NCBI GenBank assembly: GCA_003194525.1
Contig: NBIV01000056.1
Coordinates: 1-64,000 of the forward strand
Length of the DNA: 64,000 nucleotides
Direction: 5' to 3'
From: Gracilariopsis chorda
Lineage: Eukaryota; Rhodophyta; Florideophyceae; Gracilariales; Gracilariaceae
The position numbers were made by a program, and so were the translations under genes. Below are positions 1 through 64,000 of the stretch, piece after piece. The notes beneath the pieces were generated by a model. That model searched no databases. It saw only the letters and a program-made list of their open reading frames with translations, and was not told where the DNA came from. Position 1 is the stretch's first letter. Each line of letters opens with the position of its first letter.

Positions 1-1
1 A

Positions 2-1634
2 GAGGTCCTTGACGGAATGATTGACCAACGGATTACTCGCCTCGTTCCTCAGGTCCTGGAATCCACGACCTTCGTGGAAGCCATGGCCTCGACCATACGG
101 ACGGAGGTCACACGCCAGGTAGGCACCCCGGCCCTCGCGGCCAATATTCAAAGTATTCCTTCGGCCTCCGTGTGGCAACCACACTCCGAACCCCCGGGAG
201 TGGCTGCTTTACCAGCCCCTCGCCGGGTAAACCAACAGGACGACCAAATGGAAGTGCACCCAGGGAGTGGAAGAGAGCCTCCCCGGCAAGAAGGCCTAAT
301 GACTGCACGACCCATGAGGTACCAGGGCTCCCAGCAGGCCCGCAGACCCATCGGATTTGGCGATGTCGAGATCGCTCCATTGGACGAGCGAAGTGCTGAC
401 CGAAGGAAGAATAGAAGACCTAGAAGGAACAAGAAGTCGAGGAAGAGGAGAGACCATTCGGACGAGAGCGATGACGGGTCCAGTTCGGACTCGTCAGTTT
501 CGACCGATACGGACGCGGATGAGGCGGCTGTTCGACGCCTCAGGCCGCTGGCAACCACCAACGAACTTTTTAAGAAAGTGTTGGACTATCGGACTTACCG
601 ACTGGACAACAGGTCCTCAAGGTATTCCGGTTCGGTGGCTCGACGAGTCACCAAGTGGGCCAAACGGATGCAGCTTACCGTCACGGACAAATTCTCGGGC
701 GCTGACCCGATTGCTGTCCTTAGGTTTCTGTCTCAATTCCGTACGGCTGCGACCAGAACGGCGTCCAGGTAGCCGCTCTGTATCTGTCTCAGTTTTTCCT
801 CAGTGGACAAGCGCGTCGAGTGACCATGTGGTTTCGAAGATCTCCGGTTCCAGTTGACCCAATGGATGCGACCGATAGGGAGCTCCTTAGGTCCTACCCA
901 AGGTCTCCATTACCTTTTGGAGACGTACGCCACTGATGACGTAATCATGGATGCCATTCAGGACGTGATTTCCTTTAGGCAAAGCACTAACGTAACCGAA
1001 ACGGACTTTGCTGACCAACTGTGGAAGAAGGCGTACCGCTGTGGGAATGTGTTTTCCGAAGGGCGACTCAAGCAGCACTTCATCGCTGGATTGCTGCCGG
1101 CCATTAGGACTCACGTGCGTAATCACCACTCGGACAACCAACGCCTCTCGTTCCGACAGCTGGTCACATATGCCGAAGGATACGGCAAGACCTATAGGAC
1201 ATCCCGCCGAGCGGCTGACTTGGATACCAGAGGCCGAGCATCACCCTTAAGGAAAGAGTTCCAAAGTCCATATGGTCAACTCTTCTGAAAGCGAGTCCAC
1301 TGGTAACATCCGTTCGGAAGAAGGAGATATCCTTGCGGTCTCTTTTTCTTCCGCTCCGTCTGGTGCTCCATCCATATCGGCCACTGGAACTACTACTACT
1401 CCATCTGGACAAACGACGCCGCGGTATACTTTCGTCCAACCTAGGAAGGACGTATTCACCCGCGGGCCCCCTTGCTACCTCTGCCTTTCCACGGCCAGGC
1501 CGTGTGATTGCATGAAGTTCATGCCGGAGGACGTTCGCAAGAACCTGTTGGCCCTAAGGATGAGAACTTCCAGGCCAGGAGGGCGGAGGAAATTACCCTC
1601 GTCAGTACCAGCGGAATCAGTCCTCAGGGTCTAG
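2..1634 (+). pseudogene. Gag-like polyprotein of GypA-1, frameshifted, N-terminus off the window
   Basis: The reading frame is open from the window edge through 772, with a Lys/Arg/Asp/Ser-rich hinge near 400-530. Homology to the Gag at 62-64 kb then continues in frame +1 from about 742, returns to the first frame by 854-1288, and shifts again to 1272-1634. Shared landmarks with the other Gag are KFSG-DPI, the HYLL repeat region and RCGNVF. Gag would form the particle shell and bind element RNA. The expected CX2CX4HX4C knuckle is degenerate here: CYLC is followed by Arg where His should be, and the last spacing is one residue short (about 1473-1511). The region 1635-1874 continues the Gag-protease linker in several broken frames. 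Confidence 0.75.
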
Positions 1635-1874
1635 TCGATACGCCACGCCGCGGGAGGCTCCAGCCTCTCAGGTCAACGCTGTCGATATTTCCGATACGGA
1701 TACTGTCCCTCAGGTGACCCCCGTGGAAGCTCCAGTGGACCGTCACGGAAAGACCGAACAGGAAAACGCGTAGAGGAGCGACCTGAGGCAAGCCGCCCCT
1801 CTGAGAATCCCTGCCTCAACCCCGATGGACAGGAGTCATCTGACTCCAGAAGTCCTTCGGAGTCTCACCAACCA

Positions 1875-2422
1875 ATGGACGAATGGATCGACGACCCTTT
1901 GGAGCCGTCGCTGGATGACCAGGACCCTATTTGTGTCCTGAGGAAGGAGAACTATAAAGTTCGAATGACCATAGGACTCCGCCCCTCACACTCTAGAGTG
2001 GCTACGAGTGTGCTGGACACGGCGCTGGGCCCAATTTGGTACATCCTAAGGTCCTACCGAGTGGTTGGGAAGACAAGGTTCAGGTGAGGAAGACCCCTAG
2101 GATCACTGATGCTTCGCGCAGACCAATGGCCATTAAAGGAATCATTTCTTTATTTGTCCAACTGGGCAGTTTGCGAGTCCGCACGTGGTTCCTCGTATGT
2201 CCAAACTTGGGAGCGGAATGTATCCTTGGGACTTCCTTCATCGACCGCTACGTGAAGGCCATCTACCCTGGCCTTCGGAAAGTCGCGTTCTATCGCGCAC
2301 ATCCTGTGGCCCTGATAGGTTCCAAGCCGGGACCTGAGGCAAACCGCGGAAACCTCCACTGGCGACGAACACTGTGTCCAATAAGGTCAGGCTCACAAAA
2401 GCCCTGGTCATCCCTGCGATGA
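1875..2422 (+). pseudogene. Aspartic protease domain of GypA-1, frameshifted at the active site
   Basis: The retropepsin-type domain should cleave the Gag-Pol polyprotein. The frame 1875-2087 reads VLDTA where the related element at 61.9 kb reads VLDTG. Just after GAC-ACG (2016-2021) the sequence behaves as if one G has been lost, so homology continues in the frame 2036-2422, which includes the hydrophobic flap-like part and an ECILGTSF segment equivalent to the usual ILG. A one-base deletion in the catalytic triad would inactivate the enzyme unless it is a sequencing error. The domain lies between the Gag knuckle and RT, as expected for Gypsy. Confidence 0.7.
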
Positions 2423-2443
2423 CTCAGACCACCGCTTGGTTCA

Positions 2444-4111
2444 GTGCGAGTCCTCTGGTCTTTTGACGCTGCAGAATCATCCCAAGACGATCCGGCGTCA
2501 CTCACCCTTATGGCCAATGGAGTTATGGACATCCGTCCGCGGCAGCCCTTTGTGGTCAGTATCAGTAACTTCACTGACCACCCGGTTCGATTACCTAAAG
2601 GAACAGTAGTTGGCATCGCCCTGCCAGCTCCTGTGGCCATTATGGAAACCAATATGGACAACTCCCAACCGGACGACGACGAGGACGTCGAGTCCTGGGA
2701 GGGGACGTCAACATGGGCGACGAATTCGAATCCTATTAGGCCTCAGGTTATAGAGCTCCTTCGGGAATTCAAATCCATGTGGTCTGGCCAGCTAGGCGAG
2801 ATTCGGGCGACAAAGCACCGAATTGACCTTAAGGACGACGCGAAGCCAGTGTACCAGCACCCCTATAGGACGGGCCTAAAAGGAAGAACCATCGTGGCCG
2901 AACAGATGGACAAGATGAGGAGGGCCAACGTCATCGAGCCAGCTCCTCCTCATCAGTCCGAATGGGCAAGCCCTTTTGTCCTTGTGGCCAAGAAGGATGG
3001 CTCCGTCAGGTTTTGCGTTGACTATAGGAAGCTCAACGCTATGACCAAACGGGATTCGTACCCTATCCCCCGGATGGACGACTGTCTCGATTCCTTAGGA
3101 GAGGCAGCTGTCTTTACCACCTTGGACGCCAATTGGGGATATTGGCGAATACCACTAGACGATGACGCGAAGCCGCTGACCACGTTTACGACCCACGAGG
3201 GACTTTTCCGATTCATTCGGATGCCCTTTGGATTAATGAACGCACCCGCGACGTTCCAGAGGGCAATGGACATTATCCTATCTAGGGTCAAATGGAAGTT
3301 CGCGCTGGTCTACTTGGATGACGTTATCATCTTTTCGAAGACCATTGGTGAACATTTCTCCCATGTTAGAACAGTCCTGAGGATTCTCCGTGAGGCCGGA
3401 ATAACTTTGAAGCTCCCCAAGTGCTTCTTTTTCCAGTCCTCTGTGGATTATCTTGGCCATGTGGTCCGCCCTGGCTGCCTACAGGTTGCCTCGAGGACGA
3501 CTGACGCCATACGGCAAGCTAAGCCCCCCAGGACTCATACGGAGTTGCGTTCTTTTTTAGGTCTGTGCAACGTCTATCGTCGCTTTGTCCAAGGGTTTGC
3601 AAAGATCGCTGCGCCGCTTAACGACATGCTGCGCAAAGGGACCCCATCGGAGTTCGATTGCCTGACGGACGAACAATACGAAGCTTTTGAGGCCCTGCGG
3701 GATAAGCTTCTGAACCCTCCTATATTGGCCTTGCCTAAACCGGACAAACCGTACATCCTTGATACGGATGCGTCCGATGGCCAAATTGGATGTGTTCTCC
3801 TCCAGGAACAAGAATCTCCGAAGGACTATAGACCAATTGGATATTGGAGCCGCTCGCTAACGAGCCCAGAGCGGAATTATAGCACGTCCGAGAAGGAGTG
3901 CTTAGCCATTGTCTGGTCAGTATTAACCTTAAGGCCATACTTGGAAGGAGTCCGCTTTACCATTAGGACTGATCATCATTCCCTCAGGTGGCTTATGAAC
4001 ATGACCGACGCGTCCAGCAGGCTCGCCCGATGGAGATTGCGCCTGTCGGAGTTTGATTTCGACGTCGCCTATAGGCGGGATCAAGCACCGAGCAGCGGAT
4101 GCCCTCTCTAG
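2444..4111 (+). pseudogene. Reverse transcriptase and RNase H of GypA-1
   Basis: A 555-codon open stretch holds RT and most of RNase H. Visible RT motifs in order: HRIDL entry, FCVDYRKLNA, YPIPRMDD, FTTLDAN (the usual following Ser-Gly is Trp-Gly), MPFGLMNAPATFQ, and the catalytic YLDD (3311-3322), intact. RNase H shows DTDASDGQIG, SEKECLA and RTDHHSLRW. It would copy element RNA into DNA inside the particle. Near 4075-4085 the frame shifts, so the native C-terminus of RNase H (HRAADALSR) continues in the frame that starts at 4053. RT itself looks complete; the lesions are at its borders. Confidence 0.88.
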
Positions 4112-5256
4112 GATCCTAACCGACGGCACCGACGAATCCCCACTGGACGACGAGCTACCCACGCCGGACCTTTCAGGTTATGAATCTGACCATGAGGATG
4201 ACTTCCTTCTAGGACGCGTTAATTGCGATGACTCCGATGTGGACGTGAATGCAGTTTACCTTGTGGACTGGCCTATGGATGACGACAGCGAAGCGCGGAC
4301 CCTTGAGGTTCATGCGGTTCAACCAGAGGAAAAGGAGCTCTTGCCCATCACGCTGGATGAGCTCCTTCAGGCCCAAAAGGACGACGAGTACTGCAAAAAA
4401 CCAGGCTGACCTCGTCGGGACCCCTGGCTGTCTGTTTGACTACGACCGATTCGGACTGCTCTGTCGCAGAGCCCCTCTGGACGGAGCAATCCAGCGGGTC
4501 ATTCCCAAGGTCCTCAGGGCACGGGTTCTATACCTCGCCCATTACCCCCGGTTGGCCGGCCATCCTGGCGGAACAAGAATGTATCAGTCCTTAAGGAAAC
4601 ATTTCTACTGGCCCTTTATGGCTAATGACCTTGGCAGACCTCTAGGACATGCGCTTCGTGCGTGAAAGCACGCGGCTCGAAAAACCATCCATCAGGCCAA
4701 GTTGAAGCTGTTCCCAGCCGCAGGACCACTGGAGTTTATCGCTACGGATATCCTAGGGCCATTACCGTCAACGACCCATGGGAACAAATTTATATTGGTG
4801 CTTACCGATCGGTTCACCAAGCTCACCAGAGCTATTCCCATGAGGTCCACTACGGCCACTGACGTAGCAATGGCGTTCTTGACCCATTGGGTGTATCCAT
4901 ATGGTCTGCCACTTTATCTCCTATCGGACAACGGGCCACAATTCGTGTCGAAATTCTTCGCTCACGTCTGTTCGACCTTAGGAATTAAGCACGTCACCAC
5001 AACGGCTTATCATCCGCAGACCAATGGACAGGCTGAGCGCTTCAATAGAACCATTAAGGACAGGTTGGTGCATTATGTTGCAGAGCACCAGGCCGATTGG
5101 GATGACTACGTCGGACCACTGGTCTATGCGTATAACACGCAAGTCCATCGGTCCACGGGGACTACACCCTTCGACCTAACGCTCACGCGACAGCCCCGCA
5201 CTTTGCGGTTGACCTTAAGGACAGCTGGATACCACAGGACTTCACGGCAGAAATGA
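4053..5256 (+). pseudogene. RNase H tail, linker and integrase core of GypA-1
   Basis: After the RNase H tail an acidic linker runs to a stop at 4407-4409. The integrase zinc finger (H-H-C-C) is split: the histidine part, LAHYPRLAGHPGG, is in the frame ending at 4665, and the TCASC cysteines are in another frame near 4650. The catalytic core (4702-5256) is well preserved, with DDE residues in ATDILGP, LLSDNGPQF and QAERFNR. Integrase would insert the cDNA into the host chromosome. At least three frame changes lie between 4380 and 4710. Similarity to the minus-strand integrase at 53.7-54.8 kb runs throughout. Confidence 0.85.
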
Positions 5257-6130
5257 CCCCTGCCCAGGCCAAACGGTACACCCGGAAGCGGATTGACGAT
5301 ATCATCCGTACGGCCAGAGCACGGTTGAACAAGTCCCAACGGAGGTACAAGGATGACTTCGATAAGTCCGTCAGGTTTACGCTATCCTTTAAGGCCGGTG
5401 ACATGGTCTACTTAGACCGCGCTCCATCGGATAAGCCGCAGGACGATATCGAGGTCATCACTCGAAAGCTCCTCCCACGGTCCACTGGTCCCTATAAGGT
5501 TCTCTCAGCTACGTCCCATACGGTCACTATTGAAATCGATGGCCTACAGGACACCGTCGCAATTGACCGCGTTACGGCCGCGCCTATGCCGCCGAAGCCC
5601 ACTAGTTCCCCTTTGGAAACTCCTGAGGACGCCCCTTCAGATGCTCCCAATTCCGCCGTACAGGACTCTACACCTACGGACGAGCACCTTTCGTCCCGCC
5701 CTAAGGTAGTTACGGCAGATCCATTGATCGCTACACCACCTCCAAAGGCCGTCTCGGCTGACCCACTGGCCCCCTCATCCCAAGAGGAACACAACGACGG
5801 AGTACCGTCCCAGTTGGCCAATGATGGTTACGCCTCTTTGGACGAGATGGATCTCCCCGAGGAGTGGCCTGTGGATGTTCCGAAGGACGTATCTTCACTT
5901 CCTAAGGAAAGCGCTATAGACCGTGTGGTCAATGCCGGCATTGACGACGACGGCGTCGTCAAATACCGTGTCCATTGGTACGGCTACAAACCCTCTGAGG
6001 ACACATGGGAACCCGGGAGAACATCCCGGAGAACTTTGTCCTTAGGTTTTGGCGCCGCATGGGCCGCACGGAGCGCGACCTTAAGGAGGGGGCATACATA
6101 TTGAAATCCAATGGTCAAGGTTCGAATTAA
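5253..6130 (+). pseudogene. Integrase C-terminal region with chromodomain, GypA-1
   Basis: This frame holds the GPY/F-like segment (STGPYKVL), a Pro/Ser/Asp-rich spacer of about 120 residues, and a C-terminal chromodomain: IDRVV, KYRVHWYGY, SEDTWEPG (about 5930-6020). A one-base shift after WEPG puts the rest (ENIPENF, then a basic stretch) in the next frame, which stops at 6128-6130. Chromodomains on Gypsy integrases (chromoviruses) are known to steer integration to marked chromatin. The equivalent domain in the second GypA copy lies at about 52,250-52,350 on the minus strand. Confidence 0.8.
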
Positions 6131-6955
6131 TCCAATGGACGTCGCTAGCTATCGCGCTAAAGTCGCTGAGCTGACCATAGGACAGACGTACTGAGCACGC
6201 GCACTACGCGCGCTAAGCCGATCTGGCTTTCCATGGGCCACGGCGCGGAGCGCTAACCATCCTCTGGTCTAACTATAGTGCGGCCTGCCTCTGGCGCACA
6301 CTAATTTTGGCACTAACTATCAGCCCAATGAAACATCCGATGGACTTACAGCGCGGGCAGCGCCTGCCAAGGCGCGCGCGCTTGATCAAAAACGCCGTCG
6401 GCCAAATGGACAATTTTTTGAAGTGGCGTTGCACGCCCCGAAATCGGCCAAAGCAAAGAACGGCCGATATCTCGGCTTCTAGGCCGCGCACAGACCAACG
6501 GACAGCCGATTCGGAGTCTCCTCGTTTCGGCCAAAACGGCACCGTACGGGCACATTGTGCGACGAGCACGCAAGAAGCGCGCGCGCTGGCCACTGGCATC
6601 TCAAAAAATCAACAATTTCCAATGGACAATTTCTTCGCTTGATTTTTCGAGTGCCAAGGGTGTTGTCCAGAATGGGCACGAGCCCCAGCGCTCCCACGTT
6701 GGGCACGTGTCCACGCCCATTTGACAACCGCTGCCCTGAGAAACCGGCCACGCCGAGCGAGATCACTACGCCTCCATTGGCTACTGCAAACTGTTGCAAG
6801 TCCACTGGAGCGCGAACCGTCGCGGTGCACCCTGAGGGCAACCCACCGCACTAATTGACCTGAAGGCCGGTCAAGCCGACCTAAGGGAAACGGACGTAAT
6901 AACCAATGGATAACTTGACTTTATTGAGACCTAACAGGCTAATTGAAGAGTACCC
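6131..6955. other. Convergent non-coding gap between pol and antisense ORF of GypA-1
   Basis: No convincing coding sequence was found. The frames open here are short and unlike anything else in the window. The segment separates the 3' end of pol (plus strand) from the 3' end of the antisense ORF (minus strand), so it should hold polyadenylation or termination signals for both. It is extremely rich in CCNNNGG heptamers (17 counted by eye in 6121-6960), many of the form CCANTGG. Confidence 0.6.
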
Positions 6956-8950
6956 TCAGGCCGATGGAGCCGGCGTGATCGCGTCGCCGCCCTGGCCCTC
7001 AGACGCACCACCACCGCCATCGGTTGGCGCCTGACCACCGGAACTCTGACCACTGGGACCCACCGTGCGCTGGCGCTTGCGCGGAGGACTGTGCGGACCA
7101 CTGGACGCGGAGCCTGCACCGCCGCTACTGTCGCTCAAAGCGAGCCCATAGCGAGCGTCGATGTCCGCAAGGACCTTGTTGGACAGCACATGAGCGTTCT
7201 CCTGTAGGATCTGCTCCACCGAGTCCTTTAGGGCCTCATTCTCCTCCAGCAGGGCCCCGTAACGCGACGCACGACGCGCCCAAGACCTAGCGCGGCGCAA
7301 TAAGTCCTCAAGGCCACCGGAAACATTGAGGCCAGCGGCACCAGCGACCTCACGGAGAGCTTCGGCCGCATTGGTTACGCCCATAGGGATAGCCGGGATA
7401 GGCGGCAGCGGGGTGACCGACACGGAAAGCGCCCCACCCACAAGGATGTAAGGGTTGACCTCAGGAGCAGGTTCTTCCACTGGAGGACCAGCTGGAGTAG
7501 GCTCGACCACCGGAGGACCAGCCGGGGGCGGAGCAGATGAAGGAACCGAAGGACCAACGGGAACATGCGCGACCTCCGGACCTGCGAAGGCGTCCCCATC
7601 GTCCCCATCGGTAACCACCGAAGGACCCAAGGGAATCGCCAATGGAGCCGCACCACCCCCAGATTCGGGCAACGCCTCATCCTCCAGGAAATTCTTTGAA
7701 GAGAAGCCCTCACCCTTAGGCCAGTAGTCCTGTACGCTTCCTCGCGGGACGACCGGTGGATTCTCCTTCAACGGCTTCGCCAAGTAGGCCTTCCCGTTGT
7801 CATGACCCTGTGGGTGGCGGGGAATATTCCTGAAGGTATCGGTCTCATAATCATACCAAAGGAAGCCAGGGGTGTTCTCCCAATCGACCTGCAGGACATG
7901 TTCCAAAAGGCCTTCGGTGTCCTCAACGGTGAACTCCGTCCCACGGACTACGTTCTGAACCCCAAGGAAGTTGCGAAAATAGTTAATGAGCGAGACCGGA
8001 AGCGGACACACTCGACCTTTTGGACAGCTCATGCCAATTCCATCGGACCACACACACCAATCCTTACTGCGGACGTTCCCACGGACTCCGTAGCGCGCGG
8101 TGTGCAAGAAGGCCATCAGGACGAACACGCCCCACTCCGCGAATGCAACCTGCCACAGGCGGCTCTCGGGATCGAGGAGCTGCCTGGTGTGATACGCAAA
8201 GACCGAAGGAGTCGGAACCAAGAGGAGCGGTGACACCTGCCAAAAGGACTGGAACCCAGACCCATCGGGAAACTCGTAGACCGGCGCATACAGACCTTCA
8301 CGGTTACGGGCTGGCATATCATGAAACTCAATGTTATGCCAGCCAAAGAAGTATCCAAGGGACCTTCGGATGCGAGAATCCGGCTCCACGATGTCTCCCC
8401 AAAAGTCCCTGTTGGTCATCCAGTATATTCCGTCATACGGCGGGAGGAAACATAGCAGGCCCAATGGATTATGTCCCTTAGGAGGAAACTGGTCCGCAGA
8501 GCCCGCTGGGAAGTGGCGGAAGAGCTCGTCCACAAGGAAATTGAGGCGCCACTGGTAGTCCGTTTCCTCCGAGCAGCGGACGAACGGTATATCCACAGGG
8601 ACAAGTTCGCGAGTCCTCCTTCCAGTACGGACGTCCATCGGCTGATGCAACCAACGGTTCTTCCACGAAACGGGACGGGCATTCTTGCTCTGTCGCGGGA
8701 AGTCCGGAACGGCCTCGAAACGACGCGCGTCGAAATAACGCCCCCTCATGGACCCTACGTACTCCTCGACAGACCAAGGGACAGAGACCTCGCGATTGGT
8801 GCGCGGTCTACCATGGGTGTGGTCGTATCGCGTGCCAGGGGTCCAGCTGGAGCCGCGGCCGGCGCCGGAGGAACTAGCCATTCGGGCGATGGAAGGCGGC
8901 AGACCCACAGGAGTGATGTCCGATACCTCAAGGGTGAACGCGTCGTCCAT
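6956..8950 (-). CDS. Antisense accessory ORF (aORF1) of GypA-1, unknown function
   Basis: An intact 664-codon frame runs opposite to pol. The start at 8950 (MDDAFTL) is chosen because the homologue lacks the more upstream basic stretch; an in-frame ATG at 9163 would give 735 aa. The N-terminal two thirds looks globular, with many aromatics (segments such as FFGWHNIEF and AFAEWGVFVLMAFLH). Then come a Pro/acidic hinge with repeated AGPPV-EP (about 447-500), a probable coiled coil (about 545-600), a basic PPRKRQR patch suggesting a nuclear signal (about 622), and a Gly/Ser tail. Landmarks in the same order occur in the ORF at 49980-51821. I do not recognise the family. It ends in TGA and has no breaks despite the decayed neighbouring pol. 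Confidence 0.75.
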   Translation of the reverse strand: MDDAFTLEVSDITPVGLPPSIARMASSSGAGRGSSWTPGTRYDHTHGRPRTNREVSVPWSVEEYVGSMRGRYFDARRFEAVPDFPRQSKNARPVSWKNRWLHQPMDVRTGRRTRELVPVDIPFVRCSEETDYQWRLNFLVDELFRHFPAGSADQFPPKGHNPLGLLCFLPPYDGIYWMTNRDFWGDIVEPDSRIRRSLGYFFGWHNIEFHDMPARNREGLYAPVYEFPDGSGFQSFWQVSPLLLVPTPSVFAYHTRQLLDPESRLWQVAFAEWGVFVLMAFLHTARYGVRGNVRSKDWCVWSDGIGMSCPKGRVCPLPVSLINYFRNFLGVQNVVRGTEFTVEDTEGLLEHVLQVDWENTPGFLWYDYETDTFRNIPRHPQGHDNGKAYLAKPLKENPPVVPRGSVQDYWPKGEGFSSKNFLEDEALPESGGGAAPLAIPLGPSVVTDGDDGDAFAGPEVAHVPVGPSVPSSAPPPAGPPVVEPTPAGPPVEEPAPEVNPYILVGGALSVSVTPLPPIPAIPMGVTNAAEALREVAGAAGLNVSGGLEDLLRRARSWARRASRYGALLEENEALKDSVEQILQENAHVLSNKVLADIDARYGLALSDSSGGAGSASSGPHSPPRKRQRTVGPSGQSSGGQAPTDGGGGASEGQGGDAITPAPSA

Positions 8951-9480
8951 TGGAGAGTCCGAGCGCCACTTATACTGTGACGCCGATAGCAGCCGTGACC
9001 GGTGGACAAGGCGATGGCGCGCGCGATCGCCGACGTGACCGATGGACGCGATCACGGATGAACCCACTTGGACAGCTGATGCCGCGTGCCGCCCGATCAA
9101 CGGCGTCGACCAATGGGACATCGCGAGGCGCTTGGAGCGCCCCCGACGCTGTATGAACTCCATTAGGACTCCTCAGGTCCTTCTCGCCCGATGGAAACAG
9201 CACCGTGGCACTACCACTGGCCTCTCCGGAGACCGGACACCCGGCCTCCCCCGCCGTGCCGACCTTAGGACGAGATATGGTCGGAAAGAGTACGGACTAG
9301 GCTCCTCCAGGGGGGCGAACGCCCTCATGCACTCGGCCAAAGGGGAGCGTGGTGCCGCTGACAGCTGAAATCGGACAGGTGCGTTGTAGGAACGGTGAGA
9401 CCAAAGGAAAAACTTGGTAACCGGCCAATGGGCTGAAGATACCCGTGGAGGACAAGCGGTTCGACCGAGACGGTCAAGCC

Positions 9481-9494
9481 TAAGGAGAGGGCGA
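9481..9494 (+). other. Polypurine tract of GypA-1
   Basis: A purine-rich run (TAAGGAGAGGG then CGA) sits immediately before TGTGAG at 9495. The second GypA element has an almost matching run (TTAAGGAGGGGGA) immediately before TGTGTAG in its own orientation. The shared sequence and shared position relative to the antisense ORF make it the likely plus-strand primer site and mark the 3' LTR edge. Confidence 0.65.
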
Positions 9495-9950
9495 TGTGAG
9501 ATAGTGAAGTCCAGTGGATTCCGCAACTCTGGAGACCCATGTGGACGATACACGTTGTGTATCTGGCCCAAGGATGGCTATCTGTATTTTATATAATTTA
9601 TTTAATTTTATTGAATTAGTAACCATAGGACTAGATATAGCTACTGTAGAGTAGGGCACTTTACAGTGCCACAGGGTCGAGGCGCCTCGGTGCCGATACT
9701 TAGGCACCTCGAGCTGCGCCTCCCCTAGGGACAGTAAACTCAGACACCCTTGTGAGTCTTGAGCACCCCCGTACTCGGTACTCACAATTCCCTTTGGCCT
9801 TCAAGGTATCGCTACCGCAATTCCGACCTGTAGGACTGCGTAGTCAGCGCCACCCCATTGCGCCAACATTACCAGAGGTGTCGCCGCCGCTTCATTGACC
9901 TTAGGACCCCCCAGCTCTGCCACGCTACCACGAGACCATTAGGAGCTTGC
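9495..9950 (+). repeat. Start of 3' LTR of GypA-1 (right end unresolved)
   Basis: The LTR is inferred to begin with TGTGAG directly after the polypurine tract. Its 5' LTR lies off the window, so the length cannot be confirmed by self-comparison; the end given is only where the compositional signature fades. Within it are an AT-rich island (9585-9625) and an inverted repeat of GGTGCC/GGCACC near 9690-9715. LTRs carry promoter and polyadenylation signals. Confidence 0.5.
9585..9595 (-). promoter_or_regulatory. Antisense TATA box candidate inside GypA-1 LTR
   Basis: On the minus strand this reads TATATAAAATA, about 90-100 bp inside the LTR edge and 430-640 bp upstream of the possible starts of the antisense ORF. 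The second GypA copy has a TAAAATACA sequence at the equivalent depth, pointing at its own antisense ORF. Core-promoter function is inferred from sequence and position only. Confidence 0.45.
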
Positions 9951-12612
9951 CCACTTGGCTCACTATCCTACAGACACCTGGGCGATGATATCATTGATCC
10001 CCCTAGTTCTGAGCGTTATCTTCGGTTCCTTCTCTGTAAGGAGACGTAATATTTCCTCACCTTCTACTATTGTATTGCCATGCCCGGAACTGGGAGTGCC
10101 CTGAAAGATGTTCACTATCCTTCCTCGTTAAAGATGAGCCCAGCTGAGTAGAGTTCTCCCAAGAGTGGCACGACTATGTCAGTTTGTAAGACCGAGGCCT
10201 CCCGTCGTGACTTGCACAGGGAGGGTGAGGCAATAATCGGGTATCCGCAAGAGCGATGTATGGGGGTGGTTGTCCTCTAGATAGGTGACGTTTCCACGTT
10301 AGTGGAACACGCAAACACGAGCCGTGGGTAGCAGAAAGGCCATCCTGTAAAGAGAAAAGAAAGGGGGAGCTGAGTGACGAGTGTTGTGGCAAAGACTAAT
10401 GGCAGTGCCGGTAAATAAACCTTATACAAGGCGAAGACCAAGACGGTTGGAATAAGAATCCGAATACTCCGGTCTTTTAGATGACCAAGAGGGTTAGACC
10501 TTCCATATGCAACGGTGCTTTCCTCCAAGGAAAAGTAGAGAACACACGAAGGCAGTGAGGTCTAGATCCAGTTCTCCAGGTTGGGGTCACTTGTTGTGGA
10601 AGGTTTACTGGTGCAACGGCAACTCGCCAGCACACTAAGTACTAACCATCCCAGAAATGGGTGTAAAAATAATAGATAGAATTAATTAAATTACTCCACA
10701 TTGGTGGTTCAGGTCCACAACTGTGGCCAACCGCCAATTGACTCTTCCGTGTCCCACGTGTCAAATCCACTATTAGTGGTCGTAGTTCATGCAAAGACTA
10801 CATTACCGAAACATTCGGTAAATCAACCAAGTACCAAGAATCCTTCCCTGAGGGCATTTCACTTCAATTAGTAAGTCTTTGGACCATCCGAAACCCTCAA
10901 TATGTAGTAGGTACCCCTTGTGATCATCTTGAGCGCTACGCCGAGGCGCTGGAGTACAAGGTTTTCTCCAGCTTCCATCTCTACTAAATCATAGTACTGA
11001 ACCGAATAGACCGACATGCTATATTCGTCGTAGAGCTCTCAAATAATGGTGGTTGCGTCTGGTTTGGACATACTCGGGCGTTTGAAACGATGTTGCTGGA
11101 ATCACCTGGTGCCATCGCCAGATATTATATAGACACAGAAATACCCTAAGAGGTACAATATCGTTTGCCCAGCAGTTCCTTCATGCCAGGGATGAGTCCC
11201 ATAACAGGTTATTATAAGTTGTTGGTTAGACCTAGTATGCAGAGCTGGAGGTTATGTATATTGAAAAATTGTCTACAAAAGACCCAATTTTCGTGGCCTC
11301 CAAGCCAACTTCGGCCAGACAACTTCTCTTCCCTTTCGCGAACCCACCTTCTCTTAGAGCTGTCTGCTCTTCCTTGCCTCCAGCAATACTCTACCCCACT
11401 TTCCACCCATAACTGTGCGGGTCGATCTCCTGCACATTCGGAGAGACTCGGCTGCCTTGGTCTGTTACGAGACCAGCCTGCGTATCGAAAACAACTACAT
11501 AGCGTCTACCGGAACTCAACTGTTGGCTAGGAGCGTTACCAAGTCTACTCCAAGGCAAGCACCAGACTTAAGGTCTTGGTCATGCGTGTTCGGTGAAGAC
11601 GTTCATATCTATATTGCGCTAGGCCCAAGGTTTTGTTTGCGCATATTTTGTAACTGTGGTTCTTCTCTATCGCTACTAGTGTTCCACTGTACTTTATACG
11701 CTTCTACCAACATCTGTTACTGTCTTGCCCTAGTCTGGGCCGTGCATTTCTCGAGCCTGTCACTACAATGTTCGCGTTCCTATTGATATCTTTCTGTCTA
11801 CTATCGATTGACATTGGAAGCCTGTGTTGGTTCTCTCGCGTTACAAATCTATTTCCGATCTAACCTTCGGCAAAGATTGGCACAAAAAAGGCTGTTGTCG
11901 ACCGGTGTCGTGGAATCGTGCAACATGGCGCTCAGAGAAACTATGACCACAAACACTTCCGCCTACAGATTCTACAGATTCTGTATGTTGTCACATAGAG
12001 GTAAGAAGAGAAGTATTTGCCCTTTTTTTACGCATAAATGTGTCTCCTCAAACCACTAACCTTTTCTTCAACCCAAAAAAAACAGTATTGCTGTTGTTTT
12101 CACCACTATCCATACCATCACTGGTATCCTATAACTTTCGTGCTGCTCAGGGTTGCCATTCAATCTTCGCTTTTCTCATTCATTCGACAGCCAATGCATA
12201 CCTGGCATTACCATGCGCAGCTTATGTCCTTTTTCCCAACGATTTTACTGCCAATCTTGCTACTTGTCTTGAAGCATTGCAAAAAATTTGCCTTCTTAAC
12301 GATATTGTCGCTGTCACGCTTAAAGGAAAACGTTTTTGTATAGTGTAAGCTCATGCAGATAGTTCGCTGTTCCGAATGATAGAAAAACATGTGGATATTG
12401 ATGTCTTGATCAAATTCGTCCTCACAGCTCTCTTTTTCATAATCCAGAACTATCCCAAGCCACCTTGTCGTAGTATGAAGCAAATAAAGTACTATCGCTA
12501 TGGTATACATCGTCTTATCGTTCATGAACCGTCCTGGAGGCGGTAACTACTAAATAGCGACTACTCACAGTTTGCACTTGAGCTTCCCATACCGCAATAT
12601 CTCTTCTTCCAC
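9951..12612. other. No gene recognised; possible remainder of GypA-1 LTR and decayed DNA
   Basis: Open frames here are short and show no domain I can name. A 21-base purine run (about 10,350-10,370) resembles a polypurine tract and could mark the edge of another lost element. From roughly 11 kb the sequence becomes AT-richer and looks like old, unconstrained DNA. Confidence 0.5.
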
Positions 12613-12972
12613 GAACTGCTTCCTAGTTTCCTAGAAACCCGATGGAAGATTGACAATGAGTCTCCCTTTCAACATACAATATCTGGCAGAGGTTGGAAAC
12701 CATTACTAAACTCGGTGGATCTCTTGGGACTTGGAATCGCGTATTTAAGAAGGAAGAATGTTACACAGGAGCTTTACGGCGCATCTTGGATTACACCAAG
12801 CACACTTTCAGAATGGCTTGACTACAAGATGCATGTACTTTCTGTTGTCGTTGAAATTTTAAAGTGGAATGACTCCCGTACTGAATGGCCCAGTGAACAA
12901 GAAATGAAATAATCTGCAGAGCTGTTGGAATGTCATTGTGAGTACAGCTATGTGCTGCGCGGGTGTTTTCAG
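12613..12972 (+). pseudogene. PIF/Harbinger-like DDE transposase, N-terminal fragment
   Basis: About 120 codons resemble the region ahead of the catalytic core in Harbinger-type (DDE superfamily 4) transposases. Recognisable are WKPLLNSVDLLGLGIAYL, a helix-turn-helix-like TPSTLSEWL, EWPSEQEMK, and after an in-frame TAA (12910-12912) SAELLE and LRGCF, which in relatives leads into the first catalytic Asp. A TGA follows CFQ and the core itself is not found downstream. Truncated and non-functional. The assignment rests on recalled family patterns. Confidence 0.5.
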
Positions 12973-14753
12973 TGACGGGTGGTGCGAGGTTCATATTTGT
13001 TAGATTACATTATTTTCTATTAAGGTGGGCCACGCATCCTATTCACATGCTGTGAGATCGAGATGGCCAACAATGCTTCTCTATAATCGCCGCCATAAAC
13101 GGCCTTATGGAAGGCTTCCAGTTATGCTTTCCCCTTCATCTTTTGTTCTTTCTCACTGAAATATGCATTTTTGTCTCCATAGAACCTGTTTTTTGCGCTC
13201 TGATGGCACTTACTACTACTACTACCACATTTCGCACCCCTGAACCTCCTGGAGGTTCGTTATCCAACCTCTTTCGATTCGGAACGTTCCGAGTTGTCCG
13301 AATCCGCGCGTTTTCAGACACTAAACAAAAACCAATTCGGCACAATTTCGGAACGCCCTGTCCACCCAAAACAACCTGCGAAGACTATTACAGTGCTTCT
13401 TCCGACACTGCCACGTACGTCCTGAACGTCTCTAGGTGCAGAGGTTGTACGCGCGCGCACCTTCCTCTGCACTAGTGTTCAACCAAAATGGCACCGACTC
13501 AGGCTCGTAGCAGAGTTGGCACGGGTACGCACGCTTTACCTTGCCCGGGCGTTTATCCGAACTGAAATTTGTCCAGCTCCTCGATCCGCAACAATACCCA
13601 AACACGTTTGTAGGCCACTTCATCCCTCGAACGCCCATCTAATATATCAGATCGAACTGCCTCCTGCTTCAATGCTTTCTCAAGCTACCGCATCTAATTC
13701 TACGTCTTTGGTGTCTGCATCTACCTACCCTGAGCCTTCCCACATACCCACTCCGCGTTGTGGCGAGCTTGTCGCTCTCCGTTGCTGCATTGGTTCTGCC
13801 GCGCGGCTGCGTGGCGTTGCGCGCAGTGCGCGCTTGAGAAGTGCGCCGTCTCGCTGACGGCACCGCCGATGACGCATCGCTTGTCGATGTGTAGCCCCAG
13901 TCGTTCGCGCCCGACAACAACGACAACGAAGAAAATGACGAACAAGGCTCCTGTTACGCGCGGTTCTAGGATTTCGACCCACGCGGGGGCAACGCCCGTC
14001 CGCAGGACAAGCTGGTCAAGGAGGAGGTCTGGGCCGCCACCTGCACCGCCACTACGCAAAAAATGAAGTTCACCATCCAGGCCCAGATCGATGCTGTGCT
14101 CGACCTGCTGTCCGAATTGTACTCGTAGAAGTGCCGTTACTTGGAACAGCGCAACAAGGAGCTAACAAATTGCAAGTCACTGCCATCCATCTCCAAGCAT
14201 CTGTAAGTGGAACCAGCAGATCATGTATCTTCATAAGTCTTCAAAGATGCACCGATCGCAGATTTCCAACCCGCTTCCCATTTTTGGGGCACTTCTCAAG
14301 CGCACGTTGCACTCGCGCTCCTTGTGCAAATCTTGTATCCCCGCTGGTGGTGTTCAGAGACTAAGGAAAACAGATGTGAAGATGCAAGGTAACGTTTACT
14401 GTATCGCAATTTGGCAAAGTATAGTAATATGCGAAGAGATCAATGCAATGCAATCCAAAGTTCGTTGATGTATGAACACGCTCTGCCAGGTACTCAGCAT
14501 GCCTTTCATACTTAACTCCTTCCTACGGTTTCACGCTTACAGGTTTTCGGGTGAATCGGAGACGTACTAGGAGATCGTATTGCTTCTACTGCAGAATTTC
14601 TTCCAGGCCAACATCAGTAAGGTTTTGACGGTTTTCATCTTTCTCCTATTGGATCACATAGACGTCGCTTTCTACTGTTTTACTTCCAGAAAAAACTGTA
14701 CCCAAACCGCCGCAGAATTCACGCAGTTTCCTAAACTTGTACATGAAGTACTG
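12973..14753. other. No gene recognised; palindromes and possible left flank of a hAT element
   Basis: Two short perfect palindromes lie close together: an 8-bp-arm inverted repeat at 13242-13258 and the 12-bp CGGAACGTTCCG at 13280-13291, just after a short ACT trinucleotide run. A 10-bp match in inverted orientation links 13272-13281 with 16943-16952. Open frames at 13.4-14.1 kb occur in overlapping sets on both strands with no recognisable domain. Confidence 0.4.
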
Positions 14754-16704
14754 TCACGACTTCAGGAACAAGTTCCCGCCTCTGAGAACTTCATCATTAA
14801 GGTCACATAAGTGTTGTTGAACGGCCGAGTCACGACGCATGTTGTCCTTGAAATTGACAACCGCGGCTTCGATATCATTGATTTTGTCTTGACTCCGAGT
14901 GCAAAACAGTCTGGACCTCTGTGAGTTGACAATCGGAAAGAACTCCCGGGGCGTAATTTCGAAAGATTTTTTGGGATCGTTAGTAGAATTCGCGCTTCGC
15001 TTGGCGCATTTCTTGGGTTTCACTCAGCGGATAGCGCAGACAGCTTTAAATACGCCAAAAGAAAGACGGACGGAAGAATAGTAACGACCTTTCCTTTTTC
15101 GTTCTCGGATAGTGAGTTAAAGTCATTCAACACTTTCGAGCTTATTTCCACTAGGAAAGTTCGCACAGCAGTAGCATCCATGACATAGTTTCCACTCTCC
15201 GCAGCAATCTCGATCTCAGTCACTGTCTTTAACATCTCCATACCATACAATGGACCTTTGATGTCTCCTATGGTACGCAAATCGTCACAAAAAGCACGGC
15301 AATGACTTTTATGTTCACAAATAAGCATTTCCTTTCCCTGAATAGACCGAAAGCAAACGTCCACGCACGACATAAACCGGGAAACTCCAGACAGAAGCAC
15401 CCACCACACATTTGATGGAAACAAGATTGGATTAGTCGAAATATTTGCAATATACTCACAAACTCTCACTTGTTCTTGGAAAGCCAAGTAAGCACATTTT
15501 CCAACGACAGCCATCGTGTGGTTGCAACCAAGGGACATGTAGTTCTCATCTCACTCCTCAGATTTGTCTGCCTTCGGAGAAATGATATAAGGCGACAGAG
15601 AGTTGCATAAAACTGGTCCCGTAGCGACCTGGCGAGCACATCTTGAATGACTATATCTAAGTAGTGAGCCGCACACCAAATGCGGAAGAAACCATTCCCG
15701 GCCACTGCAGCAAAGTGGGTCACCGCACTCTGATACTTGCCAACCGTATTTGCAGCGCCATCTGTAGCGGCTGACAGTAGCTTTGCACCCCACCCCTTGC
15801 CAACTAAAGCATTCAAAGTAGTTACAATCACTTGGAAAATAGCCTGGCCAGTGTGAGATTCGTAAAAAGAAATGGCCAGAACATGAAGGTTAATGACCTT
15901 CCCATTCACACATAGACGAATGCGTACATCAATATATGCATTTCCATGATTCGTTGCTGTATCACAAGCAAGCGAAAAAGCCCAGCAACTACTATCACGT
16001 AGGATCTCTGCAATTCTCTGCAGGTTTATGACCACCTCCGCATGCACGTACTGAGACACCATTCGCTCTGACAATCCCAAGAGAGCAGCCAAACCCCATA
16101 CTGTTTTCGTAACTCTAGCGGATTCGTAAGCCTGGCGAAACGACATTCCTAAGAAAACATTTCCAATCGTCATTTTGAATTGCGAACCTTTGTTTACAGT
16201 TTCCCTGTAGATACCGTGATCAGACTCAAATGTGAACAGCCAGTTTCTTTTAACACGTTTTTGGTTTGCTTCATGAGCCAGAAACAAATCTCTTAATATG
16301 TTTTTCACTATTCTTGAGTCGATATTGAATGATAGTTTGTCATCTTGTCCAAAATGCACCTGAATGGTCTCTGTATACGGTACTTCAATGTCGAAGAGAA
16401 GTTTTTTTCCTTCATAAGATAATGCACGATACTCCTCTGATTTAGTATTGTGCTGGCTTCGAAGCTGTAGTAGGTAATTATCTGTTCGGAATGGCACACG
16501 AAAGATTTTATTCACTCGGAAAGAAGGATGCCATCCATTTAATTGTGCCTCGCGTCCAAATGTGATGCAGAAACGGCAAGAGACTGCATTCTTTGCTGCA
16601 GTTTGGAGATGCCGAGAGGTTGGGGTCAATTCAAACCTTATCTTATGTTTTGGATTGAATGAGACTGCTCTACGTCGTTGTGGCTTTGAAATGCGTTTTG
16701 GCAT
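14754..16704 (-). pseudogene. hAT-family transposase, frameshifted
   Basis: The first 412 codons (16704-15466) contain an N-terminal BED-like zinc finger (CRFC then a His-containing DNYLLQLRSQH region) and the RNase H-fold of hAT transposases: SLACDTATNHG with the first Asp, SAATDGAANTVG with the second, and RIWCAAHYLDIVIQ, the usual C-x2-H block. TTRWLSLENVLTWL closes the conserved stretch. Homology then continues in the frame 15538-15020 and again in 15023-14754, so at least two frameshifts separate the C-terminal dimerisation region. The protein would cut and paste its element. This type, with an extended N-terminal finger, is one I recall from oomycete genomes. Terminal inverted repeats are not securely placed. 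Confidence 0.82.
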
Positions 16705-16952
16705 GTTGGGAGTAATTTCAAGCAGAGATGATGGCAGAAGTGCGGATTTCGTATCACTCTCGTGTGTGCATTGGCTTGGTGTGTCTTGAGAGGATGTTTT
16801 TGAGCTTACATGAGCCTATATTTGGCACGAATTCCTCTTTGTTACCATTTGTATTGTGAGTTTTGCCATCCGGTTTTACGCGCCAATTTGGGCAAAATTG
16901 GGAAATGGATTCGGCACAAATTCGGCACATTTTGAAATGTGTCGAATCGAAA

Positions 16953-18941
16953 CACACCCCTTCGTTATTGTCGCTACAATATCTTTCACTTCTGCGCCTC
17001 GCTGGGGCTTGTCACTGACGCTACCTCGCGCTCTTGTGGCTCCTCGGCGCCTGCCATCGTCGTCATACTCGCACTCTTAGTTTACCCCTGCACCTGCCAC
17101 TGTCGCTACAGAAGCTTTGCGCTCTCCTGTGGCGTCCCATCTTTGACATCTTCTCGCATTGCAGCTAAGCACTCTGCTCATAGGTACGTCTTTTCTCGTG
17201 GTAAATCTGTAAACTGCTATCGTACTCATTGACTTAATCATTTTTGTAAATTAGGATTAGTGTAAGCTTTCTGTAAACCACATATGTATTGATTGAGACG
17301 CATTACACGCACTATAGTGAGGTCTGAGGGCATCCTTACGCCCGACCGCTATAACGCTAAAATGGTAAAAATCTAATTTATGGCGAGAGTTGTAGCGAGC
17401 TCGATAATGTTTTCTTTTCCGGCAGTGCCTCGCCAACGGCATTGGCAACGAGAAACACTTTCAAAACGTTAGAAATCTCGCTATATTGAGAGATTTACCG
17501 AGATTTTTGCAGGCGCCGCTAAACACAATTGAGCAGTAAAACACCAGGCCATATGGTCTTTTCTCTTCAAACGCAGGTCAACAACCGTGTTCATCTCCAC
17601 ACAAACAGAATTTTCTACCAAGATGCTCCTACATCTCCCAACAAACCACTCAAGAATGGCTACCTGAACCCCCTTAACGACCATTTTTGAGGAACCAACG
17701 CCACTGCAAACCGAACCTGCCGTCGCTTCGGGCCCCGCAATTTCCAAAGTGCATTGAGGAAAGCAACCTAAATGGTAAGCTTTTGATACAGTGCATGCAA
17801 AAATGGCAACCGTCAACCTCCCTGATGCTTGTATGAACGTATCGAGACCGAAGAACAGCGATTGGCATGCACAGCTCAAAACATAGTTTGATGGACTTCT
17901 TACTATGCTAATGCAAAACCATGCAGAGCTCAAAAATCGACACCAAATGGACGTTTGAAAAGCATGCTCTGGCCGTAGAGTATCTCAACAGTGCGCTAAA
18001 TGCATTTCGTTATGCCAGAAACTTCAGGGAGCGCTTCGAGTTGTTGAGTCGCATGAGATAAGTGGGAAGCCAACTGAAAAAGCAAAAATGCGATTTGCAA
18101 TAGGGTTCTACACTACTACAGCCATAAATATTTCACACTCCTCCGATGTGTGTCGCAATCCATACTATGCTATTGGCAAATCATTTTCGTTCCCTAAATC
18201 CTTTTACTGGCTAAGAACCTGGACTTTGGAGGTTGACCCAGCACCATCATTCGCAAAAAACCAGAAGCCCCTTGAGTTCTTGGACAGACGGATAATATTA
18301 GTGGATCAGTGCATTTCAAACTACTACAGTAAAAGACGAAAAACATAAGATTGCTTTAATACTCTCTGTAGCACCGTTGATTCTGAAGAGACCATTATGA
18401 ACGAAAAAAGCGAAGAACGAAAAGAAACTGAAATCTGAGGCAGCGTATGAGGAGGCCAGCCTCACATCAGCCTTGGAGTCATGGACCAAAGGATTTTCCG
18501 AGACCAGTAGTCCACCAATTAAAGCAGACAACGCTCGTGCAGAGTTCGATTGTGAGGGTGCACGCAAAGAGCCGATGTTGCAAAAGGACACCAGTACGCT
18601 TGAAGCCGTTATAATTTGTTTAATTATAACGATGAAGACGGCTTGCAGTATAAGAAGCACTCCAAATAAAGCGACACCGAAATCTGCTTCTGGAAGAAGA
18701 AAACGAAACGGGCAAAAAAAAACCAAGATGATTCTCATCAGAGTGATAAGTCAGGTTATCTATTTCTTTCTCATCATTGTGCGCAAGAAGACATTGTTCA
18801 ACATCGCAATGACCATAGCTGCCCATATGCCGTCAGATGATGTACTTTGTAACATTTGTTTCCCACTCTTGTCGCCCACGTCATCTGTATGATGACGAGA
18901 AAAGTCTGCAGTGGACTATGTTCCGCGTGGCGCTACACTAG
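16953..18941. other. No gene recognised
   Basis: Frames of up to 150 codons on both strands (for example 17481-17933 minus and 18473-18892 plus) show no known domain. The plus-strand stretch near 18,380-18,890 is Lys/Glu-rich with a hydrophobic centre, but nothing supports expression. A 12-bp-stem hairpin sits at 16921-16946 at the left edge. Confidence 0.4.
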
Positions 18942-20204
18942 TTATAGTGGAAATGCCTGAGCACCTGAGTCAACGCTTAATATCTTCTTTCCCCTGGTAG
19001 ACTCATCCCTATCCCGTTCTTCTACGATCACATTTTGTAAAATTGCACACGCTCGTACAAAACATTCCGTGCCCTCAGTGTGCCATAGGCGTGAAGGTTG
19101 AGATATTATGTGGCGACGACTGAGTAGAACAGCGTAGACACGTTCTGCGCTTTTCCTGAACGCTTCTTGTGATTTTGAAAAGAACTCCTCGCGCTTGGTT
19201 TTTGGTTTAGATATTATTTTCAGAAATTCACGATACAGTGGATATACCCTGTATACTACAGAGTAAAACAATCTATATCTCTTCCTGCTATAGGATACCA
19301 GGTTCTAAATGGTGGCCATATTCCAGCTTGGACATCCGCGCAAAGTGGGGAGCAGTATGGAATGTTTAAATCTTTCATCTCTCCAGGGAAGCCAAAGTTA
19401 CCGTTCCATATCCAAAGCCCTTCATTGCACACGCATTCTATACGTAGCTCTGGCGAGCCAAACTTGCCGATATTTTTCTTTTGATCTGCAAATACACCGC
19501 ACTGCAACTTTTACCTTGAGCAGTCCAAAGAATCAAGAGCACCCAGAAACCCGTACGAAGCGTGACGCTTCATAATATCTTGAACGTCGTCAGTATTTGG
19601 CCCACGCAGATACTGGTTTTTAAAGCGTTTGGAAACCGAACGAACAAATCTTCTCCGACATTCGTGTTGTGTCGACTCAGAAAGACGTTTGAATTCGGTC
19701 AATTAATCACCCTCGACGCCAAATCGAATTTGGTGAAGCGCAGCGATGAGCTTTTGAGGTTTTGTTGCTGATTTAATACCTACGCAGTTGGAAGTTTCCA
19801 GAAAGTATGAATGAACTTCCAAAACCCCGTCATAGACGCGGTTATATACGGCTCGCGGCATTCCAAATTTAGCACTCAAACTCCTCTTCAGAAAAGGCTG
19901 GACCGAACAATCCAGTTTAAGTGTTTATTTTCGAGCTGTTTAAAAAGTATGATTCATGAATGCAGCTTGCAAATAGTTGGCGTCCGATGTTGCGATTAGA
20001 GGCTCTGCCTAGTGATGAGCCGCCTCTTGTACGTTTCCTTAAATTTCGTCTGCGTATTCGCTTTTGAACACCTAGGACGGCAATAGTCATGGTAGTGAAG
20101 CATGCCACGATGGTGGCGTAAAGCTCACTTTCGAGGTCTATTTCTCTGCTCAAGCGCCTGTTATTGCAGAGAAGAGCAACAAACATAACAGTAAAAGTGG
20201 TCAA
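18942..20204 (-). pseudogene. PIF/Harbinger DDE transposase, decayed
   Basis: Read on the minus strand, the order matches Harbinger (DDE_Tnp_4) transposases. An N-terminal region contains SEEEF, TKPQKLIAALHQIRFG and RLSEST. The core follows: GFLGALDSLDC (first catalytic Asp), RIECVCNEGLWIWNGNFG, GEMKDLNI (second Asp region), VYPLYREFLKIISKPKTK, then EAFRKSAERVYAVL and PSRLWHTEG. At least three in-frame stops and several frameshifts break it (for example TAA before LTEFKRL near 19,702, and frame changes near 19,510 and 19,260). It would normally act with a small DNA-binding partner protein, which I do not find. Confident as a family, clearly dead. Confidence 0.85.
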
Positions 20205-21899
20205 CAGGCAGCTACCGCCGTAAATGACGTGTCTTATAGCTTTCTATAGTTTCGGCGGTCTACAGTCATCCAATGGATGTGATAAACGTTTGAAGAGATC
20301 TTTAGCGTTTTACCGTTTTACCATTTTACCATTTTACCGTTTTACCGTTTTAGCATTTGTCGGTGGAAAGCTCTTAGTCCTCTACTTTATTCTTAGTAGA
20401 AGCTGACTTATAGAATCAAAATAACCGAGAGAAGCAAATATGGCTTACACAAAGCGGGCTATGAAGAAGACAATATGTGAAGCTCCTCCACATCACTACA
20501 TAGGTACGAAAGTGATAAATCCAATTCATTTCAATCGTAGATATAATCCCCTCTTGAACTACTTTCGATACAGTGATTGGCAAAAGTTTAAGGTTCTTGA
20601 TGGCCGAGTGGGAGTGCGTTGAATCTTTATACCTTTTCTAGACGAGGACAAAGTCCCTCTCATGAGAGAGGTGTTTTGGGAACTTCTTGGTCTGTGCATT
20701 CTGATTTTCCTGGAATATTCTTCATAGAACGAGTATAATTTCAATGATCTCTAATGTTTCAGGCTAGCTCTCTCTTTGAAAGACAAGCTAAACTTCTACA
20801 CGCTGGAGGAGTACTCTTAGATAGTTGAGAACAATAGAATTCCAAAATGGATACCACTTTGGTGTGAATGAAGCTACTCAATGCGAACATGTCATTGATC
20901 TCTATACGTTTCGCATATTTCGTACTTCATCGGGCGAATTGATGTTCCATTCCGTGACGGAATCTGAGAACTTTAGGTTTGGCACGGGTAGTCACATCAT
21001 GGCAACTTCGAAAGTGAATGAGTGGTGCTTCAAGAACTCAGAACTTTTTTTACGAATGTTTACTTTTCGTTCTCGAGAGTCTAAGCCTAGCCTTAGGGAT
21101 TTCAAGCTGTGCCACGAACAGCACATTCACTTACGGGACGGGATTGACTTATCTCTCCCTGCTTCTTTATGTAATGGGCTGCATGCTCTCCATACTTCCG
21201 TTTGCCATGACTACTGTGAAAGGTTCTGGGGGTCAGAGAATGACTTCAATCAGTTTGGTATTCCTGTGCCGTGAATTCGAGATCTCTGTGATCTACAGAA
21301 ACATATTTTCCATTGCGATGCAAAGATACAAAAATTTCATGGGCGCGGTCACTCGATTCGTCTTACAGAAGTTGTTTACGATGCTTTTGGCGTGTTTCAA
21401 ATCACTTTGCATGGAACTGGAGGCATCTACCATACTTTAGCAACCAGTGCTGATTATGGTTGTATATGTGATTGTTTGGAGCCATATAGGCTGGTACTTT
21501 GCACGCATTTGCTGCATAAATGTGTTGTAGTGGTTCTGAGTTTTTTGAGATCACCAAAACCCAACACCTAGCCTTCAGTCCCCGTTGTTCCTGTAAAAGT
21601 CCTCGGCATTGTAATGATATGCATACCAAGCTTCGTAAACTTTGTGTTGAGGGGGATTAGATGGAATTGATAGTTATTGATTAGGCCTTTCAGCGCTAGG
21701 TCTTACCTTTCTCTTATTATACATAATCTCAAATAAAATTTCAAAATGCCTTTTTCCGCTGTTAGATGTGCACACACTATTTATCTACTCCAACATTTAA
21801 TTCTTTATATAGGTTGATATTCGTTTGCAGAGCACGAGGCCTCGGGCATGCATGGAACTTCCGTTGACCCTCCAATTACTCAAAATTTAGACATATGCA
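20205..21899. other. No gene recognised, apart from a short tandem repeat
   Basis: A plus-strand frame at 20825-21274 is the longest, but has no domain I know. The stretch may include the unrecognised 3' end of the neighbouring minus-strand Gypsy remnant. Confidence 0.4.
20308..20355 (+). repeat. 8-bp tandem repeat (TTTTACCR)6
   Basis: Six back-to-back octamers, TTTTACCG or TTTTACCA, the last being TTTTAGCA. A minisatellite-like array with no coding role seen. Confidence 0.9.
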
Positions 21900-21939
21900 G
21901 GAAATTTGAAACCCTAATGATTGTTCAAATACCATAGAA

Positions 21940-22870
21940 CCTAGAAGTAAACGGAGGGTATTTCACGGCTTTGCTCAGACTTACTTCTTGAGCTACCAGT
22001 ACTTTATCTCCTACCTGAAATTGCTTTTGCTTAGCAAGTCGTTGAGACTTTGAAGGCATTAGGGACCGTGCGGCTCTTTGACGCAAATCTGACTCTAATT
22101 CCATCGTATGATGTAATTCATCACTTCTTAGACTACAGAAGACGGATCATCTTTCGACCGGCGTTGGGGAGCACAACACAGCGATTCAAATGAAGAAGGT
22201 CCATTCATCAGATGAAGGCGCTTCTATTCATACAGTACCTACTTTAAAACTTCGTCTCATGGCTCTAGGCATTCTAAGGTGCTCTTCGCCCCAGATATCT
22301 TTAGAATGCTGATCATACGTTAGACTTTACCATTCGACATTGGTACATATGCCAGCACAGCTTTCCATGTGATTCCATGGCGTTTGCTGACCTTTGACAG
22401 AGCTTCTTACAGTAACACTAGTAGTACTATCAGAGATGACGATGCGAGGTGGGTCAAATGGTGCCATAATATCATCTTCTATACGTTCAAGCAATTTCTT
22501 CGCCATTGATGTCCGTGCGGCTTTCGCAATGGGTCACCCTGTTACATGCTTTACTCCCACGAAACTCAATCGATTGATCCGAACTGTCGTGGGTAGATGT
22601 CTGGCAACGGAATACACAATGTATGTAATAAGTCTGTCACGGTGCATTGGGGCGTATTTCTACACGTCTGGAAAATCTTTGACGACTGATACCCATCACA
22701 GCTGGTTACATACTCTGCAACATAATTGCATACTCATGGCTACCAGTGACATTCTAAAACAAATTTCTAGGTACTCTCAAGGTCCCAGCGTCCAATGTCA
22801 TCATGAAAGCTTCTTAAGATATTCGGACGGTTTCCTACCCCTGGTATCGCTAGAAGACCTTTCTTAGTCC
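21940..22870 (-). pseudogene. Integrase and C-terminal segment of the 22-26 kb Gypsy
   Basis: On the minus strand fragments of integrase are readable in changing frames: YVTSCDGYQ (zinc-finger cysteine region), PPRIVISDSTTS (second catalytic Asp), VSKRHGITWKAVLAYVPMSNGK (the block just before the catalytic Glu), then MELESDLRQRAARSLMPSKS and FQVGDKVLVAQEV, typical of the region entering the GPY/F module. Stops are frequent. The open frame on the plus strand at 22394-22867 is only the shadow of this integrase. Confidence 0.65.
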
Positions 22871-23087
22871 TGCAAAAGAAACTTTTATTCCATACCATAT
22901 AGTTCTTAGCGTTTGTATTTATCCTGGGACGATCGAGGGGATCCTAACTTTTCACTGTCAATATCAAGAGATAATTTTCTATATCAATAAGAAACCGTTC
23001 TAATTCTCCGAACAACGGCTTTTTTAAGGAAACTTTTGGTTCGGCTTCATCGCTCACTTATTCTGCAAATAAGTCTATCCCCTACAA

Positions 23088-24335
23088 CTATTCTGCAACA
23101 TGGTTACTTTCTCCTAGTCTGTACTTCATCTCAAACTCAAATTCTGAAAGAAAATGCATCCACCTTGCAAGTCTCCCATGTATAGCCCGTTTTCTAAACG
23201 CATACTGCAAAGGTTGATGACTCGTGATAAACTTGAATAGGAGAAAGGAAAGCAAGTAAAGACGCAAATTTTTCAAGACAAATATGTCTGCTAATGCTTC
23301 GCGTTCGCAGGCCAACCAACGTCTCTCAGCGGCTGTCATCATAAAACTAGCAAGCTGTATAGGATTTTGTTTGCTTTCCTTCTTCTGAGAAAGCAACGCC
23401 CCTAGGTAAAGCCTGGATGCCTCAATTTCCACTATGATGGTTTCATAAAATTGTGGAAATCCCAGAACGGGGGTTTCCACTAACTTTGCCTTGAGCTTCA
23501 GGAAAATATCGTCCATGTTTATCGTCCAGAGCCATTCTTGTTTGGTAATGTGGGCTCACGCAAGGCAGCGGATGCTTTTTCAAACCTGGACGTGAAGTTT
23601 TGATAGTTATTGGCCAGTCCTGGGAACCTCTTAGCTCTGTCGCGAAGGTTGGATGTGGAGCTTCCTGTACAGCTTTGATGTTCTCTGGCCCCGTCGCAAC
23701 CCCAGTCTTATCGACGTGCAGTTTGATCTTCTTCCCATTTGAGACAGTTCTGCTAACTAAGTTCTCGCAGTGCACCAGATGATCCTCTAAATTGTCGCAC
23801 TAATAGCCAACGTCATTCAAGTAGAAACGAGCAAAGGATAAATCTTTCAGTACGGCGTCGATCATTCTCTGAAATGTGGTAGGAGCATTAATCAATCCAA
23901 ATTCCATGAGTTCGAATCTCATTTTATCAAATCTGCAGATAAACTGGTCATCTCTTTGCACTCCTTGGCCATCCCCACTCGCTACGACTCTAAAAACAGG
24001 TATATATTTGTGAATAGCGAAGTTCCCCGAAGGCCATCAAACATTTGTTCTATGCGTGGCAATAACAAGCGATCTGGCTTCATTTCTACATTTAGGGCAA
24101 GGTAGTCAGCTAAAAATCTTGCGCTACCTTCGTTCTTTGTTGCTATTACAATGGGGAAAGACCAGGCAGAGTTTATTGTTGTGATGAATTCTGCACGAAG
24201 CATTTCGTCAATTTCTTTTCTTACCATACCATTTTGTCGCGGCAGGAGGCGCCTTGTCTGACACCTTAAGATATTTGGAGTATTTATCTCAACGCAATAT
24301 CTGAGTGGAAACTCAGCCGATCTAAATTTTCCCAA
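23088..24335 (-). pseudogene. Reverse transcriptase and RNase H of the 22-26 kb Gypsy
   Basis: The RT N-terminal part (24335-23982) shows RRLLPRQNGMVRKEIDEML, SAWSFPIVIATKNEGSARF and LLPRIEQMFDGL. In the next segment, not an ATG frame, follow ELMEFGLINAPTTFQRMIDA and the active site, which reads YLND instead of YLDD. RNase H (23516-23088) is cleaner: ERRWLACEREALA and a MKYRLGESNHVAE end. The Asp-to-Asn change would remove catalysis. At least three frame breaks. Confidence 0.8.
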
Positions 24336-25589
24336 GGATGAAGCAACGGCCTTCGACTAGATGAGTGTTGCAAAGAGCAGCATTCGTGCCGTTTTCGAAA
24401 GATGTATGACCTTTGTAGCGAGTAAAGCCGAATTTAGGTATGATTCCTCGTTGAACAGGTTCAGCATATGTAGCTTCTCTCCCGTAATATCACCATTTTC
24501 ATCTTTCTCTAAGAGCAGGAAGACTGCTTACTTCTGATCACTTTCAAAACTCATCGTTTGGTGGAATTCGATTTCCTTTGCAAGAGCCACGACAAGCTAT
24601 TTATTCTCCTTAATTCTCGAGCTGGAGGGCGTTGGGTATATCTTTGACTCTGATTTCAAATCCTCAATATCGGTTTCAGATACTTTCATTTCAGGAATGC
24701 GCTTATTATTTTCGAGATCTAACACGCATTCTTGTTCTTCCATAGTCACATTGACCGTATGATTTACCATATCTATGAAAGTTTGAATATGCTCAAAGGT
24801 TGGCTAGCCGCTAATCTCATCTATCGATGCTTCCTCAACAACTTAAATGCTAAGCATGGTCTTTGGCTCACCTTATACCACAAGGATGTCTTTAACAACC
24901 ACTCGTACTACACTAGACCTTCCAGTAGCGATTTCAATCTTCGTATAGGTTGTTTCTCGTGAGCTTCTATGTTCTTCCATCAGTGAATTGTAGAGAAGGT
25001 TGGGAACCGCTCTTGAACTGAGTAGCTCGTTGAAGTTTGGTTCCAAATTGCTTCATTCTCACAAATTGTACTTTTCGCATACTTCCAGGCCTATGAGTGG
25101 CAGCAACCTTTTGACTTCTAGCATTCTTCACGGACGGTTTTCGAATCTGTATTTTTCACCTTTTAGCATCTTAATAAAGCAGCTGGAAAACAGTGAGTTT
25201 ACATGAAACATATGCTAACTCAATACGTACATTTTACCGTCATAGAAAGTCCGAAACTACGTCTGTTTGGGTTTTCTGGGCTTTCTTCCCGGCCGATTTG
25301 CCAGACGTGGGCTTGATCCTTTTCGAAATTGGTAGAACTTTTGTACGTTTGATGTCAGGACCCCGGAGAAGTTTGAGCAACTGTTTCACGGACATCCTTC
25401 CCGTGTGTTCCTGCATATGCATTGCCCTGCCCTCACCATCCCTCTTCGTAGCGTTGACACTCTCTTCTTCTGTACTCTCTTAAGTTATTATCCATATTGT
25501 GTACTTCTCATCCTCTCCAGGGTCCTTCCGTTGGTCCTCCTCTACTTTCATGCTTGTTTCATTTGGGGCGATGGCAAGCTCTGGAATCC

Positions 25590-26470
25590 GGAGCTTTGAC
25601 CAACACTTAGCTTCCGAGTGTCTCATCCTCTCACATCGCGGGCATCTCGTATTCAGATGCGAATTCTTGTCCAGAGATCTGCTCTACGTAATTTATTATA
25701 GCTGAATGAGCAAACATGAAAATTGCTCTCCTTGGTTGAAGCCTGTTTCTTCTTAATCAAAAGTCTGATCTTCACTATCATAGAAGTGAAAATTTTTACC
25801 TTTTTTTTGCCAGTGACTCCACAGGTTTTTCAGGACAACGAGGAATCCTCGTGGCGTGAGGTCTCTCATCTTCTCCTTTCTCTTTTCCAATATAGGCTTG
25901 ACTGAAAGTTTCTCGGGAACGAACATAGTGCAGAATCGTGCGCTTGATCGACTTGTAGTCGCTTGCACCTCTTAGGAAGACACAAGAAGCCAGGTCTATA
26001 TGTTTCACCATCTTGGCCTCATCCTTCACGTTTACCTTTCTGAAAGCAAGATCAATGTCTGCCAGCTCATTGGCCATATCAAACAGACAAACCTTGCATT
26101 ACATTGCCTTTCGGTGGTACTCTTCATGACGGACTCCTTCAAGAAATTCTTTGATCATGAATTGCTTTAGGGAAGCGTAACCCCACGCGTTTGCGATCAA
26201 CTGTCTCTCGTAGGCATAGGTCTCACACTAAAAATCAAACCCTTTTCCTGTCAAACACGGCAAGATCTGTGTTGTGGTTTCCGATTCATTAGCACATTTG
26301 GCTACAACATTTTTATAGAAAAAGAAGAACCTGTCGACATCTAATTCAGGTTCACTTAACACAATTCCTGAAGACGGCAACATCTTTCTGGAAGTATACT
26401 CTTCGAGAGTACCACGAAAGCAGCAGCCACTTGTATTTCCCTTTTCGATCGTGAAGAAGGCGGACGGCAC
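25590..26470 (-). pseudogene. Gag with intact CCHC knuckle, 22-26 kb Gypsy
   Basis: 26470-26228 reads like the start of a Gypsy Gag capsid domain (VDRFFFFYKNVVAKCANESE, then LTGKGFDF). After a break, 26077-25796 continues it. Around 25,600-25,650 the minus strand reads CPRCERMRHSEAKC, a correct CX2CX4HX4C zinc knuckle for RNA binding. Stops separate the three pieces. Confidence 0.65.
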
Positions 26471-26480
26471 GTTGTAACTG

Positions 26481-29066
26481 CCTTCAGCCCTCCAATGATA
26501 TTCCCAGAGGGCTAATTAGATTAAATCCTAACGACAGGTGTGCCATGCACCACAGCTACATGACTATACGTGAATATGGTTCAAAATAATCATAAAACAA
26601 GCTCTCAAAAACAGTTTAGTTGCCTTGAGCAGTAGCTTTTGTTAGGACATGTTCGAAAATCGAAACGTTGAGTGCCATACCGCACACAAGAAAGTGACTT
26701 ATGTTCGAGAAATAGACATACATAATACAGTCTGTGAGCTTTCGATCATTTTGCCCAACAAAAACAATGATGGTTTTCGTTTTCTTTGAAGCAGAGTAAC
26801 AAATGCAACCTTGGAGCCTACAACCGATTGTTTGGTCGCTCGGCAGACCGTAACATTTTGCAAGTGGGATAGTAGAGGAAGAATTCGTCACTCATAACCA
26901 CGGACTTCCTTACTCTATCAACTCTTTTGTGGCATTCTTTACGTCGTATCCGACAGTTTGAGTTCTCCCCATTCCTTTCCCAACGAAGAAACCCACCAAC
27001 GGCTATTGAAAGAGAGTAATAGCGGCTGAAAAAGAATCTTTTGACTTTTCTATTACTTTTGTATCCTTCAAGGTACCGTCTGAAGTTTTTCCGACGTCCA
27101 TGAGCATTTGTAAAGGTTCTGCTTAGATTTCAATCTTGACCATTAAATTTTCAATAAGCGCTGCGCAAGAAGCATATCTACGAAAAACAAAACACTTGAA
27201 ACTAATCTCTTGTGCTAAGCTATCCTACCTACATGCTCTGTGAGACCCATTGCACTGACCAGACACCACATTTCTTCCCTACGCTGAACAAAAGAGCTTT
27301 TAAAGACTTGGGCTGCGTCGCATAATTTCTTCCCGTTTTCAGAAGGCTTATATTTGGCTTTTTTTGCAGCGAAAATGTTCACTGTGCGAAAAAGGATTGC
27401 GCAATGGTTCTATGAGAGGTATTTAAAAGCTCATTTTGTTGAATTTATAGAACAGACTACAATTTTTGCACATAACGTGCTGCATGGTGCACATTCAATA
27501 CAGGAACGATAGCAGGATGTTGAGTTATGCCAGGCCACACCACTAAAATGTTCTTGCAACAAATGTACTCAGCATTGAACGGTAAAATGGAATATCGATT
27601 TTCGTCTCTTTCACAAACAATACTGCCAAACCTCTATCACATTTGGTTCCTTTCGTCACAGACCACTACATAATCATTTTGCATTGCCATCAATGAAAGT
27701 GCATTACTGACGTTTTTCTGCAGTCTTGAGAAAAAAGAAGTTGTGATTGAAGATACCTGAACATAGGAGTACGTTGAGCACAAAGTGGAAAAGGTGGCTG
27801 GTAAACTTCCACGCCAAAAGTTATTTATAAGTAAAATGATGTCTGAGTTCGACAAAAAAACAAGGCATGCAAGCCTCTATTATCTTGATGCCATTCTTTT
27901 CATCGTGAAAATGTATGGTGTGAAGCAGGGCATTTCTAGGCTTTCTTATAAAGCGTTCATGGTTGTCCACATTCCACAGTACTGCTTTCCGTTTCTGCGT
28001 CAAGAAAGGCACTTCACTCAAGACATAAGCCTTTACTATCACCAGTAGCAGGAACTGGAACTGCTCGTCCGGTTGAAAAGGGAATATTTGCAAAAATACC
28101 ACACAACACAGAACTTTGAACCTTTATACCTGCACTGGACGTCTTCGACCTTCAGTAAGTCCAAAAACATTATGTTGAATAGGTCATCGTATATGGAGGC
28201 CTTTCAAATAACAGTGCGTAGGGGTAACTTCTCGCTCGACAGTTTGAGGGTTTTCTGACGTTTCGTGCAGTTCTTGCTATTTATCAATGACGTTACTTCT
28301 TTTTGGAAATCGTTCTCATTCTGTGGCAAATATGTCAAGGCGTCATTCTAAATAATTCTTGTGATTCACTAAAGGCATACTAAGAATGCCTAAACCCCTC
28401 ATGTGTACATCTTCCTGTGTCGTTTCTTACAGATCTTCTGCTTCTTCCACGATTTCATTTTCGTGCAAATTATCTTCCATTCTACTAACTACTGCGTCAT
28501 TGACCATATTCGTGCAATTGCTTTGATCGAATTCGCAACATACGCATCTGACCTTACGACTGACTGAATAGCCCTGTCGATTCAAGCCGTGCCCTCTGCA
28601 ATGACACTCTGCGAGAAGTTCGTCCATTATGTCCTTGATTCTCTTCACGTCTCCCATGTTCTCAATTATTTCCCACGAGGACGAATCGTAGCCAAACTCT
28701 CTCGAAAGCAAACTCCAATTTATCCCACACGGCATTTCCCTCATACTGGAACACGATCAGCTGAGCATTACTACTCTGCAACCCGACATTTTGCTGTGGT
28801 GGTATCAGGTTGCATGGAGATTTAGGCTTCCCCAACACGAAGTGCATAACATCGAGCCTCGTTTTGAGGGATTTTGCGTCACAAACGCTTACAAACATAC
28901 ATTTTCCCCGCTTCTGTATTTCCATAACATCACATGACTCATTTAGCCATACCTGCTATCGTTTTACCCTATCCGCTGACCTCAGCACGGATATAGATCC
29001 ATGTCTCTCAACATATACCAAACCGATTTTTATCTCCAGATTTCGTGTCAGGTTTCCCTTCCCGTT
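26481..29066. other. No gene recognised
   Basis: Minus-strand frames at 26616-26891, 27637-27855, 27821-28102 and 28427-28925 have protein-like composition (for example a Cys-rich stretch RCVCCEFDQSNC near 28.5 kb), but none matches a family I can name. They may be pieces of one decayed DNA transposon. The plus strand at 28,930-29,066 leads into the next LTR. Confidence 0.35.
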
Positions 29067-29285
29067 TGTAGCCCTTTCCGGCTGCATAGCGCTCGACGGA
29101 ACCCCAAAAAGGCTACTTAAATCCTAGTTGTTGGTTACACTAGCATAGGTATCCTATCAAATGATTGCAGTTCCCAATTGGAGAACAGGGTAGTGGCATT
29201 TAAGCCCCAAAAACATCGCCTCTCAGTAAATCGAGACATCAAACCTCCCCTTTCCATCGACGAACAACTCGCTTAGTTCGCCACA
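29067..29285 (+). repeat. 5' LTR of the 29-34 kb Gypsy
   Basis: Starts TGTAGCC and ends GCCACA. It aligns over its whole length with 34115-34332 at roughly 85 percent by eye, with shared blocks TTTCCGGCTGCATAG, GGGAACAC/GAGAACAG and ACATCGCCTCTCAGTA. The divergence implies an old insertion. Confidence 0.85.
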
Positions 29286-29341
29286 GTGATCACTGGATGC
29301 ACTAAAACATTTCGACTTTTAACTTCCTACATTCGGTCGCG

Positions 29342-30400
29342 ATGTCTGACACGCAGTCAGCCACTGAATGCGGCCACCACATGGATGAATCTACACCGGA
29401 AATCACATACCATGGACCTTCTTTTATTTCTATTTCTATCAATCCTCCACGACTGGTTCGCTCAGATTCCACTTCAATCAGGAAGTTTCTTGGCCTTTAT
29501 GATCACTATCGCAATGAAATCACCGCTCGCGCTCTACAACTTGCCGTAGTAGACTCTACGACGACGGAACCAGTTCGACCGGTTAATCTCACGTACTGTG
29601 TTGATCCGGAGTGGCTAGAGTCTATCGTTGACCTCAACCTCATATCGGATCTTTCCGATCCTGACATGGTTACTGATGATATGCTGCGTATATTTTTGGA
29701 ACAGCGATCGCAGACAAAGTGGACATCTATTTTGCTCTCAGCTCTGAATGTGCTCATTGAAAAAGAACTTCAAATGGACATGTCCGACAAGTCTGCACCA
29801 ATACGGATGGAAAATCTATTGGCGTCCTATTTGTCGCTTCGGAGGCGATATGGACTGAGATGGGTCACGACATCTCGACCCAAAACAGCAATTGGCCACA
29901 TCATTTCCACCGTGAAACCGGAATGTTTACGCACAAAGCTTGAATAAAACATTGAATTCTCTCACATGGAATTAAAAAAAAATTTCAACGGTTTCTTCAA
30001 ACACGCCATGGCCGTGTCTCAATCTTTTGATGACCTTGATAACGGCCCCACGTCCCAAGGCTCTAGCTTTCGCTCTTTTAAAGAAGGAAAAACCTCATCG
30101 TCGGAGGAAAAGGCTGGATACTCCGCATCAAGCAGGGCAAACAGTAAGCCGCGAAAATGACGTTCACACAGCAGGCCTCCTCCCCCTTGCCCCCACCCAC
30201 TGTGCAAGAAGAATTAATTACGTCACTGGATCGATGACTGTGATTTGTGTATTGATGAGGAGAAGCACGAATACAAGGCTGAGTTTGCAGCGAAGAAGGC
30301 CGCTGATGGACCTTCCAAATCCACACGCAGCCAAAAACACAAGCAAAGGTTCAGCAAGAATAAGGGCACATTGAAAAAACTGCAGCCTTTGAAAGCGTCG
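29342..30400 (+). pseudogene. Gag of the 29-34 kb Gypsy with in-frame stops
   Basis: The frame starting at ATG 29342 (MSDTQSATECGHHMDEST) runs 201 codons, then TAA (29945-29947), and continues in the same frame with MELKKNFNGFFKHAM, a second stop at 30158-30160, and a knuckle-like CPHPLC ... H ... DDC around 30,190-30,240 that itself contains a TAA. The capsid part includes FLGLYDHYRNEI, CVDPEWLESI and a MDMSDKSAPIRMENLL block characteristic of this Gag class. Substitutions rather than indels break this part, since one frame persists. Confidence 0.78.
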
Positions 30401-31198
30401 TACCCAGCCCAATCCTGCGTCAACACCATATCGGACGGCCAAACTTCCTTTGATAATCCTAAACGTTGTGAAAATGGCAGCAAAGACAACATTCTGTCAA
30501 GAATTCTCGTTGAGAAGGCAGCACTAAAGGGCATTGGAAGCATTGGTGCCATCACAACCACTCACCTCTTCGTCGCCCTGAAATCTGGTCTCAATCCGCA
30601 AAGCTTCCCATTTTCTAGGACATGGACAGCACCGTGCATAGTCCTGCATCTTTCTTCAGACAGTCTGGCTTTGGTCCACATCACGTACTTGGTCACGGAT
30701 AAGGACCTTTCATACGAGGAACTAGTCATCGGCCGCCCTGTTCTACACCATCTTCGTGTAGACACGGAAACACTACTGGACAAAAATCGGTTTGCTTTCA
30801 TTGGTGCATACGGTTCAGATTTAGGAAACCCTGCAGTGAGTTCATGTGTAGGTTACCTGACTAGTTTATGGACCGCCAGACTAAACAAAGGGGCAAGCAC
30901 CACAACTGCAATTTCTATCAAACCACCGCAACCAAACCGTCTGAGGGTCCACTATCACGCAGAAAAGCATTTCCAGGACCCATTCCCAGATTCTTCGCTT
31001 CTTCATCCTCTCGAAAGTGACCAACACAACGAAATCCAGTCAGCTGTCAACAAAATGGTGGAGAACGTGCGACAATCTGGCTTGATCAGCGTTCAGGTGA
31101 CAAAACTGCGCAGTGCTCTGGAGGACGACATGAACATCTTCCAAGTCTCTCTCTCAGCAGAACCACTAGCAAATATCAGAGCACTAACGATCGAGTGA
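30401..31198 (+). pseudogene. Protease-like region of the 29-34 kb Gypsy
   Basis: Continues the frame open from 30245. Where the retropepsin Asp-Ser/Thr-Gly is expected the sequence reads SIGA, so the catalytic Asp is not recognisable. The distal VTDKDLSYEELVIGRPVLHH matches the ILGRPVL block that ends such proteases. The stretch after 30,830 is a linker into RT and ends with TGA at 31196-31198. Confidence 0.55.
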
Positions 31199-31219
31199 TC
31201 TCCAGAAGCCAAACCAGTC

Positions 31220-31875
31220 CGCTTCAGGCTTTGCAACTACTTGCAGTAGCAGCGAAAGTTTCTACAACTCTTTGTCGAGGATCTCGTTCGAACTGGAATG
31301 CCCTACCCAAACCCAACATCTCCGTTGGCCAGTGCCCCCTTGATTGTGTCGAAACTTGGCCAGGATCGCTTTCGATTCACTGTCAACCTACGTCCAGTGA
31401 ACAAGTACACCGTCAAGCATCAATTTACTATGCCGAACATTGAGCAGGAGCTGTTGGAACTCGTCCACTCTAAATTCTTCGCCACGTTTGATCTATATCA
31501 CGGATGTTCGCAGTTCCCTCTCCACGACGAATCTCAGGCACTACAGTCTTCCATAACACCCCACAGAATTTTATCCCCAACTCGAGTCCTTCTTCGCACA
31601 ACCAATGCCAGAACTCACCTTCAATCAGTCCTCGCTGAGATATTTCCAAAGAACTCCGTAAAGTTCTCTTGTATTGGCTTAAGGACATTCTAATACACAA
31701 CACAAGAGTGGAAAGAATCATTCAACAAATTCGGAAGCTCTTCCAGGTCCGCAAGGAACATGCAATCCGTCTCACCCCAAAGTGTATGCTATTTTCAACT
31801 TCAATCAGGTGGTGCAGAAGAATTATCTTCGCATCAGGATTACGGTATGATCCACGACGACTTAATGGTCTGTAA
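31220..31875 (+). pseudogene. Reverse transcriptase of the 29-34 kb Gypsy
   Basis: Readable in three frames: YPNPTSPLASAPLIVSK and RFTVNLRPVNKYTVKHQF, then FATFDLYHGCSQFPLH, and near 31,670 YWLKDILIH in place of the usual W/Y-L-D-D active site, followed by RWCRRIIFASGLRYDPRRL. The first active-site Asp is Lys here, so the enzyme is dead. Confidence 0.75.
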
Positions 31876-31905
31876 AAAATGGTGCCTCTGACCAATTGAG
31901 GCCAC

Positions 31906-32560
31906 TTGCATCAATTTCTGTGTGCACTGCAATGGGTTTGGATGAGCACACCCAACTTCTCCAACATCATACTACCGTTGAAAAACTTTTTGGAAAAACT
32001 GCACGAGAGAGCTGGGAAGTGCACAAGAACTTCCGTGGCAAAGAGAGATCTTGCGGACCTCGGTTGGTCCGAACTAAAAACCCAGGCATTTCGAGCTTGC
32101 AAAGAAGCACTTGCTCACAGCGTCATATTCGCACACAGGAAGGAGAATCAGAGACTCCTTATATGCAGAGACGCTTCCGACAACCTATGGTCTGGCATCA
32201 TCACTCAAGTTCGGCTCTCTCACCTCACCAAAACACGCGAAGAACAGCAGCATAGTCCTCTAGCATTCTGTTCAGCTTTCATTAACAATACCCAACTGGG
32301 TTGGTCTGGCTTGGAGAACGAAGCATTTGTCATAATTTCTACGTTCGAACGGATGCATTGGCTTTTAGCCACTTCAACCAAATTTGATCTCTACATCGAT
32401 CATAAATATCTTATATTCCCTTTCGACCCTCTCTCAATCATTCCTGATCTCATCCTCCCGTCCATTTCACGATTACTGTGATGGACAGTGAGGCTTAGTG
32501 CCCACAAATACACTTGGTTCCATGTCAAAGACACCGACAACGTTTAGGCTGACATTCTCC
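31906..32560 (+). pseudogene. RNase H of the 29-34 kb Gypsy
   Basis: A 191-codon stretch: FLCALQWVWMSTPNFSN (end of the RT connection), then RLLICRDASDNLWSGIITQV with an Asp-Ala-Ser motif, GWSGLENEAFVIISTFERM containing the catalytic Glu region, and LYIDHKYLIFPFDP. It stops at 32481; the tail (KYTWFHVKDTDNV) continues in another frame. Confidence 0.8.
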
Positions 32561-32779
32561 CTCACTGGGATGTACCTCCAACGGTCCGCCGATTTGTGCA
32601 AATTCCTATTCTCCCATCAAGCTCCGCCGAGAGTTTCTCATGGCCGAAGCCTGAAAAATTCATTTCAGTGCAGTCAGCGAGCAAGTCAAATCGTCCTGAG
32701 GGCCTACAGATGGAAGACGGATTGTGGAAACTTCAGGACGGTGCTGTAGGGATCCCTGACAATGCAGGAATTCTTCAGT

Positions 32780-33600
32780 TACGACTGTGCATCATCGGGC
32801 ACACTTGACCATCCGGGCACTGAGGCAGGATCCCAATCACAAACAGGCTACAGAAACAATTCACATGGACCACTATAACAGTAGACATCCGTGCAGTCAT
32901 CCGCGCTTGCATTCACTGCATTTGTAATAAAGGTGGAGAGAATTACCACGTTCTTTTGGACCAGAAGTACACGGCATGGCACCCAATGATCTCCTACAGT
33001 TCAACGTTTTGCGGACTGGACTGAGCAGAGGGGGCGAGAAAAACATTCTTATGCTCCACAACGACCATTCCAACTACAAGTGGTTGTATGTGTTTCCAAG
33101 TACAGCTGCTGAAAACGATGCTCACGCGATCGTCGATTGGTGCGCAGCTTTTTGTCACACCAAATCTTCTCATGTCCGACGGACCTATTCACTTCCTCAA
33201 CGAAATTCTACGCATTCTCTGCAAGTTTTCACGTGTGCCGCATCACTTCACACGTCCATACACTTCGTGGAGCAGCGGAGCAGTGGAGCGTTTAGTGAAG
33301 GGAGTTATTCGACCCTTTAGAGCATTGAAGTCCGAACTACAAATTCATTTCAAGGAATGAACAGATTTGCTACCTGTGATACAGAGCACCCTAAAAAACT
33401 CTGCCTCTTCGCATCAAATGATCATTACACCGTTTACCGCTTTTCTTGGCATGGAGCCGTCTCCGCCCATCTCCTCGTTCTTCCGTTCCTCCACTGGTAA
33501 GGCTATGAAAGTTTCGGAGGTTACCCAAGAGCGCTGCGTTAACAACAAGGCATTACAGAAAGCTTGCGGACAGCTTCACCCTTTGATATAAAACGAACTA
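32780..33600 (+). pseudogene. Integrase of the 29-34 kb Gypsy
   Basis: A zinc-finger remnant (IIGHT, ACIHCIC) lies near 32,790-32,930. Core pieces: NDLLQFNVLRTG, where the first catalytic Asp is Asn; LLMSDGPIHFLNE with the second Asp; and SSGAVERLVKG with the Glu. At least three frame changes. The downstream stretch SSHQMIITPFTAFLGMEPSP is typical of the segment after the core. Confidence 0.75.
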
Positions 33601-34104
33601 CAGAAGAGCCGAAAGGCATCAAGAGAAAAGGCGTCGAGAGGCACTTTCGCAAACTTTGTCAAAGGTGATTATGCCTTGGTGGCGCGTAGCGATTTTCATA
33701 CGGGGGAGAAACTTGCACTGCGATAGCACGGACCTCGCTGCATCCAAAGAGCGTTATCGAATTACGTCTTTCAGGTGGAATATCTATGCAGTGGCCTAAC
33801 GGAAGACATTCTCCGTTCTTGCCTCAAATACCATCATGAAAGCTCGTTGGACACAGAGGCCATAATGTCGCACTTCATAGCGTCGGAAACTGGATGGCCA
33901 CTCAAACGTTTAATGAAAGTGGTAAAAACCGAAGAAAAGTTCATGGTTCAAGTGCGCTGGAAGGGACTAAGCAAAAAGGAAGGCACTTTGGAACCACTGG
34001 CGAGGATATACGAAGATGTTCCCATCATGCTACAGCCCTTGGTTAAGCGTAACAACACTCCATCCAACCTGGTTCACGAAGCTCGTTTGCAACTCGCTCT
34101 TTAA
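33601..34104 (+). pseudogene. Integrase C-terminus with chromodomain-like module, 29-34 kb Gypsy
   Basis: From 33775 the frame reads VEYLCSGLTEDILRSCLKYH and then a chromo-like fold: WPLKRLMKVVKT, MVQVRWKGLSKKEGTLEPL, EDVPIML. It ends in TAA at 34102-34104, directly before the polypurine tract and 3' LTR, so the 3' end of this gene is in place. Confidence 0.7.
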
Positions 34105-34114
34105 AAGAAGGGAG

Positions 34115-34332
34115 CGTAGCCATTTCCGGCTGCATAGGGCAGGACGGAACCCAAAAGGGCTACTTAAACCCTAGTTGTAGGTTAAAATAGCATGGGTATC
34201 TTCTCAAATGCTTGCAGTTCCCAATTTGGGAACACCGTAGTGGCATTTATGCCCAAAGAACATCGCCTCTCAGTAGATCGAGGTATCGAACCTCACCTTT
34301 CCATCGAAAAACCACTCGTGTAGTTCACCACA
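34115..34332 (+). repeat. 3' LTR of the 29-34 kb Gypsy
   Basis: Pairs with 29067-29285. Its first base is C where the 5' copy has T (CGTAGCC against TGTAGCC), and it ends ACCACA. The purine tract at 34103-34114 abuts it. Confidence 0.85.
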
Positions 34333-34399
34333 CCACTGCTGTTCCAATTTCAGAAATTCCTGTCAAATACCTCAAAGCAGCACGCACCTTTTCTTCGTG

Positions 34400-36109
34400 C
34401 GATACGCCACAGATGCTTGCAGTACACAAATAGCCAGCATTGAATTGCTCCAAGAAGTCTCCAGTGAGATCCTGCGCTTCGTTATATTCTAGATGAATGC
34501 ATTGATATCCATAATATTTTCTGACTGCAGAAGGAATACCCACTTACCATGCATGCATGCTGTTCGTTAATGCCAAAATTATTGTTATGTCTTGTGAGAG
34601 GAAGACTCTGCACCCACTCTACTGGGTTATTGATGTTGTTGTGCTTAAGCGCTAGATGGCACTGTAATGTTTGAGTTTGAGAATACGGCATAGGAATGTT
34701 GGATCTCGCGGATATTTGACAGTTACCAGTTCCGGCCGCGCATTCGCTTCAACGTTGGGGAATAAAATTCAGTTTCAATCGGAGTTCCTGATATCCAGTT
34801 CTGTGCTGTCGGGCAGGGCGTATGTCTGCCAGCATTATGGATACCGATATGTGATGGAGACTGATCTCTTTATTTGCCACGTTGTGTTGGTGATAGTGGT
34901 GTGTTACGTCCAGGTGCTAACGGCGTTCTATTGAAGATTAGTTTTCTGCTATGGGTATGATAGAACGATTGTTCTTGAAGTGCGATGTAGGTGCAGAACC
35001 ATCACGAAATGCATAATTCATTAGGTTGAGTAGCCATTTGCTGTGCTTTGTAACGTTTGTTGCAGAGATATATTCTGCTTCTGTTGTATAAATGGATACG
35101 ACGTTTTGTTTCTTAGAGTGCCAAGAGATTAGAGTCTAATTGAATAAATGTACGTTTCCCGTTATGGATTTTGTGCATCTTAGAGTTGACAAGTCTGCAT
35201 CAATGAAAAATGTGGGTATAGAGTGTAGGGTTTGTTTTAGTCTATAACAAAGGCCGTGTGTTGTGGCTCATCTACGGTATTGTAATAACGTCTGCAGTGC
35301 TCGTCTGTAATATTATTGTGTTTGACTCATGTATTGCGCTACTCTGTTTTGTGATATATGCAATTTCGGGTCTTGTGCTATCTGTGATCTTTATTTCGGA
35401 ATGAATTTGATGGTATCCTGTTGCCTGTGCCGGAAAGAGATACTTCTTTTCTTTGTAGAGGCCGAATTGAGAGCGTTTGGCGCAAGGGATAAGTCTGCAG
35501 TTGCTGTGATGCATTTTAGTGTGGTGTAGAGGAACTTCGATGAAATCCGATCGGCTGAGGTGACCTGCTCCATCAGCATGATATGTAACTGTCCAGTTGA
35601 CGAAGCGTCGCGGTTAGCCTAATCGTTTCGTTTTGTACTCTTGAAGGATTTGTAAATATAGTTATTCGGTAAGTTCTGGACTGGTGACCAGTACAAAAAA
35701 TCATCAATCGTTGTGCTAATATCTTTCCTTCCACTGTTCTCTTGATATATAAGCTGGTCTCATTTTCATAGGGAGCAATGTGCAAGAAGATAAGATAATG
35801 GTTTAGGCCTAGGTTGTAAAAGAATGCTTCGGGAGGATATCCATACAAGTTTCCGGTACGCTTTCGGTGTTGTGCGTTGTGCCTGTATAGGCCATGCTCT
35901 TTGGCATCTGACGTGCGTATACCGATCGATTCTGTTGATATGCTTCGTGGAAGGATGCTGACTTTATATCGAAATGTTTGATTGAGTGATAGTATGCAGC
36001 ATCTGCGGCAAGGATCACAGGTTGGGCTGTGCAATCTGTGGTGTATGTTGTGATGGGTATAGGAGCGTAGTGGAGTCCGGGCTTCATAAAGTAGTCCCAG
36101 AGCTTTCAA
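34400..36109 (-). pseudogene. Ty1/Copia reverse transcriptase and RNase H remnant
   Basis: Minus-strand frames carry a broken Copia RT: FDIKSASFHEAYQQNRSVYAR (the FDV/IKSAFL block), then in the next frame GNLYGYPPEAFFYNLGLNHY and NETSLYIKR (NLYG-P and PSLF-type blocks). Further on are TRPEIAYITKQSSAIHE (RPDIAY block of the Copia RNase H region) and the frames at 34.3-34.7 kb, which are probable but unproven RNase H C-terminus. No intact domain and no LTRs found. The 3' part abuts the LTR ending at 34332. Confidence 0.6.
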
Positions 36110-36872
36110 GGTGCGTTAGGTTGAAATATATTCCCTTTGACCAAATTCTTATACCTGTATAACATCATGAGTAGAATTGCTGCATCAAAGAATGTAGTAA
36201 ACGAGTTGGGTAGACATTCGGTCCTTCAATGTTCGTCGACATTGGCAGGTTCCTCATTATGAGACGAGTCCTGTTGCTCTGCATCCGGGTTTCATTGCGC
36301 TTGCTTCCCGTTTGATGGGGGTGGTATGTCTATGTGTATTGTTGTGGGTATGCTCTGATGGTGTTGTCGGCGTGCTGTGAATGCAGATGTGGAAGTCTGC
36401 GTAGGGGTTCTTTCTTTTGAATACTAACAGAAGTCAAGAGGTCTGGATGGTTGACATTGGTTGGTATGTGGGTTCAGTACTACGGTGTGGTTCAGTGACG
36501 TGCGATACATATATCTTGCATGGTCGGCCCGGGGGTCTAATATCTTCTAGGCAGCTCAGAATCGAATTGTGCTAAATTCCTTGAATTTGAAGAGGCCTAG
36601 GAGTTTTGGTTGTTGTTTTTACCGCATGAAATAGGGTGAGGTGCCTTAGCTCAGTGTTGCGTGAGATTATACTTGAAGATGATGTCCTGCGTGGCATTTT
36701 CTCAATACCTCTCATCGTGCTTTGGGGTTGCTAGTAATGTGCGAACAGATTTCATAAGTCTGCGATAAATCTGCTCCTTAATGAATTTCTCTTGCGGCCG
36801 GTGCGGTCTCCTGAGCATGTGATGCACTCTTTACGTATTTATATGGTTTTTATCTCGTTGCACGTGTATTCC
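36110..36872. other. No gene recognised
   Basis: No frame with recognisable homology. Probably the upstream part of the Copia remnant, too decayed to read. Confidence 0.35.
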
Positions 36873-37524
36873 TGTTAGGAACAGAGCTGCACTGGTTGAA
36901 TTGGTTGGAAGTCGATGCTGATGATCCGAGTAAAAAGTTCGGAATATCCATCGGGGTGTGTATAGAATTTCTAGTGTAGTTCCATCAGTGCCACTAGTCG
37001 ATGAGAATTGGTCCTAGTTAAACGGTATGATGCTTGGTGTTCGTGCTGATCTCCATACGTGACTGGTTTAGCGAGTTCAGTGCCAGATCTAGTCGTTTGA
37101 TGACTTGGCAATTTCCATCAATGCTGATGACTTGTCATCAGACCAGGGCTTGATGATCTGGCATGAACCTAGGGTGCCAGTGATGACTTGGCACCACTCC
37201 TTCGGGAATCTTCCATAACCGTTCCATCCCTGGTGTACGGTGTGAAGTGTCTGTCAATGTTATGAGTAGTACGCAACGTGTACTTTACAGCCAATATTTC
37301 CACGTGGTCAACCAAGACTTCTTCGAAAGGAACATGTAGTCATGTCATATTGACATGGTGTCACGAAGATGTCAATTCGGCTTTGAGGCCAGTTTGGTAT
37401 GGCAATTGCGTAACCGATTTCTTTAGCAGATCTATTAGAATAAAACTAGCTGATTTTTGCACTTTAGAACTGATGAATGAGCCAACTATTCTCAAAGAAA
37501 GGTAAATAATAACTAATTCTAACA
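36873..37524 (-). repeat. 3' LTR of the 37-43 kb Gypsy
   Basis: The plus-strand left end TGTTAGGAACAGA and right end CTAACA are shared with the copies at 42873 and 45073. It contains four tandemly spaced 13-mers of the form TGATGAYYTGGCA at 37098, 37125, 37151 and 37181. Confidence 0.85.
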
Positions 37525-37950
37525 TAACTCTCCCCTAAAAGTAGAATCGACCCAACTCGTGACGTAGGTTTGTTTAAACTCGCACAAACCCAGACTCGGG
37601 AGTAACAAGGAACAGGCCGCGCTGAGTTTCAGGTACCAAAGTGAATGCGACTTGACATTCATCCTCGAAGCGGTTCAGGATTTCACCAATTTTCTCCCTA
37701 AAACTTCGTTCACCCGTGAGTTGTCCATAACGATCGACCATATAGTAGAAGATATGCATTTCGAACTTATCTTCCAAATCGTCAGAATACCTCCATCATA
37801 GTTGAAGGAGAGTCGGTGCAGCAGTATGTCATTCTCGTCAGCGTAGAAGGGTCCACGGTGTTGTGCGAATGAGAACGAGATATGGCAGGCTGCCCAGCAA
37901 AGATGTATCATGATTGCTTCAATGCTAGTGATTTCACCCATCCAGTGGTA

Positions 37951-38583
37951 TCACGATGTTCTGCCGAGGTTGATATTGTTGTAAAATTCTCTCGCGTCTT
38001 CGACATTGGAGTTCTGATTCATCTTCAAGGTTTGTTGAGACGGGGATGCTTTGTTTCTTCTCGGTATGAGTCTGTTTGCCTTTGTATACTGCTGGAGAAG
38101 TGCTTGGCAGTTCGTGAGATCTCTTTCTTTCAACCAATTTTTCTCATGACTTGGGTATCTAAGCCATTTGACAAGAAATTGAAATCGTCTTGCCCGTTTT
38201 CTGCGGTTAACAATAAATTCTACTTCATATTCTTCTGTCCCATCCTTCAATGTTACTGGGGTGGGATGATCTGGCTCGGGACGAATTGATTTGTCTTCTC
38301 GGTAAGGCTTGAAAACACTAGCGTGGAACACGTCATGAATTTTTGACTTCAGTGTGTGACTCAAGTCTATACGAAATGTTACTGGACCAAGGTTTTCTGT
38401 GATCCTGAACGGTCCACAGTATCGGAATCGTAGTTTAGACTTCTTTCCCATGTGGTCCGCATTGAGATTTTTTTGTGAACAACATGACTTTCCGTCCCAC
38501 TTTAAATATGCAGGGGGACCGATTCTTTTCGTTTTATGACTTGGAGTAACGGTTCTGTTTTTCAATATTTGTTCTTGCTTCAT
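37951..38583 (-). pseudogene. Integrase C-terminus and chromodomain, 37-43 kb Gypsy
   Basis: Starting shortly after the core frame ends, it reads FRYCGPFRITENLGPVTFRIDL (GPY/F module), HDVFHASVFKPYREDK, then a chromodomain: YEVEFIVNRRKRARRFQFL, VKWLRYPSHEKNWL. The rest of the frame is a degenerate tail toward the LTR. It overlaps the core frame at 38534-38583 in a different phase, showing one frameshift. The chromodomain would bind modified histone tails to target integration. Confidence 0.82.
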
Positions 38584-39118
38584 TGGTTTCTTGCTTCATA
38601 GTTTCTATGTACTTCAGAGCTGCATCATTTTCTGAAATGATAGTATCGACCGGTAGTACTCTTGGGTGGTCCCCATACGTTAAGAAGAAGGGCGTAGACT
38701 TTGTGGTTGAGTTCTCTGACGAGTTATATGCGACTTCAAATTCTATGAGGTGTTCATCCCAATTAGATTGATGAAGGTTGACGTATGCTCTAATACTATC
38801 TTGAATTTTTTTGTTCATTACCTCGGTTTGACCATCTTTCTGTGGGCGATATGCTCTTGATGTCCTTATCTTAGTAACGACGAGACGGAATAGTTCTTTG
38901 CAAAAGTTGCTCATGAACATTTTGTCCCTGTCGGAGATAATTATTTCAGAGAGGCCATGATGTCTGTGTAAGTGTTTGAAATAGGGTTCTGCAGTCTGGA
39001 CTGCACTGACATCTGATGTTGTGGGGATAATTCTGATCAACTTGGATAGGCAATCTACCACGACATACAATGCACTACTCCCATGTTTCGTTTTGGGAAG
39101 TGGTGTGATGAAGTCCAT
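38534..39118 (-). pseudogene. Integrase catalytic core, 37-43 kb Gypsy
   Basis: A 194-codon open core with all three catalytic positions visible: MDFITPLPKT (Asp), IIISDRDKMF (Asp) and KDGQTEVMNKKI (Glu), followed by LIEFEVAYNSSENSTTKSTPF. It is the best preserved part of this element, but lacks its N-terminal zinc finger in frame; remnants of that (a SCLKCQE-like run near 39,190-39,220) lie in other frames. Confidence 0.82.
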
Positions 39119-39802
39119 TGTAATTTGGGCCCACTTCTTTCTCGGACTAGTTGGTGGTTGTAGTTGACCCTGGGGTTTCTTAGTTCCTGATTTCGTTTCT
39201 TGACACTTCAGACATGAGTATACGCATTCTTTAATCGTTTAACCTAACGATTTCCGGTAGTATAGTCTCCGAATCTTTTCATATGTGTTCTTAAATGCTA
39301 GATGAGCTGATATAGGTTGATCGTGGTAGTCTTGTAGTATTGTAAGTCGTACTTCTCCTTTTGGTACGCATAGTCGTCGTTTCCTCTACAAATATCCGCT
39401 TTGTTTGTAGAATGGGCCCTGTGGAGATTTGTATAGGTTTCTGAAATCCTTGTCGTTTATATATCCGTTGATGAATGCACGGGTATTATTTTTGGATACT
39501 TCACCAAGCTGGGATATACCATTGACTTTGGAGGTTCTGATAATTGCTTCCTGAAGTAGTGACCGTTTAATTACTTCAGGATTCTCAGCGTGTTTCAGTT
39601 ATCTTAAAAGAGCGTCTGCGACGTGTTGGATTTCTCTTTGATCGGCTGAAAACAGAAGTCAAACTCAACGATTTTTTCCAGCCAGCGTACCTGTCTTTGA
39701 AACAGGTTCGGTTGAGATTTTAGATACTTCAAGGGTAATGGTCAGTGAAAACTGTAAATTGTTGGCCATGAAGGTACACTCTCCATGTCCTCAACGTGCA
39801 TA

Positions 39803-40666
39803 CTAACCCAAGAGTTCTCTTTCGTGGGCTGCGTAACGTTGTTCTGTGGCGTTTAATGTTCTTGATGAAAATGCTACAGCTCGTTTAACATTGTTTTCAA
39901 CCTGTTCCATAACGGCTCCAATAGCATATTGAAAAGCGTCGTTAGTAACGATGATGGGTAGTTTTGGGTCAAAGGGACTTGGTACTGGGGTTCTCATGAT
40001 AGCTTTCTTCAAGGAATTAAAACTTTGAGTTGGCTTGTTTTCCATTGAAATTCAGATTTTACGCATAGTTTGGTCAAGGGTTTCGATATTTCGGAACAGT
40101 TAGTGATAAAACTTCGGTAGTAGTTTACAAATCCCAGGAATGCCTGAACTTCAGTCTTGTTTTTAGGTGTACTCCAATTCAGGATTGAATCAACCTTCTG
40201 CACTCACAATGTGTCCAGGATACTCAACTCTCGGCCTCATGAATTCACACTTTGAAAGCTTCCCATAAAGCTTGTCCTCTCGAAGTTTGTTGAGTACACA
40301 TCTGAGATGCTTCAGATGTTCTTCTTTGTTCTGACTATAAATAAGAATGTCATCTGGATGTACTAAGACGAAAAAGTCTATGTATTATCCCAGTACCGTA
40401 TCCATCAGGCCCATAAATGAAGCTGGGACGTTTGCAAGACCAATCGGTAGTACGAGGACCTCAAAGTGACTGTATCTTGTATAGAAGGCTGTTCTAGGGA
40501 TTGACTGTTCGGAAAGTCGTATTTGATGAGATCCTAAACGAAGTCCTATTTTTAAAAATAATTCAGTGCCATTTAGCTGATCGAATATGTCATCAATCCG
40601 GGGTATGGGGTAACTATTCTTCACCGTTAGTTTGTTTAATCCTCGGTACTCAATGCATAGTCTCAA
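39803..40666 (-). pseudogene. Reverse transcriptase and RNase H of the 37-43 kb Gypsy
   Basis: 40666-40385 holds RT blocks [20 protein letters not shown] and [12 protein letters not shown]. Near 40,350 the active site reads HPDD in place of YLDD (VLVHPDDILIYSQN), so two catalytic Asp remain but Tyr-Leu is lost. 40203-40009 is the connection (AFLGFVNYYRSFI). 40045-39803 is RNase H with NDAFQYAIGAVMEQ, where TDAS is expected, and AVAFSSRTLNATEQRYAAHERELL. The pieces are in different phases. Confidence 0.8.
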
Positions 40667-41129
40667 TGCTTCATCTTTCTTGGCGACGAATAGTATGGGT
40701 GCACCCCAAGGGCTTGAACTTGGTCGGATGAAACCCTGTTGAAGTAGTTCTTCGAGCGTCTTATGCAGTTCTATAAAGTCTTTTTCTTACATTCGATATA
40801 ATTTGTTCTTTGGTGGTGTAGAATCGAGTGTTACGCCGATGGTAGAGTATTCTTCTTGTTTCTGGGGTAGTCTTTTTGGGATTCTATCGAGGAATGAATC
40901 TTTATAGGCACTCAATAACGATTTTATGTTCAGGTATTGTAGCTTTGTTTCTTCTGCTTCGCTTTTTGGTCATACAAGAACTGCAAATACTTGTGACTTT
41001 CTCTGTATAAATTTCTTGATATCGTTGATTGTCGCCATATAATTGTTTCGTTTCCAAGTAGCGTGACTAACACTGGATCGGTTTCGGGCGAGAATGATAT
41101 GACTTTTTGCAATGGTTGACGTAAGGGTT

Positions 41130-41594
41130 CTACTGGTGAGGCCAGTTCTTTCCGAAGATTGCGTCATATCCATACAGTGGGCAGATAGCCAACCGTCTTT
41201 TCTCTGTGAGTTGTCCCATTTCCAATGTGACACCTTCTATTTTAGTCTCGTCTAGGACGGTAGTTGATCCATTCGCTATTTCTGCTTGGTAGTTCGTCTT
41301 GAATTTTGGAATTCCCACGCATGTACCAAAAGTTTTAGAAAGGTAGCTGATTTGGAATGCATTATCAAACAACGCTTTATATCTTTTCCCGTTTACGCAT
41401 ACTTGCGCAAGTAGCAGTCCTGGGGCTGGGATTTCAAATGGTGACGCAAGATTCGATGTCAAAAGTCTATATTTCTTGTGATCTAAATGGGTACTTGCCT
41501 TCGGGTGTCCCGTCCGTTCTTTGGCCTTAGTATTAGTCGTGGAGATCTTGGTTGTTTCTTTGGGTGTGGTGGTTTGGATTGAAACAGAAGGCAT
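41130..41594 (-). pseudogene. Aspartic protease region, 37-43 kb Gypsy
   Basis: Ends with AIFGKNW, the equivalent of the ILG-x-W block. The expected Asp-Ser-Gly in ALIDSGAS-like context reads ALFDNAFQ, so the catalytic triad is altered from DSG to DNA. Lys/Thr-rich linker at the start. Confidence 0.65.
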
Positions 41595-42250
41595 GTCAGT
41601 CAGTTAATCTGGGAGTTTTTTGGGCAATGGGGATCCTATGCCCTATTCCCTGGCCCTCTGCAACGGAAACAAAGTCCGTGCTTGCGGCAGTGTTCTCTGG
41701 TTTCCTGGATAAGCTTCTTTAGTTTCATTTTTCTAATTTCCATCGGTACGGGTCCTTCATTCTGCCAGTGGACGCATGCCCATCTGCCAAACCTACTGGA
41801 GCCCCCTCTTCTGTAAGCTGGTTCAACTCCTTCCGCATCCCTCATCACGTCCCTAATAGATGTGTATTTCTTAGGACAAAATTCTGTTCAAATAAAGCTT
41901 TTCAGACATCTTTGGCACCGGTCTACTGGTTCTTCCATACTGATATTAATATCCAGTATGATATTCAAGATTTCTTCATTGCACTGCTAGATGTATTTCA
42001 TCTTTTTCCATTTGCACTGTTTATTGCGAGCAATTTCTTTCTTTTACACGATGCTGAACCGAGTCTCTTGACCATCAAGTAACTCGTCCAGTGTGATGAA
42101 GTCTGTTCTATTCTCTATTTGGGTGAGATACCACTCTTGAAAAGCTCCACCAATATAGCTGAGTGCTATGGGAAGCACCTTTTCGTCTGATGTTCCTTCA
42201 AGATCGTTTCAGACATCCGTGATCCTGCTATCAATATTCTGTGTTCCAGT
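41590..42250 (-). pseudogene. Gag with altered zinc knuckle, 37-43 kb Gypsy
   Basis: About 42,180-42,060 on the minus strand reads VLPIALSYIGGAFQEWYL and FITLDELLDG, a capsid-type segment. The frame 41848-41636 has EGVEPAYRRGGSSRFGRW and then CFRCRGPGNRA followed by a stop and PHC. The knuckle His is Asn and a TAG interrupts it. Upstream (to 42,872) is likely untranslated leader. Confidence 0.6.
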
Positions 42251-42872
42251 AAATACAGGACGTTTATTGATCTTTTGGATACACACAGAGTCGCCTTTAG
42301 AGCAAAGAAGAAGAGTAAGAGTAGAATCGAGCAATTAGATCTTCTGTTCGGCTTCTCTTTCGGGTCTTTTAAGACGTGTATCTTCCAGTGCACTTCCAAG
42401 AGATTGGATGATCTGATTTGCGCTGGACTGCGAGGACGTCGCCGCATTGTCTGATGTGCCCGACATTACGCAGAATCAAGTGAGACAGGAAAACCTTCCC
42501 AAAAAGGTCAACATACCGGAGAAAAAAATTGGATCTCGGTACTTGTAATGTAGCATTTTTTCGGTACCCTGCTAGAATAAAAACGTACGATGTGATCAAA
42601 TGGTTTCAGGCACTAAATCGGAAGTTCGAGGTCTCCAGTTCGAACCCCTTCGCTGTAAGAACTTGAACGCATATCGAAATGGCTAAAGTGGTGTTCCTTT
42701 AGTCGAGGTTACCACGGGTCAAGGAATTGAGAAGATTGCAAAACCTGTAAAGCTACTTCTTCCTTGACAAATCTTGGTAGTTGTGACGCAGCAGGAACTC
42801 AACAAATCCACAAATGATAGCTTAAGGAGTAGAATGACCAACTTTGATTTTTTAGAGTTTGTGTGTACCGAG

Positions 42873-43525
42873 TGTTAGGAACAGAAGTGCATTGGTTAAA
42901 TTAGTTGGAAGTCTATGGTAAAGATCCGAGTTAGAAGTTCGGAACATCCATTGTGGTGTGTATAAACTTTCTAGTCTAGTTCTATCAGTTCCACTAGTCG
43001 ATGAGATTTCGTCTGAGTTAAACGGTGTGATGCTTGGTGTTCGTGCTGGCCTCCGTACGCGACTGGTTTACCGGGTTCAGTGCCAGATCTAGTCGTTTGA
43101 TTACTTGGCAAATTCCATCAATGCTGATGACTTGAAATCAGACCAGGTCTTTGTTGATCTGGCATGCACCCAGGGTGCCAGTGATGACTTGGCACCACTC
43201 TTTCGGGAATCTTCCATAACCATTCCATCCCTGGTGTACCGTGTCAAGTGTCTGTCAATGTTATGAGTAGTAGGCAACGTGTGCTTTAGAGCCAATATGT
43301 CCACGTGGTCAACTGAGATTTCTCTGACATGAAAATGTTGTCATGTCATACTGACAGGGTGTCACGAAGATGTCATCTCGGCTTTCATAGCATTCTGGTA
43401 TGGCGAATGGGTAACTGATCGCTTCAAAAGATTGAGTAGAATACAACTAGCTGGCATGTGCACGTTAGAACTGATGCTGGAGCCAAATATGTTCAAGGAG
43501 AGGTAAACAATAACTAATTCTACCA
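42873..43525 (-). repeat. 5' LTR of the 37-43 kb Gypsy
   Basis: Direct repeat of 36873-37524, roughly 85 percent identical by eye. It shares terminal sequences and the internal 13-mer repeats in slightly degraded form. Confidence 0.85.
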
Positions 43526-43536
43526 CAGAGCTAAAA

Positions 43537-43743
43537 ATGGCAGATGAAATCCCTCTGTTAACGCCTTTGTTCCTTTTCCTTACCCAATCGATGCTTATTG
43601 CTCTTCTGGTCGTCTTTGTAGTGCTTTTAATTGTTCAACGACAGTATAAGGCAATTGACTACCAGGCGGTGACGTTTTGGACCACACCTTATTCTTGTTT
43701 TTGGTACCGTGAAGGTGTTCTTCTCGTTGGATGCGCCTGTTGA
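43537..43743 (+). CDS. Small hypothetical membrane-type ORF next to an LTR
   Basis: The ATG lies 12 bp past the LTR edge. 68 codons include a long hydrophobic run (about residues 9-34, rich in Leu, Val, Phe) followed by QRQYKAIDYQ. No homology known to me. It could be chance, since one open frame of this size is not unusual, but its hydrophobic helix is clean. Confidence 0.2.
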   Translation: MADEIPLLTPLFLFLTQSMLIALLVVFVVLLIVQRQYKAIDYQAVTFWTTPYSCFWYREGVLLVGCAC

Positions 43744-43784
43744 ACCGTAAATTGCAGTTGTCACACCTAGATTAACGGAGCGGA

Positions 43785-43985
43785 CGTCGAATTATGCGAT
43801 TCCTTCGGCTGCGAATGCGATCGTTTGCCACAAGGTGAAGGTTTATGTTTCCTGCCTCGTTGATCAACACCACAAGATTACGGTTCTGATTGGCTGAGTT
43901 GTACGCTTGACGAATTCGCTCCTTGACTTTGTGGTCTGTTGCGGGTTTGTTCGTAACGGAGGCTTGTTCAATTTAGTCTGGGGCT
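43785..43985 (-). pseudogene. Unidentified basic protein fragment
   Basis: A 66-codon minus-strand frame without ATG, closed on both sides by TAA. It reads IRQAYNSANQNRNLVVLINE and ends in an arginine-rich NDRIRSRRNRIIRRPLR. The composition is protein-like rather than random, resembling the C-terminal end of some nucleic-acid-binding protein, but I cannot name it. Confidence 0.25.
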
Positions 43986-44039
43986 TGTGGGGTCTTGTCA
44001 ACTGGCTCTAAACATGTGTGGGGAAGTGCAATGCTTTGC

Positions 44040-44930
44040 GTAAGGTGCTGACCGGTTGGACGTAGCTCAGCGTTCAGTGGAGGATTTTCCTAAAAACCCC
44101 GGGTGGAAGATGGGCTCGATGACCCAAACGGTCCAAGTCAGGAGACGCCGGTGGAGGGCTGCAGAACCGGAAGGACAACTGCGTCAGGCGTGGTCAGGGA
44201 ACACGCATAGAGCGTTGGCGCTCGTGTACCACTATGTGTGTGCCGTTTGGGATAGTAGAACAGGCAAGTGGGCTGCCTGTATCGCCAGCTATAAAAAGAT
44301 ACTAGTCCGTTTGGTGGGATAAGGTCTAGCTTTTCCGAGGGTGTAGGCCCTATCTCCGTGGGCTTAGTAGAACCACGACGTGCGCCATACACCACCCAGT
44401 TTACTAAATTAATAAAAGAACTAGGTGCCACTCTAGACAGTCGGCACCTCAGCCAGCGACAGTACATCATATGACACCTACTCTGCACAATATTCCCCCA
44501 CGTTTTGCTTGTCACCTCTCCCGTTCGGACACGTGTGACACACTCCAGAATGCCCGTCTCTGAGTACATCAGGTGCAGTCTCGCCACCTGTTCACCTTAT
44601 CTTTCTTCCTCTACCACGTCACCTTCCCGATATCCACCACCCTATGACCATATGTAGTAGTCCGTACAGTCGCTCTACCACAATATGGTCGTTCACTACA
44701 AGACGTGCGCGGTACAAGCGAAACGAGGTTGTCGAATGGTTCAAGTGAGGGCGTACGGGGCTCAAAGGGGAGGTTGTGGTCAGCTACGGGGGTTCCATGG
44801 TTGATGCGGTCCACGGGTGACAGCGGCGGCGGTGTGGATGGTGGTTCGAAGGATACGTGGGTGTTGGTGTAAACCAACTGCAAAGACGGCGGTAACCCAG
44901 ATCGGTGTATTGAGCTCACTGAAAACAGAC
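44040..44930. other. GC-richer island of unknown origin with a TATA motif and hairpin
   Basis: More GC-rich than its surroundings. It has a CTATAAAAAG motif (about 44,290) and a hairpin with AGGTGCC/GGCACCT arms (about 44,430-44,455), similar in wording to a hairpin in the GypA-1 LTR near 9690-9715. No convincing coding sequence. It may be a solo LTR of another family inserted between two copies of the 652-bp LTR. Confidence 0.3.
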
Positions 44931-45072
44931 AATTGATCAGACACCAACAGTCATTATGATTTGGATCTCTGTCGTTTATCTAAAATTGTGGAATTCTGTG
45001 TCGCAGAATTCACCAAAGCTGGATAGTCACCGGTTTCAGGTAAGTGCAATAATTACTTGCGAATGCTACTAA

Positions 45073-45747
45073 TATTAAGAGCAGAGGTGCAATGGCGGAT
45101 AATGGTTGGAGTTCGATGGGTGATGATCCTAGTTGAAGTTCGTAGCATACATCGTGCTTCATATAGAGGCTATAGCCTAGTTCTATCAGCGCCACTAGTC
45201 GATCAGAAATTTTCTGAGTTTAACGGCAATTATGCTTGGTCTTCTCGGTTGCCTACATATGTGGGTGGCTTACCAGGGTCAGTGCCAGATCTAGTCGTTT
45301 GATAGATTGGCAAATTCCACCAGCGCTGATGACTTACTCTATGACTTGGCAAGAATTCTTGACAGGAAGGGTTTTGATGATCTGGTATCAGCCATGGTCT
45401 TCGGATGACTTGGCAGGGATCTCTCGGGGGTCCTTTATGACCGTTTGATCATTGCTGTACCGTGTGAGGTGTTTGCCAACGTTGTAAGTAGTAAGCGACA
45501 TATATATCAGAGGCCTCTTTGTCCACTTGATTGGCTTGGACTTCTCTGACATAAGCATGTTGTCGTGTCATATCGACAGCATGCCACGAAAGATGTCACT
45601 CGGCTTCGAAGGCAGGTAGGCATGTCATGTAGGTAACCGATCTCTTCAGGAGATCTAGTAGAATTCAAATAGAAAGATTAGTCACATTAGAACTGATGCT
45701 GGAGCCGAATATACTCAAACAAAGGTAAATAGTAACTACATCTAACA
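45073..45747. repeat. Additional copy of the 652-bp LTR (solo or orphan)
   Basis: Aligns with both LTRs of the 37-43 kb element over its whole length, more diverged. Shared blocks include CAGTGCCAGATCTAGTCGTTTGAT and AGAACTGATGCTGGAGCC (both cited as landmarks). It has the same plus-strand orientation. No internal region adjoins it, so it is likely a solo LTR or the edge of an older, deleted copy. Confidence 0.8.
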
Positions 45748-46129
45748 CTCAGGCACTTTTAGATGGTGACGTCTTTGAAGGGGGCTACGACCTGCCAAAC
45801 AAACGATACCAACCGCATTTTCATTCTAGTTAGCGTGCATGTCTCTACCAATAGACGTTTGAGGATAGTGATCCCCTCGAAAACGAGTAAGACCTTCCGT
45901 AAGTTTTGGGCATAGGAAGTCAAAGCAATTAATTAGTAACGGAGTTGACCTATGATTGAACAAGTTTTCCACACGAGCGAACGAAGCCGGTTAGCAGAAG
46001 TATCTAAGCGATCATCATCTGAACAGCTCTTGTAGACCAAATCTTTGAAAAGCGAGAGCAGACCTCTCTAGTGTGACTATGCAAGAGAAAAGCGTTACAA
46101 GACAAGCGTATACGCAGATAGAAGAATAT
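45748..46129. other. No gene recognised
   Basis: Nothing beyond short random-looking frames. Confidence 0.4.
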
Positions 46130-47352
46130 TTTATTGGGCTAGAAGCAACTTCATATGACTAGAAACTATGATGAGATATACGACCATTCAAACAGAGTTC
46201 GCGGACTTCAATTATCTCCGAATAATGGGAATGGTCTCTAGCAACAAAGAAAAGAGAATCCTTACAGAGTCACAATGGATAGTACTGTGCACTATCCATT
46301 ATCATCCAGCAGTGTCCATCAACTGCAACCGAATCTTTGAAGCGGGATGAAGCATGACGGACATCATATACGATATGCACGGGATAGCATCCAGAAGCCA
46401 TGTTATCCCAGGCGGAGAAGTGCAAAAGCTTAAGAGAAGGATTTCGAAGCTCAAATTTAGTAGGGAGCCTCTCTACGAAGTAGCCCATTTCTGCAGAGTA
46501 CAAAATGTAGTAGGAGTTGTCTGAGTATACTTTGACCGCTGGCTAGCATCATCTCAGCAACAGGTTGCGTATATCACGTTCAGATGAGCAGCTTGCATGC
46601 AGTCCTCATCATTGCCGCGAGTGGAAATGCGTCTCTGATGTCTTATTCTGAACTCCAGCAGACCAGCGTCAGACGAACACGCCCCTGAGCCTTGAAAGAT
46701 AGACATAGCAAACCCAGGATTTAGCTTGAGCCGTTCTATGATCACACTCTGAAATTCTCTGCCGTAACTGTTGCCAAAAGAGTCTGCGCAATTGGCGCAC
46801 TGGGCAAATTTCCACTGTCTGCAAGGCTATCAGCAACGGTTTTCATCCGCGTAATACGAAACGCTCGACGGGATAAAGTCGTATCAAACATATGCGAGGT
46901 CCATATATCTATAACCGGAAATCTGGAGAGCCCAATCTTTCTTCCTTTTGCTCCTCTGAAATGTTCCTCGGAGAGGAGTATGAGATCCACTTTCCATCCT
47001 GAACGGCTTGAGCTGGACCTCTCTTAATGAAAAACCGAGGGGTCCTCATTGACGTTTGCTGACGAGTGCCCTGTTTGAGAGCGCACAGACCTCTCTCGAG
47101 TCGAGCGATCGTTGGATGAAACCGAGTGATGGAACGAATTTTTCCGTGATCGGAGACGGGAGAGGTCAGAGCTAGGACTGAGCGCAGAGGTGGTGGCATC
47201 GGTAGATCTGCCTTTCCAGCGACCGATTTTCTTGGAGCTTTATGTCCCTGGTGGCTTTGTTTGTGCCGAGTTGATCGTCTCGATATTGATTCAATGGGTC
47301 CTTGCTTTTGGGGTTGGTACTTACGCCGTGCGTTATTGCGACCTCTTGCCAT
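46130..47352 (-). pseudogene. Unidentified decayed gene, minus strand
   Basis: Four overlapping minus-strand frames follow each other in order. 47352-46909 starts MARGRNNARRKYQPQKQGP, very basic. 46990-46742 takes over in another phase with overlapping wording (EEHFRGAKGRKIGLSRFPV). Then come 46745-46554 (LKLNPGFAMSIFQGSGACS) and 46503-46270 (YSAEMGYFVERLPTKFELR, KLLHFSAWDNMASGCYPVH). The consistent strand, order and protein-like wording suggest one coding gene broken by about three frameshifts. I do not know the family; it could be an element-encoded structural protein or a host gene relic. Confidence 0.4.
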
Positions 47353-49000
47353 GATTTCGCTTTGTACCGGAACAAGTTTTCCTCTTGTACAACGTAAGTT
47401 TAGATCAATTGTGGAGGTGTAAGATTTTTCGAAAGATAGTCCCAGCGGGCGTTGCCAAATCGTGTGGTTAACTTTCGGCTGAGTACCTAATCGCGCCGGG
47501 GTCGTTTTCGCTGTGGTCGAGTACTTGCACGCCCTTGAAGTTCAACGGGAAAGAGCACAGAGCACTGTAGTAGAATAAAGATGTATAGTGTCTGAATGCC
47601 ACCCAGGTGGCGGTTTGAGGGGGGCTGTGTCACGAGTCTGTGGCACACACACGTTTTTTCGATTCATTATTATTTGAACTTTTTTATTGGGAGCCGCCCA
47701 TCTTAGAACGTGGAAGCTGGGCGTTATGCCCATAAAAATATGAACGCTTCGCACTCACCGCTTGTTACCCTCAAGGGAGAAGTGGGAAGCAGAGGCGCAC
47801 ACCAATAAAGTTTTGGCCCTTCCTCCTGCAACTATGTTCAACGTCGCACAATAACGCGCGCTCTCCTTCCCTCAACCCTCAATCTTTCTTCCACGACATT
47901 TGTTTTCAAAATAACTGGGTACATCATCGACTTACTTTTCCTTACAAGCCTTACATGCTGCGTACTCGTAAATATGATTAATGGCGGAGATAAAACAGTT
48001 ACATTCCAACCTTTGCGGCCAGAGTTATCTCTTTGTCATCAATATTTATTAACATACGACTCAAGGTCCAATTTAGTACTGTATTTGCTTCAGAAAGCCA
48101 CGAGGTACAAAGGATGATGTCATGGAATATCAGGTGTACCACATTTGCGGTAATACGAACCTATTAGTCACCAATTTATAGACATAGCTTTCAAGAACTC
48201 ACGGTCATAGGAACAAGAGTCCCATATCATAGCTTTCCCTGTACCTTTGAATTTCAAACCTGCAGGTTACAATTTTTTACCAATGCTTTTAAGATTATAA
48301 TCTCCTCACATCAACTGTCAGTGAATGCATTACATGTATTTTGGATTCTTATTTGGAACTTCTCCCTTAAATAGTAAGGAGGGGTAGGTGATAATATTAC
48401 CTCACTTGTGGTATGTATTATTTTTGACTGCCCCTTGTTTTTTTTTGGTTCGTTTCAATACCCACAATAATCTCTCACTCTCGACTCTCATCTCGCACTA
48501 CACCGTCTTCATTAGCGCTAGTCAAATTTTAAAGTTCCATAGTGTCTCTTATCATTTGTATTATAATTGTATTCTGCCATACAATTCTTTTTTCTACATG
48601 TGACACTTAACATCTTCTCTAAGCATAGTTGTTTTTCTTCCACGTATACTGCACGACATTTTCTGGTTCTAAGGGTTCCGTTTTGCATCGCAGTTCGTCC
48701 TTGGTGAATATTTTTATTATTTACTTGGGTTCGATAACCTCTCCACGTATCATTCCTGAGTATTTTGTGAAGTTTGTCAGAATTTCTCATTGCTTCTTGT
48801 ACCATGCTGTGCTCTGCCATTTCAACCTCCACTCTCTTCCTTGCTCGTAGTCCTTGACTATACTGAAATAACTGCTCAGAGCTTGTAATAATAGGTCTAA
48901 ACTAGCTAAGGATTGCTCTGACAACGAGCAAGTTGACCCCTTAGATTACATCAATAACCCACATTTACTTCCCTCTAAACGATTAGCCAATTGTAATCAA
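47353..49000. other. AT-rich, no gene recognised
   Basis: Short frames only. Low-complexity T runs near 48,430. No domain wording on either strand. Confidence 0.45.
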
Positions 49001-49931
49001 AGGATTTGACCTACTTGTGGTGCAATCCCGGTGTGGGAAAGGCACCCAAGGCAGCTCGAAGCCTTGCTCTCTTGGAGAGGTAGGCCCAGCTGGGTAGAGC
49101 CCTCCGTGTCCCGTATGACGGGTGTAACTCCGTCGGGAGCCTGGATGTACCTCGGAGGTTTAGGGGTTAGAACGGGTCGGAACCATGGCTGGTCCGGAAG
49201 TAGCCTGCGAACAGGGGAACAAAAGAGGGAAAGAGACCACCCGACGGGGGCGTGCGGAAAGCGGGAACAGACCCCGGAGGGGAGGTGCCGATACACACAC
49301 ACGAACACGCACCGCGCGGCGGTTAGGGGATATGAGGGGAAGAGATGGTCTCACGGTCTCACGACACACGTCGGTAATATCAATACCCAAAACTGGGGCG
49401 GAGATAGGGCCTGTACGGGCGGTCAAACGACAACAATGAATACCACGAGTGGTCACAACCCACTGGGTACGACGAGCACGGTCTCCTCGGTGGTGCGAGT
49501 CGGGTGAAACTATCGGGCAAGCGGTGTACCTCCGCGAGGAGTTAGACACTTCGCTTGGCGAATAGAGTCAGAGCCGAACTCTTGTTACTTTTCTGGGTGA
49601 GCTCGCCGTCGTGCGGCCGACGCTCAAGTACTAGCTCAGTGCAGTACAGTAGGTAGTGCACTAGCCTAAGTAAAATTAACCCCTAAACTACACTAAAATA
49701 AGTAGCCGTTTTGGGCCTCCTGGCCGGGGCTGTAGCCACGTGTCCACCACCCTTGCCAGGCAAGTACCACAAATTATGAATGTTCCCATAACCACCCTGG
49801 GTAACCCGACCGCTAATTAGCCCGGTAAACGGGGGCTAAAATACATGCATCCCGCTTCATCGCTCGCCCCGGGTACACCTCAGATATGAGTTTCACCATC
49901 GCCCGTACGCGGGAATGTATTGCACTACACA
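49001..49931 (-). repeat. Probable 3' LTR of GypA-2 (left end unresolved)
   Basis: In element orientation it begins TGTGTAGTGC at 49931, right after a polypurine tract, like GypA-1. It cannot be verified against a 5' LTR, which is off the window. It includes a long purine run on the plus strand (about 49,195-49,235). Confidence 0.4.
49837..49845 (+). promoter_or_regulatory. Antisense TATA-like element in GypA-2 LTR
   Basis: TAAAATACA on the plus strand lies about 86-94 bp inside the LTR edge (49931), pointing at the antisense ORF. GypA-1 has TATATAAAATA at the same depth, followed by the same ACA-type sequence, and a nearby GGATG block is also shared. Confidence 0.35.
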
Positions 49932-49944
49932 TCCCCCTCCTTAA
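49932..49944 (-). other. Polypurine tract of GypA-2
   Basis: Minus strand TTAAGGAGGGGGA, directly before the LTR edge. It nearly matches the tract of GypA-1 (9481-9494). Confidence 0.6.
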
Positions 49945-49979
49945 GGGCCGAAAACGAACGTGAGTATAGGCGTGAGGAG

Positions 49980-51821
49980 ATGAGGCGCGAGGGTATACAT
50001 AGTCCCGACAAGGGAATCTCCGAGATACCGGTCCCCCGTACCAACACGGTTACAACTGATCAACCCTCAGTACCTTCTTCAACAGACTCTGCGCCCCTCT
50101 CTACTATGACCAACACTCCGTTTTCGAACAACCCGCCTGCGGGCGCCCCGCAGGGGACTTCCACGAGCGGACAACCTTCCTTCGCGACGCCGGGGTCGCG
50201 GGTTCTTCACCCAACCTCTGGGTTCCTCTCCTTGCCTCTGCCTGGAGGACCGTCTCATGTTCCAGCCTTGGATGCCTCGGAAGCCGCGAGTATCGCCGCC
50301 TGGAATTCCGCTCAAGCGATACCGATCACTGCGACCGCCGCCGGCTGGGTGTCACCATCGACACTTTGGGCCCGCAATCCCCGGGAAGACGCTCTCCTCT
50401 TTTCGCGTGCGCCCTGGTTCCACCCCACATGGGTTTCCGACTCGGACCTCATCGACTCCTATGTGGAGGAGGGCGAGCTCCCAGGGGGACTAGGCCGGGA
50501 TTTGGTCGACTCCTTCGACTGGAGGACGCGTATCGCGGTAGAGCCACAGTTCCTCGCACGGAAGCACACCAGATATGGTTTCGAGACGCTGAATGAAGCC
50601 CGTGCCGGGATGGCCAAGGTCGCCTACGACCGTCTCGCCCACGCGAGTTATCCGGATGAGCTGATACCAACGGAATACAGCTTTGACCTCTCGCGGTACC
50701 GTACCTACGGTGAAGTCTCATACTGCGAGAACCTTGCTGCCTACCAGCCATCTACACCGTTCCGGTCCACTCCAATAGAAGCCGGGATGCTCCTCTGGAG
50801 GCGCCCAGTTCTGCGTGCAGAGTTCCGATATCTTCGTCGTCCGAATCATCGCGGATCCTTCTTCGACCGACTCCGGTTTGAGCGAAAGGCGCGCTCCCGC
50901 TTCGGGTTCCTGGTACCATACCAAAATCTCGAGGTCGAGAGGCTCCGTCCATCCGCGATGCGCGGCCGGGATGCACCTCTTCCCCATTGGTGGAGCAGGT
51001 TCGAAGTCCCGAGGGGATGCTTTGCGGAGATGCCTCCGTGCCTCAGCTACATCGGTTCATGATTAATCAACAATCCGGATTCCGGTTACTGGACTCTCTT
51101 CCTCGCCGAATGGGCTGCTCGCGTTGCCGCATTTCTCCTCTGGGAGGTGTACGACAAGAACCGTCTGTGGTACATTCCTCCTCACCTACGCCAGGTTATC
51201 CGCCGATTGGATCTCTATATCCCTCTGGGATCCAAAGCCAATGTGGATGAGCTTCAGTGCCTTCTGAACACCATCGATATGGTTAACTGGGATACAGTCC
51301 CAGTCTCCAACGTCCCTGACGGTGAGCCTTCCAGGCATGATCGCTCTCCAGGCCGGAGAAATCCAAACGCTGGCAACTTCGTCTTCTATGACCCTTGGGA
51401 GGTATCCGTGACTTCACGGGCTCACGCGCTAGCGTTACGCGATGTACCACGCTCCGTTCCGCGAGGCCACCCGGTTGGGTTCATGTTTTCCGATGACTGG
51501 CACGGTTCCTACGAGGATGATCCAATGGTGGATGACGAACCCGATGAGGTGGAGGAGGCCGTAGCCCCGGGAGCGGCGATGGTCGACGATCTCGACGGAT
51601 CCGGCCAGCATCTGGCTGCTCCAGATGGCTGGAATATGGCCGCCAGTGCGGCTGCTTCTCCGTCTACCGCATCTCCGGTCCCCGTGGACCCTCAGGCCGT
51701 TGCCCTCAGGGCTCACCTCCAGTCCATTGGAGTGTTTGCGCCTTCCAACCTCACCAGCGTGAGCGAGTTATTGGCTTTCGCGTCTGCGAACTACCAACCG
51801 CCAAGGAGCGGCTCATCCTAA
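49980..51821 (+). pseudogene. Antisense accessory ORF (aORF2) of GypA-2, one in-frame TGA
   Basis: One reading frame runs from ATG 49980 (a later ATG at 50106 is also possible) to TAA 51819-51821, interrupted only by TGA at 51060-51062. The N-terminus is Pro/Ser/Thr-rich and likely disordered; a globular centre and an acidic DE-rich stretch (about 51,530-51,570) follow. Landmarks match aORF1 in the same order: RSRFGFLVPYQNLEV with RRSLGYFFGWHNIEF; FLAEWAARVAAFLLW with AFAEWGVFVLMAFLH; VNWDTVP with VDWENTP; and a C-terminal helix AVALRAHLQSIGV with AEALREVAGAAGLN. The C-terminal coiled coil and basic patch of aORF1 are missing. A CGA-to-TGA change would explain the stop. Function unknown. Confidence 0.7.
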
Positions 51822-52157
51822 GTCAGGATCCTGGACCGTGGCACACACACCTGATATAGGTTAGCGCTTAACGCTCCATAGCTTGTGGTAAACGACTTCC
51901 TTCTTCTATATCCGTATGTCCGGACTCTTCTTTTTCTTCTTCATAGCATCTTCATGCTGGACCGCTAGGCGGTATTCTTCATTAAACCGTTACTTCGGTC
52001 GGACCGCTAGGCGGTGTGACGTCCAATGACCATTGGTTTCCCTATCCAGTCCATTACTTCGTGTAACCTTCTGTAGCCAGATCTCTTCCTGTGTCCTCTT
52101 CTCTTCGGAGACTTCTCTTCCGTCTTCGGAATCTTCTGCATAGTGCAATGTATCGTC
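51822..52157. terminator. Convergent gap with two copies of a palindromic hairpin
   Basis: The palindrome ACCGCTAGGCGGT occurs twice, at 51961-51973 and 52003-52015, between the ends of two convergent reading frames (aORF2 and pol). Five-bp arms around TAG. It may help separate or end the converging transcripts; the role is inferred from position only. Confidence 0.35.
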
Positions 52158-53730
52158 CTACCCAACCTGGGCCATGTCCAAAGTGGATGGGAGTGGGAAC
52201 CGCGTCCGGCGGTGGTAGGTTATCACCTTGGAACGAGGAAGGTGCTGAATGGGCTCCCATGTGTCCTCTTCCGGGGGGTATCCTTACCATCGGATTTGGT
52301 AAAACCACACTCCTTTGGAGTCCAGAACATGATCCACGATGTGGTCAACGACAAACTCCTGGTCGTACGTAGCCGGCTCCTGACCCGTCATGGCAGGGCT
52401 TAAGGGGAGAACCCTGTGAGGGGACTTGCCTGAAGTTGGCGCGACCCTGCGGGCAAACTCAGTTTTCCTCGACGCTGCGAGTGCTGGGACTTGATACCGC
52501 ATTGCGGTCTTTCCGCTTCCTAATCCTCTCCTTGTGGGGGGGGCCTTCTGTTCTAACCGGATTCCCCTATTGACTCGCAGCTCGCGAGCTCTTCTCCCAC
52601 GCGACCCGTGCAACTCTGGTGAGTTTGACCGTTCACGGTGAGGGAGGCGGTTCACTACGGTTCCGACGCCAGGAGGCGGATTGCCATGCATCACACACTG
52701 TAATTGGCTGGCCGTTGGCGGCAAGTGTCGCGCGCGGTCTTTCCACGACGCGGGTCTTGACTGTACTCCTGACGCCGGCCGGCGGTATGTACGTGTACAC
52801 CTTTCCACGGTTTGGAATTTCGGGCTTCGTCCGCGTGACAGTGGCGTCACAGTGTCCATTTGTGGGGCTCTGCGGTAACGCACGCAGTGTCAACCACACT
52901 CTCCGTGTCCGCGGTTGCTTTTCAGCTCACCACGAAACTGGTTATGACCGAGGTTGTATGTGCTCCGTGCTCGGAGATATCATTCGCCACATTAGTGACC
53001 ACACCGAGTCCGGTTCACTACTTCCTCCTTCGCTACCCAGCGACTCGCTCGACAGGAGTGCATGCGGGTCTGCGGAGACGGCCTTCTCGCTTCGCGATGC
53101 GTTCAACTCCTCCCTGCTCCGGGGGTGCTCATCCGACGATGCCGTATTCCCGATGCGGGCTCGTCCACTGTTCCCAACCTTCTCCCGTGCCGGGCTTACC
53201 ACGCGTTCCGTGACGGCAGTACTCTTGCTCTGAAGGGCCTCGGTTAGCGCAGAGTGCGGCGCGAGGGAACTCGCTCGCGAAGCCGTATGAAACGGGACAC
53301 CGTCCGACGCCGGAGCTTCCTTCCGCGATGGCGCGATTGATTCCCGTCCCTCCCCCTCCTTAGGTGAGAGGGCGGTGGGTTCAGGCTGAAGGACCTCCGT
53401 GGGCGGAGTAACGGTTAGGCGTTTGGGGTCAAGCGTGCGTTGCACGATACGCGCGGCGCGCCCAACCGGTTGATCGGCAATCGGAAGATCCGAGAGTCCC
53501 CGTTCCGGGTGCGGTAAGACGGGTGGGCGGGACGGAAGCAGATTATCCGTTGGCCGAGTTACGAGGTCATCCTCCGGGATTGTCACGAGCGGTGATGAGC
53601 CCTCAGGGGGCGCAGGCGCGTGGGCTATGCGGTCGCGTGAGACGCGTTCGAACTGGTTATCGATGTCCAGTACGACTGTGTCGTCGGCGACGGAAACCAC
53701 CCGATAGGGTCCATTCACTATCGATGACAA
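52158..53730 (-). pseudogene. Integrase C-terminal spacer and chromodomain of GypA-2
   Basis: The frame from 53730 starts in the GPY/F module (IVNGPYRVVSVADDTVVLDI) and runs through a long Pro/Ser/Glu spacer to 52942. The phase changes in the spacer. The second frame carries a chromodomain: EFVVDHIVDHVLDSKGVWFY, then QIRW, an in-frame TAA (52284-52286), GYPPEEDTWEPI, and a stop at 52158-52160. GypA-1 has Tyr at the TAA position. Targeting of modified chromatin is the known role of such domains. Confidence 0.72.
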
Positions 53731-53742
53731 CTTGTGGCGCTT

Positions 53743-54810
53743 TTACTTTTCGGGATTATAATATTCCTTTCGCAGGAAGACAGAATCCCCTTCCGAGACC
53801 TGGGGTATCGGGGTACGAATTTTCGCGTCGAAGTTCTGTTTGTATGCCTCCTGGGCTTTTCCCATAGCCTTTCGGGCGGTAGGGACCATGTTCTTCAACC
53901 ATTCCTTCCAGGAATCTCGATATAACCTTGGTGAAGGGTACCCCGAGACGTTCGGTTGCGCTTCAATAGCCATGGGTGGCGGAATCCGAGACAGGACCAG
54001 CTCAAATGGAGCGAGGGTCGTGACCCGGTGTACCTGGGTGTTATACGCGTACGTAATAGCGTCCGTGTACAAGTCCCATTCCATGGGGTGATCCGCGACA
54101 TACGCGCGCAGTGCGTTGAGCATAGTACGATTGAATCGTTCCACTTGTCCGTTACACTGCGGGTGGTAGGTGGTAGTAAACATATTCTTGATTCCCAAGA
54201 TTCTACATACGTCCTGAAAGAACTTTGAGGTAAATTGAGATCCGTTGTCGGAGAGTAGATGTACCGGCGGGCCGTAAGTAAAGACCCAGTGGGTTACGAA
54301 CGCACGCGCAACCACGTCTGCGGTAATCCGTTTAAGCGGTACTGTTCTCACCAACTTTGAGAAGCGGTCAGTAATGACGAGAAGATACTTGTAACCTCGT
54401 TTGGTTTTGACAAGCTCGCCCAAGATATCAATAGCGACATATTCGAGTGGCGCCCGTGCCGGGAATAGTGTTAACTTCTTCGAGTACTTCCGAAGTTTCA
54501 CATTATTCTTCGCACATTCCACGCACGAACGGCGAACTGCATAGCAGTCAAATGCCATAGCAGGCCAATAGAAGTCCCTGCGAAGGGTCAGGTATAGTTT
54601 CCTCTCGCTGGGATGTGCACCCAACTTCGCGTAATGCGATAGATGCAAGACGCGCTGCTGCAGCGTGTGAGGTACAACGATCTGTGGGGCCCGTGTCAGC
54701 GACCTGACTAGGTAGCCTCGATCGTTCACCGCAAAGGGTATCTGTGCGCCCCCGTTAAGACGGGCACGAATCTGGGCACAGAAAGGATCCTGCTGTTGTT
54801 CACGGATCAT
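53743..54810 (-). pseudogene. Integrase of GypA-2
   Basis: A 355-codon stretch with the complete zinc finger (HYAKLGAHPSE ... CVEC) and the DDE core: AIDILGEL, LLSDNGSQF and QVERFNR, then YAYNTQVHRVTTLAPFELV. It begins right after an in-frame TAA (54811-54813) that separates it from RNase H, and ends in an in-frame TAA (53743-53745), after which the same frame goes on into the GPY/F module. Apart from those two stops the domain is intact. Confidence 0.88.
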
Positions 54811-56034
54811 TTACTCAGAGGATATGGGAACAACCTGGCCATCCGGAGGATCCGTAGGGCTTGCAGGCAGAATATCATCACAGATGTCATCCCCATTCAC
54901 GTCTGGGTCGTCTTCTTCCGTTCCCTCCGGGGATTGTGCCATGAAACATGGTATTTCCAGATCGTCGACCGGTTCGGTTTCCGCTGATGTTCCTAAGCGC
55001 GATAGGGCGTCAGCCTGAGTATTCAGGGATCTCTTCTTGTAGAGGACATCAAATGTAAATTCCGAGAGTCGGAGACGCCAACGCATGAGGCGGCCCGACG
55101 GTTCTCGAATTTCGAGTAGCCAACGGAGAGCCGAGTGATCGGTGTGAACCTTGAAATGGTTACCCATAAGGTATGGGCGAAGCGTTGCCGACGCCCAAAC
55201 AACAGCAAGACACTCCTTCTCGGACACCGAGTAGTTGCGCTCGTGAACGTTCAACGAACGTGACCAATATCCGATCGGATGTCTTTCTCCTTCTTCCGTG
55301 ACTTGAAACAACGCACAACCCACCTGGTGGGCACTTGAGTCAGTATCCACTTCGAAGGGTAAGTCCGGGTGCGGTGAGGCCAGAACTGGCGGGGACGTTA
55401 CAGCGTCGACAAGAGACGAGAATGCTGACGACTCAGCCTCGTCAAAGACGTCCAGTTCGGTGGGTTGTCCTTTCCGGAGGAGTGCGTTAAGCGGTGCTGA
55501 CAAGTCGGCAAAGTTCGGGACGAATCGGCGATATACATTGCAAAGTCCTAGGAAGGATCGAAGCTCCGTTTGATTAGTCGGATGTTTCGCCTCTCGAAGT
55601 GATTTCACTCTTGCTTCATCGATTGAAAGCTGTCCGGGGCGGATGATGTGCCCCAGATATTTTACCGAATCGGCGCAGAACTCACACCTTCCCAGCTTCA
55701 GGGTGATGCCCGCGTTGCGGAGCACTGTCAAGACTTCCCGGACATGGGACAGGCGATCGTCCAAGTTATTGGAGAACACTATAATGTAGTCCAAGTATAC
55801 CAGACAGCTGGTCCATTTGAACCTCGCCAAGAGGATATCGATTGCCCGTTGGAATGTAGCTGGGGCATTCGTTAGTCCAAACGGCATTCGCTTAAAGCGA
55901 TATAGTCCTTGATGGCACACAAACGCGGTCTTATCACGATCTCCTTTCCTAATAGGGACCTGCCAGTATCCCGAATCGGCATCAAGGGTAGTGAACACCG
56001 TTGCGCTCCCCAGGGAGTCAATGTACTCGTCCAT
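54811..56034 (-). pseudogene. Reverse transcriptase (distal half) and RNase H of GypA-2
   Basis: Begins exactly at the Copia insertion point with MDEYIDSLGS, continuing YPIPRMD from the other side. It has FTTLDADSGYWQVPI, MPFGLTNAPATFQRAIDILLA and then YLDY in place of the catalytic YLDD (GAC to TAC, about 55,787-55,800), then YLGHIIRPGQL. RNase H has EVDTDSSAHQVGCALF, SEKECLAVVW and HTDHSALRWLL, and ends with DALSRLG. The YLDY change alone should abolish polymerase activity. A TAA follows the acidic linker. Confidence 0.88.
56030..56034. repeat. 5-bp target site duplication, left copy
   Basis: TCCAT, repeated at 60707-60711 on the other side of the Copia element. Removing the element and one copy restores the GypA-2 RT reading frame across Met-Asp-Glu-Tyr. 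Confidence 0.95.
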
Positions 56035-56324
56035 TGATGTAATGGGAATCGTGTTGTGACATGAGGCACGTAAGTCTCACATATGTATCTTACGTTAGAT
56101 ACATTACGTGATATGTAATGTTGTGAGGTAAGCAGTAATTAGTCTCATTAGTGCTGACCTCAGCAGTATAGTAGATTCTGAATCCTGTGGTTCCCTGCAG
56201 AGCAACCACAAGCGTACCAAAGGCGTCTATGATTTTGGCAGGGTTTTGCACAGATGCCATATCTATAAAGGCTTGGAAAATACTCCACCTTCAAGGAGAA
56301 GGAGTCATCCGACCGAAGACAAGA
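56035..56324 (+). repeat. 5' LTR of the Copia element
   Basis: Begins TGATGTAATGG. It contains an inverted repeat ACATTAC/GTAATGT (about 56,100-56,122) and a TATA motif, TATAAAG, at 56264-56270. Transcription would be expected to start some 25-30 bp further on. The last two bases are GA where the 3' LTR has CA. Confidence 0.95.
56264..56270 (+). promoter_or_regulatory. TATA box of the Copia LTR
   Basis: TATAAAG within the LTR, about 140 bp upstream of the Gag-Pol ATG. The same motif is in the 3' LTR. Confidence 0.6.
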
Positions 56325-56325
56325 G

Positions 56326-56337
56326 TGGTAGCATCGC
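56326..56337 (+). other. Primer binding site of the Copia element
   Basis: TGGTAGCA starts two bases after the LTR end. Its first eight bases are complementary to the 3' end (TGCTACCA) typical of many eukaryotic initiator methionine tRNAs, the usual primer of Copia elements. The following TCGC is less certain. Confidence 0.65.
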
Positions 56338-56404
56338 ACTCCACAGAAGATTGCTATCTCGTTCGCTTTGCAGCGAAGAGAGGTCGTTTCGTAATTTCTC
56401 TTCA

Positions 56405-59400
56405 ATGGAGGAAGACAGTGTGAAGAAGGTGCCACGGTTTTTCGCTCGTCGCCATGAAGACTTTACCCTGTGGATGATGCGAATTGAGGCATTACTTGAA
56501 TCGAAAGAACTTCTAAGTATAGTTCTTCAGGATGTCTCCGAAGATGGTAATCTAGAAACATTGTCAGGGGAGATGAAGCTGAAAGTCTCCAAGGCCCGCA
56601 TGTACATAGTGCAATCACTTGGTGATAAACCTCTTCGTGCTGTTGCATCGGAACGAAAGAATCCTTTTGTGATGTACAAGAAGCTCAAGGAGCGGTATGC
56701 AACTGAGAACGCAGCCACAAGGGTACAGTTGCAAACTAAGCTTCATCAACTACGATTCACGGATAATGCCGTCATGTCTGACTATGTTGATAACCTGGAG
56801 TCTGTCTTTGCAAGGTTGGACGCTATGGGAAACCCAATTGAAGAAACTATGCAAATTGCAATTCTGTTCTCCAGTTTTGGTAGTACCGGTAATAGCGCCT
56901 ATGGGCCCGTAATTTCAGCCCTTCAGACATTGTCGGATGAGGAACTTTCTTGGGACAAGGTTACAGCAAGACTACTTCAAGAATATGACACAAGGATGGC
57001 GGAGAAGAAGCATATCACTTCGAATACTGTGTCCGGCACCGCTGGTACTGAGAAGGCACTAAGGACGAAGTTGAAAGGAAAATGTTTCAAGTGTGGTCAA
57101 AAGGGTCATTACAAAAGGCACTGCCCTTTGAACCAGAACAGGGACGACGAGGGTTCCAGTATGCGAATTAGACATCAAGCTCTGATGGCCAGGCAGAAAA
57201 GGTACATCTTTGTAATCGACTCTGGAGCAACTTGCCATATTGTTTGTGATAGTACTCTGGCTGCCGATTTTTCCCCAGTACCACCTAGGACCATTGCCCT
57301 TGGCGATGGAAGGCGTGTACATGCTTCGAGGATGGGAAATCTGCGATTGAGGATTTCACAACATGACGAAACCGAGATGCTTCTGATGCTAAAAGATGTA
57401 CTGTATGTGAAGAATATGGACTGCAACTTGGTTTCCTGCTCTCAACTGGCGGAGGATGGTTGTGCAGTTCATTTTGGAATCTCTGGATGTTCTATTGCTA
57501 GCCAGGGAACACCTATCAAAGCTGTGAATAATGAAGGATTGTACCATGTGTTGGCCACGATTAGCAGACACCAGGCTCTTGCTGCCAAAGATTCTGCAGG
57601 AACCAGACTGTGGCATGAAAGGTTTGGCCATATTGGAAAACAGAAGATCCATCAGATGTCTAGCAAAAAGTCTGTGATGGGACTGAAACTCAACGCCAAA
57701 CCAGAGCATGGATCAGACTGCGTACCGTGTATACAGGGAAAGATGACGCGTCGGACCTTGTCCGAGAGGAGTAATGATAATGCTCAAGTTGGGGATGTGA
57801 TCTTTACGGATATATGTGGACCACTAAGTACCCCAAGTTTCGGGAACAAGAAGTATTTTGTTTCCTTCATTGATAAGAAATCTCGGTACAAAGATGTGAG
57901 GCTCTTGTCCAAGCGGAAGGATCTTACAGACCACTTTCGGTGTTTCCAACTGAAGTTTGAAAGGCAGACCGAGAAGAAGATAAAACTGGTCTACTCGGAC
58001 AATGGGCCAGAGTATGTTGGACTGCGAAAGTATCTCTCGAGTGAAGGTATTGACTGGGAAAATAGTGCTCCGTATACTCCACAGCAAAATGGTGTTGCTG
58101 AAAGATTCAACCGATCTGTGATGGAGATGGTTAGGTCCATGCTGACCCACGCGGGACTACCTGCCCGTTTTTGGGGTGAAGCTGTCGTTACTGCAACAAG
58201 GATAATGAACCAGTTGAGCTGTACTGCAACGAATGGAAAGACCCCACATGAGATCGTGACAGGAAATGTTCCAAATGTGAGCTCACTAAGAACATTTGGT
58301 TGTGAGGGCTGGGTCCATGTTGCAAAGCGCAAGAAACTAGATGGCAAGGCGCGTCGCGGAATTCTGCTTCGTTGCCTCCCGCACCTTAACTACCGTATAT
58401 TCAACATTGACGATGGATCTATAACGTTTGCAAGGCATGTGACGATAAACGAGACAGTTTTCCCAGGCAGACAATTGTTTGAAAGGAAACCATTGAACAT
58501 ATGGAACATTAATGATGATGATATGGAACAGAATATGGAAGATTCTGACGCAGAGGATGAACTACTGGTTGCAGAACCTGTAGGTGATGAAGATGACAGA
58601 AGTAGCAGCGTGGAAACACCGAACTCAGAGGACGAAGATAATGGAACTGGGATTATGGCTAATGAACAGGACAATGTGGAGAGTAATGCAAACGATGGTA
58701 CTGAAGACTCTGGAGAGTTTACGATGACACCAAGCATTCAGGACTTTCTTACCCATTACCCTGTGCGGCGATACCCTGAACGCAACCGTCAACCTCCCTC
58801 TCGGTTCTCTGACACAAATCACAGTACCCTTGTCACAAAAGAGGACAATGCAGTTCCCATCCCAAGAGATCTATATGAGGCAAGGCAGTTGGATAACTGG
58901 AAAAACTGGGAACAGGCCATTCAGGATGAGCTTTCGTCCTTGAGATCGATGCAGACCTGGACTGTAGTAGACAAACCACCAGAAGTGAACGTCCTTGGGT
59001 CTAAGTTTGTGTTTGCTACGAAGCAGAGCAGCGATGGTTCAGTCTTAAGGTACAAAGCGAGATTGGTTGCTAAAGGGTGCCAACAAGGCCATGTACCACA
59101 TGTTTACTCGCCGGTAGTTGACTTTGGAACAGTCCGAGTAGCCTTGACGTTGGCGTGCAGCCTTGGACTTGAGATTCACCAGCTTGATGTGAAGTGTGCC
59201 TTTCTGTATGGACACATAGATCAAGACTCACCTGTCTACATGCGACCCCCGAAAGGGCTGGATATTGGCATAAATGAAGGCCAAGTACTGAAATTGAACC
59301 GTTCTATTTACGGTTTGAAGCAATCTAACGCTATATGGAGTCGATTGTTCACAAAACGACTATTAGCGCTAGGTCTCAAACAGTGCCTGACCGACCAATG

Positions 59401-60424
59401 CTTCTTTCACATGCGCAAGGAAGGTCACAGACTCTGGATTCTACTTTATGTTGACGACCTCTTGTTAATGGGCGACGATGCTGAGACAATCGGAGAGATG
59501 AAGCAATTACTCGCCTCTGAACTTGATATGAAAGAATGCGCAAGGTCAGACAGCTTTTCAGGTGTGTACATGCAACAGAATCCAAACGGAATGCTTTTGC
59601 ACCAGCAAACATGCATCGAGAAGATACTAAACCGCTTCCAGATGGCACATTCGAAACCTGTTGCAACTCCGATGAGTACTGCCTACAAGGCATCAGAGTT
59701 ATTGAAAGCAGAGCCTTTTGAGCGTCAAAGTACCTTTCAGGAAGCTATTGGGTCTCTGTTGTATCTGTCTACACGCACGAGGCCGGACATCTGCCATGCA
59801 GTTAATATACTATCCCGAGCCCAAGCCAATCCTACAGTTGCTCATTGGAATGCCGTGAAAAGAATTCTACGTTACCTCAACGGTACTAGAAATCTTGGAC
59901 TGAAGATATTGGCGAAGGATGGAGATAGCTCAAGCACCTTGTATGCCTACGCAGATGCAGATTGGGCTGGTGATGACGTTGATAGAAAGTCGACAAGTGG
60001 TTTTTGTCTCTTCTTGTTTGGGACCATGGTTGAGTGGAAAACTTTGAAACAATCTTGCGTGGCGACTTCCACAACTGAATCAGAATACATTGCAGTTTCT
60101 GAATGTTTCAAAATTGTCAAGTGGGTTCGTAGTTTATTGAGCGAGCTACAGATAAGACCAACCTTGAAACCAACTACAGTATACGAAGACAATACTGGGG
60201 TACTGGAATGGGCAGTTGGAAGCAGGCGCGCAAAACATGTTGATTTACGCTATCATTTTGTTCGTCAAGGAGTTGAGTCTGGAATGATGAAAATAGTACG
60301 TTGCCCAACGGAACACATGATTGCTGACGTACTTACGAAGCCACTTCCGAAGCAAAGGCACATCAAGTTCAGACACTTGCTTGGACTTTGTGATGGTGCT
60401 CATGGCATGGGAGGGATGATGTAA
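56405..60424 (+). CDS. Copia Gag-Pol polyprotein, intact, 1339 aa
   Basis: The start ATG at 56405 (MEEDSVKK) was chosen because the frame upstream lies in the LTR and primer site. Gag capsid-type region about 1-200; CCHC knuckle CFKCGQKGHYKRHC at 227-240; protease DSG at 272-274; pre-integrase H/C finger from RLWHERFGH (401) to CVPC (about 442); integrase D469, D532 (YSDNGPEYVG) and E566 (NGVAERFNR); acidic linker 700-770; RT from about 865 with YVDD at 1015-1018; RNase H with YADADWAGD (1181), TESEY (about 1223) and EDNTG (1261). All catalytic residues are present and no stop or frameshift occurs. Gag and Pol are fused in one frame, as in many plant and protist Copia elements. The TAA stop lies 6-8 bp inside the 3' LTR. 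Confidence 0.96.
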   Translation: MEEDSVKKVPRFFARRHEDFTLWMMRIEALLESKELLSIVLQDVSEDGNLETLSGEMKLKVSKARMYIVQSLGDKPLRAVASERKNPFVMYKKLKERYATENAATRVQLQTKLHQLRFTDNAVMSDYVDNLESVFARLDAMGNPIEETMQIAILFSSFGSTGNSAYGPVISALQTLSDEELSWDKVTARLLQEYDTRMAEKKHITSNTVSGTAGTEKALRTKLKGKCFKCGQKGHYKRHCPLNQNRDDEGSSMRIRHQALMARQKRYIFVIDSGATCHIVCDSTLAADFSPVPPRTIALGDGRRVHASRMGNLRLRISQHDETEMLLMLKDVLYVKNMDCNLVSCSQLAEDGCAVHFGISGCSIASQGTPIKAVNNEGLYHVLATISRHQALAAKDSAGTRLWHERFGHIGKQKIHQMSSKKSVMGLKLNAKPEHGSDCVPCIQGKMTRRTLSERSNDNAQVGDVIFTDICGPLSTPSFGNKKYFVSFIDKKSRYKDVRLLSKRKDLTDHFRCFQLKFERQTEKKIKLVYSDNGPEYVGLRKYLSSEGIDWENSAPYTPQQNGVAERFNRSVMEMVRSMLTHAGLPARFWGEAVVTATRIMNQLSCTATNGKTPHEIVTGNVPNVSSLRTFGCEGWVHVAKRKKLDGKARRGILLRCLPHLNYRIFNIDDGSITFARHVTINETVFPGRQLFERKPLNIWNINDDDMEQNMEDSDAEDELLVAEPVGDEDDRSSSVETPNSEDEDNGTGIMANEQDNVESNANDGTEDSGEFTMTPSIQDFLTHYPVRRYPERNRQPPSRFSDTNHSTLVTKEDNAVPIPRDLYEARQLDNWKNWEQAIQDELSSLRSMQTWTVVDKPPEVNVLGSKFVFATKQSSDGSVLRYKARLVAKGCQQGHVPHVYSPVVDFGTVRVALTLACSLGLEIHQLDVKCAFLYGHIDQDSPVYMRPPKGLDIGINEGQVLKLNRSIYGLKQSNAIWSRLFTKRLLALGLKQCLTDQCFFHMRKEGHRLWILLYVDDLLLMGDDAETIGEMKQLLASELDMKECARSDSFSGVYMQQNPNGMLLHQQTCIEKILNRFQMAHSKPVATPMSTAYKASELLKAEPFERQSTFQEAIGSLLYLSTRTRPDICHAVNILSRAQANPTVAHWNAVKRILRYLNGTRNLGLKILAKDGDSSSTLYAYADADWAGDDVDRKSTSGFCLFLFGTMVEWKTLKQSCVATSTTESEYIAVSECFKIVKWVRSLLSELQIRPTLKPTTVYEDNTGVLEWAVGSRRAKHVDLRYHFVRQGVESGMMKIVRCPTEHMIADVLTKPLPKQRHIKFRHLLGLCDGAHGMGGMM
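60409..60416 (+). other. Polypurine tract of the Copia element
   Basis: GGGAGGGA directly precedes the 3' LTR (60417) and is itself translated as part of the Gag-Pol C-terminus. Confidence 0.85.
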
Positions 60425-60706
60425 TGGGAATCGTGTTGTGACATGAGGCACGTAAGTCTCACATATGTATCTTACGTTAGATACATTACGTGATATGTAA
60501 TGTTGTGAGGTAAGCAGTAATTAGTCTCATTAGTGCTGACCTCAGCAGTATAGTAGATTCTGAATCCTGTGGTTCCCTGCAGAGCAACCACAAGCGTACC
60601 AAAGGCGTCTATGATTTTGGCAGGGTTTTGCACAGATGCCATATCTATAAAGGCTTGGAAAAGACTCCACCTTCAAGGAGAAGGAGTCATCCGACCGAAG
60701 ACAACA
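60417..60706 (+). repeat. 3' LTR of the Copia element
   Basis: 290 bp, TG...CA, two mismatches to the 5' LTR. It contains the stop codon of Gag-Pol at its start (60422-60424). Confidence 0.96.
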
Positions 60707-60711
60707 TCCAT
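60707..60711. repeat. 5-bp target site duplication, right copy
   Basis: TCCAT, identical to 56030-56034. Confidence 0.95.
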
Positions 60712-62190
60712 TCGTGGAATCGGATAGACGTCCTTGACAGTAACTGCATTCAGGCGGCGGTAATCCACACAGAAACGCCATGATCCATCGGCTTTCAGAA
60801 CAAGGACAACAGGAGAAGCCCAAGGGGATTGTGCTGCTTCGATAACTCCAGCTCGCAGCATCTTCTCCACCTGAGATTTCTCTTCCCCCCTTGCTTTAGG
60901 GCCTGCCCGATACGGGTGCTGTGCAATAGGCCGTGTATCCGGCAACAAAAAAATCCGATGTTCGGTTACCCCTATCGTCCCCAGGGAACCGTCCCACATG
61001 GCGGTAAAGTCCCTGAGCATGTCACGAAACTTCTCACGATGAGATTCATTAATGTGATCCAGGTCCAACTTATCCAAAGCCTGTTCTGGGTCTAACGCAG
61101 TATCTGCCGATGCTGAAGTCGTGCTCTTCTGAGCTTCTTCGACAGTCGAATCTGAACTTTCCCGGGCGGGATCCAACGGAACGAACGGGACCTCCTCCCC
61201 CTCCTTAGGTTCTTGTATTCCGAGAACGTCGGATATCGGAATTTTTGTAGGAAGGATAGCCAACGGATGCGGAAGCATGTTGCCCAGGACCTGGTTTTTA
61301 ACCAACCACTGAGTGGTAGTTCCGAGGTTAGCAACGAGAACCTTAAAGGGTTTGTCCGGCTCGACGGATACGATCCCATTTGCTAATGCGAGACGGCGCT
61401 GTTCGTGGAGCGAGGGGAGCGGTTGAACAACCTGCAACCCGTGGTGTTTGGATGTTACTGAGACCCACACCTGAGATTCCTTCGGGATCGAAACTGGTTC
61501 CGCGACGCGAATCTTCGTAGATGCTCGATCCACATTGGACGCTTCCTGAGCAGCAGGTAAAGGTACCCGTTTACGGGAGGCGTGTCGCAAGGGCTTCCGT
61601 ACAATCGGGATGGTCGAACCGTTGGCCAATTCCACGGATCTGGAGCGAGGGCGGATAGCTTCCACGAAGCGGTCACAGAAATCACAACCGAGGATGACCG
61701 GTGCAGCAAGAGAATCGCATACGATGAAGTCCAACTTCACCACGTAGGTGCCTAGTCTGAGTACCAGAGGAATTGTTCCAAGAGTCTGGAGCTGGTTGTT
61801 AATAGCGTCCGCCAGATCCAGACTTGGACCAATGCGAATGCATTTCCGCATGGCGGGTGGAATAATCCCGATATTGATCAGGTTCGGAGCGGCACCTGTA
61901 TCCAGGACAGATAACTGACGAACCATGAACTGGATAGAGAGACCGAGGTCACTATAAACTTTATAGTTCCTCTTGGCCATTACCAAAACTCGATCCGGGA
62001 TGCGGAGGTTACGGGACCGTATCCACGGACGACGCAGAGCCACTAAGTGGTCCGAGCTCACGTCTTCTTGAGCCAGTTTCCTCGTAAGGATTTTGGCAGG
62101 GGAGCGAAGCGGTGGCGCCTCAGGCGTCTTCAACTTCGGCTTGGAAGACACCCCTCCCGTGGGGGAGACTCCCAAGATTAGTTTTTCGGG
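60707..62190 (-). pseudogene. Protease and proximal reverse transcriptase of GypA-2
   Basis: Protease with an intact Asp-Thr-Gly (SVLDTGAAPNLINIG, about 61,905) and VILGCDFCDRFVEAI. Then a long linker and the start of RT: TEHRIFLLPDTRPIAQHPYR, SPWASPVVLVLKADGSWRFC, VDYRRLNAVTVKDVYPIPRMD, cut there by the Copia insertion. Residues read beyond that point come from the Copia LTR. The frame overlaps the end of Gag in the -1 phase, suggesting translation by frameshift. No ATG is needed, and the nearest start-like codon is TTG at 62175. Confidence 0.88.
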
Positions 62191-64000
62191 ACCGAATCGA
62201 CCGCTGGGTGCGGCTGAGCCCGTTCCGAAAGGTTAGGGTTGTTACCGTTCGCGGTTTTCGCGGCTTCTCGAGCTTGAGCATTGTGGACCGCAGCCTTTGC
62301 GTCTTCATACGAATTACTCGGGACACGAGCCTTATGCTCCGGTGGGAGATTCTCATAATTTCCCACGATCTTCCACATCTCGCGAATGGGGAGGGTACAC
62401 TGCGACGCAGTATGACCTTCAAGGTAACAAATGTAGCAAATCAGCGGGGCTGAACGTGTTCCGGTGGCGTGGGACATCATTCCGCGGTGCTGAGGGTGTT
62501 GTGGTTGGAATGCTAGTTGCTTCGGGTTGGACCATCCCGGGCGGGAGTGTCTTGTGGCGCTCGACGCGTAGGCTAGCTGGGCTGGGGGAACCCGACCGGG
62601 GTTTGCGTAAAATGCCGGATCTACCACGGGGGGTGTAACCGTGGACGGCAGTTCCGAGGTTGCCAACGACTGTTCAAGACTGCCAAGATACTGGATGTTA
62701 TCCGCAAATCCAGAAGGTGGTCCCGGGTTAGGGAGAGATGCCGAGGAAGCCTCGTTCTCGACGAAGAGAGCCTTCGACGACCGACGCCTCGGGTCTCTCG
62801 CTCTGAGGGTGTCACCCTCAGCCTGCGCGTACTGGACCAGTTCCAGATACGTCGCCTTGCGCTTCTCTTCCCTGTAGCGGGACACCAGTGCCCTGATACC
62901 AGGATCTAAACCATCCACCGGCATGGAGCAACGCTCAAAAGCGGTAAACACATTTCCACAACGATGAAACGCTTTATTCAAGCGAGTTGAATACGACGTT
63001 TCCGTTTCACCAGGCTTCTGTTTCGTATCGCGAACCGCCACGATGGCTTGACTGATTGCAGTTCCCGTCACGTACGACCTGAGCAGGTAGTGTACAGCCT
63101 CGGGCCAGCACGTAACACCTCCTTCTGAGGCCCTGGACGAACCCCTGACCGAGTTGTACTGATCTTCAGCCATTCCTGAAAGAAAGTAGGGCAACGCAAC
63201 GTATGCCTGCGCCTCACTCATTTCGAGTACGTCTGCTTCCTGCACAAAGCGGGCCATAAAATCCAACACGAGGATCGGATCTTCACCGGAGAACTTCTGC
63301 TTACGCATCGTCACATTCATACGACGTATGAGATCCTTCACCCGACCGGTGTCTCTCGAACTTCGAGTGCCCGAAGAGTCTTCCAATCGGTAATAACGAT
63401 AGGACAACAGCTTCCTGTAAAGGGGATTCGTCGGTTTCAATTCCTTCAAGCCGAAATGACGGCGACCTTTCTCCCGCGCACGGATTGCTCCATGGGAGTT
63501 GTAGGTAGCCCTCGAACTAGGTTCTTCTCCGCGACGGCGGCCTCTCCCTTCACGCGATGATCTCGAAGACGAGCTACTCGAACTTGTTTCCGAGTCGGAA
63601 GTTGACGAAACTTCATAACGATGAACTCTCTTTCCAGGGTGACGGGGGAGGTGACTGGAGCGGTGTTGGGTTGAGATGACCTTCACTTCCTCCTGTCTCG
63701 GAGCGTTCAGGTCTTCTCTGAGCAACGCTTCCAGCGTGTCCATACGTCCGGTTACCCGCATCATATGGGTTTTAACTTCCTCCACGAACTCCCGATATCC
63801 TTCTACGAAGGCAGCCGGAGTACCCAGACACTCCAGAAAGGAATTCACATCAGCTCTCAGGAGACGAATATCTCCCGAATAATCCCGAGCCAGGGAGTCA
63901 CTCCATCGCCGTTCCAACTCGGTAACTTGCTGCGAGAGGGAGGCGTGGGCCACATTGGCAATGTCGATTCTCGACTCGAGGAGATGGTACTTAGGCGACC
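62178..64000 (-). CDS. Gag of GypA-2, open to the window edge
   Basis: The frame is open from the edge (no ATG needed inside the window) for about 607 codons to TAA 62178-62180. An N-terminal helical region (LLESRIDIANV, QQVTELERRW), an Arg/Ser/Glu-rich hinge (about 63,480-63,650), a capsid-like centre (KFSGEDPILVLDFMARF, AVHYLLRSYV, AFHRCGNVFTAFERC) and a complete CCHC knuckle, CYICYLEGHTASQC (about 62,410-62,455), are present. No stop or shift is seen, unlike the homologous Gag at 2-1634. It would assemble the particle and package RNA. Truncated only by the window. Confidence 0.85.
   Translation of the reverse strand, partial: SPKYHLLESRIDIANVAHASLSQQVTELERRWSDSLARDYSGDIRLLRADVNSFLECLGTPAAFVEGYREFVEEVKTHMMRVTGRMDTLEALLREDLNAPRQEEVKVISTQHRSSHLPRHPGKRVHRYEVSSTSDSETSSSSSSSRSSREGRGRRRGEEPSSRATYNSHGAIRAREKGRRHFGLKELKPTNPLYRKLLSYRYYRLEDSSGTRSSRDTGRVKDLIRRMNVTMRKQKFSGEDPILVLDFMARFVQEADVLEMSEAQAYVALPYFLSGMAEDQYNSVRGSSRASEGGVTCWPEAVHYLLRSYVTGTAISQAIVAVRDTKQKPGETETSYSTRLNKAFHRCGNVFTAFERCSMPVDGLDPGIRALVSRYREEKRKATYLELVQYAQAEGDTLRARDPRRRSSKALFVENEASSASLPNPGPPSGFADNIQYLGSLEQSLATSELPSTVTPPVVDPAFYANPGRVPPAQLAYASSATRHSRPGWSNPKQLAFQPQHPQHRGMMSHATGTRSAPLICYICYLEGHTASQCTLPIREMWKIVGNYENLPPEHKARVPSNSYEDAKAAVHNAQAREAAKTANGNNPNLSERAQPHPAVDSVPKN

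Follow-up and report, generated by a model that had tools for sequence, protein, structure and literature searches.

Genes encoded antisense to gag and pol have been reported from several kinds of retroelements. In plant Ty3/Gypsy elements they form the class termed aORF-3R, which includes gene23 of maize Grande, an ORF of rice RIRE2, ORF4 of Silene Retand and one in PvRetro13 (PMC7264820; PMC11963269). As reviewed there, gene23 of Grande has its own promoter and a nuclear protein whose function is not known (PMC7264820), and in Retand, a non-chromovirus lineage of flowering plants (PMC11963269; PMC7264820), the Transposase_28 domain (PF04195) occurs in the antisense ORFs of 97% of clusters, for which a regulatory role was suggested (PMC11963269). 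Outside plants, the fungal element Boty is described as having an antisense ORF in the interval from pol to its 3′ LTR (PMC7264820), and further cases are the antisense coding genes HBZ and APH-2 of HTLV, that of HTLV being regulatory and nuclear with a promoter inside the 3′ LTR (PMC11963269; PMC7264820). Antisense retrotransposon genes have been described mainly from flowering plants, where their function is an open question, and the open-access literature searched, mostly titles and the openings of abstracts, yielded no description of an antisense ORF in a red-algal element.

Here, we report an antisense gene in two diverged families of Gypsy elements, GypA-1 and GypA-2, both represented in a 64,000-nucleotide stretch of the genome of the red alga Gracilariopsis chorda (hereafter the window). 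This case comes from another phylum and another type of element and involves a protein of no recognised family, and as one genome contains both intact copies and sister copies with a natural deletion, a comparison of the two can test directly whether such a gene helps or restrains its element. Like the plant aORF-3R genes, the GypA gene is antisense to gag-pol and lies between pol and the 3′ LTR (orientation in 21 of 21 copies; LTR mapped for GypA-1). Unlike Retand, GypA is a chromovirus and resides in a red alga, and PF04195 gave no match to the 27 GypA family members (12 and 15) searched against Pfam-A. The likeness to Boty, as that element is described, concerns the position of an antisense ORF outside plants; HBZ, likewise compared by description, is also antisense and coding, but the candidate TATA motif of GypA is located outside the LTR. 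GypA shares reverse transcriptase (RT), RNase H, integrase and chromodomain with other chromoviruses, the antisense gene being an addition. It is best read as an accessory gene of the same kind as the plant aORF-3R genes that encodes a new family of proteins, and by analogy it may work as the plant genes do.

The window copy of GypA-1 has its gag and pol in several pieces and its antisense frame whole. On the forward strand we located a gag fragment (17–772) corresponding to the first part of a 585-aa frame in the gag position of the GypA-1-type copy L017, a frame whose own match to Retrotrans_gag (E 0.0035) falls short of the curated cut-off. RT with RNase H follows at 2444–4111, the integrase C-terminus with the chromodomain at 5253–6104 and the 3′ LTR at 9495–9972, its limits set by match boundaries and its TGT..ACA ends, with a purine-rich tract at 9482–9494 immediately before it. 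GypA-2 lies on the minus strand, where the 3′ part of its pol (52942–56034) contains RT/RNase H, integrase and a C-terminal part without Pfam match. Its 5′ part (60673–63953), which a nested Copia element splits off, comprises upstream pol and the gag position as judged by similarity to the corresponding regions of GypA-1, neither of its two ORFs matching Pfam. The single pol of L017 (1420 aa) joins RT, RNase H, integrase and a C-terminal chromodomain, and by this full domain set the GypA elements are chromoviruses; a Pfam search of the GypA-2 pol fragments returned no chromodomain.

The first-pass annotation had placed a long antisense ORF in both elements, between the chromodomain and the 3′ LTR. 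The placement was borne out, on the strand opposite to pol and between the end of pol or the chromodomain and the 3′ LTR, the latter mapped for GypA-1 only, while the extent of the frames required revision. In GypA-1 the frame is uninterrupted over 6956–9163 on the minus strand (735 codons); its end at 6956 was correctly given, but 8950, taken as its start, is an internal methionine. When relatives are aligned, the conserved start appears to be 8881, Met24 of the ORF as counted from 8950, which would give a gene of 641 aa (6956–8881, minus). The frame remains open 5′ of this position up to 9163, and the in-frame extension (8882–9163, minus), with ATGs at 9163 and 8950, may be a 5′ leader or additional coding sequence; it aligns with little likeness to the extensions of relatives. 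In GypA-2, where an ORF had been drawn at 49980–51821 (plus), the copy in the window is broken: read from 50106, the start suggested by comparison with L030 and P0004, a TGA at 51060–51062 precedes the final stop of the gene (50106–51821, plus). An open ORF in the window thus held for GypA-1 but not for GypA-2, although other GypA-2-type copies have uninterrupted frames of up to 643 codons or more, and the protein of L029 counts 613 aa from its methionine. The open extension of L030 has no methionine in the 75 residues before the probable start, which suits that start. Upstream of the GypA-2-type start a D/E-I-P-V-P-like stretch recurs (window 49980–50106, L030, L033 and L035), about 30 bp after a TATA motif in L029 and L033, and this could be either conserved coding sequence or a signal in the DNA where transcription begins.

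The two antisense proteins have diverged beyond pairwise recognition, as BLASTP found no significant likeness between them, its best E (0.078) falling in parts of low complexity. Their family profiles, built from 12 and 15 sequences, aligned by hhalign over 220 columns with a probability of 98.1 and E 8.5e-14, the score of 115.2 standing against a maximum of 37.3 in 100 column shuffles and 25.1 for the reversed profile. The GypA-2 profile also retrieved the GypA-1 ORF from the six frames of the window at E 1.6e-6. A third type, at locus L039, was recognised by both profiles, that of GypA-1 at 4.7e-106 and that of GypA-2 at 3.9e-17; its open frame of 712 codons lies next to an RT sharing 61% identity with that of GypA-1. 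At the level of sequence profiles the two ORFs are confirmed as one conserved gene and not a chance likeness, and the first-pass proposal of the same gene in two diverged Gypsy families, for which lack of profile similarity would have counted as refutation, came through the alignment it had called for. By eye, both structure models have a long helix with the AEW motif, a strand, helices and a strand in the same order, the model of GypA-1 being of low confidence (mean pLDDT 55.9).

The gene is repeated across the genome. A whole-genome search gave 105 match rows of the GypA-1 type in at least 65 places (further pieces of one place left out; 67 of 678 candidates scored, so that the counts are lower bounds) and more than 150 rows of the GypA-2 type, also a lower bound. 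The claim that the ORF is tied to this element lineage held, and random location was not seen: it is antisense to RT in all 21 copies tested, namely the 20 stretches L017–L036 and the two elements of the window minus L023, left out for having an antisense gene without its own pol in the stretch. The next pol on the same strand as the L023 gene belongs, according to the match list, to a neighbouring element with an antisense gene of its own. Among the matches listed, 27 antisense-gene matches followed an RT match on its downstream side at a distance of up to 16 kb, and all 27 were antisense to it. Of 78 RT rows, 51 had no antisense match among the matches listed; the two places read from these both carry the gene, and some others represent real deletion. 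That RT groups of 60–72% identity lack the gene, as the listed matches had suggested, was not borne out at the two places examined, both of which carry it. Copies that are more alike in RT are also more alike in the antisense protein (Mantel r 0.69 for 12 copies and 0.80 for 9 copies, p 1e-4 each), and the antisense protein diverges faster, with 44% identity against 81% for RT between the window copy and L019.

At L040 (G000:C12) two antisense genes of the family lie close together and inverted, with RT matches listed on both sides, which suits two adjacent elements, each gene being antisense to its own pol. The window-type copy L017 is nearer to L019–L021 in gag and most of pol, but slightly nearer to L022–L027 in the pol C-terminus and antisense protein, and an exchange of the 3′ module between such lineages is possible. 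The G. chorda protein BWQ96_10156 is a GypA-2-type relative, with genome copies up to 99% identical to its residues 88–565 and up to 94% identical to its first 95 residues. Its match is split in two at G000:C305, C6, C336 and C1 by a gap of about 70 bp, which may be a small intron or an artefact of the gene model.

Selection on the antisense reading was assessed by dN/dS in 15 pairs, of which three were informative between lineages, two had saturated dS, nine belonged to young subgroups and one, the window copy with L017, was nearly identical. Among the informative pairs, L029/L030 gave dN/dS 0.146, with differences distributed over the codon positions as 129, 92 and 289 (p 1e-28), L032/L033 gave 0.27 and window/L022 gave 0.19 (dS near saturation). 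Third positions of the antisense frame held most of the differences in all three informative pairs (p 1e-28, 3e-8 and 2e-15), and this excess, together with dN/dS of 0.15–0.27 between lineages, shows the protein to be under selection. In the nine young pairs the ratio was 0.40–0.72, which fits decayed copies and lends selection no support there. We hold it to be almost certain that the antisense ORF is a selected accessory protein gene.

Signals that might direct its expression are less uniform. In GypA-1 a TATAAG motif at 8969–8974 (minus), within the open extension, is a candidate promoter element, and an AATAAA at 6920–6925 (minus), just past the antisense stop, is a candidate poly-A signal. 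Of 20 copies, 12 have the motif TATAWR between −160 and −60 from the probable start, and they represent 8 of 10 lineages, against 56 of 1,559 other same-strand control windows of 100 bp; the interval was set after a first inspection of the sequences, several starts are extrapolated, and the count leaves out L028 and the GypA-2 window copy, which has TATACA where L029 has TATAAA. The remaining eight copies have no such motif in the interval. In nine of the 12 motif-bearing copies, the exceptions being L026, L031 and L036, no in-frame stop separates the motif from the start, and the motif may therefore in part be coding. Its location, mostly inside the open extension of the ORF, weakens the TATA motif as sole proof of an own promoter and lowered our estimate of such a promoter from likely to a little better than even. 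Three GypA-1 copies have AATAAA 33 bp after the antisense stop, and five GypA-2-type copies have it 34–189 bp after theirs; the other copies examined showed none behind the gene, the gene end of L036 not being reliably placed. Several copies of CCAATGG lie in the interval from pol to the antisense gene (6104–6956) and near the 5′ part of the gene (8940–8960).

The GypA-1 protein has a core at about residues 100–355, a linker rich in proline and acidic residues, and a helical C-terminus with a basic KRQR stretch. A KRxR near the C-terminus was present in four of the six GypA-1-type proteins with a known C-terminus (window, L021, L022 and P0002, not L027 and L039), which may hint at nuclear import. 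The two proteins measured are acidic, with net charges of −14 and −12. The first-pass annotation had not recognised the protein family, and nor did we: Pfam, NCBIfam and PDB-sequence searches gave no convincing match, a fold search that included viral folds gave no match with E below 1 for either structure model, and none of the fold or domain matches in these searches indicated nucleic-acid binding. Weak matches to SIP (0.039, in one of 12 members) and CT622 (0.87) were taken as chance, and a helix-loop-helix likeness of the two C-termini was not significant (hhalign probability 0.9%). Most blocks of residues 121–500 in the GypA-2-type core were modelled at pLDDT 75–95, and since this fairly good model found no fold match, it is likely that the predicted core fold has no solved relative.

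As a whole, we regard the following account as probable. The antisense gene would have been inherited with a red-algal chromovirus lineage since before the split of GypA-1 and GypA-2. Its transcription is likely to converge with that of gag-pol and may begin at a TATA promoter of its own, some 70–150 bp before the start, and not in the LTR. The product, of about 570–640 aa, would combine a folded core, an acidic proline-rich linker and a helical C-terminus with a long helix and, in several GypA-1-type proteins, the KRxR stretch. We infer that it acts in the nucleus and in trans, as a regulator or as a helper that binds nucleic acid or chromatin, as proposed for GENE23 of Grande. A nuclear or regulatory role would have a chance somewhat below even; a regulator or a protein associated with nucleic acid or chromatin is the best guess, a trans-acting regulator or helper being the most likely role and self-limitation a possible one.

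Bearing on this role is a natural deletion derivative of GypA-1. With window 5253–9500 as query and 40 of 111 candidates scored, so that the counts are lower bounds, 18 copies with matches on both flanks shared one junction and lacked window 7416–9342, which removes the start and core of the antisense gene. An imperfect 12-bp repeat (10 of 12) lies at the ends of the deletion, as a template switch would leave. Twelve near-identical copies retain the gene, ten of them (window included) in one match and two (C43 and C18) in two pieces. Partial matches were found in C960 and, at a contig start, in C2. Four copies at 83–85% identity also retain the region, and C4 and C292:2257 have breakpoints other than the common junction. 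In GypA-2 all 31 scored copies (of 382 candidates) keep the region, the query having contained it and so favoured such copies, whereas the 18 near-identical GypA-1 copies with the deletion lack most of the gene. As the derivative has multiplied, the antisense gene is not needed in cis. One explanation is that the protein serves a gag-pol step in trans (nuclear import, the particle or an integration-site factor) and is supplied to the derivatives by full copies. Purifying selection between lineages and the coexistence of derivatives with gene-retaining copies agree with such a helper. Nine derivatives, however, carry a pol of some 1,500 codons uninterrupted by stops and look otherwise complete, and with an essential factor their success would not be expected unless its supply in trans is efficient. 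This specific form of helper appears possible and on balance rather unlikely.

Less likely again is a self-limiting factor, in which the antisense protein, or its transcript through dsRNA, would restrain the element so that copies losing it spread more freely. The convergent arrangement permits dsRNA, and at least 18 copies with the common deletion against at least 12 near-identical retaining copies are as expected from release, but neutral loss of a passenger accounts for these data equally well, the scored GypA-2 copies keep the region under the favouring query, and selection at the amino-acid level speaks for a protein and not RNA alone. An extended version, which we offer as speculative and doubtful, would be that red-algal chromoviruses evolved or took up a protein family of unsolved fold, that an internal antisense promoter drives its expression and that it controls copy number in trans, the deletion lineage of at least 18 copies being an escape from it and C4 and C292:2257 independent losses.

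That the gene was captured from the host, as the first-pass annotation had allowed, found no support and seems improbable. Retroelements can transduce genes (PMC7264820), and no viral or element family was matched, searches of phage records and viral contigs included. None of the three protein searches met a conserved host gene: apart from one likely chimera they returned unannotated proteins, either red-algal or without a name, although the donor is perhaps absent from databases. The named relatives are proteins of Gracilariopsis and Agarophyton, both Gracilariaceae. The chimera, P0003, is a deposited protein in which bacterial DnaA domains are joined, probably through misassembly, to a stretch that is almost the same as in P0002, and it was set aside.

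An env-like gene is very improbable: the gene lies where env does, between pol and the 3′ LTR, but in antisense orientation in all 21 copies, its maximal 19-residue hydropathy (1.44 and 1.29 in the two proteins) is unfit for a membrane segment, and the AEW run is a helix inside the well-modelled GypA-2-type core. Long open frames are likelier in GC-rich DNA, yet a chance ORF shadowing a sense-strand feature can be dismissed almost entirely in view of the third-position excess in the antisense frame and the homology across element families.

The window holds further features. Rfam, tRNA and tandem repeat searches returned none. A Tf2-type integrase C-terminus with chromodomain (37951–38583, minus) and two ORFs without Pfam match (29342–29947 and 30245–31198, plus) are probably fragments of other elements and did not match the antisense family profiles. 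A 412-aa ORF without Pfam match (15466–16704, minus) presumably resembles a hAT-type transposase. The Copia element nested in the GypA-2 pol (56035–60704) encodes gag to RT in one 1392-codon frame, and its two 288-bp repeats are about 99.65–100% identical, which points to a recent insertion.
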